Part shown: in pieces, positions 1 through 57,687 of the stretch
How the letters are laid out: every line of letters starts with the position of its first letter
Position numbering within the stretch: position 1 is the first letter of the stretch
NCBI GenBank assembly: GCA_002898075.1
Contig: BDSV01000096.1
Span: 1 to 57,687 of the forward strand
Length of the DNA stretch: 57,687 nucleotides
Direction: 5' to 3'
Source: a bacterium BMS3Abin03
GTDB lineage: Bacteria; Bacteroidota; Ignavibacteria; Ignavibacteriales; Ignavibacteriaceae
Notes under the pieces: model-generated
Database searches by the model: none
The model's input: only the letters and a program-made list of their open reading frames with translations
Told to the model about the DNA's origin: nothing
Program-made: the position numbers and the translations under genes

Positions 1-1
1 T

Positions 2-406
2 AAAATTGGCTGGGGAATGGTTATTTCAGCAATTGCTTTTCTCTTAATGGTATTTGCCTCTACGGGTTTATCTTCTGTACATAGTTTAAATGGTGGAGTT
101 TCCCCTATAACTGTTAGCCCGTTTTGGTTAATCTCTTCATACTTTACATTAACAATTGCTGAATTATTTTTAAGCCCAATGGGATTATCTTTTGTATCTA
201 AAGTAGCACCACCTAAAATGAAAGGTTTAATGATGGGCGGATGGTTTGCCTCCACTGCAATTGGTAATTATTTATCAGGTTTTATTGGCAGATTTTATCA
301 GAACTGGGAACTGTGGCAATTCTTTTTGCTGCTGGTGGTAACCTCTTTAATATCAGCAGGACTTATTCTTTTATTTCTCAAGCGGCTTAAAAAAGCTACT
401 GATTAG
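2..406 (+). CDS. POT/PTR family peptide transporter, C-terminal part
   Basis: The reading frame is open from base 2, so the gene begins before the window; only about 134 C-terminal residues are present. They contain the conserved late part of proton-dependent oligopeptide transporters: a helix with SYFTLTIAELFLSPMGLSF, the loop SKVAPPKMKGLMMGGWF, and a final hydrophobic helix ending in a basic tail. POT proteins are 12-14 helix inner-membrane symporters that import di- and tripeptides with protons. A good rho-independent terminator follows the stop. Family assignment is strong; substrate specificity cannot be judged from this fragment. Confidence 0.85.
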   Translation, partial: KIGWGMVISAIAFLLMVFASTGLSSVHSLNGGVSPITVSPFWLISSYFTLTIAELFLSPMGLSFVSKVAPPKMKGLMMGGWFASTAIGNYLSGFIGRFYQNWELWQFFLLLVVTSLISAGLILLFLKRLKKATD

Positions 407-418
407 AAACTTTATAAT

Positions 419-442
419 AGCCCGTAATAAACGGGCTTTTTT
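419..442 (+). terminator. Rho-independent terminator
   Basis: AGCCCGT and ACGGGCT form a 7-bp stem around a 5-base loop and are followed by six T. It lies 12 bases after the peptide transporter stop codon. Confidence 0.85.
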
Positions 443-510
443 ATAAGTTAAACTTTTTTCCGTTGTTATTACTCAGGCAATAAAAAAGGATGCATTTAGT
501 CTATTCATAA

Positions 511-725
511 TTACTTTGAGTGTTTTAATTCGTTTCGAAGAGCATTAAACGTTTCTCTTATTCCTTTTGCATTTTTTCGTAAAGTTTTATATCCTGCACA
601 ACAACCTTTGCTTCCCCATTCTGTGTAATGAAATAAGTTTGTCGCTGCTCATTTATTTGTTCTAGTAATTATGCAGCATTTGCTTTTAAGTAAATGATAG
701 ATTTTATCGATTCAATCAGTTTCAA
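511..725 (-). pseudogene. Decayed Phd/YefM-type antitoxin gene
   Basis: Reading the minus strand from 725 gives a peptide typical of Phd/YefM antitoxins: SIIYLKANAA, a TAA stop (669-671), then LLEQINEQRQTYFITQNGEA and KVVVQDIKLYEKMQKE. The stop sits where the family usually has Glu, so a GAA to TAA change is likely. A second stop at 558-560 ends the frame, but the next frame continues as IRETFNALRNELKHSK to a stop at 511-513, as expected after a one-base indel. No start codon remains upstream of 725 and no partner toxin is adjacent. It fills most of the otherwise empty gap between the transporter and the NFACT gene. Confidence 0.7.
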
Positions 726-841
726 TTATCAGTCCTTTTTTAGTCTATATATAGTCTTATTAACTTTATAAAGCAATGAAGATAATTGCGGAACAGTTTT
801 CTTAATTGATTTTATTGTGGAATCTTTATATTTAAAACAAT

Positions 842-2467
842 ATGATAAAGAATTATTTCTTCCTGAATAGATTTGTGATTGAAGCGAATCGGTTAATATC
901 TGATTATAAAGTAATGAATCTCTTTTCGCAGGAAAAAGATAAATTGATTATTGAATGCGAAAATAATCTCTCAACTAAATTTATAGAGTTATACGTCAAT
1001 CCCGGTCAGCCGCACATAAACATTAGAACGAGTTATACAAGAGCGAAAAAAAACAGTGTAGAATTTTTCGACACTGTTCGAAGGCAACGAATTCATTCAT
1101 TCGGAATTGCAGATGATGATCGTATAATTGAAATTAATTTAGATGATGCTTGTATTTATTTTACGGTGAGGGGAAAGTTCACTAATGTAATCACTTCTTA
1201 TTCCATTCATAAATACGAAGTATTCAAAAAAACAGATGCCGAAGTTCTCGCAAATATGATAAGAGAATTTCAATCTAAAAATTATTTAACCGGAAGTAAC
1301 TATCCCGATCTTTCAAAAATATCTAAAACAGATTTTTATAATGATATTAAGAAAACCTATCCTTTTATAAGTAATGACATCATAAAAGAATTGAAAAGAA
1401 GAGTATCGGAAGAAGAAGATAAAAGTGCTGTTCTCAAACAAATTCTAAAAGAAATTTTAAATGAAAAGATTTCTGTTTATATAAATGAACATTCCGGTGA
1501 AATACACATTGCACCGGATACGTTTGATATTTTTGAATACACGGGGAAAAAATCTTTCGATACTCTTATTGAAGCACAATCTTATTTCTTATCAAAGAAA
1601 AGATTTTTATCCGAAAAACATAGATTATTAAGAATAATTTACAAACACCTTGACAGGGAATTAAAGCGCACTGCCAACAAATTAAACAACCTAACTGCTG
1701 CTGTAAAAAGAGAAAACAAAGAAGAAAAATATCAGCAGCTCGGTAATCTTCTTTTGATAAATATTAGTAAAATAAAAAGCGGGATGGAATCCATTGAAGT
1801 TGAAAATGTGTATGCTGCAAATGAGAAAGTTATTATTAAGTTAAATCCAAAGCTGCCTGCAAAAAAGAATGTGGATTATTATTTTGACAAAGCGAAATCT
1901 GAAAAAATAAACAGGAAAAAATCGATTCAACTATTGGAACAAACAAAAAATAAATTTGATGAACTCAGAAAAACCGAAACGAAATTAAAATCAATTGAAG
2001 AAATAAATGAACTGAAAGAATTAATGAAAAAGATGAAAATTAAAGATAAAGATTACGTCGAAAGCAAAGATGATATTAAACAGAAGTTTAAACATTATAT
2101 AATTGATAATAAATTTAATGTTTACGTTGGCAAAGACAGCAAAAACAACGATTTGCTTACAACACGTTTCGCCAAACAAAATGATTACTGGTTTCATGCA
2201 AGAAGTGTTTCCGGCTCGCATGTTGTACTTCGTGTTGAAAATACAAAAGAAGCTATCCCCAAAAGTGTATTAAAGAAAGCCGCTGCATTAGCTGCCTATC
2301 ACAGTAAAGCTAAAACAGCAGGAGTTGTACCTGTTTCGTTTACTTTTAAAAAATACGTTGTAAAAAAGAAAAATATGCCCACTGGTACAGTTCATTTACT
2401 TAGAGAAGATACGTTACTTGTTAAACCGGAAATACCTAAGGGCTGTGAGTTCGTTACTGATGAATGA
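842..2467 (+). CDS. rqcH: RqcH/NFACT-family ribosome quality-control protein
   Basis: 541 residues, close to the family length of 550-590. The N-terminal NFACT-N region contains an Asp-Arg pair (D93-R94, DDDRIIEINL) at the position where bacterial RqcH carries its tRNA-binding DR motif. The middle is highly charged and probably coiled coil (residues 270-420). The C-terminal NFACT-R domain has DYWFHARSVSGSHVVLR and ends KPEIPKGCEFVTDE. RqcH binds stalled 50S subunits and recruits tRNA-Ala to add C-terminal alanine tails; older names are fibronectin-binding protein or FbpA. No clear ribosome-binding site precedes the ATG. The gene stands alone and converges with hicA. Confidence 0.85.
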   Translation: MIKNYFFLNRFVIEANRLISDYKVMNLFSQEKDKLIIECENNLSTKFIELYVNPGQPHINIRTSYTRAKKNSVEFFDTVRRQRIHSFGIADDDRIIEINLDDACIYFTVRGKFTNVITSYSIHKYEVFKKTDAEVLANMIREFQSKNYLTGSNYPDLSKISKTDFYNDIKKTYPFISNDIIKELKRRVSEEEDKSAVLKQILKEILNEKISVYINEHSGEIHIAPDTFDIFEYTGKKSFDTLIEAQSYFLSKKRFLSEKHRLLRIIYKHLDRELKRTANKLNNLTAAVKRENKEEKYQQLGNLLLINISKIKSGMESIEVENVYAANEKVIIKLNPKLPAKKNVDYYFDKAKSEKINRKKSIQLLEQTKNKFDELRKTETKLKSIEEINELKELMKKMKIKDKDYVESKDDIKQKFKHYIIDNKFNVYVGKDSKNNDLLTTRFAKQNDYWFHARSVSGSHVVLRVENTKEAIPKSVLKKAAALAAYHSKAKTAGVVPVSFTFKKYVVKKKNMPTGTVHLLREDTLLVKPEIPKGCEFVTDE

Positions 2468-2504
2468 TTCCTATTACATACACTGCGCTTACACATGTGG
2501 CAAA

Positions 2505-2747
2505 TTAAAATAGACTTTTAATTATTTCATCTTTGGATTTATTATGATGAAGAGCTACATCTTTTAGTATATTATTTAAAGTACCTATTTTTATTGGATT
2601 GTGATTTGGAATAGTAATGTGATGTTTTTTACCCTCAATCGTTGCCGTTAATCTTATATGACTGCCGGATTGCCTCGTTTGTTCATATCCTAACTTTCTA
2701 AGTTTTCTTATTATTTCCTTCCCGTTAATATCCCTTGGGATTTTCAT
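2505..2747 (-). CDS. hicA: HicA family mRNA interferase toxin
   Basis: 80 residues with the compact double-stranded-RNA-binding fold of HicA/YcfA: KIPRDINGKEIIRKLRKLGY, then the catalytic-His segment QSGSHIRL, and HHITIPNHNPIKIGTL. The His in GSH is the expected RNase residue. The start overlaps the stop of the upstream hicB by 4 bases, so the two are translationally coupled with the antitoxin first. HicA degrades mRNA when not bound by HicB. Confidence 0.88.
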   Translation of the reverse strand: MKIPRDINGKEIIRKLRKLGYEQTRQSGSHIRLTATIEGKKHHITIPNHNPIKIGTLNNILKDVALHHNKSKDEIIKSLF

Positions 2748-2956
2748 AAAGTGATAACTTCTTCTTTCTGAAACCGGAGATGAATAAGAGACGGCATATC
2801 TTTTTCATCAAAATGACATCGAACTGCTTCAATTATATTCTCTTTTAATTCGGGAACAGTTTCGCCTTCTGTAAAAATAGAATGTCCAACTGCTTTTGCT
2901 TCATATCCACCGTCTAAAGATTCCTCAACTATAAATATAATTTCTTTGTTTTTCAT
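2744..2956 (-). CDS. hicB: HicB-like antitoxin (short form)
   Basis: 70 residues. The N-terminal part (FIVEESLDGGYEAKAVGHSIFTEG) is the HicB RNase H-like fold, followed by a helix and the stretch CHFDEKDMPSLIHLRFQKEE. It lacks a C-terminal HTH or ribbon-helix-helix DNA-binding domain, as in many short HicB proteins, so autoregulation by this protein alone is uncertain. It is directly upstream of hicA with a 4-base overlap. Confidence 0.82.
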   Translation of the reverse strand: MKNKEIIFIVEESLDGGYEAKAVGHSIFTEGETVPELKENIIEAVRCHFDEKDMPSLIHLRFQKEEVITL

Positions 2957-3104
2957 AATATTCTTCCATTTTTATGATAAATATAAGATTAATGAGTTTC
3001 ATATTAAATATAAAAGATAATAAACATTAAAATTGATAAAACTTATATTTTTTTTAAACTTTGCACTCTTTGCGGCTTTGCGTGAAATAAATTCATCAAT
3101 AATT

Positions 3105-4265
3105 TTATAAGAGTTTACTTACAGAATTTAATATTTCTACAAAAACGCTCTTCCCAACTTCAATAGCCTCATCCGGTGGCAGGAATTTGGGATTGTGCAA
3201 ACTGTACTGCTCCCCTTTCGAAGTGCCGAGCCAAAACATAAAGGACGGAAACATCTGTGAAAAAAAACCAAAATCTTCACCGGTCATTTTTGCTCCGCAA
3301 TCTATAAAATTATATTGCTTCGATAATTCCTTTGAATAATGATCAAATAATTTATCATCAACGATTACCTCGGGATAGTGAGCGCCTTTTGTTATTTTGT
3401 AATCGACACCTGTTACAGTTTTAAGTTTCTTAAGAATCGCAATAAGTTTTGATAAGTATTCATCAATTAATTCACTGCTTAACCCACGAATGGAACCCTC
3501 TAATTTTGCGTAACCGGGAGCAATATTTCTCACAGTGCCGGAAACATATTTACCGATACCAAATAGTAATTTATCTTTATAATTTTTGGATAGCTCATCA
3601 TTCTCATCGAGAAATTTTCTCATAGCATTAAATGCATTCTTTCCTTTTTCAGGAAAAGCAACGTGAGAGCTTTCACCGATGAATTCGATATCAATTTCTA
3701 AAGCAGATGCAAACAAAACTCCCTTTGTCGATGCAATTGTTCCGAAAGGATATTCATCGGTTACATGCAGAGCAAAAGCATTTTTAACATTAAATTGATT
3801 GAACACCCCTGTTTTATAAAACTGCATTGCACCGCCGCCCGCTTCCTCCGCCGGTTGAAATAAAAAGAGAATATTCTGATTCGGTTTCTTCCTTAACACA
3901 TTTTCTAAAAATGAATAAAGAATAGAAGTGTGCACATCGTGTCCGCAGGCATGCATAAAATCATTTGTGGATTTGAAATCAATTTCATTCTCTTCTTTGA
4001 TTGGAAGCGCATCAATATCTGCACGAAAAAGAATGAAAGGATCATCATTCACTTTATATTCGAATAAAACGCCTGTGGGAAAGGGTGTGTGGATTATTAA
4101 TTTATCGCTTCCCGGCAATGCTTTTACGCCGCTGATAATTAGCTCGGTAGTTTTGAACTCGATAAAAGCTAACTCGGGATTTTGATGCAGCTTGTGGCGA
4201 AGTTGTGATGGAGTTAAAGAATTCAAAATTTGTTCAGTTTCTTTTATTGATAAGATTAACAACAA
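3105..4265 (-). CDS. M20-family amidohydrolase (N-acyl-amino-acid/hippurate type)
   Basis: 386 residues, normal for M20D metallopeptidases. Metal-binding motifs are visible: HACGHDVHTS, QPAEEAGGGAM with the catalytic Glu pair, the internal lid domain, and late TGEDFGFFS and SLHNPKFLPPDEAI. Such enzymes hydrolyse N-acyl or peptide amide bonds in the cytoplasm. The ATG lies inside the 3' end of the upstream RhuM-Fic gene (32-base overlap) and there is no later Met near the N terminus, so this start is the only reasonable one. A role in DAP deacetylation is conceivable because the nearby lysine pathway uses N-acetyl intermediates (dapH), but the two are not in one operon. Confidence 0.82.
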   Translation of the reverse strand: MLLILSIKETEQILNSLTPSQLRHKLHQNPELAFIEFKTTELIISGVKALPGSDKLIIHTPFPTGVLFEYKVNDDPFILFRADIDALPIKEENEIDFKSTNDFMHACGHDVHTSILYSFLENVLRKKPNQNILFLFQPAEEAGGGAMQFYKTGVFNQFNVKNAFALHVTDEYPFGTIASTKGVLFASALEIDIEFIGESSHVAFPEKGKNAFNAMRKFLDENDELSKNYKDKLLFGIGKYVSGTVRNIAPGYAKLEGSIRGLSSELIDEYLSKLIAILKKLKTVTGVDYKITKGAHYPEVIVDDKLFDHYSKELSKQYNFIDCGAKMTGEDFGFFSQMFPSFMFWLGTSKGEQYSLHNPKFLPPDEAIEVGKSVFVEILNSVSKLL

Positions 4266-5235
4266 CTTTTACTATTATATCTTTTTCTTTTGGATTACTT
4301 TCTGCAATGAGCAGGCATAGTGCAACGAGAGCATTATCTGCAATCCTTTTTCTTCCGTCTTTCGTGTAAAGATAATTATTCATTTCAAGAAACCATAAAA
4401 ACAAAGCTGCTGCAATACGTTTATTGCCATCCACAAAAGAATGATTCTTTATTGTAAAGTATAAAAGATGAGCTGCCTTTTCTTCTAAACTTGGGTACAA
4501 TTCTTTTTTACCAAATGTTTGATAAATTGCTCCAATTGTTCCTCTGAAAGATTTATCTTTTTCTCTCCCAAATAAATTCGAACCGCCAAATTTCTCTTTC
4601 ATTTTTCTAATAACTTTTTTAGCTGACTCATAAGATATTTTGAATAAGAGTTCTTTATTAGTACTCGATATTCTTAAACTTCTCTTATCGAAACGGTCTA
4701 ATATATCTAATGCATAAGTATAATCCTTCACAACTTTTAATATTCCGGCAAATTCATCCTGCTTTAATCGATATGATTCCACCACATTTGAAAATATATC
4801 GAGCGTTTTTTCCAGTTCTTTTATTCGATCTGTCTGCTCTTTTAATTTTTTCTCGTTGAGAGCATAACCTTTTATCAAATAATCTTTCAGTATTTTGTTT
4901 GCCCAAATTCGGAATTGAGTACCCCTTTTCGATTTTACACGATAGCCAACTGAGATTATTACATCAAGGTTATAGTGCTCGATTTCCCGGGTCACGGTTC
5001 GCTTTCCCTCTTTTTGAACTTGTCGGAATTTCCGACAAGTTAAAGCTTGTTGAAGTTCTCCCTCTAAATACACGTTTTTAATATGTTCAAGTATAGTTGT
5101 TCTGGCTTTTTTGAATAGTGTTGCTATTTGAATAATTGTTAACCAAACAGTCTCTTCCTTTAATTTTACATTAATTTCAGTATCACCCTCTGGTGATTTA
5201 TAGAGAATTATTTCGCCTTTGGATTTCGTCATCAT
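4234..5235 (-). CDS. RhuM-Fic/Doc fusion protein
   Basis: 333 residues. Residues 1-145 resemble the Virulence RhuM family (KGEIILYKSPEGDTEINVKL, NLDVIISVGYRVKSKRGTQF, RIWANKILKDYLIKGYALNE). A linker helix leads to a C-terminal Fic/Doc fold with the motif HSFVDGNKRIAA (H265 to R273), a good match to HPFxDGNKR. Fic enzymes transfer AMP or other phosphate groups to target proteins; Doc phosphorylates EF-Tu. It sits among hicAB and a BrnA-like gene, which suggests a toxin/defence cluster. No separate Phd-type antitoxin is adjacent; the decayed Phd copy lies 3.7 kb away. Confidence 0.82.
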   Translation of the reverse strand: MMTKSKGEIILYKSPEGDTEINVKLKEETVWLTIIQIATLFKKARTTILEHIKNVYLEGELQQALTCRKFRQVQKEGKRTVTREIEHYNLDVIISVGYRVKSKRGTQFRIWANKILKDYLIKGYALNEKKLKEQTDRIKELEKTLDIFSNVVESYRLKQDEFAGILKVVKDYTYALDILDRFDKRSLRISSTNKELLFKISYESAKKVIRKMKEKFGGSNLFGREKDKSFRGTIGAIYQTFGKKELYPSLEEKAAHLLYFTIKNHSFVDGNKRIAAALFLWFLEMNNYLYTKDGRKRIADNALVALCLLIAESNPKEKDIIVKVVVNLINKRN

Positions 5236-5336
5236 TTTTATTTTAGTAAATGATTTTATGAAAAGCTGTTCCCTGAATTTAGTAGAATGTTAATTGCATG
5301 AAATCGGATTGCACGGAACAAAATAAATAATTAGTA

Positions 5337-5645
5337 TTATGTGTTTTTTTTCTGAGCTTCTACAAATGCTTTTAAAACAGCATTCATAAATGTTTGATAT
5401 CCCTTACCTTTTGATTTGCTTTTAAACCATTCTAAAACATCCTTATCTACTCTTAAGGATATTGCTTTTTTCTTTTCGGGCATAACTATTTTTGCATTCT
5501 TAAACCATTCCTTATCAAGTTCAGGTATTTCTGATGTATCTATTTGTTTATCAGATAATTCATCGAACTTTTTCCAATTGGTCTTGGATTTGGTTAATAT
5601 TTGTTCTTCTTGGTAACGAACGATATTCTTCTTCTTCTTCTTCAT
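5337..5645 (-). CDS. BrnA-like antitoxin without its BrnT partner
   Basis: 102 residues. The tail (KKKAISLRVDKDVLEWFKSK, GKGYQTFMNAVLKAFVEAQ) is the ribbon-helix-helix region of BrnA-type antitoxins, and the front half has the usual DxSEIPELDKEWF-like segment. In type II BrnTA modules brnT normally lies just upstream; here the upstream 156 bases hold no toxin frame. It is therefore an orphan antitoxin or regulator, possibly left after toxin loss. The start codon is followed by a run of lysines, and the exact start could be slightly later. Confidence 0.75.
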   Translation of the reverse strand: MKKKKKNIVRYQEEQILTKSKTNWKKFDELSDKQIDTSEIPELDKEWFKNAKIVMPEKKKAISLRVDKDVLEWFKSKSKGKGYQTFMNAVLKAFVEAQKKNT

Positions 5646-5741
5646 AAAAGTATAACTCTTTTATCAATTACTCACAATGATCAGTAGTTTTTATAAACCG
5701 TTAAAACGGTTAACTCGAAATATTTTTTGTTATCCATATAC

Positions 5742-5759
5742 CCACAGTTGAAACTGTGG
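5742..5759. repeat. TTGAAA-centred palindrome
   Basis: CCACAGTTGAAACTGTGG is a palindrome with loop-like centre GA. Equivalent palindromes with different arms but the same TTGAAA/TTTCAA centre occur at 10803-10822 and 30215-30234. Confidence 0.7.
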
Positions 5760-5801
5760 TCTGCTTAAAATCCGACAACACAATTAAAACCTTCAATGAA
5801 G

Positions 5802-6995
5802 TTACTTTACCCAATAATCATGGCAAACTTTAACTGCTTCGTCCAGCAAATCTCTTTCAACAAGAATGGAGATTCTAAATGATGTTGTACCGACACCGTA
5901 ATATTCAATGTTATTATCACGCAAAAGTTTTAAAGTTTCAAGTAACACAGTGTTGCTGAGGCTGAATCCTTCACCGATTATTGACAAAGTGGAAAAACTT
6001 TCGTTTAAATAAATATTATCTTTTAATTTATTGTTTAGCGTATCACGTACATCTTCCCAATTGTACACATTACTTTTTGAAATTATGAATGAGCTTTTAT
6101 ATCCTGCATCTTTACCCAGGGCGGAATACTGAAATTCCTTCATAGGAATTTGATTTTCCTCGAGAATTTGAGCTGCCATTTCTATTTTTGAAGGATCGTT
6201 AATTATCACTCTTGCAATATCAGTTTCGTAAACAACTGCACGTACACCTGATGATTCTTTATTCGATACTTCCTTTATAATTGTTTCTTTCCCGGGATTA
6301 AAAGCACTCCTTGCGTGAAGTGTAATTTTTGCTTCCTTCGCATATTGCACAGCTTGAGCGTTAAGAACTTTTGCACCTGCTTCGCTCATCTCTTGTATTT
6401 GCTGGTATGATAATTCAGGTAAATGTTTGGCGCCTTTAATCATATTCGGGTCGGTAGTGTAAACGCCATCAACATCGGAATAAATTTCGCAACGCTCAGC
6501 ATTTAAAGCAGCAGCAAGAGCAACTGCAGAAGTATCGGAACCGCCTCTGCCTAAAGTTGTTATATCACGTTTGTAGCTTACTCCCTGAAATCCACCGATC
6601 ACAACCACCTGCCCTTTTGCTATTTCATCCTGCACACGAAACGGACGTACTTCTATAACTCTCGCATCGTTGTGCCGATCATTTGTAATAATTCCTGCTT
6701 GCGAACCGGTAAGTGAAATTGCTTTTATACCCAGATCATTTAAAGCAATGCAGAGAAGCGACATAGTTGTGCGCTCGCCCGTACTGAGAAGCATGTCCAT
6801 TTCTCTTTTATCCGGATTGGGTGAAATTGATTTGGCAAGTTCGATAAGAGAGTTTGTTGTTTTTCCCATTGCCGAAACCACAGCAACAACATCATAACCT
6901 TTGTTTTTAACGGCAGCTACCATCTCAGCAACTTTTTTCAGCATATCTAAATCAGCAACACTGCTGCCGCCATATTTCTGAACGATAATTGCCAA
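5802..6995 (-). CDS. lysC: Aspartate kinase
   Basis: 397 residues, the size of monofunctional aspartokinase. The N terminus [18 protein letters not shown] is the nucleotide-binding KxGGSS motif. [30 protein letters not shown] and [12 protein letters not shown] are substrate and ATP motifs. The C-terminal third holds two ACT domains for feedback control by amino acids. It catalyses ATP-dependent phosphorylation of aspartate, the first step towards lysine, threonine and methionine. The start directly abuts the dapH stop, so it is the last gene of the dapA-dapB-dapH-lysC series. Confidence 0.95.
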
Positions 6996-7694
6996 TTATA
7001 ATTTCCTCAATTCTTCCATCAACTGGGTTTTGCTTTTTGTTTTATCATCTACTTTTTTTATCGGTTTTGCAGGAACGCCAGCCATAACTGTAAGAGGTTC
7101 TACATCATTAATTACAACAGAACCTGCGGCTACCACTGAACCCTTTCCCACGCGAACACCTTCAAGAATAACAACGTTTGCTCCGAGCAGCACATCGTCT
7201 TCAATTATTACAGGTTTAGCACTTGGCGGTTCAATTACTCCCGCTAAAACTGTTCCCGCACCGATATGACAATTTTTCCCTACAATCGCTCTGCCGCCTA
7301 CAACTACGTTCATATCGATCATCGTCTTTTCGCCGATGACCGCTCCGATATTCAAAACGGCGCCCATCATTATCACACAATTATCGCCAATCTCAACCAT
7401 GTCGCGAATAATGGCTCCGGGTTCGATGCGGCAGTTATATTTTGTAAGATCAGCCATTGGAATTGCAGAGTTACGGCGGTCCACTTCTATTTTATGTTTT
7501 GTTATGTACTGTTTATTCTGATTATAAAAATCTGCGAATTCAGAATATTCGCAAAACAGAATTCCTGATTTATCATAGCCGTAAAAATCCAATTTTCTAA
7601 AATTAATTTTTCCCAGCTCTCCCTGCAGATAAACTTTTGCAGGAGTTTTTTTCTCTGCCTCCGATATTTTTCTGATTATTTCATGTGAATCCAT
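6996..7694 (-). CDS. dapH: Tetrahydrodipicolinate N-acetyltransferase
   Basis: 232 residues. A short N-terminal domain (residues 1-85) is followed by a left-handed beta-helix made of hexapeptide repeats ([20 protein letters not shown] onwards) and a tail [12 protein letters not shown] typical of acyltransferases. The N-terminal domain and the IEPGAIIRD start of the helix are typical of DapH. It acetylates tetrahydrodipicolinate in the acetylase branch of the DAP pathway. The neighbours lysC, dapB and dapA support this over a generic hexapeptide transferase. Confidence 0.9.
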
Positions 7695-7769
7695 TTTATT
7701 CTTTCCATTAAGTATTTTTATTTTGCTTAATTATCAAACTCAGTTAAGATAATTGAAGAATTCATGAAA

Positions 7770-8250
7770 ATAACAAAATACAAGCATCAAATAACAAATA
7801 ATGTTCAATTTCAAATATTCAAATTCCAAAAAAGTTTTATTTAGATTTTTCAACGATAGAAGAAAATATTTTCTTCAACTCATTGGCTTCTTGTATCAAT
7901 CATTTTAATTCATCTTCATTTTCCAAATGATTTGTTTCCAGAATTAACCTCAACCAGTATTTACTTTCTTTTGCTTCTTTTCTGCTTATTTTGATTCTCA
8001 TAATAAAATCCTTTTTAATCAATGCTTCGTTTGCTTCTCTATAATTTGCACCAACAGAACCTGAAGCTTTTATCAATTGCTTTCCATCTTCAAAGTTTGC
8101 TGTAGATTTTGGTAAAGTTTTTATAAAATTCCTCACATCCTTAGCAAAAATAAATGTCCTTTCTTCAAGGTCATATTTAGGTTTGGAATTTTGAATATTG
8201 GTCATTGAGATTTATTTGTTTTTTGAAATTTGATATTTGATCATTTATTA
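7770..8250. mobile_element. Putative IVP (four-helix-bundle) insertion element
   Basis: The four-helix-bundle gene is bounded by distinctive A/T-rich ends. The left end (about 7783-7840) contains CAAATAACAAATAATGTTCA; the right end (about 8204-8245) contains ATTGAGATTTATTTGTTTTT. Both ends recur, joined together with no gene between, at 10083-10200. The element interrupts the dapB-dapH spacing of the lysine operon. No transposase is present, so mobility would need help in trans. Boundaries are approximate. Confidence 0.5.
7837..8205 (-). pseudogene. Four-helix-bundle (23S rRNA IVP-like) protein, premature stop
   Basis: From 8205 the frame encodes 101 residues (FIFAKDVRNFIKTLPKSTAN, ASGSVGANYREANEALIKKD, ESKYWLRLILETNHLENEDE) typical of the S23/IVP family of about 120-residue four-helix-bundle proteins. 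A TGA at 7900-7902 stops it, yet the same frame continues as LIQEANELKKIFSSIVEKSK to a TAA at 7837, which is the normal family C terminus. The last helix is therefore lost unless the stop is read through. The family was first found in intervening sequences of 23S rRNA genes; the function is not established. Confidence 0.75.
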
Positions 8251-8891
8251 AAAACAACATCTGTAAAGGAATAAAAACCTTTTTTCTTTTTCAAAGCAAA
8301 CTGTGCTGAGAGCAAAATTCCTTCAGCAAAAGTTCTGCGCGATAGTGCGCGATGCGAAATTGACAGGACTTCACCTAATCCTCCAAATATTACTGTATGA
8401 TCACCCGGTACATTTCCCAATCGCAATGATGAAGTGTTAATCTCTTTCCCCTCAAACAATTTTTGTATCATCTTAGCCGTTCCCGATGGTTTATCTTTTT
8501 TGAATCTATGATGCGTTTCTTAAATTTCAACATCATAACCGGTTAAAATATTTTTAGCAGTTTCAGTAAGTTTTAGAAGAACCTGAATTCCGAGAGAAAA
8601 GTTGTAACTCTGCACAATTGGGAATTGCTTCGAATATTTTTTCAGCAAACTAAAGTTATCTTCCGTTAACCCGGTAGTTGCAATAATAAAAGGAACATTA
8701 AATTCACGGGCGTAGCTTATGCTCGTATCAAATACTTCGGGAAGAGAACAATCGATTAATAAATCAGGTTCTTGATTTTTCCATTCACCGTCAACATCAT
8801 AAGTAAAAACGAGGTTATGTTTTTTTTCATTAAAAAGATTAACCACTTCGGTTCCCAATCTTCCCGAGGCACCAATTACACCATACTCCAT
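8241..8891 (-). pseudogene. dapB: 4-hydroxy-tetrahydrodipicolinate reductase with an in-frame stop
   Basis: The frame from 8891 spans 217 codons, about the length of compact DapB proteins, and is broken by one TAA at 8520-8522. Before the stop: the NAD(P)-binding start YGVIGASGRLG, then IDCSLPEVFDTS, IIATTGLT and SYNFSLGIQVLLKL, ending GYDVEI. After it, in the same frame: ETHHRFKKDKPSGTA (catalytic His and substrate-binding motif), then NVPGDHTVIFGG and LSISHRALSRRTFAEG. Everything else is intact, so this is a very recent nonsense change or a sequencing/assembly error. A downstream ATG (8471) could give only a non-catalytic tail. It lies 10 bases after dapA. Confidence 0.88.
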
Positions 8892-8901
8892 TTCTTATCC
8901 T

Positions 8902-9771
8902 TTAAACTGATTGCATTGCTTTGTCTAAAATACCTTCGACATTTACCGGGACTTTAAGCAACGGCAGTCTTAAAACATTTTCACAATATCCGAGCCGGTG
9001 CATAACATATTTAACGGGTGCGGGACTCGTCTCAGTAAAAAGAGCGTTCATCATAGCGAGGTATTTATTATTAAATTTTTGTGCTGTTTTTATGCTTCCC
9101 TTTAAAACCGCATCTGCAATTTGCTTCATCCGGGAAGGATACGGATTAGAAAATACGGAAATAACTCCATCGCCGCCCAAGCCCATTATAGCAAGCGTTT
9201 GATCATCATTACCGGAAAGTACTGAAAGAGTTTCAGGTTTGATCGAGATCAAATGCGCAATTTGAGATATGTTTCCGCTTGCCTCCTTTACAGCAACAAC
9301 GTTTGGGTTTGCTTTATGTATTTTTATCGCAGTTTCAGGTAAAATATTCATACCTGTTCTGGAAGGAACGTTGTAAAGAATTATCGGAAGCTTCGCCCGT
9401 TCGGCAATAAATTTATAATGCTCTACAAGACTTGCCTGCGTGCCTTTATTGTAATACGGGTTTACAATTAGCAGACCGTCTGCTTTCAGGTCTTCTGCCT
9501 GTTTATTGTGTTCAACAACTTTTTTCGTATCGTTCGTTCCGGTGCCAACAATAACAGGAACTTTTCCCGTAGCTTCCTCTACAACAGCGGTTATTATTTT
9601 CCTTCGTTCATCATAGTTTATTACAGGAGATTCGCCGGTTGTGCCCAGGACAATTAATGCATCGATTTTATTTTCCAATTGATGCCCTACAATTTTTTTT
9701 AGTGAATCGATATCTACAGAGAGATCTTCTTTGAACGGTGTAATCAGTGCTGTTCCTACTCCTTTGAACAT
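8902..9771 (-). CDS. dapA: 4-hydroxy-tetrahydrodipicolinate synthase
   Basis: 289 residues, standard length. Key features: GTALITPFKEDLSVD, the pyruvate-site GTTGESP, the catalytic-triad Tyr in LPIILYNVPSRTG, and the Schiff-base Lys in VVAVKEASGN. It condenses pyruvate with aspartate semialdehyde. It is first in the minus-strand lysine/DAP operon, followed by dapB after 10 bases. An AGGAA-like ribosome-binding site (TTTAAAGGAATAAG) precedes the ATG. Confidence 0.95.
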   Translation of the reverse strand: MFKGVGTALITPFKEDLSVDIDSLKKIVGHQLENKIDALIVLGTTGESPVINYDERRKIITAVVEEATGKVPVIVGTGTNDTKKVVEHNKQAEDLKADGLLIVNPYYNKGTQASLVEHYKFIAERAKLPIILYNVPSRTGMNILPETAIKIHKANPNVVAVKEASGNISQIAHLISIKPETLSVLSGNDDQTLAIMGLGGDGVISVFSNPYPSRMKQIADAVLKGSIKTAQKFNNKYLAMMNALFTETSPAPVKYVMHRLGYCENVLRLPLLKVPVNVEGILDKAMQSV

Positions 9772-10001
9772 ACTTATTCCTTTAAATTATTATCAAATAA
9801 GTGTGCTTAAAAATATGAAAAAAATCTGCTTTACTCTAATGAATAAGGTAAAAAGTCGAAAGTATAAATTTCAAACATTAAATTTAGAAAATGTCATTTT
9901 GGAATTTCGATGTTACAAATCCATAAATTACATTGATACTGAATTGTTAAATTGTAAATCGGATGGCTAAATATTATATTTGCAACGTAAAAATATTCTT
10001 T

Positions 10002-10075
10002 GCGCCCGTAGCTCAATTGGATAGAGCGTCTGACTACGGATCAGGAGGTTGAGGGTTCGAATCCTTCCGGGCGTA
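10002..10075 (+). tRNA. tRNA-Arg(ACG)
   Basis: A 74-base cloverleaf. The acceptor stem GCGCCCG pairs with CGGGCGT (one G-U at the end). The D-arm has AGCTCAATTGGATAGAGC, the anticodon loop CTACGGA gives anticodon ACG, and the T-loop is GGTTCGAATCC. The 3' CCA is not encoded. The A34 would be edited to inosine to read CGN codons. Confidence 0.95.
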
Positions 10076-10079
10076 CAAG

Positions 10080-10205
10080 TCCAAATTACAAATCTCAATC
10101 TTCAAATATCAAATAATATTCAAATTTCAATTTCTAATTTTCAAACAGTTTTGTATTTGAAGTTTGTAAATTGAGATTTATTCGATTTTTGTGATTTGTG
10201 TATTG
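10080..10205. mobile_element. Internally deleted IVP-type element (MITE-like)
   Basis: It reads like the left end of the 7.8-kb element (CAAATATCAAATAATATTCA, compare CAAATAACAAATAATGTTCA) followed directly by its right end (ATTGAGATTTATTCGATTTT, compare ATTGAGATTTATTTGTTTTT). The roughly 350-base gene-bearing centre is absent. It lies just downstream of the tRNA. This is a by-eye alignment. Confidence 0.5.
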
Positions 10206-10802
10206 GAATTTTACCTTAAGGGTTCTCGAGCTTTTGGCGGATTTTCGTCAACTTAATTCCCCCGACTTTTAAGTCAGGGAACTTGTAAGCGGAAGAGAAA
10301 TACGGTTTTAGCCACATTGCGGTGTTTAATGGGGCTAAAGCCCCTTGAGTGTTTGTTGTACTTTAGTAAACCGTTCGCTGAAGCGAACGGGAATAGATGT
10401 GAAAAACTTCTAAATTCAAAATTCCTTGTTCGGCGTTCGTTATTCAAAAAAATATTTAGCAACAAAAAATAAATTTATCACTTCCTGTCTGCTTTAGCTG
10501 ACGATTTATAAAATGCACAGAAAATAATTTGGCTTTAGCCACATTACGGCGTTTCATTGTAACCAAAGGTGTGGGAGTTCGTATTTTACCCCGCCTTTCA
10601 GAGCTTGTGTGAAAATTAAAGCCAAACTTGTAGAGTGAGCTTTAGCTCGCTATTATTTATAAAAATCGCGGTCTTAAAAGTCACGCTACAAGGCAAACAC
10701 TAATTTTCACATGGTCTTTAAATCGAACGGGAACGGATGAATTTATACTTATCAAAACGGTTAAAGTTGTTTAATGCGTTGTGGGTTTTCGAGCTCAATA
10801 TT

Positions 10803-10822
10803 CACCCAATTGAAATTGGGTG
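10803..10822. repeat. TTGAAA-centred palindrome
   Basis: CACCCAATTGAAATTGGGTG, the same TTGAAA centre as at 5742 with completely different pairing arms, 23 bases downstream of the PagL-like gene on that gene's strand. Confidence 0.6.
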
Positions 10823-10844
10823 TTAATAAGAAGTTGAAAGATTC

Positions 10845-11993
10845 TTAAAACGAATAAGCAAATTTTAAATCAAGATGATCTGCAAAATGACCATAAGCTT
10901 TAAAGCTTATTCCTGCATAAATGTGTTTAAAAATATTATAAACCAAATAATACCGCTGATATATATCATCACCCTCAACATACTGTCTGTAAAAATAAAT
11001 ACCGAGTTGAACTCCGAATATGGTTTTCTCAAGTAAAAACTCACCGCCAAGTTGAACAGAGGTGCGCCAGTAGCTCGAATTAATATTCGTGTAATAATTC
11101 TCCATCAACTTTTTCGCCCTGCCGTTAAATTCGAGTTCCGCACCGCCTGTTATTGCAATAAGACGTGCAACCTGAACACTTCTTAAAAAAGAGATACTAA
11201 TCATTGCTGCTTGCCCCGGTTTTGGATAAGGCATAGAAGATATACCTCCGGAAAGCGAAATCTCCCATCTTTTCTTCTTAGGTGAAGTTAAATAGGGATC
11301 TTCGCCCGGTATAGGTTCAAAATCGATAGGATTAAAAACATAACCGATTGCCAAACTTATCGCGGGATAATTAATTCCACCGTTTGGTTCCAAATATGCG
11401 GCATTCGATTTGTGATTCATACTTATTAGAAATTGAAGTTCCAACCATTTACTGAATTGTAAATTAATGCCTCCCCCTATAAGTAACGAGTAGTTCAGAT
11501 ATGTAGAATATGACATATTCTCCGGGTGAAATTCCTTATTATAAGGTTTTGTAAGATATGTTAACCCGGCTTCACCCTGAACAATAAAATTAAAGTCCGA
11601 CGGCAATCCGAAAAAATATGTAAAAAACATACCTGCTGAATATCCGTGTCCTAGTGTTTCCTCAAAATCAGTATCGAAATATTCGGTGAAAAAACCAAAC
11701 CTCGGGTAACTATGATAATTATCCCATACTTTTTTAGATAGCATCTGCCAACCGAAAAGTAATTTGTATTCGGTTGGGTGTTTGCCTTTAACGTTTAATA
11801 CTTCCTTGGCATGTGGAATTAAATCTCCACGTAAGAAACTAAATTGAATTGTTAATGGATTAGGATGATCGACAATAGTTTTTTTTGATGACTTAACTGA
11901 GCCGTTTTCGATATAAACCGAATCAATTGAAGTTTGCGGTATAATTACTCTCGACGTTAATATTAACCCGAGTATAAATATTTTATAACCCAT
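10845..11993 (-). CDS. PagL-like acyloxyacyl hydrolase (outer membrane)
   Basis: 382 residues with an N-terminal signal peptide (residues 1-19, ending near IIPQ) and beta-barrel strands throughout. Residues around 200-230 read ISMNHKSNAAYLEPNGGINY then AISLAIGYVF, matching the H-x-SN...PN.GIN signature of PagL/acyloxyacyl hydrolase proteins, in which the His-Ser pair is catalytic. The C-terminal half (KHIYAGISFKAYGHFADHLD, ending KFAYSF) matches the longer Bacteroidota form. Such proteins remove a 3-O-acyl chain from lipid A. The family call is from motif recognition; activity is inferred. Confidence 0.68.
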   Translation of the reverse strand: MGYKIFILGLILTSRVIIPQTSIDSVYIENGSVKSSKKTIVDHPNPLTIQFSFLRGDLIPHAKEVLNVKGKHPTEYKLLFGWQMLSKKVWDNYHSYPRFGFFTEYFDTDFEETLGHGYSAGMFFTYFFGLPSDFNFIVQGEAGLTYLTKPYNKEFHPENMSYSTYLNYSLLIGGGINLQFSKWLELQFLISMNHKSNAAYLEPNGGINYPAISLAIGYVFNPIDFEPIPGEDPYLTSPKKKRWEISLSGGISSMPYPKPGQAAMISISFLRSVQVARLIAITGGAELEFNGRAKKLMENYYTNINSSYWRTSVQLGGEFLLEKTIFGVQLGIYFYRQYVEGDDIYQRYYLVYNIFKHIYAGISFKAYGHFADHLDLKFAYSF

Positions 11994-12095
11994 AAAAGAA
12001 TAAATTTTTCAAAATATATTTTCTGTACGACTTAATTCAATAAAGTTACATAAAATTATTATATAAAATTAATAGATTCTTTTATTAGATTATAA

Positions 12096-12128
12096 TAAAA
12101 AAGGATGCCCTTTAAAAAAAGGACATCC
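12096..12128 (-). terminator. Rho-independent terminator after the first porin
   Basis: On the minus strand GGATGTCC and GGGCATCC form a stem with a T/A-rich loop, followed by TTTTTT. It lies 28 bases beyond the porin stop codon. Confidence 0.75.
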
Positions 12129-12155
12129 AAAATAATAAGGAGGGAGCACAGGATT

Positions 12156-13184
12156 TTAGAATTTCCAGAAGAAAGTTACTCTTCCAATTACATCATTTGC
12201 AGGTGAAACACCTTCATTGTTTTCATCATATTTAACAATTTCGACATTAGGAATAAATGAAACATCTTTTACCGGATGCCAATCGGCTCCGAGAATAAAG
12301 AATGTAGATTTAACAGTCGGATCAAACGGAACAAAAGATATTTTATCACCTTGAGGATTCGGGTCTAAAATTCTATCTACTCTTCCAAGCAGCGAAACGT
12401 GTTCGGAAACAGCATCGACCAGGAAGAAAGAAGCAAGTCTTAATTTCTGATTAGCAGCATCTTCTTTCTGTCTCGTTTGATCGGCAAACAGCAACCCGGT
12501 ACGAATAGTTTTTGTTTGGTAACCTAAAAATGCCTGCAGTGTGTACCAATCCGTATTGCCTGTGCGATCGGCATAATCTCCGTAAATTTCAATTACAAAT
12601 TCTTTTGTGGGAAAAAATGCTACGGAAAGTAAACCGGATTTTCCTTTATTAATTTCCTGCTTGTTGCTTGAGCCGTTGGAAAACATGAGATGATACTTGA
12701 ATTTGCCACTATTATCCAACTGTCCTTTAAGTGCAAGACCAAAATCCCGTGAACTTGCCATTCTTTGAAGATCCAGGGGAGTTTTCTCAACTGAACGGTA
12801 ACCCCACAATTTTTCGAGAATCTGGAAAGTGGGGGTTGGATTTATTCCTATAATAAATACTTGTTTAGAAAATTTATACTTTAACCAGGCATCTTTTACA
12901 AACGGAACCATAGTTTTTGCTTCTTCAAAGTTAAATTCATTACCCATCTCTAATCTTAATCTTGTTGAAAAGCTTTTATTTATTTTATAATCATAAGTAA
13001 AATAAATTCTTCTAAACCATATACCACGTTGATCTTTCAAATCATTTTTATGATTATTTAGGAAATAGTAATAATCGCCAAACATATAACCACTAAATTT
13101 TCCCTTACTTTCTTGTTTTTCCTGGGCGATGGAGTACGTTATTACGCTCAAGCTAAAAATGATTAATAGTAATCGCTTTAACAT
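12156..13184 (-). CDS. Porin-like outer-membrane protein, copy 1
   Basis: 342 residues if started at 13184, where the ATG has a good ribosome-binding site (TTAGGAGATATA); the frame is open to an earlier ATG at 13241 but that adds an implausible leader. A signal peptide (MLKRLLLIIFSLSVITYSIA) precedes a beta-barrel that ends in Phe (RVTFFWKF). The protein is a close paralogue of the one at 23623-24651: both share GKFSGYMFGDYYY, KDQRGIWFRRIYFTYDY, RLRLEMGNEFNFE and SSRDFGLALKGQ. It resembles phosphate-selective porin (OprO/P) barrels. The substrate is unknown. Confidence 0.75.
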   Translation of the reverse strand: MLKRLLLIIFSLSVITYSIAQEKQESKGKFSGYMFGDYYYFLNNHKNDLKDQRGIWFRRIYFTYDYKINKSFSTRLRLEMGNEFNFEEAKTMVPFVKDAWLKYKFSKQVFIIGINPTPTFQILEKLWGYRSVEKTPLDLQRMASSRDFGLALKGQLDNSGKFKYHLMFSNGSSNKQEINKGKSGLLSVAFFPTKEFVIEIYGDYADRTGNTDWYTLQAFLGYQTKTIRTGLLFADQTRQKEDAANQKLRLASFFLVDAVSEHVSLLGRVDRILDPNPQGDKISFVPFDPTVKSTFFILGADWHPVKDVSFIPNVEIVKYDENNEGVSPANDVIGRVTFFWKF

Positions 13185-13651
13185 TATATCTCCTAAATTA
13201 AAAAATGAAATAATTAGCACCGCAATTATAGATAATTTCAAATTACTATATGTAAAGAGAAAGTTAACATAATGTTAAATAATTGTTAACAATCGAGCCG
13301 GTAGTTCAAGGTTAATTCATTGATGTCTAAATTGTTTTTTGGTTAAGTAAATATTTATCATTTAATATTAGTTAAACATTTTACTAACCCGATGAACTCA
13401 GCCCCCTACCCCATTCTCTCGAAAAAATAAGGGGGAATTTAAGTAAGATGGGTTTCTCTAATAGCTGTAGTAATGATGAGTATATCTTTTACAAATTGGT
13501 TTTCGGATTTTGGTTTTATTATAAACTCACCTTTATCATCTCTTCCCGCAAAAGTCGGGACACGTAAAAAGAGAGGAGTTTATGGTAAAATCCGAAAACC
13601 AATTAAAATAGTACATACTTGTAAATCCGATTTGTTTTTAGCAGATGTTCT
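13185..13651. other. Gap with a long inverted repeat
   Basis: No gene seen. The left part is AT-rich and should contain the promoter of the porin. From about 13400 it holds a CCCCCTACCCCATTCTCTCG-type dispersed repeat and a long hairpin (13494-13607). Confidence 0.6.
13494..13607. repeat. Long inverted repeat (about 30-base arms)
   Basis: Left arm AATTGGTTTTCGGATTTT and on to AAACTC; right arm GAGTTTATGGTAAAATCCG and on to AACCAATT. They are complementary with few mismatches and enclose a smaller TCCCGCAAAAGTCGGGA hairpin. Confidence 0.75.
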
Positions 13652-14281
13652 TTAATTTGAACTTATAATTTTTAAAACCCTGTAATAATCTTCCGGTTTG
13701 TTCATATTAAAGAAAATATCTTCCTTGTAGAATTGAAGTTTTTCGGCATCAATAATTTCTGCACCTACAACATCAATCAATGAAAGAACTTTGCACTTTC
13801 TTTTAGTCTGCTTCTTATGACGGCTTTCTTCTTCTGTTGATTCCAGTAATAACTTTTCCGCAGCGGGTAGAACGGACTTTGAGTACAAACCAACAAGCTG
13901 CTGAATGAATCCGTCTGCTTTGCAAATATTAATCGGTTTATCTGTGTTAAATTCGATGATGTATTTTATCATTTCATCGATCATTAAGGGAATATCGCAG
14001 GAAATAATAAAGTTTATATTTGTTGTCGAATGATAAAGTCCCGAATGAATTCCTGCTAAAGGACCACGGTAAGGATAGATATCTTTATAGATGGGAAGTT
14101 TGAGAAATTTATAATCATTGGGAGAGTTAGTAATCAGAATTACTTTTGAGAATAATGAAAGCATTAAATTCACAACCCGCTCGATAACCGTAACCCCGTC
14201 AATTTTCATCAGCGATTTATTCTCGCCCATTCTTGAACTTTTACCGCCGGATAGAATTATTCCTGTTATATCATTATACAT
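13652..14281 (-). CDS. mobA: Molybdenum cofactor guanylyltransferase
   Basis: 209 residues. The nucleotidyltransferase start is ITGIILSGGKSSRMGENKSL, followed by the YRGPLAGIHSGL loop and the metal-binding ISCDIPLM segment. MobA attaches GMP to molybdopterin-Mo to make the dinucleotide cofactor used by DMSO-reductase-family enzymes, which fits the large molybdoenzyme at 19206-22394. It overlaps the upstream moeA by 16 bases and is the last Mo-cofactor gene in the series. Confidence 0.88.
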   Translation of the reverse strand: MYNDITGIILSGGKSSRMGENKSLMKIDGVTVIERVVNLMLSLFSKVILITNSPNDYKFLKLPIYKDIYPYRGPLAGIHSGLYHSTTNINFIISCDIPLMIDEMIKYIIEFNTDKPINICKADGFIQQLVGLYSKSVLPAAEKLLLESTEEESRHKKQTKRKCKVLSLIDVVGAEIIDAEKLQFYKEDIFFNMNKPEDYYRVLKIISSN

Positions 14282-15477
14282 TCTATCTCTGTTCCTTCTA
14301 TAGGATTAATCATCCCCTCTTCGATTATCATCAGACAATTGGCTTTGCTCATTTCTACCAGGTTACCGGACGATTGGCTGAAAGCGGAGCTAACTTCATA
14401 AATACCATCATTATTCTTAATTAAAATGCCCCTCATAAAATACCGTTTTTTATCCTCTTTTTTGAGATCGTTTTGCAGAACGGCTTTAACCCGTTCTCTT
14501 TCAGGTTGATTAAAAATTTTGTTGATATTTTCCCGTACAAATATTTCAAAATTAACAAGACTCGAAACAGGATTGCCCGGGAGTCCGAAAATAAGTTTTG
14601 TTTTATTGCCTTTATCAAATGCTCCGAATACAATCGGTTTACCCGGTTTGATGTACGCCCGCCAGAATTTTATATCTACACCCAATTCTTCAAATACATC
14701 TTTCACATAATCAAATTTACCGACCGACACACCGCCTGTTGTAATAAGAATATCAATTTCGCTATTCAGCGCTTCGGCAATATTCTGCAGTAACAATTCT
14801 TTTTTATCAGTTACTATTCCCAGGTTTATCCCTGTCATGCTCAACTCATTAATTGATGCAAGCAATGCATAAGTGTTCGACAACCTTATCTTGTCGCCGG
14901 TTGGTTTTTCATCTACAGGAATTAGCTCATCGCCTGTTGCGAGAACACCGATTTGTAATTTTTTAAATACTTTTAACTCGACTTTTCCGCAGGATGCAGC
15001 GGCGGCAAGATGTCTCGGCTGCAGATAAGTATTTTTTGGAATTGCAATTTCATTTTTACTCAGATCACTCCCTTTTTTTCTAATGCTCATTCCAATTTTA
15101 AATATTGCACTATCTTTAAGAACAGCTTTATTCCCGTTTACATCAATATCTTCGATAGGAATTACAGTATTACAATATTCAGGCAGCTTAGCCCCTGTCA
15201 TTATTGAAACTGCTGAATTTTCATCAAGCGAATAACTGTCATAATTACCCGCAGAAATCTCACCTGCAATCTTCCATTTTCTAATTTTGTCATTAAACCT
15301 AATCGCAATTCCATCCATTGCTGAATTATTAAAAGGAGGGAGATCGATATCAGCAAGCACATCCTCTGCTAAAGTCCTGTGCAATGCTTTATCGAAAGGG
15401 ATTTTTTCGGTAGTAAGGTTTAATTGCCTGAAAGCATTTCCAATAATTTTAGATGCTTCTTCGAATGAAATCATCAT
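14266..15477 (-). CDS. moeA: Molybdopterin molybdenumtransferase
   Basis: 403 residues, the usual MoeA length. Seen: PFNNSAMDGIAIR (the PxxxxSAMDG motif), SIMTGAKLPEYCNTVIPIED, LATGDELIPVDEKPTGDKIR, ITTGGVSVGKFDYVKDVFEE (MPT-binding), and GLPGNPVSS. It inserts molybdate into adenylylated molybdopterin. The frame begins MMIS, so the start may be at 15477 or 15474. moeA and mobA overlap and form the distal Mo-cofactor operon. Confidence 0.93.
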   Translation of the reverse strand: MMISFEEASKIIGNAFRQLNLTTEKIPFDKALHRTLAEDVLADIDLPPFNNSAMDGIAIRFNDKIRKWKIAGEISAGNYDSYSLDENSAVSIMTGAKLPEYCNTVIPIEDIDVNGNKAVLKDSAIFKIGMSIRKKGSDLSKNEIAIPKNTYLQPRHLAAAASCGKVELKVFKKLQIGVLATGDELIPVDEKPTGDKIRLSNTYALLASINELSMTGINLGIVTDKKELLLQNIAEALNSEIDILITTGGVSVGKFDYVKDVFEELGVDIKFWRAYIKPGKPIVFGAFDKGNKTKLIFGLPGNPVSSLVNFEIFVRENINKIFNQPERERVKAVLQNDLKKEDKKRYFMRGILIKNNDGIYEVSSAFSQSSGNLVEMSKANCLMIIEEGMINPIEGTEIECIMI

Positions 15478-15842
15478 TAGCTTTTAACTTGTTGAAGTAT
15501 TAAAGAATTATTTATTGTTAATCTATTTATAAATATTTACGCAATGAATGGATGGATGGAATGTATGATTGAATGATTTAAGAAAATTGCTCCCTACAAA
15601 AACATACATTCATTCATTCAGTCAATCACTCATTCAACCATTCACTTTTTATTTTAAACGACAATCTTATCACTGTTGTATAAATTATTTTTTCTGCTGG
15701 ATAAATATTCTACTAAATCTATAAACTCAATCCCCTGTCCCACTTCTCTTGGCAAGAGAAAGGGGGATGAGTTTCTCTCATAGCTTTAGCATGATTAATA
15801 CTTGTAATCCATTTTATTTTTTCCCTGCTAATCATAAACAAT
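15478..15842. other. Gap with tetranucleotide inverted repeat and a dispersed repeat
   Basis: No gene seen. An imperfect inverted repeat built from GAATGGATGGATGGAATG and its complement TCATTCATTCAGTCAATCAC spans about 15545-15645. A second block at 15725-15800 (CAATCCCCTGTCCCACTTCT, then GGGGGATGAGTTTCTCTCAT) resembles the repeat at 13395-13470. Confidence 0.6.
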
Positions 15843-16340
15843 CTATTTGGGACAGATGTGAATATCATCATCAACATTTATATCGCCGGATTTAATTACT
15901 TTTGCAAATACGCCTTCGCGCGGCATAACACAATCTCCAACTTTAAAATAGATTGCACATTTATCGTGGCATTCTTTCCCTATTTGTGTTATCTCCAATT
16001 CGGAACTATCACCGATCTTTATCTTTGTTCCAATTTCAAATGACGGAACGTTTAAGAATTCAGTTGTTATATTTTCAGCGAATGCGCCGGGGCGTAAATT
16101 CGGTAATCCTCTCTTTCGCATTTTCTCGATGCTTTCAATTGCTAAAAAGCTAACCTGCCTGTGCCAGTTGCCGGCATGTGCATCTCCTTCTATCCCGTGA
16201 TTCGCAATTAATCTTGCAGAGTTTACATTCCTTTTCGGTATTCCTTTTTTCCTGCTGATGGAAATAGCAACAACTTTTCCTATTAGGTTTAGATCAGGAA
16301 TGCTTACAACCGATTCCATTTCTTTTAAGTTACTTTCCAT
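15843..16340 (-). CDS. MOSC-domain protein
   Basis: 165 residues forming one MOSC domain: GKVVAISISRKKGIPKRNV, NHGIEGDAHAGNWHRQVSFL, RPGAFAENITTEFL, and the cysteine segment ITQIGKECHDKCAIYFKVGD followed by CVMPREGVFAKV. MOSC proteins bind molybdenum cofactor or handle sulfur via a conserved Cys. Its place directly after moaC (10-base gap) supports a role in Mo-cofactor delivery or sulfuration; the exact reaction is unknown. Confidence 0.85.
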   Translation of the reverse strand: MESNLKEMESVVSIPDLNLIGKVVAISISRKKGIPKRNVNSARLIANHGIEGDAHAGNWHRQVSFLAIESIEKMRKRGLPNLRPGAFAENITTEFLNVPSFEIGTKIKIGDSSELEITQIGKECHDKCAIYFKVGDCVMPREGVFAKVIKSGDINVDDDIHICPK

Positions 16341-16350
16341 TTCTTACTCC

Positions 16351-16845
16351 TTACCTTTGTAAATCACTAAAATTATATGAGCCGCTTTTACCGCCTGTTT
16401 TTGAAATCAATTTTGTTTCCGAAATAACTATAGATTTATCGATGGCTTTGCACATATCATAAACAGTAAGAGCAGCAACGGAAGCTGCGGTTAAAGCTTC
16501 CATCTCTATTCCCGTTTTGCTTTCGGTTTTAGCAAATACACTTATCTCAACACATGTTTTCTCTTTATTTAAATTCAGATCGACATCGATTTTCGAAATA
16601 AAAATATTATGGCATAAAGGAATAAGACCGGCAGTTTTTTTTGCTGCCTGAATTCCGGCAATTTTTGCAACCGTGAGAACATCACCCTTTTTAACATTAT
16701 TTTCTTTAATTGCCCTGAACACTTCTTCGCTAACTTTAACTTCCGAGTATGCTTCGGCGGTTCTCAATGTTACGTTCTTCTCCGTAACATCGACCATATT
16801 AACTTTACCGTTTACATCGGTGTGTGTAAATTTCTTTTTCATCAT
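16351..16845 (-). CDS. moaC: Cyclic pyranopterin monophosphate synthase
   Basis: 164 residues, full length. Motifs: NMVDVTEKNVTLRTAEA, KGDVLTVAKIAGIQAAKKT, LIPLCHNIFISKIDVDL, TGIEMEALTAASVAALTVYD, and KTGGKSGSYNF. It converts 3',8-cyclo-GTP, the MoaA product, into cyclic pyranopterin monophosphate. Its start overlaps the moaA stop by 4 bases, so both are coupled. Confidence 0.95.
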   Translation of the reverse strand: MMKKKFTHTDVNGKVNMVDVTEKNVTLRTAEAYSEVKVSEEVFRAIKENNVKKGDVLTVAKIAGIQAAKKTAGLIPLCHNIFISKIDVDLNLNKEKTCVEISVFAKTESKTGIEMEALTAASVAALTVYDMCKAIDKSIVISETKLISKTGGKSGSYNFSDLQR

Positions 16846-17846
16846 CCACCTATTTTTAACATGTTGTTATGCTCAAGTATAGTAAGCTCTTCTGCTTCAG
16901 GATGCTTTTCCCATTTAAATATTATTGCTTCAAGTAATAATTGAACAATTTCGTTATCGGAATAATTATTCTTAAACAAAGCTTTAAAATCGATATTCTT
17001 TTCACCGGTAGAAAAAAGGCACAATCTCAGTTTACCGTCGGCAGTTATCCTTAACCGGTTGCAGGTATTACAAAAATGCTCTGACATCGAAGTAATAAAA
17101 CTTACCTTTCCTTCATACCCTTCGATTGAAAAATCTTTTGCAACTTCGTTAACATCTGTAATAAGCGGTTTCAAAATATATTTGGATTCGATTAAGTTCT
17201 TCATCTCATCAAAGCTTATAAACCCGTCACGTGCCCATTGATTATTTCCAAAGGGCATAAATTCAATGAACCGGACATTCAGATTTCTGTTTTTTATAAA
17301 TTCAACAAAATCAAGAATTTCATTATCATTGATATTTTTTATCACAACCATATTTATTTTTACGGGATCAAACCCTGCTTCTACAGATTCATCTATAGCG
17401 TCAAGAACATTTTGCAGGTTGTTTCTGCCGGTAATTTTATAGAACAGTTCCGGTTTAAGTGAATCGAGACTGATATTCAGTTTTTCTATTCCTGTATTTT
17501 TCAGCCGCTGCGCATTACCTTCGAGTAAAGTACCGTTTGTTGTAATTCCAAGTTGAAGATTAAACTTATCTTTTATTTTCTTTACTTCATTAAAAAATTC
17601 GAAGACACTTTTGCGTACAAGCGGTTCTCCGCCTGTGAATCTTATCTTTTTAAATTCGAGCTTATCCGCAAAAATGTGAATGATCCTTAGAATTTCTTCA
17701 TAAGTAAGAATATTATTTTTGCTAACAAGAAAATGATCACCATCCGACGGGTTGCAGTAAATGCAATTAAAATTACATTTGTCCGTCAGTGATATCCGGA
17801 GGTAGTTGTGAACTCTGTTATATTTATCAATCAGTTTCATTTTCAA
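16842..17846 (-). CDS. moaA: GTP 3',8-cyclase (radical SAM)
   Basis: 334 residues. The radical-SAM cluster is CNFNCIYC (C24, C28, C31), followed by RFTGGEPLVRK and LNISLDSLKPELF. The second Fe-S cluster site is CNTCNRLRITADGKLRLC near the C terminus, and the tail ends MLKIGG, as in typical MoaA whose GG end is needed for catalysis. It opens GTP to start molybdopterin synthesis. It abuts the chromate-transporter gene, so expression is probably shared. Confidence 0.95.
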   Translation of the reverse strand: MKMKLIDKYNRVHNYLRISLTDKCNFNCIYCNPSDGDHFLVSKNNILTYEEILRIIHIFADKLEFKKIRFTGGEPLVRKSVFEFFNEVKKIKDKFNLQLGITTNGTLLEGNAQRLKNTGIEKLNISLDSLKPELFYKITGRNNLQNVLDAIDESVEAGFDPVKINMVVIKNINDNEILDFVEFIKNRNLNVRFIEFMPFGNNQWARDGFISFDEMKNLIESKYILKPLITDVNEVAKDFSIEGYEGKVSFITSMSEHFCNTCNRLRITADGKLRLCLFSTGEKNIDFKALFKNNYSDNEIVQLLLEAIIFKWEKHPEAEELTILEHNNMLKIGG

Positions 17847-18374
17847 TTATAGAATAATTAATGCAAAAGCTGCCGCAATAATAACAACATAAGCCGGGTG
17901 AAGCTTAAAGAAAAATATAAGCGCAAATCCGATAATCATAATAATAATACCCCGGATATCACCAAAGTTTCTTTCAGCATATTGATAAATTAGTGCTGCT
18001 ACCATTCCGATTACAGCGTATTTAATTCCGTTAAAACCCTTCATCACCCATTCATTCTTACCAAAATTTGTTAGCAAGTATGAAGCAATCATTATAATAC
18101 CTGCAGGCATAATAAGATTACCGAGATTTGCAATTACAGCCCCGGGAATACCTGCTACTTTAAACCCGATGTAAGTTGCATATTTAATTGAGATTGCACC
18201 GGGAAAAACTTCAACCATTCCGAGAACGTGTAAGAATTCATCGTTTGTTATCCAATGATGATTAGCAACCGCTTCCCGTTCAATTAGGGGTAGTAAAGAA
18301 TATGCACCTCCGAAAGAGAAAGAACCTATCTTAAAAAATGAGATAAAGAGATCGATTAAATTTGTCAGCATCAC
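17847..18374 (-). CDS. Single-domain chromate transporter (CHR family)
   Basis: 175 residues with about five hydrophobic helices. The family signature SFSFGGAYSLLPLIEREAV is at the N terminus, followed by GMVEVFPGAISIKYATYIGF. Short CHR proteins usually occur as adjacent pairs that assemble into an antiporter, yet only one copy is here. Its position directly upstream of moaA suggests it may handle an oxyanion related to molybdate or the respiratory substrate; this is inference only. Confidence 0.82.
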   Translation of the reverse strand: MMLTNLIDLFISFFKIGSFSFGGAYSLLPLIEREAVANHHWITNDEFLHVLGMVEVFPGAISIKYATYIGFKVAGIPGAVIANLGNLIMPAGIIMIASYLLTNFGKNEWVMKGFNGIKYAVIGMVAALIYQYAERNFGDIRGIIIMIIGFALIFFFKLHPAYVVIIAAAFALIIL

Positions 18375-18685
18375 TTTTCCTCAACTACATCATCAATCCA
18401 GCAAAGCGCAGCCATCATCGAAGGCAGACCGATTGTGGGTAATGCGAGCAAAGCAACCTGGTGCATCTCTTCTTTTGTTGCTCCTGCTTTGATTGCTTTT
18501 CTTGTATGCGAATGAACTGCTCCTTCCAAGCGCGCACCGGTAGAAACCGCAAGCTTTATTAATGCACGTGTCTTTTCATCCAATGGTCCGGCTTTATGAA
18601 CAGCGTCACCCATCGATTCATAAGCATTTGCAACATCGGGATAATCTTCACGGAATCTTTTATATCTTTTTGGTATCTGTGACAT
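18371..18685 (-). CDS. Carboxymuconolactone decarboxylase/AhpD-like protein
   Basis: 104 residues with the all-helical CMD fold: DEKTRALIKLAVSTGARLEG, AVHSHTRKAIKAGATKEEMH, and ALLALPTIGLPSMMAAL. The redox CxxC of AhpD is absent (AVHS instead), so peroxidase activity is unlikely while the HTRKA segment is kept. It overlaps the CHR transporter by 4 bases and is first in the moaA operon. Confidence 0.82.
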   Translation of the reverse strand: MSQIPKRYKRFREDYPDVANAYESMGDAVHKAGPLDEKTRALIKLAVSTGARLEGAVHSHTRKAIKAGATKEEMHQVALLALPTIGLPSMMAALCWIDDVVEEK

Positions 18686-18846
18686 GGTTCTAATTCCTTT
18701 TTTTGTGAAGTGATGTAAAATTAATTATAAAACTCATTCTTCTTATTATTATGTCTTAATATTCTGTTTTTGGTTCTTTAAAAGAAATTCTTCTCCCGAT
18801 GAACTTGCCTGCCGGAAGGCAGATCGGGATCAGAATGATAATTAAT

Positions 18847-18873
18847 AAAAAAACCCCGCTTTACAAACGGGGC
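18847..18873 (-). terminator. Rho-independent terminator
   Basis: On the minus strand CCCCG and CGGGG enclose a 9-base loop and run into TTTTTTT. It separates the molybdoenzyme transcript from the moaA operon. Confidence 0.85.
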
Positions 18874-18924
18874 TATTCGAATTCCTTTTAAAAAGAAAAT
18901 CTCTAAAACTCTCCTTTGCAAAGC

Positions 18925-19024
18925 GTACCGGTAAAAACCGTACTGGCAGGCAAACCTGTTTCCAAAATTTACCCTATCGGTTGAATCTCATATCCTGATT
19001 ATTCGAGACTTAGAAAAATCCAAC
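18925..19024 (-). ncRNA. Candidate structured RNA in the molybdoenzyme 3' region
   Basis: Read on the minus strand, GTTGGAT (19024-19018) pairs with ATTCAAC (18986-18980) and encloses a TCTC/GAGA stem. Two further hairpins follow: CAGG-TTTG-CCTG (18958-18947) and GTACGGT-TTTT-ACCGGTAC (18943-18925). The terminator at 18847-18873 would end the transcript. It matches no RNA family I recognise; it could equally be an ordinary 3' untranslated region. Confidence 0.3.
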
Positions 19025-19205
19025 TCGGAGATAATAATCTTATTTTCAATATTATAATCTAATGATTTATTATGAACAAATAAATACCAGACTCCGGGTT
19101 AACGATTTTTCCGGAAGGATTTTCAAAGTCTTTTACAGAAACTGCATCAAATCTCTGGATCAACTTAGAACTTACAACCAGGAGAATAAATATTTTAAGG
19201 AACAA

Positions 19206-22200
19206 TTATACTTTGATCAATTTAACTTTTGTGTCACTGAATGAGCTACTTCCTCCGATTGGATCGGTCATGCAAACATCTTTCAGATAAGGATCGGTTA
19301 ATAGCACAACGTTTGTACACAGACCGGTAGTTCTGCGCTCATCGCCTTTAATTAATTTACCATCCACTTTCAAATCCGTAGCACCGTAAGCCCAGTGCCC
19401 AAAATGCCAGGAGACAGCTACTGTGCCGCGACGAATACCTTCAATGACCTTCACTTTTCCGACTACAGGTTTTTTCTTACCGTTATTGAAATTCCAGACG
19501 CCTTCGGGATTCGTGGTTGATACAACCTTCGCTTTATCACCATTAGAGAATCCCAACAGTTCAGCATCACGGCTGTTTATAAGGATGTAGTTTTCGCTAA
19601 GTATCGATGACAACCAGTAATCGTTGGGGAGAGTGCGGGATTGCCCACCCAGAATTTCTTTGTAAGTAATAAGACTAAGATCGTATCCGTCCTGAACAAC
19701 AATTTCGCCCGCAGCATCTTTTATCGGCTCGTAAACCGGCATACCAAAGAATGGCTTTCCTGTCATACTATGATTGGTGGTAGCCACTGGTTCTGCATAC
19801 AAGCTGAATAATCCGTTAAACTTGTGACCAAGATAGTTACCGTTGTAAGCTTTTATGAAATTCTCGTAGCGACCACCTCGGTTCAAGACATAAACAACCT
19901 TTTTCCATTTGTCTGAGCCAACCGTCTTTTCCCAGCGCTGTTGGTCAAATATGGGTTTTGATAGATGGCTACGGCTCTTCAAAAATAGCTCCAATTCCGG
20001 GTTATCGGCATCTGGGACCGTTTCACCTTCTTTGTCGCCAATAGCGATGTTAGCCACCATTTTCAAATAATAGTCTTCGGGTCTTTTAAAATCCCAACCA
20101 TTTCCTAAACCGTTGCCTCCATACCCCGGGAGATTTAACTTCTCAGCAATGGCAAGCATAATGGTTTCCATGCAGATGGGCATTTCCTCACCAAATACTT
20201 TGACGGTTTCAGTGAGTGGGGCTACGATTGGTTGACGTACTTTGCTTGTCTTGGTTTGTACGTCCGGGGTAACGTGGGGCATACCCCATCTCTCCCACAC
20301 AGACAAATCCGGGAAAATATAATCCGCGAACATGGAACTTTCACCAATAACAATATCACAGGCAAAAAGCAATGGTAGCTTTTCTTTATTAACTAACACA
20401 TCAAGCTGAGCTTGGGCACCCGGGACAGAAAAGCCAGGTGTACCTTTGTGGAGAAATAATGCTTTTATAGAATAGGGATAATCAGCTTTGACTGATGGCA
20501 ATATTTCTTGATATAGATTAGAGGTGAAAGGATAAAACGGTCTTTTCGCCGGGTAGCCGTTAAACAACGTAGTTTTTTCATAGAAAGCTTTCTCTCTGGA
20601 AATCTTCAAACCAAAAGCACCTAACTTATTCGGGTGCATCTTCTTTAAGTTGAACGGATTACCGGGCTTGCTACCATCTTCGTGCCAGTGACCTCCACCC
20701 ACGCTTAGACCTCCAACCCAATCCGGGTTACCAACCATCAGGTTAAGTGAAATCAATGCCAAGGCGTTGTAATAACCATTGGTGTGCTTAACAGGTCCAC
20801 GGTAGAATTCCGCAACTGATTTTTTGCCATGGGACGTGAACTCTTGCGCCAATGCTGTAATGGTGGTTGAGTTAATTCCACAAAGCTCAGCCCACTCATC
20901 AAGAGTTTTGGAAGCAGCAGATTCCCATAACAGTTGAAAGGCGCTCTTTACCTGAATGCCCTGGACGGCTGTATTCACCATCAAATCACCTTCAACCGCT
21001 GTTTTCGTGTCATAGGGATTAAATGCAGTCGGGATGCCGTTTTTAAGAACCACAAAAGAATTCTCGTCTCCAAGTTTAAGTTCGGAAGCTCGCACATATT
21101 TCCCCGGTGTACCATCCTTATCAATTTTGACCAGCCAGGCAGCAGTGCTCCAGGAAGGTTCTCCACTGTCCTTGGCTGCTGCCAGATTCGCATTGGTTAA
21201 AAAGGTACGGTCAAAACGTTTGTTTTCGATTATCCAGCGAATCATCCCCAGCGCAAGAGCGCCATCCATGCCAGGTTTAAGCGGTACCCACATCCATGCC
21301 TTAGCTGCTGTCTTGGAAAAACGCGGATCAACTACAGCAATCTTAAGGCGCCCGGTAATAATGCCATCGGTAACCTTTTCTGCCATAGGCGGGGGACCAA
21401 AATTGGCTTCAAAAGCACCGGTACCAAAATAGATAATGAACTCTGAGTTTAAGGTGTCGGGTTTCATATGCTCCTTGCCTCCAAACCACTTGCCATTTTT
21501 GTATTTATTGGTTGCCATTATATAGGCAATGTGGTGGCTCTGCTCGCAAATTGAAGTATGTTCAAAAAAATTAACTGAGCCAAAGGCATCGTTTAACCAG
21601 CGTTTGGCAAATTCCTTTCTGCCGTGCTCAATACGACCAGCTTGAATTACAAATTGATTGTTGATTGGACCAAGATCGGGATGACGGGGATCAAGCAGCA
21701 GATTAATATGATCCACGTGTTTGGTTTTGAAATCAGCTATCGTCATCTCTTTTTTGGCAACTCTTTTAGCGTCGATAGAAAGTGTCTTCTGTACATTCGG
21801 ATCCCGAACAGAATAGAGATTCTTCAAACCCAAAACATTACGATTTTCTTCACCTTTTACGTTTTTAAATAATAATCCTCCATTAATAATTTCGTCTATG
21901 GCTTTATCGAAAGGGATGGTCTCCCATTGATTAGAACCCCGCGGACCAGTACGTTTAAGAACCTTAACAATCCGGTAAGGGTCATACAAACTTTGGATAC
22001 CTGCTTGACCTTTCGGGCAAAGTTTTCCTTCCATGGTTGCAGCTTTTGCAGGAGATGTAGAATAAGATATGTGTGGAAGCATCGATTGGGAAGAATAGGC
22101 AGGACCATCAATCTTAACAAGTACGCCATTTAATAACTTTGCTTTTATCGGACAGTCTGTATGACATTGTAAGCATACAGAATAAATAATATTTTTTGCT

Positions 22201-22394
22201 TTTGAAAGTTCATATATCTCTTGAGGAGTGAGTGTGCCAGCTTCTGCTTTACTTAATAAATTACAAGCCCAATTTAGTTGACTAACTAACAAAGCCGACC
22301 CACCAAGAAAAGCGCCGGATCTGATAAACGTCCTTCGAGAAATCCTCTTGCGGGTATTCTCATAAACTTCCGATTCCGTTATTTTTTTTATCAT
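19206..22394 (-). CDS. Tat-exported molybdopterin oxidoreductase, catalytic subunit (TtrA/ArrA-like)
   Basis: 1062 residues. A Tat signal is at the N terminus (SRRTFIRSGAFLGGSALLV, twin Arg 20-21). A [4Fe-4S] site follows: C74, C77, C81 and C126 (CLQCHTDC, KLCPKGQAG). A Cys at 283 in EHTSICEQSHH is a candidate Mo ligand. The C-terminal molybdopterin-binding domain contains GTVAVSWHFGHWAYGA. Length and motifs resemble periplasmic tetrathionate- or arsenate-reductase-type CISM subunits; the true substrate cannot be read from sequence. It follows the Fe-S subunit (27-base gap). No NrfD/PsrC membrane subunit is present, so the quinone link is unclear. Confidence 0.8.
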   Translation of the reverse strand: MIKKITESEVYENTRKRISRRTFIRSGAFLGGSALLVSQLNWACNLLSKAEAGTLTPQEIYELSKAKNIIYSVCLQCHTDCPIKAKLLNGVLVKIDGPAYSSQSMLPHISYSTSPAKAATMEGKLCPKGQAGIQSLYDPYRIVKVLKRTGPRGSNQWETIPFDKAIDEIINGGLLFKNVKGEENRNVLGLKNLYSVRDPNVQKTLSIDAKRVAKKEMTIADFKTKHVDHINLLLDPRHPDLGPINNQFVIQAGRIEHGRKEFAKRWLNDAFGSVNFFEHTSICEQSHHIAYIMATNKYKNGKWFGGKEHMKPDTLNSEFIIYFGTGAFEANFGPPPMAEKVTDGIITGRLKIAVVDPRFSKTAAKAWMWVPLKPGMDGALALGMIRWIIENKRFDRTFLTNANLAAAKDSGEPSWSTAAWLVKIDKDGTPGKYVRASELKLGDENSFVVLKNGIPTAFNPYDTKTAVEGDLMVNTAVQGIQVKSAFQLLWESAASKTLDEWAELCGINSTTITALAQEFTSHGKKSVAEFYRGPVKHTNGYYNALALISLNLMVGNPDWVGGLSVGGGHWHEDGSKPGNPFNLKKMHPNKLGAFGLKISREKAFYEKTTLFNGYPAKRPFYPFTSNLYQEILPSVKADYPYSIKALFLHKGTPGFSVPGAQAQLDVLVNKEKLPLLFACDIVIGESSMFADYIFPDLSVWERWGMPHVTPDVQTKTSKVRQPIVAPLTETVKVFGEEMPICMETIMLAIAEKLNLPGYGGNGLGNGWDFKRPEDYYLKMVANIAIGDKEGETVPDADNPELELFLKSRSHLSKPIFDQQRWEKTVGSDKWKKVVYVLNRGGRYENFIKAYNGNYLGHKFNGLFSLYAEPVATTNHSMTGKPFFGMPVYEPIKDAAGEIVVQDGYDLSLITYKEILGGQSRTLPNDYWLSSILSENYILINSRDAELLGFSNGDKAKVVSTTNPEGVWNFNNGKKKPVVGKVKVIEGIRRGTVAVSWHFGHWAYGATDLKVDGKLIKGDERRTTGLCTNVVLLTDPYLKDVCMTDPIGGSSSFSDTKVKLIKV

Positions 22395-22421
22395 TTAAAT
22401 AAATCTCCTTTCAGTTTTAAA

Positions 22422-23195
22422 TTAACCATGACACGTCATGCAGGTTTCCTTATTTAGTATGGTTCCGGTCAGGTAAAAAACACGTGGTTTTGTACCTTCG
22501 CTTTCGTTAATGAGAACCCACTTGCGGTTCTTAAGCAATTTGTTAACTACATTATCCGTGTCGTTTTTATCACCAAAATACATAGCCCTACCAACACATG
22601 TAGTAACACAAGCAGGCAACATACTTGCTTCAAGACGATGAAGACAAAAATGGCATTTGCGTACGGCATTTATTGGTGATTGTCCCTTTCCTACACGTGA
22701 CCATTCCTCGCCATATTCGTAGCTTGGTCGAGTTTCATAAGGTTCCAGTTTTGGTGTATTTGCTGTATAGAAAGTCCCCTCATCATAATAAACCGCCGTG
22801 TAAGGACATTGATTTTCAACTTTTTGGAATAGCTTCTTACCTTTCAACTTATCGTAATGAAAGACCAGAATACCATCTGCACGTTTGGTGTAAGCGTCTT
22901 CGGGAATGCCTTCAATACATGGCGGGTTATCACATTGCTGGCAATTCGTAGGCATAAAATAGCGGCTTACCTCGGGATATTCTCCATCCTCAATATCATT
23001 TACAACCCGATAAGAAACGCCTGGAGGAGATACATTTTCAGCAATGCAGGAAACTACGCAGGCATTACAACCAATACATTTGTCTGTATCGATGACCATA
23101 ATCCAGGAACGCTTATTCATCGGTTTTTGGAGCGCTCTTTTCAGGTCTTCCTGCATTTTTACTACAAGGTTTTCCTTTATATAAGTTTGTTGCAT
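22422..23195 (-). CDS. Four-cluster Fe-S electron-transfer subunit (TtrB/DmsB-like)
   Basis: 257 residues. Ferredoxin-type Cys groups are visible: CIGCNACVVSC, CQQCDNPPCI, a NQCPYTAVYY segment, and CHFCLHRLEASMLPACVTTC, enough for four [4Fe-4S] clusters as in DmsB/NrfC/TtrB. It has no export signal, so it probably leaves the cell by hitch-hiking with the Tat-exported catalytic partner encoded just downstream. Oddly, the last residues are CMTCHG, a CxxCH haem c-attachment motif (or an extra metal site) not typical of this family. The gene order B then A is as in ttrBCA, but without C. Confidence 0.85.
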   Translation of the reverse strand: MQQTYIKENLVVKMQEDLKRALQKPMNKRSWIMVIDTDKCIGCNACVVSCIAENVSPPGVSYRVVNDIEDGEYPEVSRYFMPTNCQQCDNPPCIEGIPEDAYTKRADGILVFHYDKLKGKKLFQKVENQCPYTAVYYDEGTFYTANTPKLEPYETRPSYEYGEEWSRVGKGQSPINAVRKCHFCLHRLEASMLPACVTTCVGRAMYFGDKNDTDNVVNKLLKNRKWVLINESEGTKPRVFYLTGTILNKETCMTCHG

Positions 23196-23622
23196 TTTTT
23201 ATTTCCTTATTTATTAAATGGATTCCCTTAGGGGAAATGACAGTAATTATTTTTTACTTAAATAATTTTAACTTGATAAAATATTTTCTTTAATTCATAA
23301 TTTATTTTATGGTGTTTGCGTAACACTATTATTAAACAATAAAAGCAGTCTAATTCTTTTTTAGATAACTTTCATTATATATTTCATCTGTTTATAATTT
23401 TAAATAAAGGTCAGATGGAACTCGCATTACAATCATTCTTTTGTGTGTAAATGTTTTTTCATGCTCGTTTCATAATAGTTCGAAATATCCATCATTACTC
23501 CATCAGTATTAATAAACCCTATTCAACTATGGGTAGAAAGTTAAACTTAGTTGAAATTAAAGACTCCATTATTTTTTAAGCTACTTTAGTTTTCTTAAAT
23601 TTTACTTTTAATACCTTTATTT
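23196..23622. other. AT-rich gap upstream of the Fe-S subunit gene
   Basis: No gene and no strong hairpin is visible. It must carry the promoter of the Fe-S/molybdoenzyme pair unless those genes are read through from the porin. I looked for a GG-N10-GC sigma-54 promoter on the minus strand and found none. Confidence 0.5.
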
Positions 23623-24651
23623 CTATTTAAATTTCCAGAAAAAGGTAACTCTCGCAATAACATCACTTGTCGGTGTAACACCGTCATCAGTCTCATCATA
23701 CTTAACAAATTCAACATTAGGTATAAAAGAAACACCTTTTACCGGATGCCAATCCACACCACCTACAAAGAATGTATTTTTAGCTTCGGCAAATGGAATA
23801 TATGAAATTTTTTCACCTTTGAGGTTAGGATCAAGATTTCTGTCAACTCTCCCCAATAAAGAAACCTGCTCGGAAACAGCCCCAACAATGAAGAGCGATG
23901 CTACTCTCATCTTTTGATCAGCAGTGTTTTCTTTCTGTCTTGTTTGATCGGCGTATTGTAAACCAGCACGTAAATTTTTTGTAACATACCCCATAAAAGC
24001 TTGTAATGTATACCAGTCGGTATTTCCGGCGTGGTCAGCATAGTCTGCATATAATTCAATAACCCACTTTTGGGAAGGATATAACCCCAGTGAAAGCAAT
24101 CCGGATTTTCCTTTATCAATTTCCTGTTTATTACTTGACCCGTTGGAGAACATCAGATGATATTTGAAAATTCCACTCTTATCGAACTGTCCTTTCAGAG
24201 CAAGACCAAAATCCCTTGAGCTTCCCATCTTTTGCAGATCTAGAGGTGTTTTTTCAACTGATCTATATCCCCACATTTTTTCAACAACGTTCCATGTAGG
24301 CGTTGGTGAAATACCAATTATAAATGCCTGCTTTGAGAATTTATACTTCAACCAGGCATCTTTTACAAAAGGAACCATTGTTTTTGCCTGTTCAAAGTTG
24401 AACTCATTTCCCATTTCAAGTCTTAATCTTGTAGAGAAACTACTGTTTATATTATAATCATAAGTAAAATAAATACGTCTGAACCAGATACCACGCTGGT
24501 CCTTAAGGTCAGGATCGTGGTTATCGATGTAGTAATAGTAATCCCCGAACATATATCCACTAAATTTACCACCGCTTTCTTCCTTTTTATCTTGTGGAAA
24601 TGAAGGAATTGCAAATAAAACTGCGAAAAGAAGAATAGCTAATTTTTTCAT
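23623..24651 (-). CDS. Porin-like outer-membrane protein, copy 2
   Basis: 342 residues with a signal peptide (KKLAILLFAVLFAIPSFPQD), a beta-barrel and a C-terminal RVTFFWKFK. It is the close paralogue of the protein at 12156-13184, with near-identical length and long shared blocks. Its ATG overlaps the tatA stop (ATGA), and the tatA 3' end carries its AAGGAG ribosome-binding site. It is probably the outer-membrane entry channel for the substrate of the molybdoenzyme encoded next. The sigma-54 promoter at 24857-24873 should drive both tatA and this gene. Confidence 0.77.
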   Translation of the reverse strand: MKKLAILLFAVLFAIPSFPQDKKEESGGKFSGYMFGDYYYYIDNHDPDLKDQRGIWFRRIYFTYDYNINSSFSTRLRLEMGNEFNFEQAKTMVPFVKDAWLKYKFSKQAFIIGISPTPTWNVVEKMWGYRSVEKTPLDLQKMGSSRDFGLALKGQFDKSGIFKYHLMFSNGSSNKQEIDKGKSGLLSLGLYPSQKWVIELYADYADHAGNTDWYTLQAFMGYVTKNLRAGLQYADQTRQKENTADQKMRVASLFIVGAVSEQVSLLGRVDRNLDPNLKGEKISYIPFAEAKNTFFVGGVDWHPVKGVSFIPNVEFVKYDETDDGVTPTSDVIARVTFFWKFK

Positions 24652-24827
24652 TTTAACTCCTTTTTAATTGGTTCTACTGTGTCTTTAATTGTGTTGATTT
24701 CACTTTTGAATTCTTTAATGCCCTTTCCAATTCCCTTAGCAATTTCAGGTAGTTTTTTTGCACCGAAGAAAACAAGAATAAAAGCAACGATTAATAAAAT
24801 TTCAGGAACACCGATATTACCGAACAT
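24648..24827 (-). CDS. tatA: Sec-independent translocase subunit TatA/E
   Basis: A 59-residue gene. The protein starts MFGNIGVPEILLIVAFILVF (short periplasmic end and single membrane helix), followed by the FGAKKLPEIAKGIGKGIKEF hinge and amphipathic helix, and a charged tail: a complete TatA/E. It forms the pore-like component that moves folded Tat substrates. The stop overlaps the porin start. Being co-transcribed with a porin and close to a Tat-dependent molybdoenzyme suggests dedicated or boosted export for that enzyme. A GGAAAG site precedes the ATG. Confidence 0.88.
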   Translation of the reverse strand: MFGNIGVPEILLIVAFILVFFGAKKLPEIAKGIGKGIKEFKSEINTIKDTVEPIKKELK

Positions 24828-24856
24828 TATACTTTCCTTTCAAAATTGTTTACGTG

Positions 24857-24873
24857 AAGCAATGGAAATGCCA
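24857..24873 (-). promoter_or_regulatory. Sigma-54 (-24/-12) promoter for tatA-porin
   Basis: On the minus strand TGGCATTTCCATTGCTT matches the consensus TGGCAC-N5-TTGCW, with exactly ten bases between the invariant GG and GC. Transcription would start near 24847, about 20 bases before the tatA ATG. The neighbouring gene encodes a GAFTGA-containing sigma-54 activator. Confidence 0.75.
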
Positions 24874-24929
24874 AGAGTTTATATTGAGAAAAATATTTGG
24901 TTTTGAGCTATTATTAAATTATTTGGATT

Positions 24930-24983
24930 AAACGAGAGGTTATTTAAAAGCGAAACTTCGTTTTTAAAAGCGAATTCTCGTTT
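24930..24983 (-). promoter_or_regulatory. Putative upstream activator sites (phased repeats)
   Basis: TTTAAAAGCGAA occurs at 24943-24954 and again at 24963-24974, exactly 20 bases (about two helical turns) apart. AAACGAGA (24930-24937) and TCTCGTTT (24976-24983) form the outer inverted arms. The block lies 57-126 bases upstream of the sigma-54 promoter, where NtrC-type activators bind. Confidence 0.6.
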
Positions 24984-25037
24984 GAAAGAATTTTTTAAAT
25001 TATAAATTAAGCAGAAGAATAATTAACGGGATAGACG

Positions 25038-26399
25038 TTATAAATTGTACTTTTCTATTTTTGAACGAAGGGTTGAAACAGGAATTTTTAATAATTCTGC
25101 TGCTTTGTTTTTGTTTCCCCCTGTTTTTGTAAGTGCAGTTTTTATTGCACGGATTTCAAATTCATCTACTAATTCAGATAGACTATCATCCCCAAAATTA
25201 ATTTCGGATTTACACGGGATTTCCCTGCAATAATCCAGGGGAATTTTATCGATATTAATCTTTCCATCTCTTGCAAGAATAACCAGACGTTCAGCCAGGT
25301 TTTTCAATTCCCTCGTGTTACCGGGCCAGGAATAGTTTTGAAGTATTTCATAAACACCCTGTTCAATTTCTATATTTTCGTTTCCGCCGAACTGCTTAAT
25401 GAACTCATTAAAAACTATTGGAATGTCTTCCGATCTTTCCCTGAGCGGTTTAAGATGGATGGGCCAAACGTTCAGGCGGTAATATAAGTCTTCTCTGAAC
25501 TTGCCTTCATTAACCAATTTTAATAAATCTTTCTTACATGATGCAATTACTCTCACATCAATTTTAACCGGTTTATTACTTCCAAGGCGTTCAATTTCAT
25601 TTTCCTGCAAAACCCGCAGCAATTTTACCTGCAATTCTAAAGGCACATCATCTATATCGTCCAGATAAATTGTACCGCCGTCAGCTATCTCAAATCTCCC
25701 GATTCTGTCTTTTTCGGCACCCGTAAATGCGCCCTTAATATGCCCGAATAACTCGCTCTCAAAAATATCTCTCGATAAAACAGCACAGCTAACTTTTACA
25801 AGAGGTTTATTGCTTCTTGAACTATTGTAATGAATGATATTCGCTATCAATTCTTTACCTGTACCTGTTTCACCGGTTATTAAAACCGATGATTTTGTCT
25901 CGGCAACCATACAGATAGAGTCTCTCACCTCTTCAACAACCTTACTTTTACCGCAGTAAACTTCGTAATTATATTTCGATTGAAACTGAAGTGAAAATTC
26001 CTTGTTAATCTTTCTTAAATTTCTAATCTCATCTATTCTTTTCAATAATAAACTAAGTTCATCCTGCTCGAATGGTTTTGCTAAATAATCGAAAGCACCT
26101 ATCTTCATCGCTTCAACTGCAGATTTTACAGAACCAAAGGCAGTCATCATTATTACAAAAATGTTCGGCTTGAGTTTTTTTATTTCAGATAAAAATTCAA
26201 TACCATTCATTGCTGGCATTCTTATATCGGATACTACTACTTCAACCGGGTAATTCCGAATATGTTTTAAGGCAATAAGCGGGTCTTTATAAGCTATTAC
26301 ATTATGCCCGGCATCTGTAAGGTCGTCTGTCAGAGATACTCTGACTATTTCCTCATCATCTACTACACAGATATTTAATGGTTTAATTTTCGTAAACAA
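25038..26399 (-). CDS. NtrC-family sigma-54-dependent response regulator
   Basis: 453 residues in three domains. The receiver (1-120) has phosphoacceptor D58 in VVVSDIRMPAMNG and conserved K108. The AAA+ domain has Walker A GETGTGKE (176-183), the sigma-54 contact loop GAFTGA (223-228) and a Walker B region TIYLDDIDDV. The C-terminal Fis-type HTH reads TGGNKNKAAELLKIPVSTLR. It overlaps the sensor-kinase gene by 17 bases, and its 3' end faces the repeat block and sigma-54 promoter at 24.9 kb. It most probably activates tatA-porin. Confidence 0.93.
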   Translation of the reverse strand: MFTKIKPLNICVVDDEEIVRVSLTDDLTDAGHNVIAYKDPLIALKHIRNYPVEVVVSDIRMPAMNGIEFLSEIKKLKPNIFVIMMTAFGSVKSAVEAMKIGAFDYLAKPFEQDELSLLLKRIDEIRNLRKINKEFSLQFQSKYNYEVYCGKSKVVEEVRDSICMVAETKSSVLITGETGTGKELIANIIHYNSSRSNKPLVKVSCAVLSRDIFESELFGHIKGAFTGAEKDRIGRFEIADGGTIYLDDIDDVPLELQVKLLRVLQENEIERLGSNKPVKIDVRVIASCKKDLLKLVNEGKFREDLYYRLNVWPIHLKPLRERSEDIPIVFNEFIKQFGGNENIEIEQGVYEILQNYSWPGNTRELKNLAERLVILARDGKINIDKIPLDYCREIPCKSEINFGDDSLSELVDEFEIRAIKTALTKTGGNKNKAAELLKIPVSTLRSKIEKYNL

Positions 26400-27912
26400 A
26401 ATCGCCTCTGTGGATTGAAGGTAATAGGATTATAAATTTGGTTCCAATACCGGGTTTGCTTTCAACCTCTATTTTACCTCCGTGCGATTCAACTAAATTT
26501 GAAATTACTGCAAGTCCTAATCCTGTACCTTTATCAGCTAATTTAGTTGTATAAAACGGATCGAAAATTTTAGGTATTTTATCGGCGGGAATACCGACGC
26601 CTGTATCCTCAACAGTTAACTGCACATAATTTTCATCATTCTTAGTAGTAATTGTTATAGCTTTTACAGGACTATTCTCCTTTTCTTCGATAGCATCAAT
26701 TGCGTTTATTATAAGATTCATTAAAATTTGTTCAATATGAATTAAACTACCTCTTATATAATTTACACCTGGTTTTATTTCTTTAGTTAAAGATATTTGA
26801 TTATTCTCTAATCGGTGAGCAACTAATAATAATACTCTTTCAATCGCCTCTTCAACATTCACTGCGTTAAATTGAATTTCTTCTTTTCTTGAAAAACTAA
26901 GAAGATTTTTGATCACCATTTCAACTCTGTCAACAGCTCTGTTCATCATCCCAATATACTTTCTATTTTGTTCAATATTATCGGGAGATTGCTGAATTCT
27001 TCGCAAACAATTTTTTATGCCTGTAATAGGATTATTTATCTCATGTGCAAGTCCTGATGAAAGTGTTCCGATAGTAGCAAGTTTTTCAGACTGGAGAAGT
27101 TTTTGCTGAGCTAATTGTAAATTTATATATGCATCTTCCAATCTATCTATCATTTCGTTGAATTTATCTGTCAACAAATCAATTTCATCGTTTGCTCGAA
27201 AAAGATATTTAATTTTACCCAATAATTTTTCTCTGATTACAATTTTCGGTATAGTTCGTTCTTTAAGTGCTATGAAGTCTAAATTATCTGCAACTCCTCT
27301 AATAGCATTAATTGGTTTGGTAATAAAGAATGCAAACATTAATGCACCCAACACACCGAAGAAGAGAAAAAATCCAACCATCATCCAGAAATGTGAAACA
27401 GTATTCATTACATCAGAAGTAATTCCTGCTTCCGAAATTCCCAACCGGACAGAACCGAGTTTGCCTTCCATTACTGGTAAAGATATATCTCTAACTATAT
27501 TGTTATCCTCATTTGTTAATTGAATCAAGATTGTATTGATCCGTTCATTTGAGCCGGGTATATTTATATTTCGTAAAACATCCGGAAACCTTGTATTGAA
27601 AGTATGCGCAATAACACGTTTATCTTCATCTATTATGAAAACGTAATCAACTGTGTTATCCAATGACTTGGATTCATCAAGAATTTTTTGTACGCCAACA
27701 TAATCTTCGAAAAGTAATGGCGTAACAACCTGTTCGGCAATGCTTTTACCTATAAACATAGCTCTTTTTTCTGATTCTTTTTCGAGCGCTTTCTGTATAT
27801 CTTCCCAAATAAGATAGGCATTTATACTTCCGAATAACATTACGATAAAAAGAATTGCTAAGGTGAATTTCCAAAAGAGCGGAAGATAAAAATATTTAAT
27901 TTTTCTACTCAA
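26383..27912 (-). CDS. Sensor histidine kinase
   Basis: 509 residues. Membrane helices at about 13-34 and 177-200 flank a periplasmic domain of some 140 residues with a Cache/PAS-like look (DYVFIIDEDKRVIAHTFNTR). A HAMP linker follows, then HisKA with H290 in SSGLAHEINNPITGIKN, and HATPase motifs NLIINAIDAI, DTGVGIPADKIPKIFDPFYT, TGLGLAVISNLVESHGG. It overlaps the regulator (17 bases) and the binding-protein gene (4 bases), so the three form one operon resembling X-S-R three-component systems. Confidence 0.92.
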   Translation of the reverse strand: MSRKIKYFYLPLFWKFTLAILFIVMLFGSINAYLIWEDIQKALEKESEKRAMFIGKSIAEQVVTPLLFEDYVGVQKILDESKSLDNTVDYVFIIDEDKRVIAHTFNTRFPDVLRNINIPGSNERINTILIQLTNEDNNIVRDISLPVMEGKLGSVRLGISEAGITSDVMNTVSHFWMMVGFFLFFGVLGALMFAFFITKPINAIRGVADNLDFIALKERTIPKIVIREKLLGKIKYLFRANDEIDLLTDKFNEMIDRLEDAYINLQLAQQKLLQSEKLATIGTLSSGLAHEINNPITGIKNCLRRIQQSPDNIEQNRKYIGMMNRAVDRVEMVIKNLLSFSRKEEIQFNAVNVEEAIERVLLLVAHRLENNQISLTKEIKPGVNYIRGSLIHIEQILMNLIINAIDAIEEKENSPVKAITITTKNDENYVQLTVEDTGVGIPADKIPKIFDPFYTTKLADKGTGLGLAVISNLVESHGGKIEVESKPGIGTKFIILLPSIHRGDFVYEN

Positions 27913-28829
27913 TTAAATGACTCAATAGATTTATAGATTGAAGGATCGACTAAAACAAACTTATCTATCTGTAGATCTTTTAGAATACTTTTGCCTTTAT
28001 TATCAAGATGCATATTCAACAAAATATTTTGGATTTTTTTAATAATTTCCTGGTTTGAGTTCCGGGTATATACAAAAGGAGGAATCCCAAACCATTCTGA
28101 CTTCTTTATTATTTTAATATTCGTAATCCTTTGGGGATGATTAACCTTTAAATATTCATAAACCAATCCATCTATGGCAGCACCGTCAACCAATCCTCTT
28201 TCCACTGCTTGTATTGAATAATCGTGTGCATAAGTAAATATAGTTTTACTAAAATATTGATCTGGTTTAGAATGAATTTGATTAAGCAGCTTGATTGCAA
28301 ATTTATATCCTGTATTGGATAAAGGATCAGTAAAAGCAAACGTCTTGCCTTTTAATTCATCGAAGCTACTAATATTGCTGTTTTTATTTACGATTATATA
28401 TGCCTGATAATAGGGTTTGCCTCTTATTTCAGGAGCTGCTAATATTTTCAACGGAAATTCCTTTCTTGCCACAACAAAAGCTCCGGAACAAATGTAGGCA
28501 AAATCAAGGTCTCCGTCTTTCAGCAGGTTGTTAACCTCCTGGTAAGTTTTTCTCTGCTTGAGCTTTATAGGAATACCAAGCTTTTTCTCAATATATTTTA
28601 GAAGGTTTTCATAAAGGGAAAAAGTTTCTTTTGGAGAGATCATGGTAGAAATAGCTACATAAACCGTCCTGTTATAAATGTTTTGCGCTTTATCCTGCGA
28701 GTTCTTTTCAGAAGTAGCGAGGTTTAATTTTACAGGTTCTTTATTTCCATAATGATTCGGATCTTTACAGCCGATTAATAAAATTATTACAGCAAAAACT
28801 ACTAAACAAAAACTCTGTTTCATCAACAT
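27909..28829 (-). CDS. PhnD-like periplasmic binding lipoprotein (sensor component)
   Basis: 306 residues with a lipoprotein signal (hydrophobic helix, then LIGCKDPNH, Cys 21). The body is a two-lobed type 2 periplasmic binding protein of the phosphate/phosphonate PhnD family (VYVAISTMISPKETFSLYEN, FAYICSGAFVVARKEFPLKI, FAFTDPLSNTGYKFAIK). No ABC transporter is adjacent; it is instead operonic with a kinase and a sigma-54 regulator, as AioX-AioS-AioR and ArrX systems are. It probably presents an oxyanion-like ligand to the kinase. The ligand cannot be determined here. Confidence 0.83.
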   Translation of the reverse strand: MLMKQSFCLVVFAVIILLIGCKDPNHYGNKEPVKLNLATSEKNSQDKAQNIYNRTVYVAISTMISPKETFSLYENLLKYIEKKLGIPIKLKQRKTYQEVNNLLKDGDLDFAYICSGAFVVARKEFPLKILAAPEIRGKPYYQAYIIVNKNSNISSFDELKGKTFAFTDPLSNTGYKFAIKLLNQIHSKPDQYFSKTIFTYAHDYSIQAVERGLVDGAAIDGLVYEYLKVNHPQRITNIKIIKKSEWFGIPPFVYTRNSNQEIIKKIQNILLNMHLDNKGKSILKDLQIDKFVLVDPSIYKSIESFN

Positions 28830-28992
28830 AAATTTACCGATTTAATTATTTAATCTACGACAAAAATAAACCCGGGTAAATGTTTAATCAAGACAAAACA
28901 ATTCTGTAGAAATATTATTTTGATTAATTACTCGAGTTAACCGGTCAACTTGAGACCTTTAAAAAGGCATTTGCCTTTCTTCATTAAGAAAA

Positions 28993-29037
28993 TGACCACT
29001 TTATTAGCTTAATTTAGTACTTTTTAGAATGTGGTCA
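28993..29037. repeat. Inverted repeat upstream of the glutaredoxin gene
   Basis: TGACCAC (28993-28999) and GTGGTCA (29031-29037) are perfect inverted arms 31 bases apart in the divergent gap between the sensor operon and the glutaredoxin gene; this could be an operator. An AAAGGCATTTGCCTTT palindrome lies just before it (about 28963-28978). Confidence 0.4.
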
Positions 29038-29126
29038 CTAGCAGTAAAGTAAGATAAGAATCTTGAAACCTATTCTTTCAATAATCATCATATACCACGA
29101 AGATAAATAATTTTACAGGAAGAATT

Positions 29127-29372
29127 ATGAATCAACAAAAAGTTGTAATGTTCACCACTCCCACTTGCAGCTTTTGTAATGCTGCTAAAAGATATTTCAG
29201 GGAGAAAAATGTAAGGTTTACTGAAGTAGATGTAAGCAGGGATATTCGCGCAGCACGCGACTTGCAGAGAAGAACAGGGCAGACCGGTGTTCCTGTTATT
29301 TTAATTAATAACCGACCGGTTATCGGATTCGACAGATCAAAAATAAACAAAATGTTAAACATAAAAGGTTAA
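29127..29372 (+). CDS. Glutaredoxin-like thiol reductase (NrdH/Grx family)
   Basis: 81 residues, one thioredoxin-fold domain. The active site is TTPTCSFCNAAKRYF (CSFC), with the cis-Pro segment TGVPVILINNRPVIGFDRSK. It reduces disulfides or mixed thiols in the cytoplasm. A ribosome-binding site (CAGGAAG) precedes the ATG, and groES starts 11 bases after its stop, so they are likely co-transcribed. Confidence 0.88.
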   Translation: MNQQKVVMFTTPTCSFCNAAKRYFREKNVRFTEVDVSRDIRAARDLQRRTGQTGVPVILINNRPVIGFDRSKINKMLNIKG

Positions 29373-29383
29373 CGGAGTAAACC

Positions 29384-29659
29384 ATGAAAATAAAACCTTT
29401 AGATGACAGGCTCGTTTTAGAAGTACTCGAAGAAGCAGAAACCCAAACTGCTTCAGGTATTATTATACCCGATAGTGCAAAAGAAAAACCCCAGATGGGT
29501 AAAGTTGTTGCAGTCGGTACCGATGAAGACCTTCAGGAAAAAGTTAAAGAAGGTGACAGAGTATTATTTGCAAAATACGGCGGCGAAGAGATTAAACTGA
29601 ACGAGAAAGAATACAAAATTGTTCAGCGTGCCGATGTGCTTGCAATAGTTGAAGACTAA
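29384..29659 (+). CDS. groES: Co-chaperonin GroES
   Basis: 91 residues with all GroES marks: KIKPLDDRLVLEVLEEAETQ, the mobile loop TASGIIIPDSAKEKPQ, GKVVAVGTDEDL, VKEGDRVLFAKYGGEEIKLN, and a final VQRADVLAIVED. It caps GroEL. No groEL follows in the window; the gene pairs with a glutaredoxin instead and is closed by its own terminator. No CIRCE (HrcA) operator is seen upstream. Confidence 0.95.
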   Translation: MKIKPLDDRLVLEVLEEAETQTASGIIIPDSAKEKPQMGKVVAVGTDEDLQEKVKEGDRVLFAKYGGEEIKLNEKEYKIVQRADVLAIVED

Positions 29660-29665
29660 GATTTG

Positions 29666-29696
29666 AACCCTGTTAACACGGCAGGGTTTTTATTTT
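29666..29696 (+). terminator. Rho-independent terminator after groES
   Basis: AACCCTG (29666-29672) pairs with CAGGGTT (29682-29688) and is followed by a T-rich tract. Confidence 0.78.
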
Positions 29697-29718
29697 CGTA
29701 TGGATTTGAGATGATACA

Positions 29719-30030
29719 ATGACTGCAAAATATTTACTTGATTCAGTTGAGAGAAAAAAGATTCTTATCTTACCCGAAAATAAACTCGACCAAATTTTGA
29801 ATATTAAAGGTCTTAAAATATTGAGGGAAGATAATACTTACGTTTGTAACCGGATAAGAATATTAGGATTGAATAAAAAAATACTTACTCTCGAATTCAC
29901 ACTTAACCACGAATTATCGATCCGTAAATTTGATAACCTTAAAGAAGCCGAAGAGTTTGTTAATGACCGCCTGGAAACGTACGATAAAATGTGGGATGGC
30001 TGCGGCTGCAAAGTAGATTATTATCACTAA
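29719..30030 (+). CDS. Hypothetical protein with a Cys-rich tail
   Basis: 103 residues, not recognised. It has no signal peptide or membrane helix and looks like a small alpha/beta cytoplasmic protein (KKILTLEFTLNHELSIRKFD). The end is WDGCGCKVDYYH, with two Cys and a final His that could bind a metal. It lies 23 bases beyond the groES terminator. Confidence 0.6.
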   Translation: MTAKYLLDSVERKKILILPENKLDQILNIKGLKILREDNTYVCNRIRILGLNKKILTLEFTLNHELSIRKFDNLKEAEEFVNDRLETYDKMWDGCGCKVDYYH

Positions 30031-30554
30031 ACGAATAACCCTCCTTTCGGATGGCTATTCTGTATCAAAAAGGAGAAAGCAGCAAAAAAAACCCATCAAT
30101 TATAACACGAAGTGCAGCTTCGTGAAACACATAAAAAAGAAAAACTTTTGTTCAAAGATGACTTCTTTCAAAAAGATGTCATCTTTTATGTTCACATCTA
30201 TTTCCCATCACTTGCCGTCAGTTTCAACTGACGGAGAAAAGAAAAACACAAAGCAAAATCGGCTTTAGCCACATTTGATTTTTTAATTGGTCTAAAGCCC
30301 TGTTGTTGTGTGTGGTGTTTTATTTATGGGGCTGTCTAAAAAGTAACTTTTACTGAAATGTCATTCCTACTGCCTGTCCCGATTCTATCGGGGAAAGTGG
30401 GAATCTATTTCTTCGTTTATTTTTGCATAGTGGATGCCCGCTTTCGCGGGCATGACATGATGTCTTTATGATTTTGCGTAACTTCAGTTATTAAACAGTA
30501 AGGAATGCAATCAAAATATATTTTCATTTCAAAAATAATATTTTAAATGAAAAG
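30031..30554. other. Gap packed with palindromes
   Basis: No gene seen. At least six palindromes lie in 370 bases: CACGAAGTGCAGCTTCGTG (about 30106), AAGATGAC...GTCATCTT (about 30155-30185), CCGTCAGTTTCAACTGACGG (30215-30234), GGCTTTAGCCACATT with TCTAAAGCCC (30262-30301), TCCCGATTCTATCGGGG (about 30378), and ATGCCCGCTTTCGCGGGCAT (about 30434). A GGGGCTGTCTAAAAAGTAAC-type dispersed repeat starts near 30329. Confidence 0.65.
30215..30234. repeat. TTTCAA-centred palindrome
   Basis: CCGTCAGTTTCAACTGACGG; the same family as 5742-5759 and 10803-10822 but in reverse orientation. Confidence 0.65.
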
Positions 30555-32147
30555 CTATTTTAAAAGTATAATTTTTTGTGTTTTTAAAATATTCCCTGCC
30601 TGGAGAAAAATAATGTAAACACCGGAAACCAATCCACTTGCCGCAAAATTATAGTTGTAATTTCCTGCCAGCAGATGTGAATCCAATAATACTTTTATCG
30701 TTTCACCTAAAATATTTACGATCTGCAATTTTATATCCACTGCTTCGGGCAGGGTAAACGATATGTTAGTTGAAGGATTAAACGGATTCGGATAGCTTGG
30801 ATACAGAATTACATCCTGTGGAATAATATCATTATTATTATCATTAACATCAGAAATAATAAATGAAACATCTATGTTGAAAAACTGATTGTTGAGCGGA
30901 TCGATAGTAACGATTTGGCTAAATGCATTTTCAAAACCGATTTTTTGAGCAACTACTTCATAAGTACCATAGGGAATGTTTGTTATTCCATAGGTGCCCG
31001 TTTCTTTACCGAAGTTATAAGTATATAAAGCTTCTGTATCAATCGATCTGGCAAGAAGAGTTATTCCATCATAGTTAACAACGGGGTTTGTACCTGCAAA
31101 GTTAATGCTGCCGCTTATTAAACCGCCACCGTAAGATGAATCCCGAACAAGATTAATATTCTTATTCAAAATGGTATTATCTATCAATACCGAATCTCCG
31201 TCTATCCAATAGACAGAAGCATTTCCTTCCTCATTAAAATATCCCGGCAGGAAAAAATCGGTATATGCCTGTATATAATAGTAATCAGGAACTGCCATGT
31301 AAATTTTATATGAACCATCCTGTCTTACCAACCCGGAAAAAACATCACCGAAATTTGCTGTTTTAGGTACTGTTTCGTACGGTACGTGCGTACCTTTCCG
31401 TACAACTACTATTCCCCTATAGATCGGGAAAATATTTGTGGAGTCGAAAATACTGCCGGAAACAGAAAGATTTGTATCAGTAATACCGGTAAGTGAAAAA
31501 TTTACGCTAAGTGAATCGGACGATTCGAGTTCCAATTCAGTTGCAAAAAACGGATCGAAAGTATTATCGAAGTAAGTTACATAATATCCGTCGTGCTCTG
31601 CGGCTATAGTATAATCACCCTCCGGCAAAGTTATGCTGTAGCTGCCCGACACATCGGTTAGTGCCGTATCGAGCAAATAAATTCCTTCATAATAAAAATA
31701 GACATAGGTATCTTCGAGCGGATTCACACCGTCATCGACTATCCCGTTTATCTTGCCGTATTCATCTTCGAAAAAATCAATTTTTACGCTAAGTTTCCCG
31801 GGATTATTTTCCCCATTATTAAAAACATAAATCGTATCTGTGGTGTCTGTAATTTGCACAAATTGAAATCCGCTTAAAAGAACATTCATCATAACCGAAT
31901 CGCCGGGTAAAACCGTAAATGGAACTTGCTGATTGTTGGCAAAATCTATCAGATAAAATTCAGGGTTGAATTGAAGACTATCAATTGTAAGATTTACATC
32001 GCCTGTATTAATTAGATGTACATGTTTCAGCCGGTTGAAAATATCTTCGAACTCAATTTTGTTTGGTTTAATATCCAATTCGGGTTGCGCATAAGAAAGA
32101 CCAGCAATACAAAATGCTGATATAATAAAATATTTCACTAAAGACAT
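30555..32147 (-). CDS. Secreted protein with carboxypeptidase-regulatory-like repeats and a type IX sorting domain
   Basis: 530 residues. A signal peptide (ending LSYAQPELD) is followed by an ASPM/choice-of-anchor-like domain (residues 25-125) and several Ig-like carboxypeptidase-regulatory repeats, each with GTY- or GDY-type turns (SGSYSITLPEGDYTIAAEHD, TNIPYGTYEVVAQKIGF). The last 80 residues are a C-terminal sorting domain (SYPNPFNPSTNISFTLPEAV, ending LKTQKIILLK). The protein should cross the outer membrane by type IX secretion and be surface-attached or released. The function of the repeats is unknown. Confidence 0.82.
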   Translation of the reverse strand: MSLVKYFIISAFCIAGLSYAQPELDIKPNKIEFEDIFNRLKHVHLINTGDVNLTIDSLQFNPEFYLIDFANNQQVPFTVLPGDSVMMNVLLSGFQFVQITDTTDTIYVFNNGENNPGKLSVKIDFFEDEYGKINGIVDDGVNPLEDTYVYFYYEGIYLLDTALTDVSGSYSITLPEGDYTIAAEHDGYYVTYFDNTFDPFFATELELESSDSLSVNFSLTGITDTNLSVSGSIFDSTNIFPIYRGIVVVRKGTHVPYETVPKTANFGDVFSGLVRQDGSYKIYMAVPDYYYIQAYTDFFLPGYFNEEGNASVYWIDGDSVLIDNTILNKNINLVRDSSYGGGLISGSINFAGTNPVVNYDGITLLARSIDTEALYTYNFGKETGTYGITNIPYGTYEVVAQKIGFENAFSQIVTIDPLNNQFFNIDVSFIISDVNDNNNDIIPQDVILYPSYPNPFNPSTNISFTLPEAVDIKLQIVNILGETIKVLLDSHLLAGNYNYNFAASGLVSGVYIIFLQAGNILKTQKIILLK

Positions 32148-32268
32148 TTTTATCCTTTAAAAAGAATTTTAACATTTAGTTCCAATTTTAGTAATTTAGT
32201 GACAAAAATAAAGCGAGAAAAAAATAGATTATATATCGTTTTCAAAAATAGAATTAGATCAATTATTA

Positions 32269-32769
32269 ATGAGTTCCATAGACGGTAATTCTGCTGCCTT
32301 TAGTAAACTTTCGGAACACGTACGCGAAATTGCGTATTCTTATTTTCTTTCCAAACACCATTTAAAGAAAATTATTAACCTTGAGGATGTTGAAGATCTT
32401 ACTAACAACGTCTATCTAACTTTTGCCGAGCAGTATCATAATGTTGAAAACATTGAAAACTGGCTTCGAAGGGTGCTCTTTTTAACTTTCATTAAGTGGT
32501 ACAAACGAAATAAATTAACAAGTTCTTATGAGCTGAATAATAATATTGCTACAGATGGTAATCATAATAGAACGGCAGATATATTAGACACCGATATTAT
32601 TTTAAAGCTGCTCGATTCATTCAGCGATGAAAAACAGAAGATTATTAAACTGAGATTCTGGGGTGATCTGAAATTTCATGAAATTGCAGAGAAAATGCAT
32701 AAATCGGAAGTAGCCGTTAAGAAGATGTTCTATCGAACAATTGCAGAAATAAAAATCAAATTGAAATGA
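32269..32769 (+). CDS. ECF-type RNA polymerase sigma factor
   Basis: 166 residues. Region 2 includes NLEDVEDLTNNVYLTFAEQY and VENIENWLRRVLFLTFIKWY; region 4 has FSDEKQKIIKLRFWGDLKFH followed by the HTH EIAEKMHKSEVAVKKMFYR. It is the first gene of a three-gene set with an anti-sigma-like membrane protein (68-base gap) and a TPR-CHAT protease. It presumably directs transcription in response to a signal sensed by the next two proteins. Confidence 0.88.
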   Translation: MSSIDGNSAAFSKLSEHVREIAYSYFLSKHHLKKIINLEDVEDLTNNVYLTFAEQYHNVENIENWLRRVLFLTFIKWYKRNKLTSSYELNNNIATDGNHNRTADILDTDIILKLLDSFSDEKQKIIKLRFWGDLKFHEIAEKMHKSEVAVKKMFYRTIAEIKIKLK

Positions 32770-32837
32770 ATGTCACAAATGTTACGATTTAGGAACTATT
32801 TAATTGGGTAATCAAAACACGATATTAAGGCATTGAA

Positions 32838-33794
32838 ATGGAAAAATTGGAAAAAATACTCGACATTTTAGAGAATACTGATCCTTCGGATGCGGATAAA
32901 AAATACCTGGAAATGAATTTATCGGACGAAGATGTTGAGAAATTTGTAAATGTATATAACGTTCTGAAAAAAGTTCTTTCAGGTTCAATTCACCTTGACC
33001 CGGTTATTCTTGGAGATTATATTCTTTACAAACGAGGGAACGGCGATTCTGTCGAATATATTTCACTTGTGGCAGATAAAATAAAATCACATCTTAATTC
33101 CTGCGCTACTTGTTCAAAAGAGTATAATTTATTAACTGCAGAACTTGATTCAATAAATGACTTTTTAGGTAAGCGAATTACAGAAAAAAATAAAGAGCAG
33201 CCAACATTATTCTTATTTCAGAAATCTGTTAGTTTCAAATATGCAATAACTGCTGTGATGGTTATATTAATATCGTACTTTGGTTTGAGAGTGGTCTCGG
33301 ATATTTCTACTCCTTATTACAAGCAGCAAATATTTTCAGCCAAAGAGGAAAACAGCTATATAACGCGCGGGAGGAGAACCACCCTGTTTCAGAGGAGTCT
33401 GAACGCACTGGATAATAAAGAATATGATAAGGCAATTAAATTATTAAACGAAGATATTGTGCAGAATAAAAATGACAAATCAATATTTTATTCATATTAT
33501 GTGCTTGGAATTACTTACCTTAAAACTTCCGAGTCTGATTTTTTAGGCGCCTTCAAATCTTATGATAATACGAAAGTTCAGAAAGGTATAAACAATTTAG
33601 AAATATCGATTAAGAAAAACAGCAGCGGTTATTTTGAAAATATTAAGCTCGATGCTCATTACTATATTGCACGCGGTTATTTAATTATGGATGACATTTC
33701 CTCCGCTGAAAGTCATCTGAAAACGGTAGTTGAGAAACGTGGCAGGTTTTACAAAGCAGCGGAAGAACTTTTGAATTCGTTGAAGAAGAATTAA
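32838..33794 (+). CDS. Zinc-type anti-sigma factor with a membrane segment and TPR-like domain
   Basis: 318 residues. The N-terminal part (1-125) is predicted cytoplasmic and has a ZAS-like H-x3-C-x2-C site (H85, C89, C92 in SHLNSCATC). One membrane helix lies at about 133-152 (YAITAVMVILISYFGLRVV). The C-terminal part, on the other side of the membrane, has TPR-like helices (NALDNKEYDKAIKLLNEDIV, AHYYIARGYLIMDDISSAES). Layout and position after the sigma gene point to an anti-sigma factor released by cleavage. It lies 3 bases before the CHAT protease gene. Confidence 0.8.
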   Translation: MEKLEKILDILENTDPSDADKKYLEMNLSDEDVEKFVNVYNVLKKVLSGSIHLDPVILGDYILYKRGNGDSVEYISLVADKIKSHLNSCATCSKEYNLLTAELDSINDFLGKRITEKNKEQPTLFLFQKSVSFKYAITAVMVILISYFGLRVVSDISTPYYKQQIFSAKEENSYITRGRRTTLFQRSLNALDNKEYDKAIKLLNEDIVQNKNDKSIFYSYYVLGITYLKTSESDFLGAFKSYDNTKVQKGINNLEISIKKNSSGYFENIKLDAHYYIARGYLIMDDISSAESHLKTVVEKRGRFYKAAEELLNSLKKN

Positions 33795-33797
33795 TAA

Positions 33798-36700
33798 ATG
33801 TCTTTCAATCATCATCTGAAAATCATTTTACTTTCCATACTTATTGGCGCTGCCGGTTTAGCGAATCTTTCGTCATCTTACGAAGCAGGAAATAAAACGC
33901 ACCTGCAAAATAGTAAAAACCAAAATTTTGTAATCGAAGGGGAAAATCAATCCCGTTTCGATGAACTTGAATACAGCATAAGAAATAAAAAGATAGATGA
34001 TAAATCATCTTTTGAAAATGAAATACTCAAGCTTAGTAATGAATTTGAAAAAGAGTATTTGCTTGCAATATTTAAAAAGCGTTCGGGCGAATTCCAGGAA
34101 TCATATAATATCCTCTTAAAATTACTTCCCTCTACACCCATATATATCCGCTATTATGAAGAATTAGTCGAACTTGCTAATATTACCGATAATCTTAATC
34201 GACTAAAGCAGAAGCTTAATGAGCTTGTCAATAATAATTACAAGCTTTATCTAAAAGGGATAATCTCTTATAAAGAAGGAAGTTACGAGAATGCGATAAA
34301 GGATTTTCAAAAACTAATTAAGGATGATTTTTTGACAAAGGAAGTATATTATTGGTTAGCATACTTTAACAGAGGAATAGGCAACTATCAAAAAGGACTT
34401 GATTTATTAAATAAAGCGAGCAGGTTAACAGATGCTACCGATTTATATGCTCCGAGAATTACTTTAGAAATAGGATCACTCTACTATCTTTCGGGAAATT
34501 ATGAAGAAGCTTATAAGTATTATAAAAAGGGTTATGATGAGGCGCTGGAATTAAAAAATTTACCTTCGGAAATCCGCGGTCTTACAGACCTCGCTATTAT
34601 TAAAGATGAAACAGGCGATGTTGAAGCTGCACGCAAAAATCTGTTGGAGGCAATAGAAAAAGCAAAAACAATAGAAAATTTAGAACTGCTTGCTCATCTC
34701 TATTCGGAAATTGGTGTGTCATATAGTTTTACCAATGAATTAATTAAAGCACGCGATTATTATTCGAAGAGTTTCAACTTATATTCAAAATTGAACAACA
34801 GGGAAAGATTATCGTATTTATCCAGCAATATTGCTTCAATTTATCTGCAGACTGCCAGCTACAAGGAAGCGCTCCGGCATTACAATGATGGATTGAACTA
34901 TGCCGGTGAAAACGTACTTGGACAAATATTAAATTTAACCGGAATTGCCGATGTTTATACGAACATGGCAAATTACTCCAAATCGTTGGAATATTATAAC
35001 AAAGCAAGAGATTTAGCCAAATCAATAAATGATATTTCCTCGGTAGCAAAGGTTGAAATCGGACTGGGATCGCTTTATTACAACATTAACAGCCCTAAAT
35101 CTTCGCTAAACTTTTTTTATAATGCAGATAAAATTATTAAACCCGGCGATATGCCCTTTCTCGCTGCAGATATTTATTTAAAGATTGCTACAGTAGAAAC
35201 TTCTTTGAAAAATTACAAAACAGCGGAAGAGTATTTTAATAAGGGTTTGAAAATTACCGAAGCTACCGGCGATATTTATTATAACACACTTACAAGAACG
35301 GAGTTCGCTAATGCATCGATTGAACAAGGGAAATTATCGAAAGCGGAATCTTTACTCGATGAAGCTGTTAAAATGGCGCGGGAATACGATTTTAAGCAGT
35401 TAATCGGTTTACAGGAACTTTATTTCGGGAAGATTAATAACATTGAAGGCGGTTATGAAAAGGCATTAAAGCATTTCAAAAAAGCATATAATTTCAGCTC
35501 GGTTACAAACGATTTTAATAATCAGATAGAAGCAGGTTTTTTTATTGCGAAAACAGAAGTGAAAAATAATCCGGTGGAAGCTGAAAAATGGTTTAAATCT
35601 ACCATAGAATTAATAGAACGTATTTCTAATCCACTGGTTTCAAATTCGGAAGTGCAAATCTCTCACTTCGCCGCATTCAATGAAGTATATAAATCATTAA
35701 TTAATTTTTATCTTTCAAATAATAAAACAAAAGAAGCATATAACTATCTGGAAAGGTCCCGCTCGAGGAACACATTGCAAAATCTTGTTAACCTCAAATT
35801 GATAAATTCTAATATCGATGAGAGAAAAATAACCAGGTATGCTGATTTGAAATGGATGATAGAATCAAAATTGTACGACGATGAAGATGTTAATAAATTT
35901 ACCGGTGAGCTTGATACTCTGGAGAAAGAGTTTACAACAAAAAATAAAAATCTTGTAAGGATAATGGATCAAAATCAAGCGCTTAATTTGCAGAATATTC
36001 AAAATAATCTCGAAGGAGATGAAACCGTTATTTCATTTTTTATAACCGATGATTACATCCAATCCTTTTTAGTTGACAGCTCTAATTTCAAATCGGAAAG
36101 AATTTATACCGGCAGAGATGAACTAATTTCACTTATAAAAGAAATCACCCCACTGTATAAATCAATTATAACAAGGGATGAACTATTTATTAACCAGGAT
36201 CTGTTTGCGTTCAATGCCCGGTCGGCAGGAAAATTGTACGAAATTATTTTTAAAGACCTGCTTAAAAATATTCCGGACGGAAGAAAAATAATTTTTTCTT
36301 TGCCAAATGAATTATTAATTGTCCCGATTGAATTCTTAGTTACGGATTGGGATGATGACCAGAGCCAGTATTATTATGCTGATAAAACTTTTCTAATTGA
36401 AAAATACCCGATATCATATACACCATCAGCATCAATTTATATCCGCCAGAAAAAAAGCGAACGAAATACAGGCGGTAAAATACTTTTAGTTGGTGACCCC
36501 GATATCACCAATAAGGAATTTACACTAAGCTATAGAAGCGGATTGTTAGAAGACGGTGCATCTTCAATGAGAAATATTAAGTTGTTTCCGCTCGAGTTTT
36601 CTAAAGATGAAATTATAAGTATTGATGCATTGGTGAATAATGATGTTGTATTGCTTTCGAAAGATGCAACTGAAACTAACCTGAAGAAAAACGCTCCCGG

Positions 36701-37262
36701 CAGTAAAATAATACATCTATCGACACATTCATTTTTATATAAAGATCAACCTTTGATAATTCTATCACCAACAGATGATCGAATAAATGACGGATTTTTA
36801 GAAATGGGAGAAATAGTTCAGATGAATTTGAATACTGAATTAGTTGTATTGAGTTCCTGCCGTTCCGGATTAGGTAAGATAGATGAAGCAGAGGGTATCT
36901 TAGGAATGCAGAAATCATTTTATGAAGCCGGAGCAAACAGTATTATAGTTTCATTATGGGATGTAAACGATAAATACACAGCTATTTTTATGAAAATATT
37001 TTATAAACATTTAACCGGTGGTGAAAATAAAACGGAAGCATTACGCTTAGCAAAAATAGAATTCATAAAAAATTACTCTCCGAATCCGTATTACTGGTCT
37101 GCGTTTATTTTAGCCGGTGATGTTTCAAAGATTCAGTTTACTTCAAAGCAATCCGATATGTATTACTACATACTTGGTGTGTTTATTCTTATTGCGGCAG
37201 GGCTGATCCTAAAACAGAGATATAAATTATACCGTCAATCACAATCGCTAAAAATTACGTAG
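33798..37262 (+). CDS. TPR-CHAT protease, exported and membrane-anchored
   Basis: 1154 residues. A hydrophobic N terminus (LKIILLSILIGAAGLANLSS) looks like a signal peptide. Many TPR helices follow (about 50-680; SLYYLSGNYEEAYKYYKKGY, IADVYTNMANYSKSLEYYNK). A CHAT domain (about 720-1110) has the caspase-like dyad H977 (IIHLSTHSFLY) and C1021 (VVLSSCRSGLG), plus YYWSAFILAGD. A last membrane helix (YYYILGVFILIAAGLIL) precedes a basic tail. TPR and protease parts should face the periplasm, beside the TPR part of the anti-sigma factor. CHAT proteins are caspase-like proteases; the substrate proposed here is inferred. Confidence 0.85.
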   Translation: MSFNHHLKIILLSILIGAAGLANLSSSYEAGNKTHLQNSKNQNFVIEGENQSRFDELEYSIRNKKIDDKSSFENEILKLSNEFEKEYLLAIFKKRSGEFQESYNILLKLLPSTPIYIRYYEELVELANITDNLNRLKQKLNELVNNNYKLYLKGIISYKEGSYENAIKDFQKLIKDDFLTKEVYYWLAYFNRGIGNYQKGLDLLNKASRLTDATDLYAPRITLEIGSLYYLSGNYEEAYKYYKKGYDEALELKNLPSEIRGLTDLAIIKDETGDVEAARKNLLEAIEKAKTIENLELLAHLYSEIGVSYSFTNELIKARDYYSKSFNLYSKLNNRERLSYLSSNIASIYLQTASYKEALRHYNDGLNYAGENVLGQILNLTGIADVYTNMANYSKSLEYYNKARDLAKSINDISSVAKVEIGLGSLYYNINSPKSSLNFFYNADKIIKPGDMPFLAADIYLKIATVETSLKNYKTAEEYFNKGLKITEATGDIYYNTLTRTEFANASIEQGKLSKAESLLDEAVKMAREYDFKQLIGLQELYFGKINNIEGGYEKALKHFKKAYNFSSVTNDFNNQIEAGFFIAKTEVKNNPVEAEKWFKSTIELIERISNPLVSNSEVQISHFAAFNEVYKSLINFYLSNNKTKEAYNYLERSRSRNTLQNLVNLKLINSNIDERKITRYADLKWMIESKLYDDEDVNKFTGELDTLEKEFTTKNKNLVRIMDQNQALNLQNIQNNLEGDETVISFFITDDYIQSFLVDSSNFKSERIYTGRDELISLIKEITPLYKSIITRDELFINQDLFAFNARSAGKLYEIIFKDLLKNIPDGRKIIFSLPNELLIVPIEFLVTDWDDDQSQYYYADKTFLIEKYPISYTPSASIYIRQKKSERNTGGKILLVGDPDITNKEFTLSYRSGLLEDGASSMRNIKLFPLEFSKDEIISIDALVNNDVVLLSKDATETNLKKNAPGSKIIHLSTHSFLYKDQPLIILSPTDDRINDGFLEMGEIVQMNLNTELVVLSSCRSGLGKIDEAEGILGMQKSFYEAGANSIIVSLWDVNDKYTAIFMKIFYKHLTGGENKTEALRLAKIEFIKNYSPNPYYWSAFILAGDVSKIQFTSKQSDMYYYILGVFILIAAGLILKQRYKLYRQSQSLKIT

Positions 37263-37301
37263 CGCAGGATAATATCCTGTGAATTTGCCGTAAAAGTAAC
37301 T

Positions 37302-37352
37302 TGAATAATGAACACCCATCAACAATTTTTAATTTGCGATGTTAATCTTTAT
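37302..37352 (+). repeat. Direct repeat, left copy
   Basis: About 50 bases including AACACCCATCAACAATTTTT and GATGTTAATCTTTA. The near-identical right copy is at 39222-39272, same orientation; together they bracket the deacetylase gene. Confidence 0.75.
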
Positions 37353-37528
37353 CCGAATTAAATTTTATAGAAGTAACTTAATTTAACACAACAGATACAA
37401 CAGATTGCTAATCGGTTGTACATTAACTGTGTCACGCAGATCATATCCATGACAGTTCTAAACTCAAAGTTTCACATCTCTGGAAGAGACCGAGAAAATT
37501 TGGGGATTAGTTAACGCGAAAGGAACTT

Positions 37529-39016
37529 TCACCTTACAAGCAGCATTTTTTTTGTTATGATTTGATTTCCTGCCCGTAATTGGTAAAAATACACACCGCT
37601 GCTAATGACGTTATTCCGGGATGTGTTAAATTCAACTTCATAAATACCGGGTTGCTTTTCCTCGTTAACAAGGGCAGCTACTTCGTTGCCTAAAACATCA
37701 TAAACCCTTATACTGATAAATTGCCTGCTGCTTACTGCATACCGTATATTTGTAGATGGATTGAACGGGTTTGGATAGTTTTGATAAAGTATAAATTCAT
37801 CAGGGATTTTATTCCCATCATTTTCAACCGATGTGATGTTCATTTTATATAATGATAAGATACCGCCGTCAGGGATAACCTCTGCCATTACAACTCTACT
37901 GGAATCTTTATTAAATGCAGTAAGTGTATCTATGCGATCGCCTTGCAACATTAATACAAAATTCCAATCAGCCGGGACAGTGATAAATGAAGTTAAGGGA
38001 TAATTAAATATCTCATCGTCCAAATTATCAGTAACATTTAATTTAATCTGATCTTCATCAGCCATTAGCAAATTGTAAGTATAGGAATCTCTCTCTTTAA
38101 CATATCGTGTTACAAAACCGACTGGAGCAACCCAGATTTCGTTATTTTCTGTACGGTTATAAACCCATTCACAGAGAGCTTGCAGCCATTGGTTTGACAA
38201 AGGATTCCACGCACCTGCCGCTATTAGTCCTGCTAAAGAATCGTACGGAACAGATTCGTGTGCTAAGAATATACTCCAGTCTCCTTTAATAATAGATGAA
38301 TCAATCAGGTTTTTAATAAATTCTAATTCATCAAGATCATCTTCGGGAGTATTTCTCGGTTCATCAAAAATAGTCTCGATTGCGTTTAGAGAATACCATT
38401 GCATTCCTGTTATTGAAGGCGGATTAGGTTCGCCAGTAACGCCACGTGCCGATTCATAATACAAGGAAGCTATGGAATCTACGATTTCGTTGTGCTCAGC
38501 ATAAGGATATGCAAAGGTAATACATGCTTGTGTAGTAATTCGCTGCCGGATTAATTGCCTCGACCAATAAAGTTCATAGCTAATTGTTCCTTCGGTTAAA
38601 GTATCGCCAGTTTCTAATTCCGGTAAATGCGGGTGTGTCATCGAATGCGAACCAATTTCGTGTCCTTCCAATGCCATTGCTTCAAACATAGGCCATGTTC
38701 CGTAACGCCAAATTCCGGGTAATTCTTCCGTTAAAAATAATGGCAAAACATAAAATGTTCCTCTAAAACCGAATTGATTCAAAATCGGTCTGATATTCTC
38801 AAATTGGGAAATGAAGCTGTCATCAAATGAAAATGAAAATGCGGATTTACGATCACTTTTCCATTCAGCAACCTGAAAATTCCCGACACTATCAGAAGTA
38901 TTGTTTAGATTATCTCCATTCCCTCCAAAGGATAAATTAGTAAAAAATAATAGAATGGCAATTAAAAAAGTTAATCTAATCGTCAAATATTTTCTTAATG
39001 CAAATATTTCTAACAT
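37529..39016 (-). CDS. Secreted polysaccharide deacetylase with a type IX sorting domain
   Basis: 495 residues. A signal region at about 10-32 (LTIRLTFLIAILLFFTNLSF) precedes the NodB fold: FSFSFDDSFISQFENIRPIL (metal Asp pair), GTFYVLPLF, and the metal His motif GHEIGSHSMTHPHL (H-x3-H), then FAYPYAEHNEI. Residues about 415-495 are a sorting domain (LYQNYPNPFNPSTNIRYAVS, ending ITKKMLLVR). It probably removes acetyl groups from an extracellular polysaccharide after export by type IX secretion. The gene lies between two 50-base direct repeats. Confidence 0.85.
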   Translation of the reverse strand: MLEIFALRKYLTIRLTFLIAILLFFTNLSFGGNGDNLNNTSDSVGNFQVAEWKSDRKSAFSFSFDDSFISQFENIRPILNQFGFRGTFYVLPLFLTEELPGIWRYGTWPMFEAMALEGHEIGSHSMTHPHLPELETGDTLTEGTISYELYWSRQLIRQRITTQACITFAYPYAEHNEIVDSIASLYYESARGVTGEPNPPSITGMQWYSLNAIETIFDEPRNTPEDDLDELEFIKNLIDSSIIKGDWSIFLAHESVPYDSLAGLIAAGAWNPLSNQWLQALCEWVYNRTENNEIWVAPVGFVTRYVKERDSYTYNLLMADEDQIKLNVTDNLDDEIFNYPLTSFITVPADWNFVLMLQGDRIDTLTAFNKDSSRVVMAEVIPDGGILSLYKMNITSVENDGNKIPDEFILYQNYPNPFNPSTNIRYAVSSRQFISIRVYDVLGNEVAALVNEEKQPGIYEVEFNTSRNNVISSGVYFYQLRAGNQIITKKMLLVR

Positions 39017-39221
39017 TAGTTTGATCTGTATTTTTTTAGAATTCCGGGAATAAAGTTCTATATGTTAAAATTGTTTAATTAAACAAATGGGCAAGTTTTG
39101 TTCCAGATTAACATCATCGGAATTTAGAGGGAGCTGCAAGATATTTACACACCAAAATTACAACTGAAATTGTGTGTAAAAAGAACAACAATCGCAAGCG
39201 TAAACGCCTGCAAAAACAAAC

Positions 39222-39272
39222 TGAATAATAAACACCCATCAACAATTTTTGATTTTTGATGTTAATCTTTAG
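39222..39272 (+). repeat. Direct repeat, right copy
   Basis: Near-identical to 37302-37352 (by eye about 46 of 50 bases), with AACACCCATCAACAATTTTT and GATGTTAATCTTTA. Confidence 0.75.
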
Positions 39273-39592
39273 CAGGATGGCGTGGGCATTCATCTCTTAC
39301 ATTTTACCTAACCTTAAATCCCCTTCGGCAGGGTAACTTACAATAAATAGGAACGCTTGCGTGCACCGATTATTCAAACTTTTCCATCCTTTGAGGGGAA
39401 TTCTGCAAAATTTCATCCCGGGAGGAGACTCACTATTTTTAAGATTCTTAAAAACATTTAAATATTTTTAAATATTTTAAATGAGCCTCATCATAAAAAC
39501 CTTGATTACAGCCCCTAATCGTATATTTCAACCTGGCATAGTCATTGGAATTGCTGTATAAATTTTTTAGAAGCGAGAGATAACAAAAATCA

Positions 39593-39688
39593 ATGGAAGT
39601 ACTATCAATCATATTTTATCTTGCATTAACAACCATTTTAATAATAGTGCTGTTAAAAATTATCAAAAAAGAAATAAGTAAAAACTAA
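39593..39688 (+). CDS. Possible single-helix membrane peptide
   Basis: 31 codons from ATG: MEVLSIIFYLALTTILIIVL and then a basic end KIIKKEISKN. That is one membrane helix with a positive tail, a normal layout for small inner-membrane peptides. It ends 10 bases before the TolC-like gene. The ribosome-binding site is weak (GCGAGAG), so translation is uncertain. Confidence 0.4.
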   Translation: MEVLSIIFYLALTTILIIVLLKIIKKEISKN

Positions 39689-39698
39689 AGGGAAATAT

Positions 39699-40970
39699 AT
39701 GCGTAGAAACTATATTAGACTATTCATCCTAATTTTTATCATTCCTACAAGTTACATTATTGGTCAGCAGCAAAATTCAATACTCGATTCACTAATTAGA
39801 ACAAGTATCGAGGTTAGTCCGAAAATTAATATGCTCAAAGCCAAAAGAAATGCTGCTTATAACAGGATAGAACAAAACTCGAACTTACCCGATCCGGTTT
39901 TAACACTCGGGTTACGTAATCTCCCTACAAATTCATTCTCATTCAATCAAGATCCGATGACCCAGACTGCTATCGGTCTTCGGCAAACTATCCCCTTTCC
40001 GGGGAAATTATCGGCAATTGGCGAAGCAAGTGCAATTGATACTTTAATTGTCGGGCAGGAAATAAAAGATGCTGAGAATGAAATCAGGATGCAGGTTACA
40101 AAAAAATATTATCAACTTAACTACATACGACGTGCAATTTTTTACGCCAAAGAAACCAAGAAATTATTAAAAGATATTTCTGATGTTGTTAGTGTTAAAT
40201 ACTCGGTATCGACTGCAAGCCAGCAGAATTTAGTAAAAATACAATTGGAGATTACGAACATTACTGATAAGATAGAAGACCTCCGGAGCAAAGAGTATTC
40301 TGTTCTGGCTGAACTCAATGCTTTCTTACTGCATAACACTAGGGCTGATATATCTACCGAACTTATCGATACGGTTAAAACGGTTAATCTTACAACTCAG
40401 CGGTTAGATTCATTAGCAAGAGTCAATCGTCCTTTTCTAAAAGGGATATTACTTTCCAAAGAAAAAGCAAAACTAAAAGAAGTAGTTGCCGAAAAAGAAT
40501 TTTATCCGAATTTCAGTTTAGGCGTCAACTATTCTTTCAGGCAGAATCTAGTTAAATCGGCAATGGGCGGAACAGACTTGTTTACAGTAGCCCTGGGAAT
40601 TTCGCTGCCGCTTAACTACGGCGGCAAATATACCGCTAAAGAACAAGAAGCTATTTCGCAACAGGAATTTCATTCCGAACAATACTTTCTTGCCCTGCAG
40701 TTTCTCGACGGAAAATTTGGGGCAGCAATAGCAAACCTGGAATCGCTTGTAGAGAGAATTAAACTTTTTGAGGATGGCTTGCTTCCCCAGGCACAGCAGA
40801 ATTTAAATTCTACGTTAGCCAGTTATCAGGTAAATGAAATTGACTTTATAAACGTAATTGATGCACAGGATCAGCTATTTAAAATCGAAACAAATTTATA
40901 TAAGCTAAAAACAGATTACTTAAAGGGAATAGCCGATCTGGAATTTTTAGTCGGTACAAGATTACAATAA
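39699..40970 (+). CDS. cusC: TolC/CusC-family outer-membrane efflux protein
   Basis: 423 residues with a signal peptide (LFILIFIIPTSYIIGQ) and two repeated coiled-coil halves typical of TolC: NAAYNRIEQNSNLPDPVLTL and SLGVNYSFRQNLVKSAMGGT. The ending IDAQDQLFKIETNLYKLKTD is characteristic. It forms the outer-membrane exit duct for the adaptor and pump encoded next (21-base gap). Confidence 0.88.
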   Translation: MRRNYIRLFILIFIIPTSYIIGQQQNSILDSLIRTSIEVSPKINMLKAKRNAAYNRIEQNSNLPDPVLTLGLRNLPTNSFSFNQDPMTQTAIGLRQTIPFPGKLSAIGEASAIDTLIVGQEIKDAENEIRMQVTKKYYQLNYIRRAIFYAKETKKLLKDISDVVSVKYSVSTASQQNLVKIQLEITNITDKIEDLRSKEYSVLAELNAFLLHNTRADISTELIDTVKTVNLTTQRLDSLARVNRPFLKGILLSKEKAKLKEVVAEKEFYPNFSLGVNYSFRQNLVKSAMGGTDLFTVALGISLPLNYGGKYTAKEQEAISQQEFHSEQYFLALQFLDGKFGAAIANLESLVERIKLFEDGLLPQAQQNLNSTLASYQVNEIDFINVIDAQDQLFKIETNLYKLKTDYLKGIADLEFLVGTRLQ

Positions 40971-40991
40971 TTAAAATCGGAGAAATAAACA

Positions 40992-42539
40992 GTGAAGAAC
41001 AAAAACATAATTATCGGAGTGCTTGCATTATCGTTAGTAGCGGCTTTGCTTTACATTTTCGTATTTAGTAAAAGCGGTAACAATGTAAATTCTTCGGGCA
41101 GCACAACTTCAGAGAACAACGGAGGTTCTAGTGAAAGAAAAGTTTTATACTGGCGTGCACCGATGAATCCAAGCGAGGTGTATGATAAACCGGGTAAATC
41201 CAGAATGGGAATGGACCTGGTTCCTGTATATGAAGATGAAGGAGCAGAAAGCGGCATTGTAAAAATAAGTGGAACGACACAGCAAAATATGAATGTGAAA
41301 ACCGCGATAGTTAAAAAAAGAAAGCTCCGTTCACAGGTAATTACAAACGGAATACTAGAAATTGATGAAAGGAAAGAATTTGTTGTCACTACAAAAGTAG
41401 GCGGCTGGATTGAAAAATTATATGTGAACTACACAGGACAAGAAGTTCGGAAAGGTGAAAAGCTGATTGATATTTATTCACCCGAGCTTGTTGCTGCCCA
41501 GCAGGAATACATCACTGCACTATCTTATGCTGCTTCCGTAATGAACAGTTCCGATAAAGATATTTCCATGAGCGGCGAAGGATTAATTAATAACAGTATT
41601 AGAAAATTAGAACTGCTTGATGTTAGCGACAAGGAAATTGAACGGCTGAGAACGACAAAAAAAATAAATAAATATGTTACGCTTTATGCACCGTTTAATG
41701 GTACTGTAATCAGCAAAGAGGTAATAGAAGGTGAAAAGATTAAACCGGGGTCTCCCCTGCTAAAAATTGCTGATTTAAGTAATTTATGGTTGATGGCTGA
41801 TATTTATGAATATGAGCTTGCAAAAATAAGTGTCGGCTCTTCGGCAGATATAAAATTTAATTTTTTGCCGGGTAAAACTTTTAAAGGGAAACTTTCGTTC
41901 ATCTATCCTACCCTGAACCCAAAAACAAGAACTGTAAAAGTTAGGATTGACATGCCTAATTATAAAAACGAATTAAAACCATCGATGTTTGCCACAATTA
42001 CAATAAACGGTAAAGACCTGGGTGATTACCCCGTGGTACCCGAAGATGCTATTATAAGAAGCGGGCAGACAAATATTATTATTCTCGCACTCGGTAATGG
42101 TAAGTTCAGACCCGTTGATGTTAAGCTTGGAAATTATGCCGAAGGTTACTACCAGGTATTGAATGGATTGACCGAAGGAAGCAAAATTGTTACTTCAGCT
42201 CAATTCCTTATCGACTCTGAAAGTAGTCTTAAAGCAGCTCTATCCCAGTTTACAAACACGGAAGGATCCGATGATATGTCCGGTATGGATATGAATGAAT
42301 CGACCGGTAAAGAAAATAAGGAAACAGAAAAAGAGCAAAGTCCGCTCATCAGAAAAGGTACTATTGATTTAGAATCGATAGATAAGAATAAAGACGGCAA
42401 AGTATATCAGGATATTATGGATTGGAATGTAATCTCGGATGAACCGGGAAGATGTCCTATATGCAACATGGAACTCCGTGAGTTCACACTTAAAAAAGCA
42501 AAAGAAAATTTATTAGAAAACGGTTTTAAAGTTAAATAA
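40992..42539 (+). CDS. cusB: CusB-type periplasmic adaptor with an extra metal-binding tail
   Basis: 515 residues from a GTG start. After a membrane anchor, residues 52-82 (YWRAPMNPSEVYDKPGKSRM, then GMDLVPVYED) match the Met-rich heavy-metal site of E. coli CusB, which also lacks cysteines. Then come the usual barrel, lipoyl and hairpin domains (LWLMADIYEYELAKISVGSS). A C-terminal extension (about 455-515, IDKNKDGKVYQDIMDWNVIS, CPICNMEL) is nearly the same as the end of the small protein at 46131-46523. The adaptor passes Cu/Ag-like ions to the CusA pump. Confidence 0.88.
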   Translation: MKNKNIIIGVLALSLVAALLYIFVFSKSGNNVNSSGSTTSENNGGSSERKVLYWRAPMNPSEVYDKPGKSRMGMDLVPVYEDEGAESGIVKISGTTQQNMNVKTAIVKKRKLRSQVITNGILEIDERKEFVVTTKVGGWIEKLYVNYTGQEVRKGEKLIDIYSPELVAAQQEYITALSYAASVMNSSDKDISMSGEGLINNSIRKLELLDVSDKEIERLRTTKKINKYVTLYAPFNGTVISKEVIEGEKIKPGSPLLKIADLSNLWLMADIYEYELAKISVGSSADIKFNFLPGKTFKGKLSFIYPTLNPKTRTVKVRIDMPNYKNELKPSMFATITINGKDLGDYPVVPEDAIIRSGQTNIIILALGNGKFRPVDVKLGNYAEGYYQVLNGLTEGSKIVTSAQFLIDSESSLKAALSQFTNTEGSDDMSGMDMNESTGKENKETEKEQSPLIRKGTIDLESIDKNKDGKVYQDIMDWNVISDEPGRCPICNMELREFTLKKAKENLLENGFKVK

Positions 42540-42571
42540 TCTGAAATAGCAGAGATTAAAGGAGTTTATTA

Positions 42572-45500
42572 ATGGTTCAAGGTACACAACAAGACGGCTT
42601 AATTTCCAAAATAATTGAGTGGTCACTTAATAATAAAATTTTAGTAATCATACTCACTGTCGCTCTTATTTTCGGTGGTATCTGGGCAATAAAAAACACT
42701 GCTGTCGATGCGATACCAGATTTGAGCGATGTACAGGTAATTATATATACCGAATATCCGGGTCAGGGTCCTCAGATTGTTGAAGACCAGGTTACCTATC
42801 CCCTAACAACTAAAATGCTTTCGGTACCTTATGCAAATGATGTCCGCGGTTATTCTTTCTTCGGGTTCTCGATGGTGTACATCATATTCGACGATGGGAC
42901 GGATATATACTGGGCGCGCAGCAGGGTGCTTGAATACTTAAGCTCTATGCAAAGCTCGTTGCCCGAAGGGGTAGCTCCTCAATTAGGTCCGGATGCTACA
43001 GGTTTGGGATGGGTTTACCAGTATATATTAAAATCCGATAAAAGAAGTTTACAGGAATTACGTTCAATTCAGGATTGGTTCTTACGTTATGAATTAACTG
43101 CCGTGCCGGGTGTTTCCGAAGTTGCCAGTATTGGCGGCTATGTGAAACAATACCAGGTTAGTGTCGATCCTACAAAACTTGCTTCTTACGACATACCGCT
43201 TAGCAAAATAAAGATGGCTATTAAGAAAAGTAACAACGATGTCGGCGGCAGATTAATGGAGATGGGCGAAACTGAATTTATGGTGAGAGGATTAGGATAT
43301 ATTAAAAATACAGAGGACTTGAAGAATGTAAATATTGGAACTAATAAAAGCACAGGAACACCTATTTTTCTCAGCGATGTTGCAAATATAGATATAGGAC
43401 CGGAGCTGCGCCGCGGTTTAGCCGACTGGAACGGTGAAGGTGAAGTTGTTGGCGGAATTATTATACAGCGGTTTGGTGAAAACGGGTTGGCTGTTATTGA
43501 ACGTGTTAAGAAACGATTGGAGGAATTAAAATCTTCTTTACCGGACGATGTAGAGATTATTACTGCATACGACAGGTCGGCTTTGATAAACAGGGCTGTC
43601 GATTATCTCGGCGATAAGCTCCTGGAGGAAGGTATTATTGTTGCGCTTGTAATTATTGGATTCTTGCTTCATTTCCGAAGTTCCCTTGTAGCTATTTTCA
43701 CCCTGCCAACAGCCGTACTTGCGGCATTGCTGGTAATGCACTTGCAGGGAATAAATGCAAATATAATGTCGCTTGGCGGCATAGCTATCGCCATTGGAGC
43801 AATGGTGGATGCTGCAATAATTATGGTTGAGAACTCACATTCACACATATTGCATAACCAGTTGCAGCCGAAAGAGAGACAGAAGCCTCATTGGGCTGTT
43901 ATAATGGAATCTTCTAAAGAAGTTGGACCGGCTATATTTTTCTCACTATTAGTTATAGTCGTTTCATTTCTGCCTGTATTTTCACTGGAACAACAAGAGG
44001 GACGTTTATTTAAACCTCTCGCTTTTACAAAAACTTACTCGATGGCAGCGGGCGCTATTTTATCTATTACCATAGTACCCGTACTAATGGGTTATTTTAT
44101 TCGCGGAAAGATGAAAAAGGAAGAAGATAATCCACTGACAAATTTCCTCATGAAATTGTACCATCCTGTAGTTGATTTTGTTATAAAGAGAAGATGGTGG
44201 GTTATAATAGTTGCAATTCTCACTGTAGTAATTACTTATATCCCTTTCTCTAAACTGGGTTCGGAGTTTATGCCTCCTTTGTACGAGGGCGATCTTCTTT
44301 ATATGCCTACTACTCTTCCGGGAATTTCAATAACCAAATCACGGGAAATCCTGCAGCAAACCGATAGAATTATTAAAACTTTCCCCGAAGTCAAATCGGT
44401 ATTCGGTAAAATCGGCAGGGCTGATACCCCAACCGATCCTGCACCTTTATCTATGATCGAGACAACTATTCAGCTAAAACCGGAAGATGAATGGCGGGAA
44501 GGGATGACCCCTGAAAAACTGATTGAGGAAATGAACACTGCTATTCAAATACCCGGCTTAACCAACGCATGGACAATGCCTATTAAAACAAGAATAGACA
44601 TGCTCTCTACAGGAATTAAAACACCGGTGGGTATTAAAATAAGCGGTCCCGATCTGGCGGTTCTTCAACGAATAGGGAAACAAATTGAAAGTGTTGCACG
44701 AACTATTACCGGTACACGTTCGGCGTTTGCAGAGCGTTCCGTTGGCGGTAATTATGTAGATTTCAAAATTAACCGGATTGCAATAGCAAGATACGGTCTT
44801 ACAATAGGTGACGTAGAGGATGTTTTTATGTCCGCAGTCGGTGGTATGAATATTACCAAAACTGTTGAAGGATTGGAAAGGTATCCCGTTAATCTTAGAT
44901 ACCAGAGAGCTTACAGAGAAAATCTCGAAGCACTGAGAAGAGTATTAATACCACTTCCAGGCGGCGGCAATATCCCTCTGGAAGAGCTTGGCGAGATTGT
45001 AGTATCGAAGGGTCCGCCCTCCATTAAATCCGAAAATGCCCGCCCGAATGCCTGGGTTTACATCGATATTGAAAACATTGATGTGGGAACATACGTAGAA
45101 AATGCTCAGCAAATTATAAGTGAAAAAGTAAAATTACCACCCGGTTATTCGCTTATATGGAGCGGACAATACGAGTATATGGAAAGAGCATCCAAAAAAT
45201 TAGCCCTGGTTATACCGGTAACATTACTATTGGTCATATTATTACTTTATTTCAATACAAAATCGTTTATAAAAACGGGAATAATTCTTCTTGCGCTTCC
45301 GTTTTCGATGGTCGGCTCTATCTGGTACCTCTATTTAGCCGATTACAATACCAGTGTTGCCGTATGGGTTGGAATAATAGCGCTGCTTGGTATTAGTGCG
45401 GAAACCGGTGTGGTAATGTTGCTTTACTTAGACATCGCTTACGAAAACTGGAAATCGAAGGGAATGCTTAAATCGTTAACGGCTCTGAAGGAATCCATAT

Positions 45501-45751
45501 TTGAAGGCGCTGTTAAAAGAATCAGACCGAAAATGATGACAATTACTGTTCTGTTCTTCGGTTTGCTTCCAATTGTTATCGGGCATGGAACCGGCGGTGA
45601 CGTAATGAAAAGAATTGCTGCCCCTATGATAGGAGGTATTTTTACAAGCTTTATTATGGAGTTGACAATTTTCCCGGCAGTGTTTTATCTCTTAAAGAAG
45701 AGAGAAATAAAAAAACTCAATTTAATAACTGAAAATAATCCGGAGACATAA
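42572..45751 (+). CDS. cusA: CusA/CzcA-family heavy-metal RND efflux pump
   Basis: 1059 residues, full length for HME-RND proteins. Seen: the N-terminal IIEWSLNNKILVIILTVALI helix, AVDAIPDLSDVQVIIYTEYP, SLGGIAIAIGAMVDAAIIMV (helix 4 proton-relay region), and a second hydrophobic block LLGISAETGVVMLLYLD, the CusA/CzcA-type helix motif. It drives metal export from periplasm or cytoplasm with protons. CusA-like by the adaptor; metal selectivity (Cu/Ag against Zn/Co) is inferred from the Met/His-rich neighbours. Confidence 0.92.
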   Translation: MVQGTQQDGLISKIIEWSLNNKILVIILTVALIFGGIWAIKNTAVDAIPDLSDVQVIIYTEYPGQGPQIVEDQVTYPLTTKMLSVPYANDVRGYSFFGFSMVYIIFDDGTDIYWARSRVLEYLSSMQSSLPEGVAPQLGPDATGLGWVYQYILKSDKRSLQELRSIQDWFLRYELTAVPGVSEVASIGGYVKQYQVSVDPTKLASYDIPLSKIKMAIKKSNNDVGGRLMEMGETEFMVRGLGYIKNTEDLKNVNIGTNKSTGTPIFLSDVANIDIGPELRRGLADWNGEGEVVGGIIIQRFGENGLAVIERVKKRLEELKSSLPDDVEIITAYDRSALINRAVDYLGDKLLEEGIIVALVIIGFLLHFRSSLVAIFTLPTAVLAALLVMHLQGINANIMSLGGIAIAIGAMVDAAIIMVENSHSHILHNQLQPKERQKPHWAVIMESSKEVGPAIFFSLLVIVVSFLPVFSLEQQEGRLFKPLAFTKTYSMAAGAILSITIVPVLMGYFIRGKMKKEEDNPLTNFLMKLYHPVVDFVIKRRWWVIIVAILTVVITYIPFSKLGSEFMPPLYEGDLLYMPTTLPGISITKSREILQQTDRIIKTFPEVKSVFGKIGRADTPTDPAPLSMIETTIQLKPEDEWREGMTPEKLIEEMNTAIQIPGLTNAWTMPIKTRIDMLSTGIKTPVGIKISGPDLAVLQRIGKQIESVARTITGTRSAFAERSVGGNYVDFKINRIAIARYGLTIGDVEDVFMSAVGGMNITKTVEGLERYPVNLRYQRAYRENLEALRRVLIPLPGGGNIPLEELGEIVVSKGPPSIKSENARPNAWVYIDIENIDVGTYVENAQQIISEKVKLPPGYSLIWSGQYEYMERASKKLALVIPVTLLLVILLLYFNTKSFIKTGIILLALPFSMVGSIWYLYLADYNTSVAVWVGIIALLGISAETGVVMLLYLDIAYENWKSKGMLKSLTALKESIFEGAVKRIRPKMMTITVLFFGLLPIVIGHGTGGDVMKRIAAPMIGGIFTSFIMELTIFPAVFYLLKKREIKKLNLITENNPET

Positions 45752-45754
45752 ATA

Positions 45755-46096
45755 ATGAAAAAGATAATTGCTTATATAAGAAAAGAGAAAGCTAACGTGG
45801 TTATTGAAAAATTAGAAGATGCGGGTGTTAAAGGAATGACACTCCTCGATGCAAATGCACTAGCGGAATGGGCTGATAAAGATGCCTTCAGCTTCTCAAT
45901 TCAGTATGTACAAAAGTACAGCAGCGTTGTAAAGATTGAAATGGTGTGCAACGACGAGAACTCTGATAATCTTGTAAATATAATAAGCGAAAACGGCAGA
46001 ACCGGGCACAGCGGCGACGGGTGGGTATTCGTTTCACCGATTGACAAAGCCGTTAGAATTAAAACCGGCGCTGTTAATGATTTTGATAGTCTTTAA
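45755..46096 (+). CDS. PII-like protein of the efflux operon (PII-NG type)
   Basis: 113 residues with a PII/ferredoxin-like fold: KKIIAYIRKEKANVVIEKLE at the start, a T-loop-like middle (FSFSIQYVQKYSSVVKIEMV), and NIISENGRTGHSGDGWVFVS, where GDGxVFV is the PII signature near the nucleotide site. It begins 3 bases after cusA. A PII subgroup coded next to metal RND pumps has been described (PII-NG) with unknown role. It may sense adenine nucleotides or metals and gate the pump. A shorter relative is at 55424-55699. Confidence 0.8.
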   Translation: MKKIIAYIRKEKANVVIEKLEDAGVKGMTLLDANALAEWADKDAFSFSIQYVQKYSSVVKIEMVCNDENSDNLVNIISENGRTGHSGDGWVFVSPIDKAVRIKTGAVNDFDSL

Positions 46097-46130
46097 TTAA
46101 AACTTTATAACAAAAAAAGGAAACTGAAAA

Positions 46131-46523
46131 ATGTTACACAAAACTTCTAAACTCGTTTTAACACTTGCAATCACTTTACTGATAGCAACCGGTTTATCTT
46201 TTGCCCAGGAGCATAACTCAAATGATCAGAAGAAAGGTGAGATGAAGGAGCATATGTCCGGTCAGAAAAATATGGATCATAAAATGATGGATTCGACAAA
46301 AACCGGAACGATGAAGATTAATAAATCGATAGTACGTTTGGGTGTTATCGATCTTGAAGCTATTGATAAAAATGGAGACGGCAAAGTCTTTCAGGATGTG
46401 ATGGACTGGAATGTAATTTCGGATGAACCGGCTGAATGCCCGCGATGCGGAATGAAACTCAAAGAGGTTACGCTTGGCAAAGCCAAATTTAATCTTATAA
46501 AGAATGGATTTGAAGTAAAATAA
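46131..46523 (+). CDS. Periplasmic Met/His-rich metal-binding protein
   Basis: 130 residues. A signal peptide (TLAITLLIATGLSFAQ) precedes a Met/His-rich segment (KEHMSGQKNMDHKMMD) and then a 60-residue domain (IDLEAIDKNGDGKVFQDVMD, AECPRCGMKL) nearly identical to the CusB tail. It has a CxxC pair and an EF-hand-like DKNGDG loop. A CusF-like periplasmic copper/silver carrier that hands metal to the CusCBA pump is the likely role. Confidence 0.72.
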   Translation: MLHKTSKLVLTLAITLLIATGLSFAQEHNSNDQKKGEMKEHMSGQKNMDHKMMDSTKTGTMKINKSIVRLGVIDLEAIDKNGDGKVFQDVMDWNVISDEPAECPRCGMKLKEVTLGKAKFNLIKNGFEVK

Positions 46524-46779
46524 TTCTTTGTTATCTCGGGGATGGCCTGAAAGTAGGAATTATGGATGCGTAATTCCCACGAACCTTGTCAGACAGCATG
46601 CAGGAATGTGAATCTAATTTATTTCCGAATATTTTGGATCCCCGCCTGCCTGTCTGTCTGGCAGGAAGGTTTTCACAGGAATGACAAATAAATCTCACTT
46701 TTAAGTCAACCCTTAAGGTTATTTTACAAGCGATCAGTATTTAATAAATGTAAAACAAATTACTGAAAGGAGAATTGAG
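46524..46779. repeat. Dispersed-repeat gap between metal genes
   Basis: No gene seen. The stretch carries a CTGCCTGTCTGTCTGGCAGG palindrome near 46650 within a longer block (GGATCCCCGCC ... CACAGGAATGACAAAT) of the kind also present in 30330-30470. It separates the pump operon from the Met-rich gene. Confidence 0.5.
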
Positions 46780-47259
46780 ATGTTTAGCAAACAAGTTAAT
46801 AGTGTTATTGAAAAGCTAACATTAGTAGTAATTATAGTTTTTGTTGTTAACTTTTCCATCGATGCTCAGAATATGCAGAGCGGTATGCATCAGAATATGC
46901 AGGGAATGATGCAGAACAATATAATGAATATGCAGCAGATGATGAATAATATGAACGAAATGAGCGGTCAGATGGATAAAATGATGCAGGAGATGAATCA
47001 GAACAAGGGACAAATGCAGCATTCCGAGAGTATGATGCAATTTATGAACAACATGAACGATATGTCGAAGAATATGGACGGCATGCTCAACCAGATGAAC
47101 GAAATGATGGAAAATAAAGATATGATGAACAATGAAAAAATTATGAAACAGATGGGTGAAATGATGGAAAAAATGAATGGTATGATAAAAAACTACCACG
47201 AAATGTTAAAACAGTTGGAACAACAAAATCAAATACAAGCTTCACCCGATAACGATTAG
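46780..47259 (+). CDS. Exported, very methionine-rich coiled-coil protein
   Basis: 159 residues. A signal peptide (LTLVVIIVFVVNFSIDAQ) is followed by a mature part dominated by Met, Asn, Gln and Glu (QNMQGMMQNNIMNMQQMMNN, MMQFMNNMNDMSKNMDGML). Met is about a quarter of it, with MxxM and MMxxM spacing along predicted helices. Such clusters bind Cu(I)/Ag(I) in other proteins, so periplasmic copper storage or sponge is likely. I recognise no family. A ribosome-binding site (AAAGGAG) precedes the ATG, and the next gene starts 1 base after the stop. Confidence 0.72.
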   Translation: MFSKQVNSVIEKLTLVVIIVFVVNFSIDAQNMQSGMHQNMQGMMQNNIMNMQQMMNNMNEMSGQMDKMMQEMNQNKGQMQHSESMMQFMNNMNDMSKNMDGMLNQMNEMMENKDMMNNEKIMKQMGEMMEKMNGMIKNYHEMLKQLEQQNQIQASPDND

Positions 47260-47260
47260 C

Positions 47261-48121
47261 ATGAGCGGGCGAAGCATAAATATCACTCTAATTTTGAGCG
47301 GTATCGTTTTATTCCTGATTAGTTTCAGTGAAGCCGGAATCGCTCAGGGTAAATTTATAGGAAATGCAACCTTGCAAGTTGTCGGCGGTAATTTTTCCGA
47401 TGGATCGCACTATGCATCGACTTATGTTTACGGAGGATTGAGATACCAGGAACAGAGATTTAATCTTAACCTGAACATCCCCGTAGTCTTTGCCGGTAAC
47501 GGTTCATTCACACAGGTTGGCGGAATTTATATCCCGAACAGTCACAATGGTGAAGATTCGGGCGGCATGTGGCACAATGATTCAACATCCCACGGCTCTA
47601 TGATGGATGACGAAAACGGAATGATGTCTTCACTTAATGCAGGTATTGGTGATCTTTATCTGTACGGAAGCTATAAAGTATTTCTTCAGAAAAATGTTCT
47701 GCCAGAAATTTCATTAGATAGTTATATTAAATTTCCTACTGCCACATCTTCTTTGAACATCGGAACGGGTAAGTTCGATTTTAACATAGCGGTTTCATTA
47801 AGGAAAACTTTCAACAAATTTTTATTCTATACACAATTGGGATATTTGTTCGTTGGGAAGACCGAGGGATCGGATGTTGTAAATCCGGTTACGTTCAGCA
47901 TAGGAATCGGGGCTTACCTGGGCAAAGGGAATCATGCTTTGTTTGCCGGCTACGATTCATATTCAACAATTGTAAATGGTTTTGCTTCACCCAAACAGTT
48001 TGCCCTCGGATACAGTTACATCGTAAGTCCGACTTTAAGTTATAATTTTATCACCTCTTTCGGTTTAAATAATTCTACCTCCGATTTTTCGTTATCGGGA
48101 GGTATTAACTTTGGTATTTAG
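47261..48121 (+). CDS. Outer-membrane beta-barrel protein, paralogue 1
   Basis: 286 residues with a signal peptide ending near IAQGK, a predicted barrel, and a Met/His-rich loop at 105-125 (GGMWHNDSTSHGSMMDDENG) that could bind metal. Shared with the protein at 56204-57091: the IKFPTATSSLNIGTGKFDF block (there IKIPTASKTTQISTGKIDF), and matching loops and ending. It resembles outer-membrane transporter proteins of unknown substrate. The Met-rich gene is directly upstream, so a link with metal uptake or export is plausible. Confidence 0.65.
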   Translation: MSGRSINITLILSGIVLFLISFSEAGIAQGKFIGNATLQVVGGNFSDGSHYASTYVYGGLRYQEQRFNLNLNIPVVFAGNGSFTQVGGIYIPNSHNGEDSGGMWHNDSTSHGSMMDDENGMMSSLNAGIGDLYLYGSYKVFLQKNVLPEISLDSYIKFPTATSSLNIGTGKFDFNIAVSLRKTFNKFLFYTQLGYLFVGKTEGSDVVNPVTFSIGIGAYLGKGNHALFAGYDSYSTIVNGFASPKQFALGYSYIVSPTLSYNFITSFGLNNSTSDFSLSGGINFGI

Positions 48122-48154
48122 TGCAATATTAAAAAGAGAAAAACGGAGACTGCT

Positions 48155-49108
48155 ATGAAATGCAACAATTGCGGTGCTCATAATAAAGATGATAATAAAT
48201 TTTGTGTTAAGTGCGGAGCTAAATTAGAGAAACAGCAAAATCTTACATCGATATTCTGCCCTGAGTGCGGTACGGAAAATCAATTGAAGAATAAATTTTG
48301 TATTAGCTGCGGAAGCGAATTAAACATCCGGCAAAATCAAAATATTGAAAATAAATCTGCAGATATACATAGGAAAAAGCAGCATAAACCGCATCGACAA
48401 AAGAGATATGCAAAGGGAAAAAACTTCAGTTTGATTGAAGATATTAAGAAACACAAGGTTACATCGGCAGTAGTAATTATAATTGCCGGCTACCTTCTAT
48501 TTCAGTTTATTCCGCAGGAACCGAAAGTAAACACAAACGTTTCGTCCCGTTTTCAGCAAACTAATATTCCTGTCAACAGGGGAAATACTAAGCTAAATGA
48601 GATAGCTTCTAAATTTGTATGCTCCTGCGGTACTTGCGGAGAACTTTCGCTTGAAACCTGCGGCTGCCCGACTGCGGAAGAAGAGCATGCGCTCATTAAT
48701 ACTATGTTAAGTCAAAATCTTAGTGTTGATGAAATTGTTGTTGCTGTTGCAAATAAATACGGCTGGTTAAAAAGCGAATACTACCCGCAGTATAAACAGA
48801 TAGATAAAAGTAAAGTTTGGTTCGGCGGAACCAGCCAAACATTAAGCAATACAAAAGGAAATAATCTTGTATCAAACGGTAATGTATCAAATATCGCCAC
48901 GTTAGCCGATCGCTATACAATCATAACCCAGTTTGAATGTCCTTGCGGTCAATGCGACATAAAAGAACTTTCGGAATGTAATTGTACTCATCCGAAAGGA
49001 GCTATAGAAGTGAAAGGATACATCGATCAATTGATTGCGGAAAATGATTTAACAGCGAGCCAGATAATTGAAAAAGTTAATACTAAATACGGCGGAAGAA
49101 AAATCTAA
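48155..49108 (+). CDS. Zinc-ribbon protein with two CcmH-like modules
   Basis: 317 residues. Two N-terminal zinc ribbons (MKCNNCGAHNKDDNKFCVKC, then CPECGTENQLKNKFCISC) lie in the cytoplasm; one membrane helix (about 107-125, VTSAVVIIIAGYLLFQF) follows. Outside are two copies of a Cys-rich module: FVCSCGTCGELSLETCGCPT and FECPCGQCDIKELSECNCTH, each ending in an NKYG/TKYG helix. These resemble the CcmH/CycL thiol-redox domain of cytochrome c maturation. The proposed role is thiol or haem handling with the CcmF encoded at 53012. The arrangement is unusual. Confidence 0.65.
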   Translation: MKCNNCGAHNKDDNKFCVKCGAKLEKQQNLTSIFCPECGTENQLKNKFCISCGSELNIRQNQNIENKSADIHRKKQHKPHRQKRYAKGKNFSLIEDIKKHKVTSAVVIIIAGYLLFQFIPQEPKVNTNVSSRFQQTNIPVNRGNTKLNEIASKFVCSCGTCGELSLETCGCPTAEEEHALINTMLSQNLSVDEIVVAVANKYGWLKSEYYPQYKQIDKSKVWFGGTSQTLSNTKGNNLVSNGNVSNIATLADRYTIITQFECPCGQCDIKELSECNCTHPKGAIEVKGYIDQLIAENDLTASQIIEKVNTKYGGRKI

Positions 49109-49133
49109 TAAAAAAAATGGAAGGGATAACGAT

Positions 49134-49805
49134 ATGGTACGTTTCTGTCCTAATTGCGGCAACAAAATAGAACCGGGCAGTAAATTCTGCGGTAGCTGCG
49201 GCAGCAGCTTACCGAAACAAACAGTACCGGGCAGTGATGGCTCTAAGAAAGAAATTGTACTCGGACAGACAAAGAAACCCAACTATAAAATTCTTATTAC
49301 AATATTCTATGTAGCTGTTCTTGCCGGAAGCTTGTTTTACTATTTTGCTACCACAATGACAAAAGAAGAAATGGTAATTAGCGAACAGCCGGAAGTATTA
49401 TCCGGTATCGAATATCCTTCATCCCGCTACGATATGCAGCCGGTGGAAGCACAGGTTGAGAACGGTAAGATAATATTGCCGCTCGACGAAGTACTGGATA
49501 AAAAGTTTGTGAGATTTGTTTATAAAGGTACAACTTCCGAGATACCGCTGCTGGCATATATAAGTGAAGAAGGAAAGCTGATAACATCAATAAGTATGTG
49601 CGAACCGTGCAATTCAACTACTTTCCATATTTCCGGGAATAAACTGATTTGTAATTCATGCGGTTCAACCTGGGATCTTAATGATCTCGATGCTATAAGC
49701 GGATCTTGCGGCAAGTATCCTCCCGACCCAATACCAAGCAGTGTTAACGGAAACAAGATTCAAATTGATGAATCGGCAGTCCTCAACTGGAAAAGAAGAG
49801 TTTAA
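49134..49805 (+). CDS. Zinc-ribbon DUF2318 (FtrD-like) membrane protein
   Basis: 223 residues starting at 49134, where GGAAGG lies about 10 bases upstream; the frame is also open to an ATG at 49068 inside the previous gene. A zinc ribbon (VRFCPNCGNKIEPGSKFCGSCG) precedes a membrane helix (KILITIFYVAVLAGSLFYYF). The outer domain has ISMCEPCNSTTFHISGNKLI, then CNSCGSTWDLN and SGSCGKYPPDPIPSSVNG, the DUF2318 pattern of FtrD-like metal/redox proteins. In Campylobacter P19-type iron systems a DUF2318 gene also precedes FtsX- and LolD-like genes, as here. Confidence 0.75.
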   Translation: MVRFCPNCGNKIEPGSKFCGSCGSSLPKQTVPGSDGSKKEIVLGQTKKPNYKILITIFYVAVLAGSLFYYFATTMTKEEMVISEQPEVLSGIEYPSSRYDMQPVEAQVENGKIILPLDEVLDKKFVRFVYKGTTSEIPLLAYISEEGKLITSISMCEPCNSTTFHISGNKLICNSCGSTWDLNDLDAISGSCGKYPPDPIPSSVNGNKIQIDESAVLNWKRRV

Positions 49806-49818
49806 GCGGAAGGAAACC

Positions 49819-50979
49819 ATGAACATTTATTCAATTTCAGTTCAAAGCTTGAAGAGAAGAAGAACAAAAACTTTCTTCCTTATTTTCGGATTGGTGTTAG
49901 CTGTTTCATCGGTTGTAACACTTACGGTAATCTCAAAAAACATGAGCGAAAGTGTTTCGAAAGATCTGGATGAATACGGTGCGAATATTATTATCACACC
50001 AAAATCAAATGAGCTTGCACTAAATTACGGCAGTTTATCTATCGGTGAATTATCATACGACCGGAGTAATTTATTTGAAAGTGACGTTGATAAAATTAAG
50101 GAGATCAAGAACTTTAAAAACATAAGTGTTATTTCGCCAAAGCTTTTAGTTGTTGACAAGATAGATTCCCTACAAACACTCATAGCCGGAATTAAGTTTG
50201 ATAAGGAATATGCGCTGAAAAAATGGTGGAAAATAGATGGCAGAATTCCTGAAAAAGCTTCCGGAGTTCTACTCGGTTCTGAAGCATCGACAAAACTGAA
50301 GCTGAATTTGAATGATAAAATTCTCATAAAAGGTACAAACTTTTCCGTCGTTGGTGTAATCCAACCGACAGGGTCACAGGATGATGCAATGGTTTTCATA
50401 GACCTCCATATTGCTCAGCAGTTATTCGATAAAGGTGAAAACCTGAGCTTGATTGAGCTTTCGGCTTTGTGTTACGATTGCCCGGTTGAAGAAATAGTAA
50501 GACAGATTTCACAAAAGCTGCCTAACGCAAAAGTTAGCGCAATAAGGCAGTCGATTGATTCAAAAATGGCAGCGGTTGCCAAGTTCGAAGATTTTTCGTT
50601 CGGTATCTCAATAGTGATACTTATTATCAGTTTGCTGATTGTATTCACAAACGTTAACTCTTCATTGAATGAGAGGATAAGAGAGATTGGCGTATTTAAA
50701 GCTATTGGTTTCAGAAACAGGGATATTTTTAAAATAGTATTTTTTGAAGTGTTGATTGCAAGCGGAATAGCCGGATTACTTGGTTATTTAATAGGTATAG
50801 CTGCTGCAAACATTATTATGCCTTTGCTCGATTCCAATGCTGTAATCGGGTTTAAGTTCGACCCTGAAATATTTCTGATAGCATCCATGTTATCAATTGT
50901 TGTTGGAATTATGGCGGCATTTTACCCTGCTTACAAAGCAACTAAATTAGATCCTACAGTAGCATTTAGAACTTTATAA
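49819..50979 (+). CDS. FtsX/MacB-type ABC transporter permease
   Basis: 386 residues from 49819, chosen because GGAAGG precedes this ATG and MNIYSISVQSLKRRRTKTFF is a standard MacB-family N terminus; an upstream ATG (49741) would overlap the DUF2318 gene. One helix near the start, a periplasmic domain (about 45-260) and three C-terminal helices (FSFGISIVILIISLLIVFTN, NERIREIGVFKAIGFRNRDI, ending AFYPAYKATKLDPTVAFRTL) give the FtsX layout. It is encoded just before its ATPase. The substrate could be a metal-, haem- or lipoprotein-linked process. Confidence 0.88.
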   Translation: MNIYSISVQSLKRRRTKTFFLIFGLVLAVSSVVTLTVISKNMSESVSKDLDEYGANIIITPKSNELALNYGSLSIGELSYDRSNLFESDVDKIKEIKNFKNISVISPKLLVVDKIDSLQTLIAGIKFDKEYALKKWWKIDGRIPEKASGVLLGSEASTKLKLNLNDKILIKGTNFSVVGVIQPTGSQDDAMVFIDLHIAQQLFDKGENLSLIELSALCYDCPVEEIVRQISQKLPNAKVSAIRQSIDSKMAAVAKFEDFSFGISIVILIISLLIVFTNVNSSLNERIREIGVFKAIGFRNRDIFKIVFFEVLIASGIAGLLGYLIGIAAANIIMPLLDSNAVIGFKFDPEIFLIASMLSIVVGIMAAFYPAYKATKLDPTVAFRTL

Positions 50980-50991
50980 TATGGTATTAAA

Positions 50992-51729
50992 ATGAGTTTA
51001 ATAGAAACACAAAATCTTATAAAAAACTACCAAAGCGGCGGCGAAGTAGTAAATGCCGTAAATGGTGTATCGTTCGTAATAGAACAAGGCGATTTTGTTA
51101 CGGTAATGGGTCCATCCGGTTCTGGTAAAAGCACGCTGTTAACTATACTCGGCGGACTGACAAGACCCACAGCAGGTAATGTTATTGTGGATTCGATAAA
51201 CATTTCCGAACTTACTTCGAATCAAATAGCTGCTTTCAGAAGAGAGTATATCGGTTTTGTGTTTCAATCATTTCAACTTATACCGTATTTAACGGTGCTT
51301 GAAAATGTTATGCTGCCGCTGATAATAAAGAACGACACACAACCCGTAAAAAAAGATAAAGCCGATACAATACTTGAAAAAGTCGGGTTAGATAAAAAAG
51401 CGAACCGTCTCGTCGAACAATTAAGCGGCGGAGAGCAGCAAAGAGTGGCAATTGCACGTGCAATAGTAAATGAACCATTAATTATCCTTGCTGATGAACC
51501 TACCGGAAACCTGGATACAAATACCGGTTACGAAATTCTCGAATTGTTCACACAATTAAACAACGAAGGTAAAACTATAATTATTGTTACTCATAATGAA
51601 GAGTTTAAATACTTAACCGATTATACACTTCTTTTTAAAGACGGCAGATTAAATGATAGAATAATCAATCAAAAAGATAATTGGACTGCAGCAGCTGCAA
51701 ACAAAAATTCTGTTTTAAACAGTAATTGA
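50992..51729 (+). CDS. LolD/MacB-type ABC transporter ATPase
   Basis: 245 residues. Walker [11 protein letters not shown]-loop [17 protein letters not shown], signature [19 protein letters not shown], Walker [14 protein letters not shown], and H-loop [10 protein letters not shown] are all intact. It lies 12 bases after the FtsX permease and powers it. Confidence 0.92.
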
Positions 51730-51753
51730 ACAGGAACAAAAAGAATTTTAACA

Positions 51754-52911
51754 GTGAAAAAGTTAATAATATATTACATAATCATCTTTACCTGGCTTGG
51801 TTTTAATACTATGTTTTCCCAGACTTTGTCTTCAGAGTTTGAAACGGCAAAACAATTACTTCTCCAAAGGAACTATAACGATGCAATCGTTATCCTGGAT
51901 AAAATATTAAACGAGAATAAAGAATATTTTGAAGCGGCAAATCTATTGGCTAAAGCTTATACGAACCTGGGACTGTACGAAGAAGCAGAAAAGTTTTACA
52001 TCAAATCTTTAAGCATAAAGCCGGATAATTATGATGCGATTGCGGGTATGGGAAGTATGTTCTTTTTAAAAGGCAATTACAATGCAGCAGAGTTATATTT
52101 AAGGAAAGCCGGGAAAATGAACGGGAATTCTGCAAGAGTCCTTTCGTTGCTGGGAAAAATCGGGATGATTAAAGGTGATTACAAAGAAGCCAAACGGATT
52201 TTTTTGGAATTAACAGAGATAGATTCAACAAACTCGGAAGCTCTTACAAATCTTGGTATTATCTATCAACAAGAAGGCGATGTGGCTAAAGCTGAAATGT
52301 ATTTCAGAAAGGAAGTAAATCACTATCCGAACGATGAACTGGCACGTATGAACCTCGGAGTATTTTACGGCAGCATAGGAGAGTTTCATAAGTCGATAGT
52401 AGAGTTGAATAAAGCAAAAGAACTTAACCCTAAAGATGAAAACGTTTATTTGTCGCTCGGTGTCTTCTATCTGCAAAAGAAAATTTACGGAGAAGCGGAG
52501 AAGAATTTTCGGGATGTGCTGGCTCTGAACAGGTTTAATCCGGATGCCTACTTCTATCTTATGCTGTTAAAAATGAAAAAAGGCGATTTGGATACTGCTT
52601 TAATTTACGGTAATAAGCTAACAAAGTTAAATGATGAATATCCTCAGGCACATCTTGTAATTTCGAATATTTATTTGCTAAAGGATGATTATAAAACCGC
52701 TATTGAACATGCAAAAATCGAGATTTCAAAATTCCCTAAAAACCCGGAGGGATATCTCCTGCTTGCCGGACTTTACTACTACGCGGGAGACGAATTAAAT
52801 TTTAACATAGTTAAAGTAAAGTTTCAAAGATTATTCGGAAAGGAATTTAATTTGAAAAATCCTCTCACGAAAGACAACTTTTTATTAGAAAGCGAGTTGA
52901 TGGGAAGATGA
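51754..52911 (+). CDS. Exported TPR protein
   Basis: 385 residues from a GTG start. A signal-like N terminus (KKLIIYYIIIFTWLGFNTMF) is followed by about ten TPR units (LLAKAYTNLGLYEEAEKFYI, NLGVFYGSIGEFHKSIVELN, SLGVFYLQKKIYGEAEKNFR). TPRs mediate protein-protein contact. In cytochrome c maturation the TPR protein CcmI/NrfG holds the apocytochrome for CcmF/CcmH. The location between CcmH-like and CcmF genes suggests the same here, but this is inferred from position only. Confidence 0.8.
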   Translation: MKKLIIYYIIIFTWLGFNTMFSQTLSSEFETAKQLLLQRNYNDAIVILDKILNENKEYFEAANLLAKAYTNLGLYEEAEKFYIKSLSIKPDNYDAIAGMGSMFFLKGNYNAAELYLRKAGKMNGNSARVLSLLGKIGMIKGDYKEAKRIFLELTEIDSTNSEALTNLGIIYQQEGDVAKAEMYFRKEVNHYPNDELARMNLGVFYGSIGEFHKSIVELNKAKELNPKDENVYLSLGVFYLQKKIYGEAEKNFRDVLALNRFNPDAYFYLMLLKMKKGDLDTALIYGNKLTKLNDEYPQAHLVISNIYLLKDDYKTAIEHAKIEISKFPKNPEGYLLLAGLYYYAGDELNFNIVKVKFQRLFGKEFNLKNPLTKDNFLLESELMGR

Positions 52912-53009
52912 TTATTAAAATTAGAACATTTAGTTTGTTTGTTGGCTCTGAAGCTGAATTAAACATCTACTCCTTTTATTCTTCAACTAAACAATATTTG
53001 CGGAGATAA
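52908..53009 (+). CDS. Possible 33-codon peptide gene
   Basis: ATG overlaps the TPR stop (ATGA) and the frame runs MIIKIRTFSLFVGSEAELNI to a TAA 2 bases before ccmF. Coupling by overlap makes translation possible, but the composition is ordinary and the frame may be chance. Confidence 0.22.
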   Translation: MIIKIRTFSLFVGSEAELNIYSFYSSTKQYLRR

Positions 53010-53011
53010 TA

Positions 53012-55420
53012 ATGTTAGGAAATATTTTAATTGTTATGACGATACTTACAGGGGTGTTTACATTAATAATGTATTACTATACATATAAGGGTTACGCCAA
53101 TACATTATCGCTTGCGAGAAATGGATATTATATAATGACTTCTTTAGTTGTAGCAGCAAGCGCATTATTACTTTATTATATATTAAGTCATCAGTTTCAG
53201 TACAGCTATGTTTTTGAATACAGCAGTAAAGATTTATCCTTTGGATTGTTATTATCGACATTCTTTGCCGGTCAGGAAGGCAGCTTCCTGTTATGGTTAT
53301 TATTTACAGCGCTGCTTGGTATATTCTTAATTAAATATCTGTCGGACGATACGAAAAAAGAATCTGCATTTATGCTTGTTTACACACTTGCAGCTTTGTT
53401 TTTAGTGATTTTAATAAATCCATTATTAAAAAATCCCTTCGCATATATATGGCAGGATCCAAGTTATCTCGAACTAAAATATTTTAACCCCGCCTATTAT
53501 AATTTACCGGAATTGAAAGGATTCCTTGCTGTTAATAAAAATACCGGCGGAGAATTTATAAAAATAGTTCCCGAACTTAAAGCAGCATTATCCGGTCTTG
53601 GAATTTCGATGAATGAATTTTTAATTCAAGGGAAAGGATTAAATCCGCTGCTGCAAAATTTCTGGATGCAGATTCATCCGCCGTTGTTATTTGTTGGGTT
53701 TGCAATGACAATAATTCCTTATTCATTTGCAATATCTGCAATAATAAGAAATGAATATAAATCATGGATAAAAGAATCGCTGCCATGGTTAGCCGCCGCA
53801 ATGATGGTGCTTGGATTTGCTATAATGGTGGGCGGCTATTGGGCTTACGGTGTTTTGGGATGGGGCGGATTCTGGGGCTGGGACCCCGTTGAAAATTCCA
53901 GTTTAGTTCCCTGGATAATCGGTGTAGCTGCTATTCACACAATGCTTATTCAACGAAGAACCCAGAAAACCGGAGGAACGGGCAAGTATATTAAAACAAA
54001 TCTCGTCCTGTCAATTTTAACGTTTGTGTTTGTAATTTACAGCACATTCCTTACAAGAAGCGGCATTCTTTCCGAAGCTTCCGTTCATTCTTTTGTTGAC
54101 CCCGGTATGCTAACGTATCTCTTTCTTTTAGGATTTATCTTAACTTTTACAATTTTGGGTATAGGCGGAGTTTTATACAGATGGAAAGAATTAAAAGTAA
54201 TCTCAAACGGCAATGAATATTTGCTTAGCCGGGAAAGCGGACTTATTTTCGGTGCCGCTCTTCTAATCGGTTCGGCAATTATTATTACGGTCGGAACATC
54301 GGCGCCAATCTTCGGAAGCGCGGTGGATGTTAAATTTTACAACCAGTTGAATTTACCAATTGCCATCCTGATAACTATTTTAATCTCGCTTAGCTTGTTC
54401 CTTAAATGGAAATCGACAGTACCGAAAGATTTTCTGAAGCAAATTAGTTATTACATGAGTATTACAGCAATATTAACAACTGCAGTTGTCTTAATTAGCC
54501 CGATCGAATCTCTTATTAATATAATTTTCACATTTGCAGTACTCTTTACGATAACCGTTAATGTAGTTCTGTTAATAAAGACAATAAAAGTAAGCTATAT
54601 AAATACCGGAGGTCATTTAGCCCATATAGGTGTTGGGGTATTTCTTCTGGGCGTTTTGTTATCGGGTAATTATACTATTTCCCGGCAGCTCGACCTGCCT
54701 ATAGGTCAAAATGTAAAGTTTAATGATTATCAATTGAAATTCATCGGGCATGAGCCAATCGAGGACGGAAATAAATTTGCATTTAATGTCGAAGTAAATG
54801 ACGGTGATAAAATTAAGATAGCTTCACCGGTTATGTTCAGCTCTGAATTTAACAATAACGTGATGCGCGAACCGGATATACTCGAAGGTTTGAGCAAAGA
54901 CTTTTACATCTCGCCGTTAGGATTTTCGGAAGGAGGCAATTCGGATAATTCAAATAAAGTGGAAGTTGTTTTGGAAAAGGGCGAATCGGTTGATTTCAAT
55001 AATTCCAAAATTACATTTTCAAAATTCTCGATTTCTGACGAAGATATGTCTGCAATGTTAGAAGGAAAAGATTTTGAAATGGGCGCTGATTTATCTGTTG
55101 AATACAAAGGTGATGTATATGCATCTAACCCTCATATAAAATTTACTAATGATGGACAGAAAATTATTGAATCTATTGTTAAACCGGCAAATATCAAATT
55201 GGCTGTTACAAAAATTGATGCTACCGGCTCTATAGACTTAATTATCGGAACATTAGATTCAAAAGAAGAAACGGGTGAAGAACAAGTTGAAACGCTAACA
55301 GTTGAAGCAAGTATTAAACCGAATATTAATTTAGTCTGGCTTGGCGTGCTTTTAATCACTATTGGGTTTATAATCGCTGCATTACGCAGAAGAAATGAAC
55401 TCATTGGTAGAAAGGAATAA
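53012..55420 (+). CDS. ccmF: CcmF-type cytochrome c haem lyase subunit
   Basis: 802 residues with 15 or so membrane helices. The haem-handling WWD motif is complete (WGGFWGWDPVENSSLVPW), preceded by FWMQIHPPLLFVGFAMTI and FAGQEGSFLLWLLF, which are conserved CcmF segments with His ligands. A soluble periplasmic domain (about 570-760) and a last helix end the protein. CcmF attaches haem to CxxCH motifs of exported cytochromes. ccmABCDE are not in the window, while a CcmH-like and a TPR gene are nearby. Confidence 0.9.
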   Translation: MLGNILIVMTILTGVFTLIMYYYTYKGYANTLSLARNGYYIMTSLVVAASALLLYYILSHQFQYSYVFEYSSKDLSFGLLLSTFFAGQEGSFLLWLLFTALLGIFLIKYLSDDTKKESAFMLVYTLAALFLVILINPLLKNPFAYIWQDPSYLELKYFNPAYYNLPELKGFLAVNKNTGGEFIKIVPELKAALSGLGISMNEFLIQGKGLNPLLQNFWMQIHPPLLFVGFAMTIIPYSFAISAIIRNEYKSWIKESLPWLAAAMMVLGFAIMVGGYWAYGVLGWGGFWGWDPVENSSLVPWIIGVAAIHTMLIQRRTQKTGGTGKYIKTNLVLSILTFVFVIYSTFLTRSGILSEASVHSFVDPGMLTYLFLLGFILTFTILGIGGVLYRWKELKVISNGNEYLLSRESGLIFGAALLIGSAIIITVGTSAPIFGSAVDVKFYNQLNLPIAILITILISLSLFLKWKSTVPKDFLKQISYYMSITAILTTAVVLISPIESLINIIFTFAVLFTITVNVVLLIKTIKVSYINTGGHLAHIGVGVFLLGVLLSGNYTISRQLDLPIGQNVKFNDYQLKFIGHEPIEDGNKFAFNVEVNDGDKIKIASPVMFSSEFNNNVMREPDILEGLSKDFYISPLGFSEGGNSDNSNKVEVVLEKGESVDFNNSKITFSKFSISDEDMSAMLEGKDFEMGADLSVEYKGDVYASNPHIKFTNDGQKIIESIVKPANIKLAVTKIDATGSIDLIIGTLDSKEETGEEQVETLTVEASIKPNINLVWLGVLLITIGFIIAALRRRNELIGRKE

Positions 55421-55423
55421 AAG

Positions 55424-55699
55424 ATGAAAAAAGTAACTGCTTACGTAAATACTATTAGAGTTCACTGGCTCGTCCATGAACTTCAAAAAATCGGGATAGA
55501 TGAAATAATGGTTACAGAATACTTCAAGCCGAAATCACAAATATCCCGCCTTGAATTAAAGTGCGGTAATATCTGGGTAGATCAGGTAAGAAAAATTATC
55601 CACGATGTAGGAACAACAGGAATTGCCTGTGATCATTATTTTGAAGTTACAGATCTGCATCCGGATGATAAATCAATCTTCCCCGATTTGTACGGATGA
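55424..55699 (+). CDS. Short PII-like protein
   Basis: 91 residues starting KKVTAYVNTIRVHWLVHELQ, with the beta-alpha-beta order and GIDEIMVTEYF strand of PII, and RLELKCGNIWVDQVRKII in the middle. It resembles the PII-like protein at 45755-46096 but is about 20 residues shorter and lacks the GDGWVFV-type signature. Three bases separate it from ccmF. Function unknown; nucleotide or metal sensing is possible. Confidence 0.65.
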   Translation: MKKVTAYVNTIRVHWLVHELQKIGIDEIMVTEYFKPKSQISRLELKCGNIWVDQVRKIIHDVGTTGIACDHYFEVTDLHPDDKSIFPDLYG

Positions 55700-55725
55700 T
55701 CAATTATAAAATGGAAGGTATACAA

Positions 55726-56223
55726 ATGGTCAAATCATTAATCAATTTTAATTCTTGGAGAATAATATTAATTCTGTTGATAACTTTTTTAATTGCAGCT
55801 CCTGCCGTATCAGTTTTTGCACAGGAATCAAATAATGCTTCGACAAATCCGGGTCATTATATTGATACGCTCGATCTCCAAATTCAAAAGCTTGGAAAAT
55901 TAAAAATCAAGATCGACAAACTTCAACTGACGGTAAATTCAAACAAATATCTCGTGATAAAGAAAGAAATGGAGAGTATGCATGCAATCGATCAGTTTAT
56001 AGCTTTAGCATCGCTTACTATAAATGTTACCGATGATGTCGATAAAATATTACAGCATTTAAAAATAATTGCAGCCACCGATAAATTAATACAAAACAAC
56101 GATACGAGAATGAACCTTCAAAAATTAATTGGTAATACAGGAATTATAATTAATGGTTTGGATAGAATGATAATAAATTTAGAAAATTCCCAAAAAATAC
56201 TTAATGAACATAATGCAAAATAA
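55726..56223 (+). CDS. Exported helical protein of unknown function
   Basis: 165 residues from 55726, where ATGGAAGGTATACAA supplies a GGAAGG site; an earlier in-frame ATG exists at 55696. A signal peptide (IILILLITFLIAAPAVSVFA) precedes a mainly helical mature part (DTLDLQIQKLGKLKIKIDKL, TDDVDKILQHLKIIAATDKL) with coiled-coil character and no Cys. No family recognised. It overlaps the next gene by 20 bases. Confidence 0.65.
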   Translation: MVKSLINFNSWRIILILLITFLIAAPAVSVFAQESNNASTNPGHYIDTLDLQIQKLGKLKIKIDKLQLTVNSNKYLVIKKEMESMHAIDQFIALASLTINVTDDVDKILQHLKIIAATDKLIQNNDTRMNLQKLIGNTGIIINGLDRMIINLENSQKILNEHNAK

Positions 56224-57091
56224 AAATAAAATAAACTACAGCTCGAACGCTAATATTTGGGGTGCAAAAAAAGTTGGATATGTATTTCTAATTACTATTC
56301 TCTTTTTCAATATTTCGGTACTCGCTCAGGAGAAGTGGAACCTAAACGCTTCGTTTGAATATGCAGGAAGCCATAATGTAAACGGCGCATATAATAATTT
56401 ATTCTACCTTGCCGGCGGAGTAAAATATACATCCGGTAAATATAGTATAGATGTAATACTTCCTATCGTAGCTCAGAACGGCGGTATGTACACCCAACTG
56501 GGTATGATGGTATTGAGAGACAGCGGTTTGAATCACCCCGATTCAACATTAAACCAGGGACATATAAAAGGTTCGGTGGTGGATGGCGAAACTATTACAA
56601 ACCTAGCTGCCGGCTTTGGTGATTTGCTATTAATTGGAAATTTTAAATTGGTTAGTGAAAAACGAAACTTACCAACTATATTCGCTGAATCATTTATAAA
56701 AATTCCAACCGCATCTAAAACAACACAAATAAGCACCGGTAAAATCGATTTTGGTTTATCGTTTAACATCCAAAAAACAATCCTGGGTATTATCGGTTCA
56801 GCAAAAGTCGGGTACTGGTTCTTAAGAAATCCCGATGCTCACACAATAAAAAATCCTGTTGCAGTTGCCTTAAGCATAGGTAAGAAAATTAAGAAAGATA
56901 AATATGCAATTTTTTTAATGTATGAAGGGTATTCAAAGATAGTTGCTAACTACTCTGCACCAAAAGAACTTTCAGTGCTATTGCAGTATTTCATTTCGTC
57001 GAATACAATATTATCTATTAAAGCATCGACGGGATTAAGCAGTTCATCACCGGATTTCTTGTTCGAAAGTAAATTTGATTTCAACATTTAA
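56204..57091 (+). CDS. Outer-membrane beta-barrel protein, paralogue 2
   Basis: 295 residues. A long N terminus leads to a signal segment (VGYVFLITILFFNISVLAQE) and a barrel, ending SKFDFNI. It aligns with the protein at 47261-48121 across most of its length, but it lacks the Met/His-rich loop of that copy. Start could be 56204 or the second ATG at 56213. Function unknown; probably an outer-membrane transporter of the same metal cluster. Confidence 0.65.
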   Translation: MNIMQNKNKINYSSNANIWGAKKVGYVFLITILFFNISVLAQEKWNLNASFEYAGSHNVNGAYNNLFYLAGGVKYTSGKYSIDVILPIVAQNGGMYTQLGMMVLRDSGLNHPDSTLNQGHIKGSVVDGETITNLAAGFGDLLLIGNFKLVSEKRNLPTIFAESFIKIPTASKTTQISTGKIDFGLSFNIQKTILGIIGSAKVGYWFLRNPDAHTIKNPVAVALSIGKKIKKDKYAIFLMYEGYSKIVANYSAPKELSVLLQYFISSNTILSIKASTGLSSSSPDFLFESKFDFNI

Positions 57092-57240
57092 TACAAATAA
57101 CAGGTTTATCCAGGTTAGGTAAAAGGGATGATTATAATGCGAGTTCTATATGACCAAAACAAGAAATTATAAATAAATAATATTTATTATTTTAAACATT
57201 TATATCTTTGGTATAATCTTTACAGGATTAATTTTTGCAG

Positions 57241-57687
57241 ATGAAGATTACGGGAAAAAAATATGAAAAACCGGATACGGTAACAGTAATTAACGGTAAT
57301 ACAATTATCATAAACGGAATTGCAGTAAGCGATTCAATTATAGCACTAAATGAAGCTGAAGAGCACAAGGGAAAAGAAGTTTTAAACGAAGGCGGGTTTA
57401 AGTTAAACTTTATTGATACAATGTTTGCACACGTACATAACAAAATAACACACTTTCCAATTTTACTTGCAGTTGCGGCATTCTTGTTTGCATTATTTGG
57501 GTATAAGAATAACAAGTTTGAAACTACTATTAAAATACTTTTACTTTTTGCGGGTATTTTCGCCGTCGTAGCATTTATAACAGGAACTATTCAAATTGAA
57601 CCTTTTATTGGCAAACCTAAAGAATGGCTGGCTAATGCTAATACACATAGAACTTTAGGAATTGTATCGGGAATATCGATATGGTTA
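57241..57687 (+). CDS. DUF2231-like membrane protein, truncated by the window; possible 5' frameshift
   Basis: 149 residues from ATG 57241 to the window edge. After a soluble start (PDTVTVINGNTIIINGIAVS), HVHNKITHFPILLAVAAFLF matches the opening of DUF2231 membrane domains, with later helices ILLLFAGIFAVVAFITGTI. This start gives no signal peptide. In the +2 frame just upstream (57177-57260) a signal sequence IILNIYIFGIIFTGLIFADE runs into the same GKK at an A7 run, so a one-base slip would join it to this gene, although no start codon precedes it. Confidence 0.55.
   Translation, partial: MKITGKKYEKPDTVTVINGNTIIINGIAVSDSIIALNEAEEHKGKEVLNEGGFKLNFIDTMFAHVHNKITHFPILLAVAAFLFALFGYKNNKFETTIKILLLFAGIFAVVAFITGTIQIEPFIGKPKEWLANANTHRTLGIVSGISIWL

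Follow-up and report, generated by a model that had tools for sequence, protein, structure and literature searches.

The 57,687-nucleotide stretch of bacterial DNA analysed here (contig BDSV01000096.1 of the Ignavibacteria bacterium BMS3Abin03, referred to below as the window) raises the question of how an operon with the appearance of an anaerobic-respiration locus is switched on. The first gene of this operon, tatA (24648 to 24827, minus strand), is preceded by a response regulator gene of the NtrC/AtoC family (25038 to 26399, minus strand) that ends at 25038, so that the whole control region is confined to a 210-bp spacer. We propose that the spacer carries an operator and a sigma-54 promoter which, together with the product of the neighboring regulator gene, very probably constitute the switch for the operon.

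The promoter element, TGGCATTTCCATTGC, is found at 24873 to 24859 on the minus strand, 31 bases 5' of the tatA ATG at 24827, with the -24 GG at 24872-24871 and the -12 GC at 24860-24859, and a GAAAGGA ribosome-binding-like site sits between the element and the ATG. The sigma-54 promoter with exact GG-N10-GC spacing recorded in the initial annotation was thus borne out, the element fits TGGCAC-N5-TTGC, and transcription is predicted to start near 24847. The motif TGGCA-N6-TTGC was found 22 times in the 3.76-Mb genome, both strands included, compared to 12 times for a reversed control, so that about 0.001 matches would be expected by chance in a 210-bp spacer; 16 strong matches to sigma-54 activators were found in the same genome. 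Elements of the type TGGCA-N6-TTG[C/A] occupy the orthologous place in relatives, nearer the operon gene than the palindromes described below, and the -12 GC reads GA, GG or GT in several of them. The competing view, that a sigma-70-type promoter drives tatA and that the sigma-54 match arose by chance, can draw on three weak sigma-70-like matches in the region (mean expectation, 1.6) and on possible read-through from the regulator operon, but the relatives keep their TGGCA-N6-TTG elements at a similar distance, mostly 26 to 39 bases 5' of the start codon, and the genome encodes rpoN (PF04552 match, E=1.8e-61); we regard this view as highly improbable.

Upstream of the sigma-54 element, two copies of a 12-base repeat exactly 20 bases apart, within flanking arms, had been taken as the binding site of the regulator. 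The copies are real, TTTAAAAGCGAA occurring only at 24943 and 24963, and the assignment of the region to the regulator was supported, but the unit itself has to be redrawn: the functional unit of the putative operator is a 10-bp palindrome, CGAAATTTCG, present in two copies with centers 20 bp apart, and the 12-base repeat combines an A/T-rich spacer with the left half of each palindrome. The promoter-proximal copy, CGAAACTTCG, lies at 24951 to 24960, with its center at about -108 from the predicted start, and the promoter-distal copy, CGAATTCTCG, at 24971 to 24980, with its center 20 bp further upstream at about -128, in keeping with the phased activator sites anticipated 60 to 150 bases upstream and with a pair of palindromic sites about 70 to 160 bp upstream and spaced by whole helical turns. 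TTTAAAAGCGAA was ruled out as the operator unit, as its TTTAAAA spacer portion varies and is little conserved in relatives that retain the palindrome. Both of the arms are present, AAACGAGA at 24930 and TCTCGTTT at 24976, but TCTCGTTT merely coincides with the right half of the distal palindrome, and AAACGAGA (24930 to 24937, plus strand) is an uncertain extra half site that is not conserved in relatives; the arms were also rejected as a dyad, since they are not conserved. In dinucleotide shuffles of the spacer, the tandem pair had a chance probability of 0.0015 at a spacing of 18 to 22 bp and of 0.0005 at 20 bp. The two exact genome matches to AAGCGAANNNTCGTT both lie in this spacer, which is also the one place in the 3.76-Mb genome where CGANNNNTCG-N8-14-CGANNNNTCG (an 18- to 24-bp step) is found.

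Inverted repeats may also act in RNA, as a hairpin, terminator or leader after the regulator gene, and the window strand does fold a hairpin through AAACGAGA and TCTCGTTT (z -2.2). However, no terminator-like site was found in the region, there was no Rfam match, no fold was shared among 16 loci, and the bases that are fixed fall in two equal palindromes upstream of the sigma-54 element. An RNA hairpin, terminator or riboswitch was rejected on the lack of a shared fold, terminator or Rfam match, and we consider this the least probable of the alternatives.

Conservation of the repeats in relatives had been set beforehand as one of the tests on which their regulatory reading could fail, and it was examined at loci collected by means of the molybdoenzyme, the porin-like protein and the sensor protein. 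A common gene arrangement (sensor, kinase, regulator, tatA, porin-like protein, Fe-S subunit, molybdoenzyme, AhpD, chromate-transporter-like protein and moaA) recurs within the taxonomic order and class, and four loci from the porin search (L065, L066, L070 and L092) retain parts of it. A palindrome close to CGAAATTTCG, in most cases duplicated, is common to the regulator-operon junctions. When the summed mismatches of two copies 18 to 22 bp apart were compared with those in dinucleotide shuffles, the pair beat the shuffles at p<=0.005 in 12 of the 17 orthologous junctions and at p<0.05 in 15, although the junctions are not independent, some being closely related (for example, L099/L123 and L065/L066). 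L100 (p 0.053) and L119 (p 0.41) were not significant singly, no clear palindrome pair was found at the L124 junction, and L121 and L125 were left out of the test because their sequences end too soon. The palindrome pair is conserved in most junctions, and the anticipated refutation was not borne out. Ten clear cases, and also the weak L119 case, have the pair at a spacing of 20 bp; three have it at 21 bp, and spacings of 18, 19 and 22 bp occur once each. In a set of eleven less redundant relatives, the CGA and TCG ends of the palindromes show almost no variation, and it is the columns separating or flanking the palindromes that vary. The distance from the palindromes to the -12 C ranges from about 70 to 165 bp while the spacing of the pair holds, which is the behavior of an enhancer and not of a sigma-70 operator. 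The loci under test also supplied the model palindrome, although it was applied blindly in the shuffles, in the scan of the whole genome of the window and in the regulator-free control. Among 12 genomes, exact tandem pairs at 20 bp were found four times, each time at this locus.

The neighboring regulator almost certainly binds these palindromes, as judged from the company that they keep in sequence comparisons. Its receiver, AAA+ sigma-54 domain and Fis-type helix-turn-helix make it the probable binder; the match to Sigma54_activat is strong (E=1.5e-67), and the GAFTGA motif is visible in the translation, confirming that the sites adjoin the gene for a GAFTGA activator. The recognition helix, IPxSTLRSKIEK, is nearly invariant within the regulator clade, including its distant members, and unlike those of paralogues and AioR. 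This clade formed a single branch (91/68; 94% of bootstrap trees) and stood nearer one paralogue than AioR/ArxR in a small tree with few outgroups and weak deep support. Adjacency is no proof of binding, and the identity of a binding factor is not visible in sequence, so an ArsR-like or global regulator might be imagined at the palindromes in place of the response regulator. Against such a factor, even the best pair in 27 regulator-free porin homologues had no fewer than 7 summed mismatches, compared to 3 to 4 in the four XSR-linked loci recovered by that porin search, the pair is near-unique in genomes and is conserved together with the recognition helix of the regulator, and the palindrome bound by AioR, which regulates an analogous module, shares the CG-N6-CG core; another binder is very unlikely. 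L126 (1098 to 2201) has a regulator of this type and two palindromes at a 21-bp spacing, but the gene that follows them encodes a cytochrome c in place of tatA, hinting at a different target.

The motif had been expected to open a search for a regulon, an expectation that the genome scan did not sustain. The exact tandem pair is single copy in this genome, where it is placed at this locus alone, and likewise unique in three relatives with an exact copy, and a scan with a single palindrome at 2 mismatches gave 486 matches compared to 409 for the control, both strands summed; a wide regulon was not found in these scans, and a single operon seems to make up the regulon of this genome. Autoregulation at the sensor gene was also rejected, as no palindrome was found at 28830 to 29126, immediately before that gene.

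The reading that unites the regulator with a sigma-54 switch, already advanced in the initial annotation, is supported by conservation, by association with the regulator and by the predicted positions of the sites, and a plausible sequence of events can be suggested. A periplasmic protein of the ArrX/AioX type would bind an oxyanion and signal to the histidine kinase, which would phosphorylate the neighboring NtrC/AtoC-family regulator. On two palindromes of the CGAAATTTCG type, 20 bp or two helical turns apart, the regulator could be seated as two dimers on one face of the DNA; these may nucleate an AAA+ oligomer that loops over about 100 bp and activates sigma-54 RNA polymerase at TGGCA-N6-TTGC, yielding a transcript from near 24847 that would encode TatA for export, the porin-like protein and the molybdoenzyme.

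The signal that feeds this switch is probably an arsenic oxyanion, most likely arsenate or another such oxyanion, because an ArrX-like sensor with a largely matching pocket, an apparently orthologous ttrA transcript reported to rise under arsenate in Melioribacter roseus, and ars neighbors and ArrA-like enzymes in relatives all point in this direction. The genes stand in the order X-S-R beside the molybdoenzyme operon: a PhnD-like periplasmic sensor protein (27909 to 28829, minus strand), a membrane sensor histidine kinase with a single-Cache domain, identified by profile matches (26383 to 27912, minus strand), and the regulator. The best solved relatives of the sensor are ArrX (E=1e-55), which is the closest, and AioX (6e-44). 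The AioX pocket is formed by Tyr88, Cys106, Tyr131, Ser161, Ser163, His192 and Asp210 (PMC5908839), and six of these seven residues are identical in the sensor (Y, C, Y, S, H and D), Ser163 being replaced by Thr. The pocket cysteine, reported to be absent from PhnD (PMC5908839), is present in all relatives examined. Homologues of ACR3, ArsC or ArsP occur near the module in L100, L101, L102, L120 and L121; no ars genes were found within the window.

The M. roseus evidence concerns the published 'ArrTSR' and ttr locus, whose gene order and ars neighbors are matched by L102 (PMC5492636); it is apparently orthologous to the window locus, and the L102 junction carries an exact tandem palindrome pair. 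In that paper, an arsenate-type regulator next to ttrA had already been noted, and ttrA transcripts, almost negligible in the absence of arsenate, are reported to have increased strongly in its presence, but the authors did not consider this induction clearly statistically separable, only the rise of psrA (psr/phs) being so, and their preferred candidate for the main arsenate reductase was the Psr/Phs enzyme (PMC5492636). The text available from that source describes no promoter or operator for the ttr locus (PMC5492636). The gap between the Fe-S and molybdoenzyme genes is about 1.3 kb in L102 compared to 27 bases in the window. A frame change, either a sequencing error or a real break, splits the sensor gene of this presumed M. 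roseus locus (L102 4999-5873); intact copies are found in relatives.

The same switch could respond instead to a different oxyanion, such as tetrathionate, selenate or phosphite, that is reduced by the TtrA-like enzyme. The catalytic subunit scores best against the TtrA model (471 bits, far under the cut-off of 1750), and the enzyme type differs among loci, yet the sensor, which is nearest to ArrX and AioX, retains the cysteine of the arsenic pocket, the module occurs in relatives together with ArrA-like enzymes and ars genes, and arsenate is reported to raise ttrA in M. roseus (PMC5492636). We therefore consider a signal other than an arsenic oxyanion to be unlikely, although clearly less so than the alternatives for promoter and operator.

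The substrate of the enzyme in the window is less certain than the arsenic-oxyanion signal proposed for its switch. The operon continues from tatA, identified by profile matches, into a putative porin-like outer membrane protein (23623 to 24651), so named in the initial annotation, which had no Pfam or NCBIfam match and is conserved in synteny; a 4Fe-4S electron transfer subunit of the TtrB/ArrB type (22422 to 23195; profile matches); and a TtrA-like molybdopterin catalytic subunit (19206 to 22394; profile match) with the twin-arginine signal SRRTFIRSG visible in its translation, all on the minus strand. Codirectional genes downstream (14266 to 18685, minus strand) encode, by profile matches, an AhpD/CMD protein, a chromate-transporter-like half, moaA, moaC and MOSC, together with a moeA-like gene assigned from a reading of its translation only; the AhpD-chr-moaA order is conserved in relatives. 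The AhpD-like protein is 77 to 84% identical in relatives, above the identity of the enzyme itself, and with the half-size chromate transporter (together window 17847-18685) it is kept behind the enzyme in most relatives having that end of the cluster. The enzyme falls under the NCBIfam cut-offs for both models, with 109 bits against 1600 for ArrA and 471 against 1750 for TtrA. Behind the same switch, the enzyme is ArrA-like in L065 (1169 bits) and L127 (987 bits), each below the cut-off of 1600, and Psr/Phs-like in L120 and L122. No NrfD-type membrane subunit lies between the Fe-S and molybdoenzyme genes of the window (22394-22422), and the enzyme may be soluble in the periplasm or have a partner encoded elsewhere; an NrfD-type membrane subunit is found near the enzyme genes in L097 (8473-9729), L120 and L065. 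At its C terminus, the ArrA-like catalytic subunit of L127 (12081-14921) has a domain for sorting by type IX secretion (TIGR04183, residues 866 to 945), suggesting a cell surface arsenate reductase. Elsewhere in the window are a protein with RhuM and Fic domains (4234-5235), a row of genes for a sigma-70-like factor, a protein with a weak TPR match and a 1,154-amino-acid TPR-CHAT (caspase-like) protein (32269-37262), and a CusCBA-like heavy-metal efflux operon whose adaptor bears a metal-binding domain (39699-45751).

The aio and arx systems provide known examples of XSR modules that have an AtoC-type regulator and an RpoN promoter (PMC5908839). AioXSR of the aioBA loci of Agrobacterium and Rhizobium NT-26 resembles the window system in its PhnD-like sensor, histidine kinase and AtoC-family regulator in the same order and in its position beside a molybdoenzyme operon with a TGGCA-N6-TTGC promoter, although the enzyme differs and the regulators were not grouped together in a small tree with weak deep branches. 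The protected site of AioR is GTTCGGATTTCCGAAC (PMC5335332), and we found sites matching it, in single copy and with the CG-N6-CG core, before aioB in NT-26 and Agrobacterium. This core is common to both systems (GTTCGAGAATGCGAAC in NT-26; CGAGAATTCG on the minus strand of the window), but AioXSR has one operator, flanked by GTT and AAC, whereas the window has two, 20 bp apart, flanked by A(A/G) and (T/C)T, so that the window palindromes do not conform to the AioR-type GTT-N10-AAC; the recognition helices also differ (ISRTTLWEKM in AioR; IPVSTLRSKIEK in the window regulator). ArrXSR of Chrysiogenes arsenatis, whose ArrX is the solved protein closest to the sensor, stands beside an arsenate respiration enzyme. 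Chrysiogenes ArrR is CitB-like and lacks an AAA+ domain, and an RpoN promoter upstream of arrAB was not detected (PMC5908839), in contrast to the AAA+ regulator and sigma-54 promoter of the window. No description of this tandem operator was found in the open-access papers searched, in which the literal CGAAATTTCG returned unrelated titles only. The window system is thus best described as a further sigma-54 module of the AioXSR/ArxXSR kind, with a putative tandem operator for which no earlier description was found.

These findings provide a concrete, conserved candidate operator (tandem CGAAATTTCG, 20 bp apart) and promoter for arsenic-type sensing in a poorly studied group, and the switch offers a means of picking out, as the molybdoenzyme encoded behind it, candidate arsenate reductases that resist assignment by sequence alone. 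We suggest, tentatively and with the balance somewhat against it, that the XSR genes and the tandem palindromes, together with the sigma-54 promoter and the tatA-porin front, make up a portable control cassette for arsenate respiration that has been coupled to at least three types of enzyme (TtrA-like, Psr/Phs-like and ArrA-like) in Ignavibacteria and other groups. Were this so, the TtrA-like and Psr-like enzymes would be unrecognized respiratory arsenate reductases.

Follow-up and report, generated by a model that had tools for sequence, protein, structure and literature searches.

The locus studied here lies in a 57,687-nucleotide stretch of DNA from bacterium BMS3Abin03 (contig BDSV01000096.1; the window) and raises the question of whether a caspase-like protease can control transcription from within the bacterial envelope. 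According to the original prediction, made from the sequence of this DNA, three consecutive genes encoding an ECF sigma factor, a membrane anti-sigma factor and a periplasm-facing TPR-CHAT protease form one signalling system in which the protease cuts the anti-sigma. The three genes do lie as described, on one strand (+) with intergenic gaps of 68 bp and then 3 bp, and they are adjacent in relatives that carry the CHAT gene. Read from the start called originally (32269), the first gene encodes a 166-aa protein that scored over the cut-off for Sigma70_r4_2 (E = 1.5e-7) and matched TIGR02937 across aa 11-165 with 54.7 bits (cut-off 42.9); the Pfam region 2 model gave no match in this protein. 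It has the make-up of an ECF sigma factor, with sigma regions 2 and 4 and no other domains. Because the residues encoded upstream of 32269 are conserved, the true start is probably an ATA codon near 32224, which places the gene at 32224..32769 (+); the gene's assignment to the ECF sigma factors holds, and the start at 32269 is likely too late.

The second gene (32838..33794, +) encodes a 318-aa protein with the architecture expected of a ZAS-type membrane anti-sigma, as had been proposed. A cytoplasmic HxxxCxxC site (H85-x3-C89-x2-C92; 33090..33113, +) is followed by a single membrane helix, placed at aa 131-157 in the model (33228..33308, +), and by an outer TPR domain (aa 182-317). The zf-HC2 Pfam model did not match the protein. 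H85, C89 and C92 are each conserved in 94% of CHAT-linked anti-sigmas, and a minority of orthologs (L033, L046) are without the Cys pair. An AF2 model of the protein (mean pLDDT 86.8) consisted of a helical cytoplasmic part, a disordered segment at 115-127, the membrane helix, a linker of lower certainty, a coil at 173-181 and TPR helices from residue 182 onward. TPR_2 was matched in 14 of 18 anti-sigma orthologs, and the best fold match was the TPR domain of YbgF. The protein is predicted to bind and inhibit the sigma factor.

The third gene (33798..37262, +) encodes a TPR-CHAT protein of 1154 aa that matched PF12770 with 201 bits, against a cut-off of 24, and is the sole CHAT protein of the host genome. 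Its first 25 residues (33798..33872, +) form a signal-like segment that is hydrophobic at aa 7-25, and a membrane segment at approximately aa 1120-1138 (37155..37211, +), followed by a tail of charge +5, anchors its C-terminus. By hydropathy, the same periplasmic topology was found in 27 of 28 full-length orthologs, which bears out the periplasm-facing orientation on which the original prediction depended. The catalytic dyad residues H977 (codon 36726..36728, +) and C1021 (36858..36860, +), the latter being the only Cys of the protein, are invariant in 30/30 orthologs, and the possibility that the CHAT domain is inactive was rejected on this ground. A third residue, D1058 in the sequence SLWDVND (36969..36971, +), is invariant in all 29 orthologs in which it could be aligned, and the columns of H977, C1021 and D1058 were also invariant among 25 diverse CHATs. 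In separase, an Asp of the SLWxVxD region holds the P1 arginine, which makes D1058 a candidate S1-pocket acid; by this analogy, D1058 fits a CHAT domain that would cut after arginine, though it is no proof of such cutting. The protein thus combines a CHAT peptidase fold matching separase and Csx29 with the His/Cys dyad. When its model was compared with known structures, DdvA ranked first (E = 8e-16), followed by separase and then Craspase/Csx29. A broad CHAT profile run against PDB sequences likewise found Csx29 and DdvA, and the CHAT profile of the orthologs alone returned nothing useful in a search of the same sequences.

Linkage of the three genes was surveyed across 164 genomes of Ignavibacteriales. 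The anti-sigma was found in 37 of them, and in 35 of these the CHAT gene was adjacent or was cut off by a contig end. In 59 relatives, close CHAT orthologs (E < 1e-79) adjoined the sigma and anti-sigma genes, barring contig ends. Across the extracted loci of the order, sigma, anti-sigma and TPR-CHAT genes followed one another in sequence save in three cases (genomes G004 and G044, and a second copy in G029, in which sigma and anti-sigma are fused and CHAT is lacking), and this conservation led us to reject chance adjacency. No CHAT protein was detected with PF12770 in G004, G044, G001 or G002. The records of the closest CHAT orthologs are assigned to Ignavibacteriales, Ignavibacteriaceae, Melioribacteraceae or just Bacteroidetes, and match quality drops sharply past the orthologs (E ~1e-83 versus 1e-50), the next matches coming from Acidobacteria and other groups. 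An ECF sigma gene, as detected with a home-made ECF profile, was no more than 4 kb away at 13 of the 67 distant CHAT loci, none of them cyanobacterial; several of these distant CHAT-ECF loci also carry an anti-sigma-like gene whose product bears one membrane helix. The CHAT-ECF neighbourhood therefore recurs in other phyla and is not a general property of CHAT proteins. The original prediction had taken frequent occurrence of the CHAT gene apart from the sigma/anti-sigma pair as evidence against itself; the ortholog group of this locus is nearly always paired, whereas CHAT genes at large are not. Some remote relatives possess the sigma gene and a TPR anti-sigma without a neighboring CHAT gene, and their genomes encode CHAT elsewhere.

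A fourth gene belongs to the set. It is transcribed divergently from the sigma gene (30555..32147, -) and encodes a protein with a signal peptide, CarboxypepD_reg domains and a C-terminal type IX secretion system (T9SS) sorting domain. Both CarboxypepD_reg and the sorting domain (Por_Secre_tail) were present in 14/14 aligned copies, and the host genome encodes the T9SS translocon protein SprA, as expected of a T9SS cargo protein. Orthologs adjoin the module wherever flanks are visible, mostly in divergent orientation, and in a subset of the order they immediately follow the CHAT gene; the gene is missing from both genomes that lost CHAT (G004, G044). Sigma, anti-sigma, TPR-CHAT and the secreted T9SS protein travel as one set in Ignavibacteriales. 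This fourth conserved gene had gone unmentioned in the original prediction.

The fourth gene and the sigma gene share a divergent intergenic region that holds a conserved, promoter-like block upstream of sigma (TTAGT-N17-AGTGAC; 32176..32203, +). In divergent loci the block (TTAGT-N16/17-AGTGAC) keeps a constant distance from the sigma gene, and it is retained in locus L054 although that locus has lost the divergent gene; upstream of sigma in non-divergent loci it is absent. A promoter search had been suggested as a way to find the sigma regulon. Searched in six genomes, TTAGT-N15-18-AGTGAC occurred about as often as its reversed control, with no enrichment, and because these counts are close to background we claim no wider regulon. 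The block is probably an autoregulatory promoter of the sigma gene, and the regulon is probably small.

One short motif stands out in the outer part of the anti-sigma. The linker between the membrane helix and the TPRs varies, most positions from 160 to 175 being 18-48% identical, and contains (T)RGR (RGR, aa 177-179; 33366..33374, +), which lies in coil in the model. R177 is identical in 33/33 CHAT-linked anti-sigmas, G178 and R179 are kept in 30/33, and R177 is replaced in all three CHAT-less anti-sigmas (by Q, G and Q). The whole RGR was present in 30/33 CHAT-linked versus 0/3 CHAT-less copies (Fisher p = 0.003), a contrast in which the CHAT-less side counts three sequences, including a sigma/anti-sigma fusion that also lost the zinc site, and for a motif spotted before the test was made. 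Of the columns with at least 85% conservation (26 in all), R177 and G178 alone differed in each of the three CHAT-less copies; these copies nevertheless retain 16-17 of 21 conserved periplasmic columns. The three CHAT-linked copies that have the arginine without the full RGR are L046, L047 and L147, the last two from the same genus. A remote family that has TPR-CHAT genes of its own, some of them cut by contig ends, shows ARG or VRG at the equivalent place in 4/5 copies. Remote anti-sigmas without an adjacent CHAT gene have RG in some cases (three copies, L110-L112) and not in others; their genomes encode CHAT elsewhere, and we count them neither for nor against the site. Because R177 is kept with CHAT and lost without it, while other periplasmic positions mostly persist, these comparisons strongly suggest that R177 is a candidate site of CHAT cleavage or docking. 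The original prediction had made no mention of the RGR site.

Several known systems resemble parts of this module. In Craspase, a type III-E CRISPR system, the TPR-CHAT protease Csx29 cuts Csx30, an inhibitor of the ECF-like CASP-sigma (PMC10028731), so the analogy invoked originally, a TPR-CHAT protease cutting a sigma inhibitor, is a real one. The fold is shared with the TPR-CHAT protein described here, but Craspase is activated by RNA through Cas7-11, its substrate is not a membrane ZAS-type anti-sigma, and its TPR-CHAT subunit has no Asp equivalent to D1058 (WKVRSNKT). Nor does the present locus have Cas7-11/gRAMP and Csx30 beside the TPR-CHAT gene; a scan of 13 window proteins with PADLOC-DB found no Cas protein, and a CRISPR or defence island was rejected. 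The closest structural relative is DdvA of the DdvA-DdvS pair of Myxococcus xanthus (PDB 8rot, 8rw5), which the original prediction did not name. As here, a transmembrane anti-sigma, an ECF sigma and a TPR-CHAT part are involved, and the His and Cys of the dyad are both present in the alignment. Because DdvA exists, the idea of a caspase-like anti-sigma system is not without precedent. Inactivation of DdvA renders its sigma active, and the activating signal was reported as unknown (PMC4374960). DdvA is a single polypeptide, whereas in all loci examined here the anti-sigma, with TPRs of its own, and the TPR-CHAT protein are encoded by two genes. In addition, DdvA lacks the SLWxVxD motif, it controls a CBASS-CRISPR-Cas island, and a T9SS cargo gene belongs to the present module. 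We therefore regard the module as a split, periplasmic, non-CRISPR CHAT/anti-sigma unit tied to type IX cargo, that is, as a counterpart of DdvA in two chains. Members of the ECF54 group have CHAT and carboxypeptidase-type domains in their gene neighborhood (PMC8999054); that group, represented by an actinobacterium, is described as lacking an anti-sigma, and the module here has a dedicated one. For the cargo gene, a parallel is offered by Porphyromonas gingivalis, in which the T9SS C-terminal-domain protein PorA feeds ECF sigma signalling through PorA-PorXY-SigP (PMC7712824), a likeness drawn from description with a two-component system that has no CHAT protease.

Taken with the conservation of the RGR site, the layout of the locus suggests that the CHAT protein switches genes on by cutting the anti-sigma at an arginine-glycine site. 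The ECF sigma would be held at the inner membrane by the cytoplasmic ZAS-like domain of the anti-sigma, whose outer part, with the variable linker ending in RGR, would face the membrane-anchored periplasmic protease. A signal received by the TPR superhelix would lead CHAT to make a site-1 cut in the anti-sigma, at R177 or beside it; intramembrane and cytoplasmic proteases of the ordinary kind would then probably remove the remaining stub, and the freed sigma would activate the module together with the promoter of its own gene. The proposed logic is that of regulated intramembrane proteolysis of the DegS-RseA-RpoE and RsiW type, in which release of an ECF sigma follows a site-1 cut on the periplasmic side of its single-pass anti-sigma; in the present case a caspase-like cysteine protease would make that cut in place of a PDZ serine protease. 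We consider it somewhat more probable than otherwise that the four genes form an envelope module working in this manner, with cleavage at or next to R177 freeing the sigma. The T9SS cargo may belong to this device too, serving as the input that CHAT senses (its periplasmic passage or build-up) or else as a co-regulated output. That the cargo itself triggers the caspase-family site-1 protease, with the cut after arginine in the anti-sigma telling the cell how protein export stands, is a further step that we consider doubtful.

The same observations could be read without any cleavage. R177 may be a docking site, and the CHAT protein, perhaps via its TPRs, a sensor whose binding alters the hold of the anti-sigma on the sigma. 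TPR domains are present on both partners, the fusion of TPR-CHAT to an anti-sigma in DdvA makes a binding sensor possible, and the loss of R177 alongside CHAT suits docking equally well. Yet a pure binding module would have no need of a dyad that is invariant in 30/30 orthologs, and a short, basic motif in coil is what would be expected of a protease site; we judge docking without cleavage to be unlikely. Another reading takes the T9SS cargo or another envelope protein as the main substrate of CHAT, the sigma pair responding to something else and merely controlling expression of CHAT and cargo. The cargo gene is indeed kept with CHAT and lost with it, and shares with sigma the divergent intergenic region and its conserved block, but this arrangement leaves unexplained both the loss of R177-G178 in CHAT-less anti-sigmas and the sigma/anti-sigma pairs that have outlived CHAT in G004 and G044, and we think it quite improbable. 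Least probable is an ordinary ECF operon in which CHAT is a sigma-controlled effector (e.g., a stress protease) with no part in sigma activation: target genes are frequent in ECF operons, CHAT is the last gene of this one and remote relatives have sigma and TPR anti-sigma without an adjacent CHAT, but those remote genomes encode CHAT elsewhere, loss of R177 correlates with loss of CHAT, and there are precedents for CHAT acting on a sigma inhibitor.

No earlier description of this module was found in the literature searched, and two relatives of the kind are known. Should CHAT cleavage of the anti-sigma prove true, caspase-like control of transcription would leave CRISPR immunity and enter the bacterial envelope, and anti-sigma regulation would gain site-1 proteases of a new class. 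The role of the TPR-CHAT part of DdvA would become easier to explain, and the module would serve as a small genetic system in which a defined candidate cleavage site (R177) and the catalytic residues are open to testing by single changes. Elsewhere in the window, matches to pVip and RtcR were shown by Pfam to be a MoaA-like protein and a plain sigma-54 response regulator, respectively.

Residues conserved at the N-terminus of the ECF sigma factor were found to be encoded upstream of the first NTG codon, both in the window (positions 32212-32268) and in the sigma genes of loci L032, L034, L043, L052, L053, and L134-L139 from related genomes. In ~12 relatives, ATA or ATC was the sole start codon that fitted the sigma gene, and in the rest of the order Ignavibacteriales the predominant start was TTG. 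The position of the conserved residues, together with the restriction to ATA or ATC in these relatives, suggests that the sigma gene is weakly initiated from AUA or AUC.

Analysis of related genomes showed that the CHAT gene has shrunk to a small ORF in G004 (L052, positions 5945-6289) and G002 (L055, positions 3854-4204), where it encodes about 115 aa, and probably also in G001 (L056, about 5426-5660). What these remnants retain is the hydrophobic segment at the N-terminus and the membrane anchor at the C-terminus. Because dN/dS was ~0.36 in the one pair of copies compared, the remnant ORF may still be under constraint. Directly downstream of the module in the window, on the other strand, lies a gene (positions 37529-39016) whose product is a polysaccharide deacetylase that carries a T9SS sorting domain. 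This gene was retained in G004 (60% identity) despite the loss of CHAT there, implying that it is probably unrelated to the module.

A single 487-aa protein in which sigma and anti-sigma are fused was found without CHAT (L058, positions 2933-4396), in a genome that also carries a CHAT-linked copy. In other classes of the phylum, the ECF sigma and TPR anti-sigma genes occurred without an adjoining CHAT gene (L104-L112), and the same genomes encoded a CHAT protein (about 900-940 aa) at another site, often within 50-100 kb. At L048, L049, L050, and L051, the TPR-CHAT protein belongs to a second family of shorter members (about 950-1050 aa). Its neighbours there are a sigma-like gene and an anti-sigma-like gene whose product has one membrane helix but lacks TPRs; a Pfam scan of L048, L049, and L051 confirmed the sigma and zinc-finger domains in L048 only.

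Follow-up and report, generated by a model that had tools for sequence, protein, structure and literature searches.

Four adjacent genes of bacterium BMS3Abin03, encoding a zinc-ribbon protein with CcmH-like modules (Q1), an FtrD-like (DUF2318) protein (Q2), an FtsX/MacB-type permease (Q3), and a LolD-type ATPase (Q4), constitute a conserved unit that is mostly located within CusCBA-type Cu(I)/Ag(I) efflux clusters and to which a TPR protein (Q5) and the haem-lyase protein CcmF (Q6) are optional additions. We tentatively interpret this core as an ATP-driven envelope thiol/Fe-S redox module that serves the copper island and that has taken up a duplicate haem lyase in some lineages, an interpretation that we rate somewhat short of even.

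The window (the whole stretch of DNA that was analysed, i.e. 57,687 nucleotides of contig BDSV01000096.1, assembly GCA_002898075.1) carries the following features:

39699-40970, 40992-42539, and 42572-45751, + strand: CusC/CusB/CusA-type tripartite efflux pump (OEP, HlyD_D23+HMBD, and CusA)
45755-46096, + strand: PII-like protein (PF00543, 59.6 bits)
46131-46523, + strand: heavy-metal-binding-domain protein (PF19335 HMBD, 23.0 bits, slightly below the cut-off of 23.6)
48155-49108, + strand: Q1, double zinc ribbon, one transmembrane (TM) helix, and two CcmH-like modules
49134-49805 (ATG at 49134), + strand: Q2, zinc ribbon, TM helix, and FtrD-like/DUF2318 domain
49819-50979, + strand: Q3, FtsX/MacB-type permease with periplasmic C218-x2-C221-P222
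50992-51729, + strand: Q4, LolD-type ATPase
51754-52911, + strand: Q5, TPR protein, optional member, possibly CcmI-like in role
53012-55420, + strand: Q6, second CcmF paralogue, optional member, with its four conserved His and WWD motif intact
55424-55699, + strand: small PII-like protein starting 3 bp past Q6 (no Pfam match)

As an earlier note on this DNA had described, Q1 to Q6 are adjacent, co-directional, and tightly spaced (gaps of 25, 13, 12, 24, and 100 bp, in that order), and the domain identities that it gave to all six proteins agree with Pfam, profile–profile, and fold matches. The Pfam families are Zn_Ribbon_1/DZR in Q1; Zn_Ribbon_1 and PF10080 (FtrD-like, 87.8 bits) in Q2; FtsX and MacB_PCD in Q3; PF00005 (ABC_tran, 125 bits) in Q4, which also matches LolD TIGR02211 (235 bits); TPR families including TPR_CcmH_CycH (48.4 bits, cut-off 42) in Q5; and Cytochrom_C_asm and CcmF_C in Q6. 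The single TM helix following the zinc ribbons of Q1 and Q2 would place these ribbons in the cytoplasm. A promoter and terminator scan returned signals at the level expected by chance, and no transcription units were deduced. No homologues were found on plasmids, and the literature searched contains, as the note had supposed, no description of a six-gene system of this composition.

The six genes are not, however, the single machine that the note proposed, the four-gene core being found without the TPR protein and CcmF in many genomes. The complete core occurs in Ignavibacteriota, Calditrichota, Omnitrophica, and Thermodesulfobacteriota and, minus Q1, in Firmicutes and Chloroflexi. Loci are also present in the cultured relatives Melioribacter roseus and Stygiobacter electus. 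Of the 149 genomes sampled from the class, 14 have the CcmH-like module, 31 have FtrD, and 13 have both (hypergeometric 1.5e-9), and extracytoplasmic cysteines are conserved in every core membrane protein. FtrD modules adjoin complete ccm operons in Firmicutes, and a true CcmH is encoded 35 bp upstream of FtrD at locus L147. Further neighbours of FtrD are CcdA and TlpA (L131 and L126) and DsbD-like proteins (L136, L139, and L144), although thiol oxidoreductases are near only about 10 of 35 loci without Q1.

The modules of Q1 are predicted to have a CcmH fold with a differing cysteine pattern, a combination that is new here. Module 1 was aligned to true CcmH by hhalign with a probability of 96% (E 3.6e-9), and the best fold matches of the CcmH-like module are two CcmH structures (2HL7, Z 8.2; 2KW0, Z 6.9), results that bear out both modules recognized in the earlier note. 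Against Pfam CcmH (PF03918), Q1 scores 18.2 bits, under the 25-bit cut-off, and eight same-island relatives score 25.7–30.5. The CcmH active-site LRCxxCQ is replaced by FxCxCGxC...CxC, with cysteines at positions 156, 158, 161, 169, and 171 of one module and 262, 264, 267, 275, and 277 of the other; the CcmH-like cysteines are invariant. The genome of the window lacks an ordinary CcmH, and Q1 is the sole CcmH-family match in every Ignavibacteriota or Calditrichota genome having one, except G150. Because the CcmH-family proteins of the tested genomes of these phyla are, one genome apart, all encoded in these islands, the islands offer a partner for Ccm systems that are without CcmH. A class-wide role of Q1 as a general CcmH is unlikely, with Q1 present in 14 of 149 genomes versus 145 for CcmF, the latter irrespective of the core.

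To our knowledge, DUF2318/FtrD has been connected with a single iron-uptake system and has no known biochemical function. In Q2, where this periplasmic domain covers residues ~110-225, its cysteine motif is CxxC-x13-CxxC-x15-C, and C158, C161, C175, C178, and C194 are conserved in 61 of 61 sequences; the first cysteine is missing in several FtrD relatives that adjoin ccm operons. The AlphaFold2 prediction for the domain (pLDDT 92) has a Rieske fold (Z 10.0 to T4MO ferredoxin), in which the paired FtrD cysteines align with the Rieske ligand pairs, such that four cysteines occupy ligand positions. Since similarity at the sequence level is by itself weak (hhalign probability 15%, E 0.0018), the claim of a Rieske fold, likewise new here, rests on predicted fold and cysteine register. 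FtrD resembles Rieske [2Fe-2S] ferredoxins in predicted fold and ligand-loop positions but differs in having Cys-x2-Cys/Cys-x2-Cys instead of Cys-x-His/Cys-x2-His (two Cys and two His), and in having a fifth invariant cysteine. The all-cysteine site probably holds a [2Fe-2S] cluster or is another Cys4 metal site, a prediction that provides a testable cofactor and electron path for FtrD.

The assignment of Q3 and Q4 to MacB-type ABC systems in the earlier note is sustained by the FtsX and MacB_PCD domains of the permease, the LolD-like ATPase, and the solved structures closest to Q3, namely MacB (the best match), YtrF, and LolF; HrtB is not among the matches at E<=0.001. Q3 and Q4 share their domains with the type VII MacB/LolCDE transporters, whereas MacB itself is a fused ATPase-permease that works with a MacA adaptor; here, FtsX and LolD are separate genes, and no MacA adaptor is encoded among the core genes, the only adaptor nearby being CusB. 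The periplasmic CxxCP of Q3 (C218, C221, and P222) is invariant in 36 of 36 sequences, aligns to no cysteine in MacB, and is new here. No finding specifically supports the export of metal or haem by this pair, which the note had suggested.

The relationship that the note drew between DUF2318-FtsX-LolD and the Fet (P19/FTR1) iron system is upheld. Campylobacter jejuni FetABCD also combines a DUF2318 protein with an FtsX-type permease and a LolD-type ATPase (PMC6083913, PMC10783030), the cysteine motif CxxC-x13-CxxC-x14/15-C (PMC6083913) is common to both, and a thiol oxidoreductase partner is common to the C. jejuni system and FtrD modules. The Campylobacter relative supports iron uptake, with the thioredoxins FetE/F as partners (PMC10783030). 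The C. jejuni system includes FetM (FTR1) and FetP (P19), neither of which was seen beside the window's module; moreover, it has two permeases (the window's module has one), a DUF2318 protein with eight TM helices and YHS (instead of the zinc-ribbon/TM anchor of Q2), and thioredoxins (instead of a CcmH-like protein), and it is without the context of a copper island and CcmF. DUF2318 has been published as nearly always occurring together with the FetMP iron system. Counter to that pairing, 31 of the 37 genomes tested have no FTR1, and in the six others it never stands beside the module (in the window's genome, it is on a different contig), so a partnership with FTR1 was rejected; neighbours inspected by eye included no P19. 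The FtrD module is distributed across several phyla without the FTR1 system and is joined to copper-efflux and haem-lyase genes.

The CcmF domains, WWD motif, and four histidines of Q6 mark it as a probable haem lyase. It is not the only CcmF of the genome: a separate ccmA-B-C-E-F operon with its own CcmF, which the earlier note had named as speaking against its reading, is present on contig C222, and none of ccmA, B, C, and E lies beside the island CcmF. The note had also asked whether bearers of the six genes are without ccmABCDE. CcmB is encoded in 30 of 36 related genomes, and the idea of the island as a substitute for ccmABCDE was accordingly rejected. The association of CcmF with the core is nevertheless not due to chance. 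CcmF is encoded within 10 kb of FtrD at 27 of 80 loci, with well under one expected (a count of 19 of 36 is also available, from genomes partly chosen for having CcmF, and 27 of 80 is the fairer), and the link with CcmF proposed by the note recurs across phyla, with at least two independent recruitments, in Ignavibacteriota and Calditrichota, of separate CcmF clades. The TPR protein is present in some islands without CcmF. Together, the island CcmF, CcmH fold, and TPR protein resemble the System I haem lyase CcmF-CcmH-CcmI and its variants NrfEFG and SirEFG, in which CcmH has LRCxxCQ, whereas the island modules are tandem, with CxCGxC-CxC; the island also differs in adding FtrD-FtsX-LolD and in being without a substrate cytochrome gene.

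The copper pump that the note placed beside the six genes is CusA-like (1203 bits for CusA versus 544 for ZneA), with the HME4-type motif AIGAMVDA and, in an alignment, the Met residues of the Cu(I) site of Escherichia coli CusA. The cluster differs from CusCBA systems in also containing PII-like proteins and the Q1–Q4 core. Because CusA and CcmF are each missing at many core-bearing loci, neither is required for the basic job of the core.

In the redox module that we favour, LolD-FtsX would act as a MacB-type mechanotransmission ABC with a periplasmic CxxC, next to which FtrD (an all-Cys Rieske-fold domain) and the tandem CcmH-like thiol protein would sit in the membrane. Driven by ATP, the permease would move so that its CxxC can swap electrons or thiols with FtrD, and the FtrD domain would in turn exchange with the CxCGxC-CxC sites, such that periplasmic thiols and metals are held reduced and handled. 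In the genomes studied, the module would serve the Cu(I)/Ag(I) efflux island. Duplicated CcmF and TPR genes captured in some lineages would give, with the CcmH-like protein, a CcmF-CcmH-CcmI composition, probably sustaining cytochrome c maturation under copper stress; copper has been reported to interfere with the assembly of cytochrome c in the periplasm (PMC6247083, in a passage citing Durand 2015). Gene content, conservation, predicted folds, cysteine register, independent CcmF recruitment, and the separate Ccm system were computed here; the cofactor, the electron flow, the role under copper, and the role of CcmF are what we infer. The model points to a link among copper resistance, redox control of the envelope, and the assembly of cytochromes, and offers a candidate connection between copper stress and cytochrome assembly. 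A broader proposal, which we consider possible but hold with considerable doubt, is that electrons or thiols are moved across the envelope by an ATP-driven redox complex not described before, composed of a MacB-type ABC with CxxC, an all-Cys Rieske-fold FtrD, and a CcmH-fold thiol protein, and that this complex is the common engine of FTR1 iron uptake, Cu(I) detoxification, and cytochrome c maturation.

Instead of carrying electrons, the cysteine-rich domains might bind Cu(I), with the permease CxxC, FtrD, and CcmH-like modules picking up Cu(I)/Ag(I) at the membrane or from chaperones and passing it on to CusCBA. Such a relay would suit the CxC and CxxC motifs of Q1–Q3 and the CusA-type pump, HMBD, and Met-rich proteins that constantly accompany the core in Ignavibacteriota, but it is made doubtful, if still a possibility to be reckoned with, by the function of the Campylobacter relative in iron uptake (PMC10783030) and by CusA-free occurrences of the core, or of its FtrD-FtsX-LolD part, in Firmicutes, Chloroflexi, and several Calditrichota and by others next to ccm operons. 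That core, pump, and CcmF merely share a metal-resistance island and act separately, CcmF being a spare copy, is unlikely: CcmF, TPR, and CusA are each dispensable while the core persists, and additional CcmF copies are also found in class genomes without Q1, yet the frequency of CcmF near FtrD, the joining of separate CcmF clades to the same core, and the conserved gene order and spacing argue otherwise.

Two readings centre on haem. A hybrid of the kind proposed in the earlier note, taken here to have an HrtBA-like FtsX-LolD that moves haem or metal to FtrD, the CcmH-like protein, and CcmF for attachment, draws on FtrD-FtsX-LolD being a neighbour of CcmF or of ccm operons in several phyla and on a literature that treats HrtBA haem exporters alongside the MacB family. 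We regard it as decidedly unlikely, given that HrtB is not among the solved-structure matches of the permease at E<=0.001, that CcmABC for haem export is still in the genome, and that the Cus and Fet contexts would be left unexplained. Least probable, and in our view very improbable, is a lyase dedicated to an atypical cytochrome; CcmF, CcmH-like, and TPR proteins do resemble NrfEFG/SirEFG (PMC6976685), but the island has no CXXCH cytochrome gene, the NrfA match in the window's genome is only partial (28 bits), and strong matches to NrfA are present in 7 of 17 genomes that have an island CcmF versus 5 of 9 that do not (p 0.68), whereby an NrfA-type lyase was rejected.

The PII-like (45755-46096) and HMBD (46131-46523) proteins are encoded at the same position in related islands, and homologues of the PII-like protein at 55424-55699 adjoin the core in other islands, some of them without CcmF.

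Following the layout proposed in the earlier note, the six genes at 48155–55420 are adjacent and tightly spaced, with gaps of 25, 13, 12, 24, and 100 bp, and lie on the + strand throughout:

Q1 (+): two Zn ribbons, one TM helix, two CcmH-like modules
Q2 (+): one Zn ribbon, one TM helix, PF10080 FtrD-like (DUF2318) domain
Q3 (+): FtsX/MacB-type permease
Q4 (+): LolD-type ATPase
Q5 (+): TPR protein
Q6 (+): CcmF

On the same strand, 5′ of them, are homologues of CusC, CusB, and CusA, a PII-like protein, and a heavy-metal-binding-domain (HMBD) protein. The pump matches CusA best by far (1203 bits vs 544 bits for ZneA), and the Cu(I)-site Met residues of CusA are retained in the alignment. In Geobacter sulfurreducens, a PII-NG protein is treated together with metal efflux (PMC7726332).

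The view that the six genes form one unit was not borne out by 80 loci encoding Q2 relatives, taken from 84,980 species genomes: the conserved unit is four genes, Q1–Q4 (the core; with the pump cluster, the island). Relatives of FtsX (74/80), LolD (72/80), Q1 (45/80), an RND pump (35/80), and CcmF (27/80) occur nearby. The usual order in Ignavibacteriota is pump, PII-like, HMBD, Q1, Q2, Q3, Q4, followed by TPR and CcmF (loci L074, L085, L098, and the window), by CcmF only (L078, L081–L083), or by neither (L088, L094, L105). Calditrichota loci place CcmF upstream of Q1, and the pump is either present (L093, L097) or missing (L095, L109, L110). In Firmicutes, FtrD–FtsX–LolD adjoins a complete ccm operon (L142, L145, L146, L151) or comes with a second permease (L136, L138, L152). 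Among 149 genomes drawn evenly across the class, 31 encode FtrD and 14 the CcmH-like module, with 13 encoding both (hypergeometric 1.5e-9). The two lie at most about 3.5 kb apart on one contig in 12 of 15 cases in this sample. CcmF is present in 145/149 class genomes, so cytochrome c maturation in the class does not require the island. In the analysis generally, relatedness inflates simple counts across genomes, many genomes surveyed are incomplete metagenome assemblies, and the genomes behind whole-genome counts, unlike this evenly drawn sample, were in part hand-picked.

In a maximum-likelihood tree of 55 CcmFs, the island copies of Ignavibacteriota form a single clade (12 rows, support 100/99) next to the standard CcmFs from these taxa (25 rows jointly, 100/100), and those of Calditrichota form a separate clade outside this grouping (9 rows, 100/100); the core therefore acquired CcmF on two or more occasions. 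All 21 rows making up the two clades retain the four conserved His and the WWD residues, and the island CcmF comes on top of a standard one in nearly all genomes tested. Island-clade CcmFs also occur without the core at L160 and L162, one adjoining TPR and PII-like proteins and the other just 3′ of a CusA pump.

Genes of the standard Ccm system, ccmA, B, C, E, and F, are encoded on another contig of this genome, C222. The CcmE there (L035 6080–6469) carries a Cys where the haem-binding His would stand (CPSKY) and belongs to the described CXXXY type (PMC9084895). No ccmH or ccmG was found near this operon, nor any CcmH in the genome by PF03918 search. Across the searched genomes of Ignavibacteriota and Calditrichota, all PF03918 matches fall at island Q1 except one, on a separate contig of genome G150. 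Eight Q1 relatives exceed the Pfam cut-off (25.7–30.5 bits); the window's Q1, at 18.2 bits, falls below it. The CcmH-like identity of Q1 was upheld for module 1 by profile (96%, E 3.6e-9, against true CcmH) and fold (Z 8.2 and 6.9 against two CcmH structures); module 2 matches more weakly (34%), with clear kinship to module 1 (98.6%). Both modules carry FxCxCGxC-x7-CxC; Q1 is predicted to have a CcmH fold with cysteines differing from those of CcmH.

For Q2, AlphaFold2 predicts a structure (mean pLDDT 92; residues numbered from the codon at 49128) that matches Rieske ferredoxins (2i7f by Foldseek, E 4.8e-5), including toluene 4-monooxygenase ferredoxin (Z 10.0 by VIA-align, with an rmsd of 2.4 across 105 residues). 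This fold match is the chief evidence; aligning its profile to that of 12 ordinary Rieske proteins of related genomes, a comparison weak on its own (E 0.0018), pairs C158 of CEPC with the first Rieske Cys and P160 with the first His, and sets C175 and C178 against the second Cys and His, respectively. Across 61 sequences, C158, C161, C175, C178, and C194 show no variation, and C158 is lost in several relatives that adjoin ccm operons. The FtrD domain is accordingly predicted to be an all-cysteine Rieske-like domain. Its Cys spacing is identical to the published motif of Campylobacter FetA (PMC6083913); the literature searched yielded no paper that mentions both DUF2318 and Rieske. In Q3, C218, C221, and P222 are invariant among 36 aligned permeases, and the CxxC motif is present in 72/86 overall (the other 14: second permease copies, Firmicutes-type loci); MacB, the closest solved relative, lacks Cys at the aligned positions.

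Each of the three core membrane proteins thus carries conserved extracytoplasmic Cys. DUF2318 genes are reported to map almost always with FetMP-type clusters (PMC6083913), yet FTR1 is missing from 31/37 genomes with the FtrD module and was not found beside the module even in the six that carry it; the copper-island/ccm context is another, broader setting than the FetMP iron system. Campylobacter iron uptake, for which a redox role has been proposed (PMC10783030), copper efflux in this island, and the haem lyases of several phyla all need thiols and redox state to be kept under control on the extracytoplasmic side of the membrane. A thiol/Fe–S redox relay, powered or gated by the ABC pair, fits all three, whereas Cu(I) handling fits one and haem export, as in the earlier note's hybrid export and haem-attachment machine, for another. 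Sequence and predicted structure, the whole evidence base, show the gene content, its conservation, the folds (by prediction), the Cys register, and the independent recruitment of CcmF; from these we infer the FtrD cofactor, the electron path, and the copper role of the module. Where CcmF is present, CcmF, the CcmH-like protein, and TPR reproduce the make-up of the CcmF–CcmH–CcmI lyase; as copper reportedly impairs cytochrome c assembly (PMC6247083), an auxiliary haem lyase within a copper island is plausible.

Similar cassettes, each made up of a PII-like protein, small exported protein(s), and a predicted outer-membrane protein, flank the core (45755–48121 and 55424–57091) and may stem from an old duplication. 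A very Met-rich exported protein (46780–47259) recurs in related islands, which suggests putative Cu(I)/Ag(I) binding. Islands are repeatedly adjoined by membrane proteins of the DUF2231 type (window 57235–57687, L078 13147–13764, L086 9305–10366), which have conserved His and may bind haem. BlaI-like regulators precede FtrD in Firmicutes-type modules L130, L149, and L152, accompanied in L130 and L152 by an M56-like membrane protein, a possible sensor. In Deltaproteobacteria-type loci, the gene immediately upstream of FtrD encodes another Zn-ribbon-anchored envelope protein, one whose N-terminal domain is SurA-like:

L114 8786–9748
L119 8909–9955
L117 2904–3833
L134 2045–3016

Elsewhere in the window (12156–24651), two outer-membrane-type proteins that closely resemble each other (12156–13241 and 23623–24651) bracket a molybdopterin oxidoreductase, an Fe–S subunit, and molybdenum-cofactor genes.
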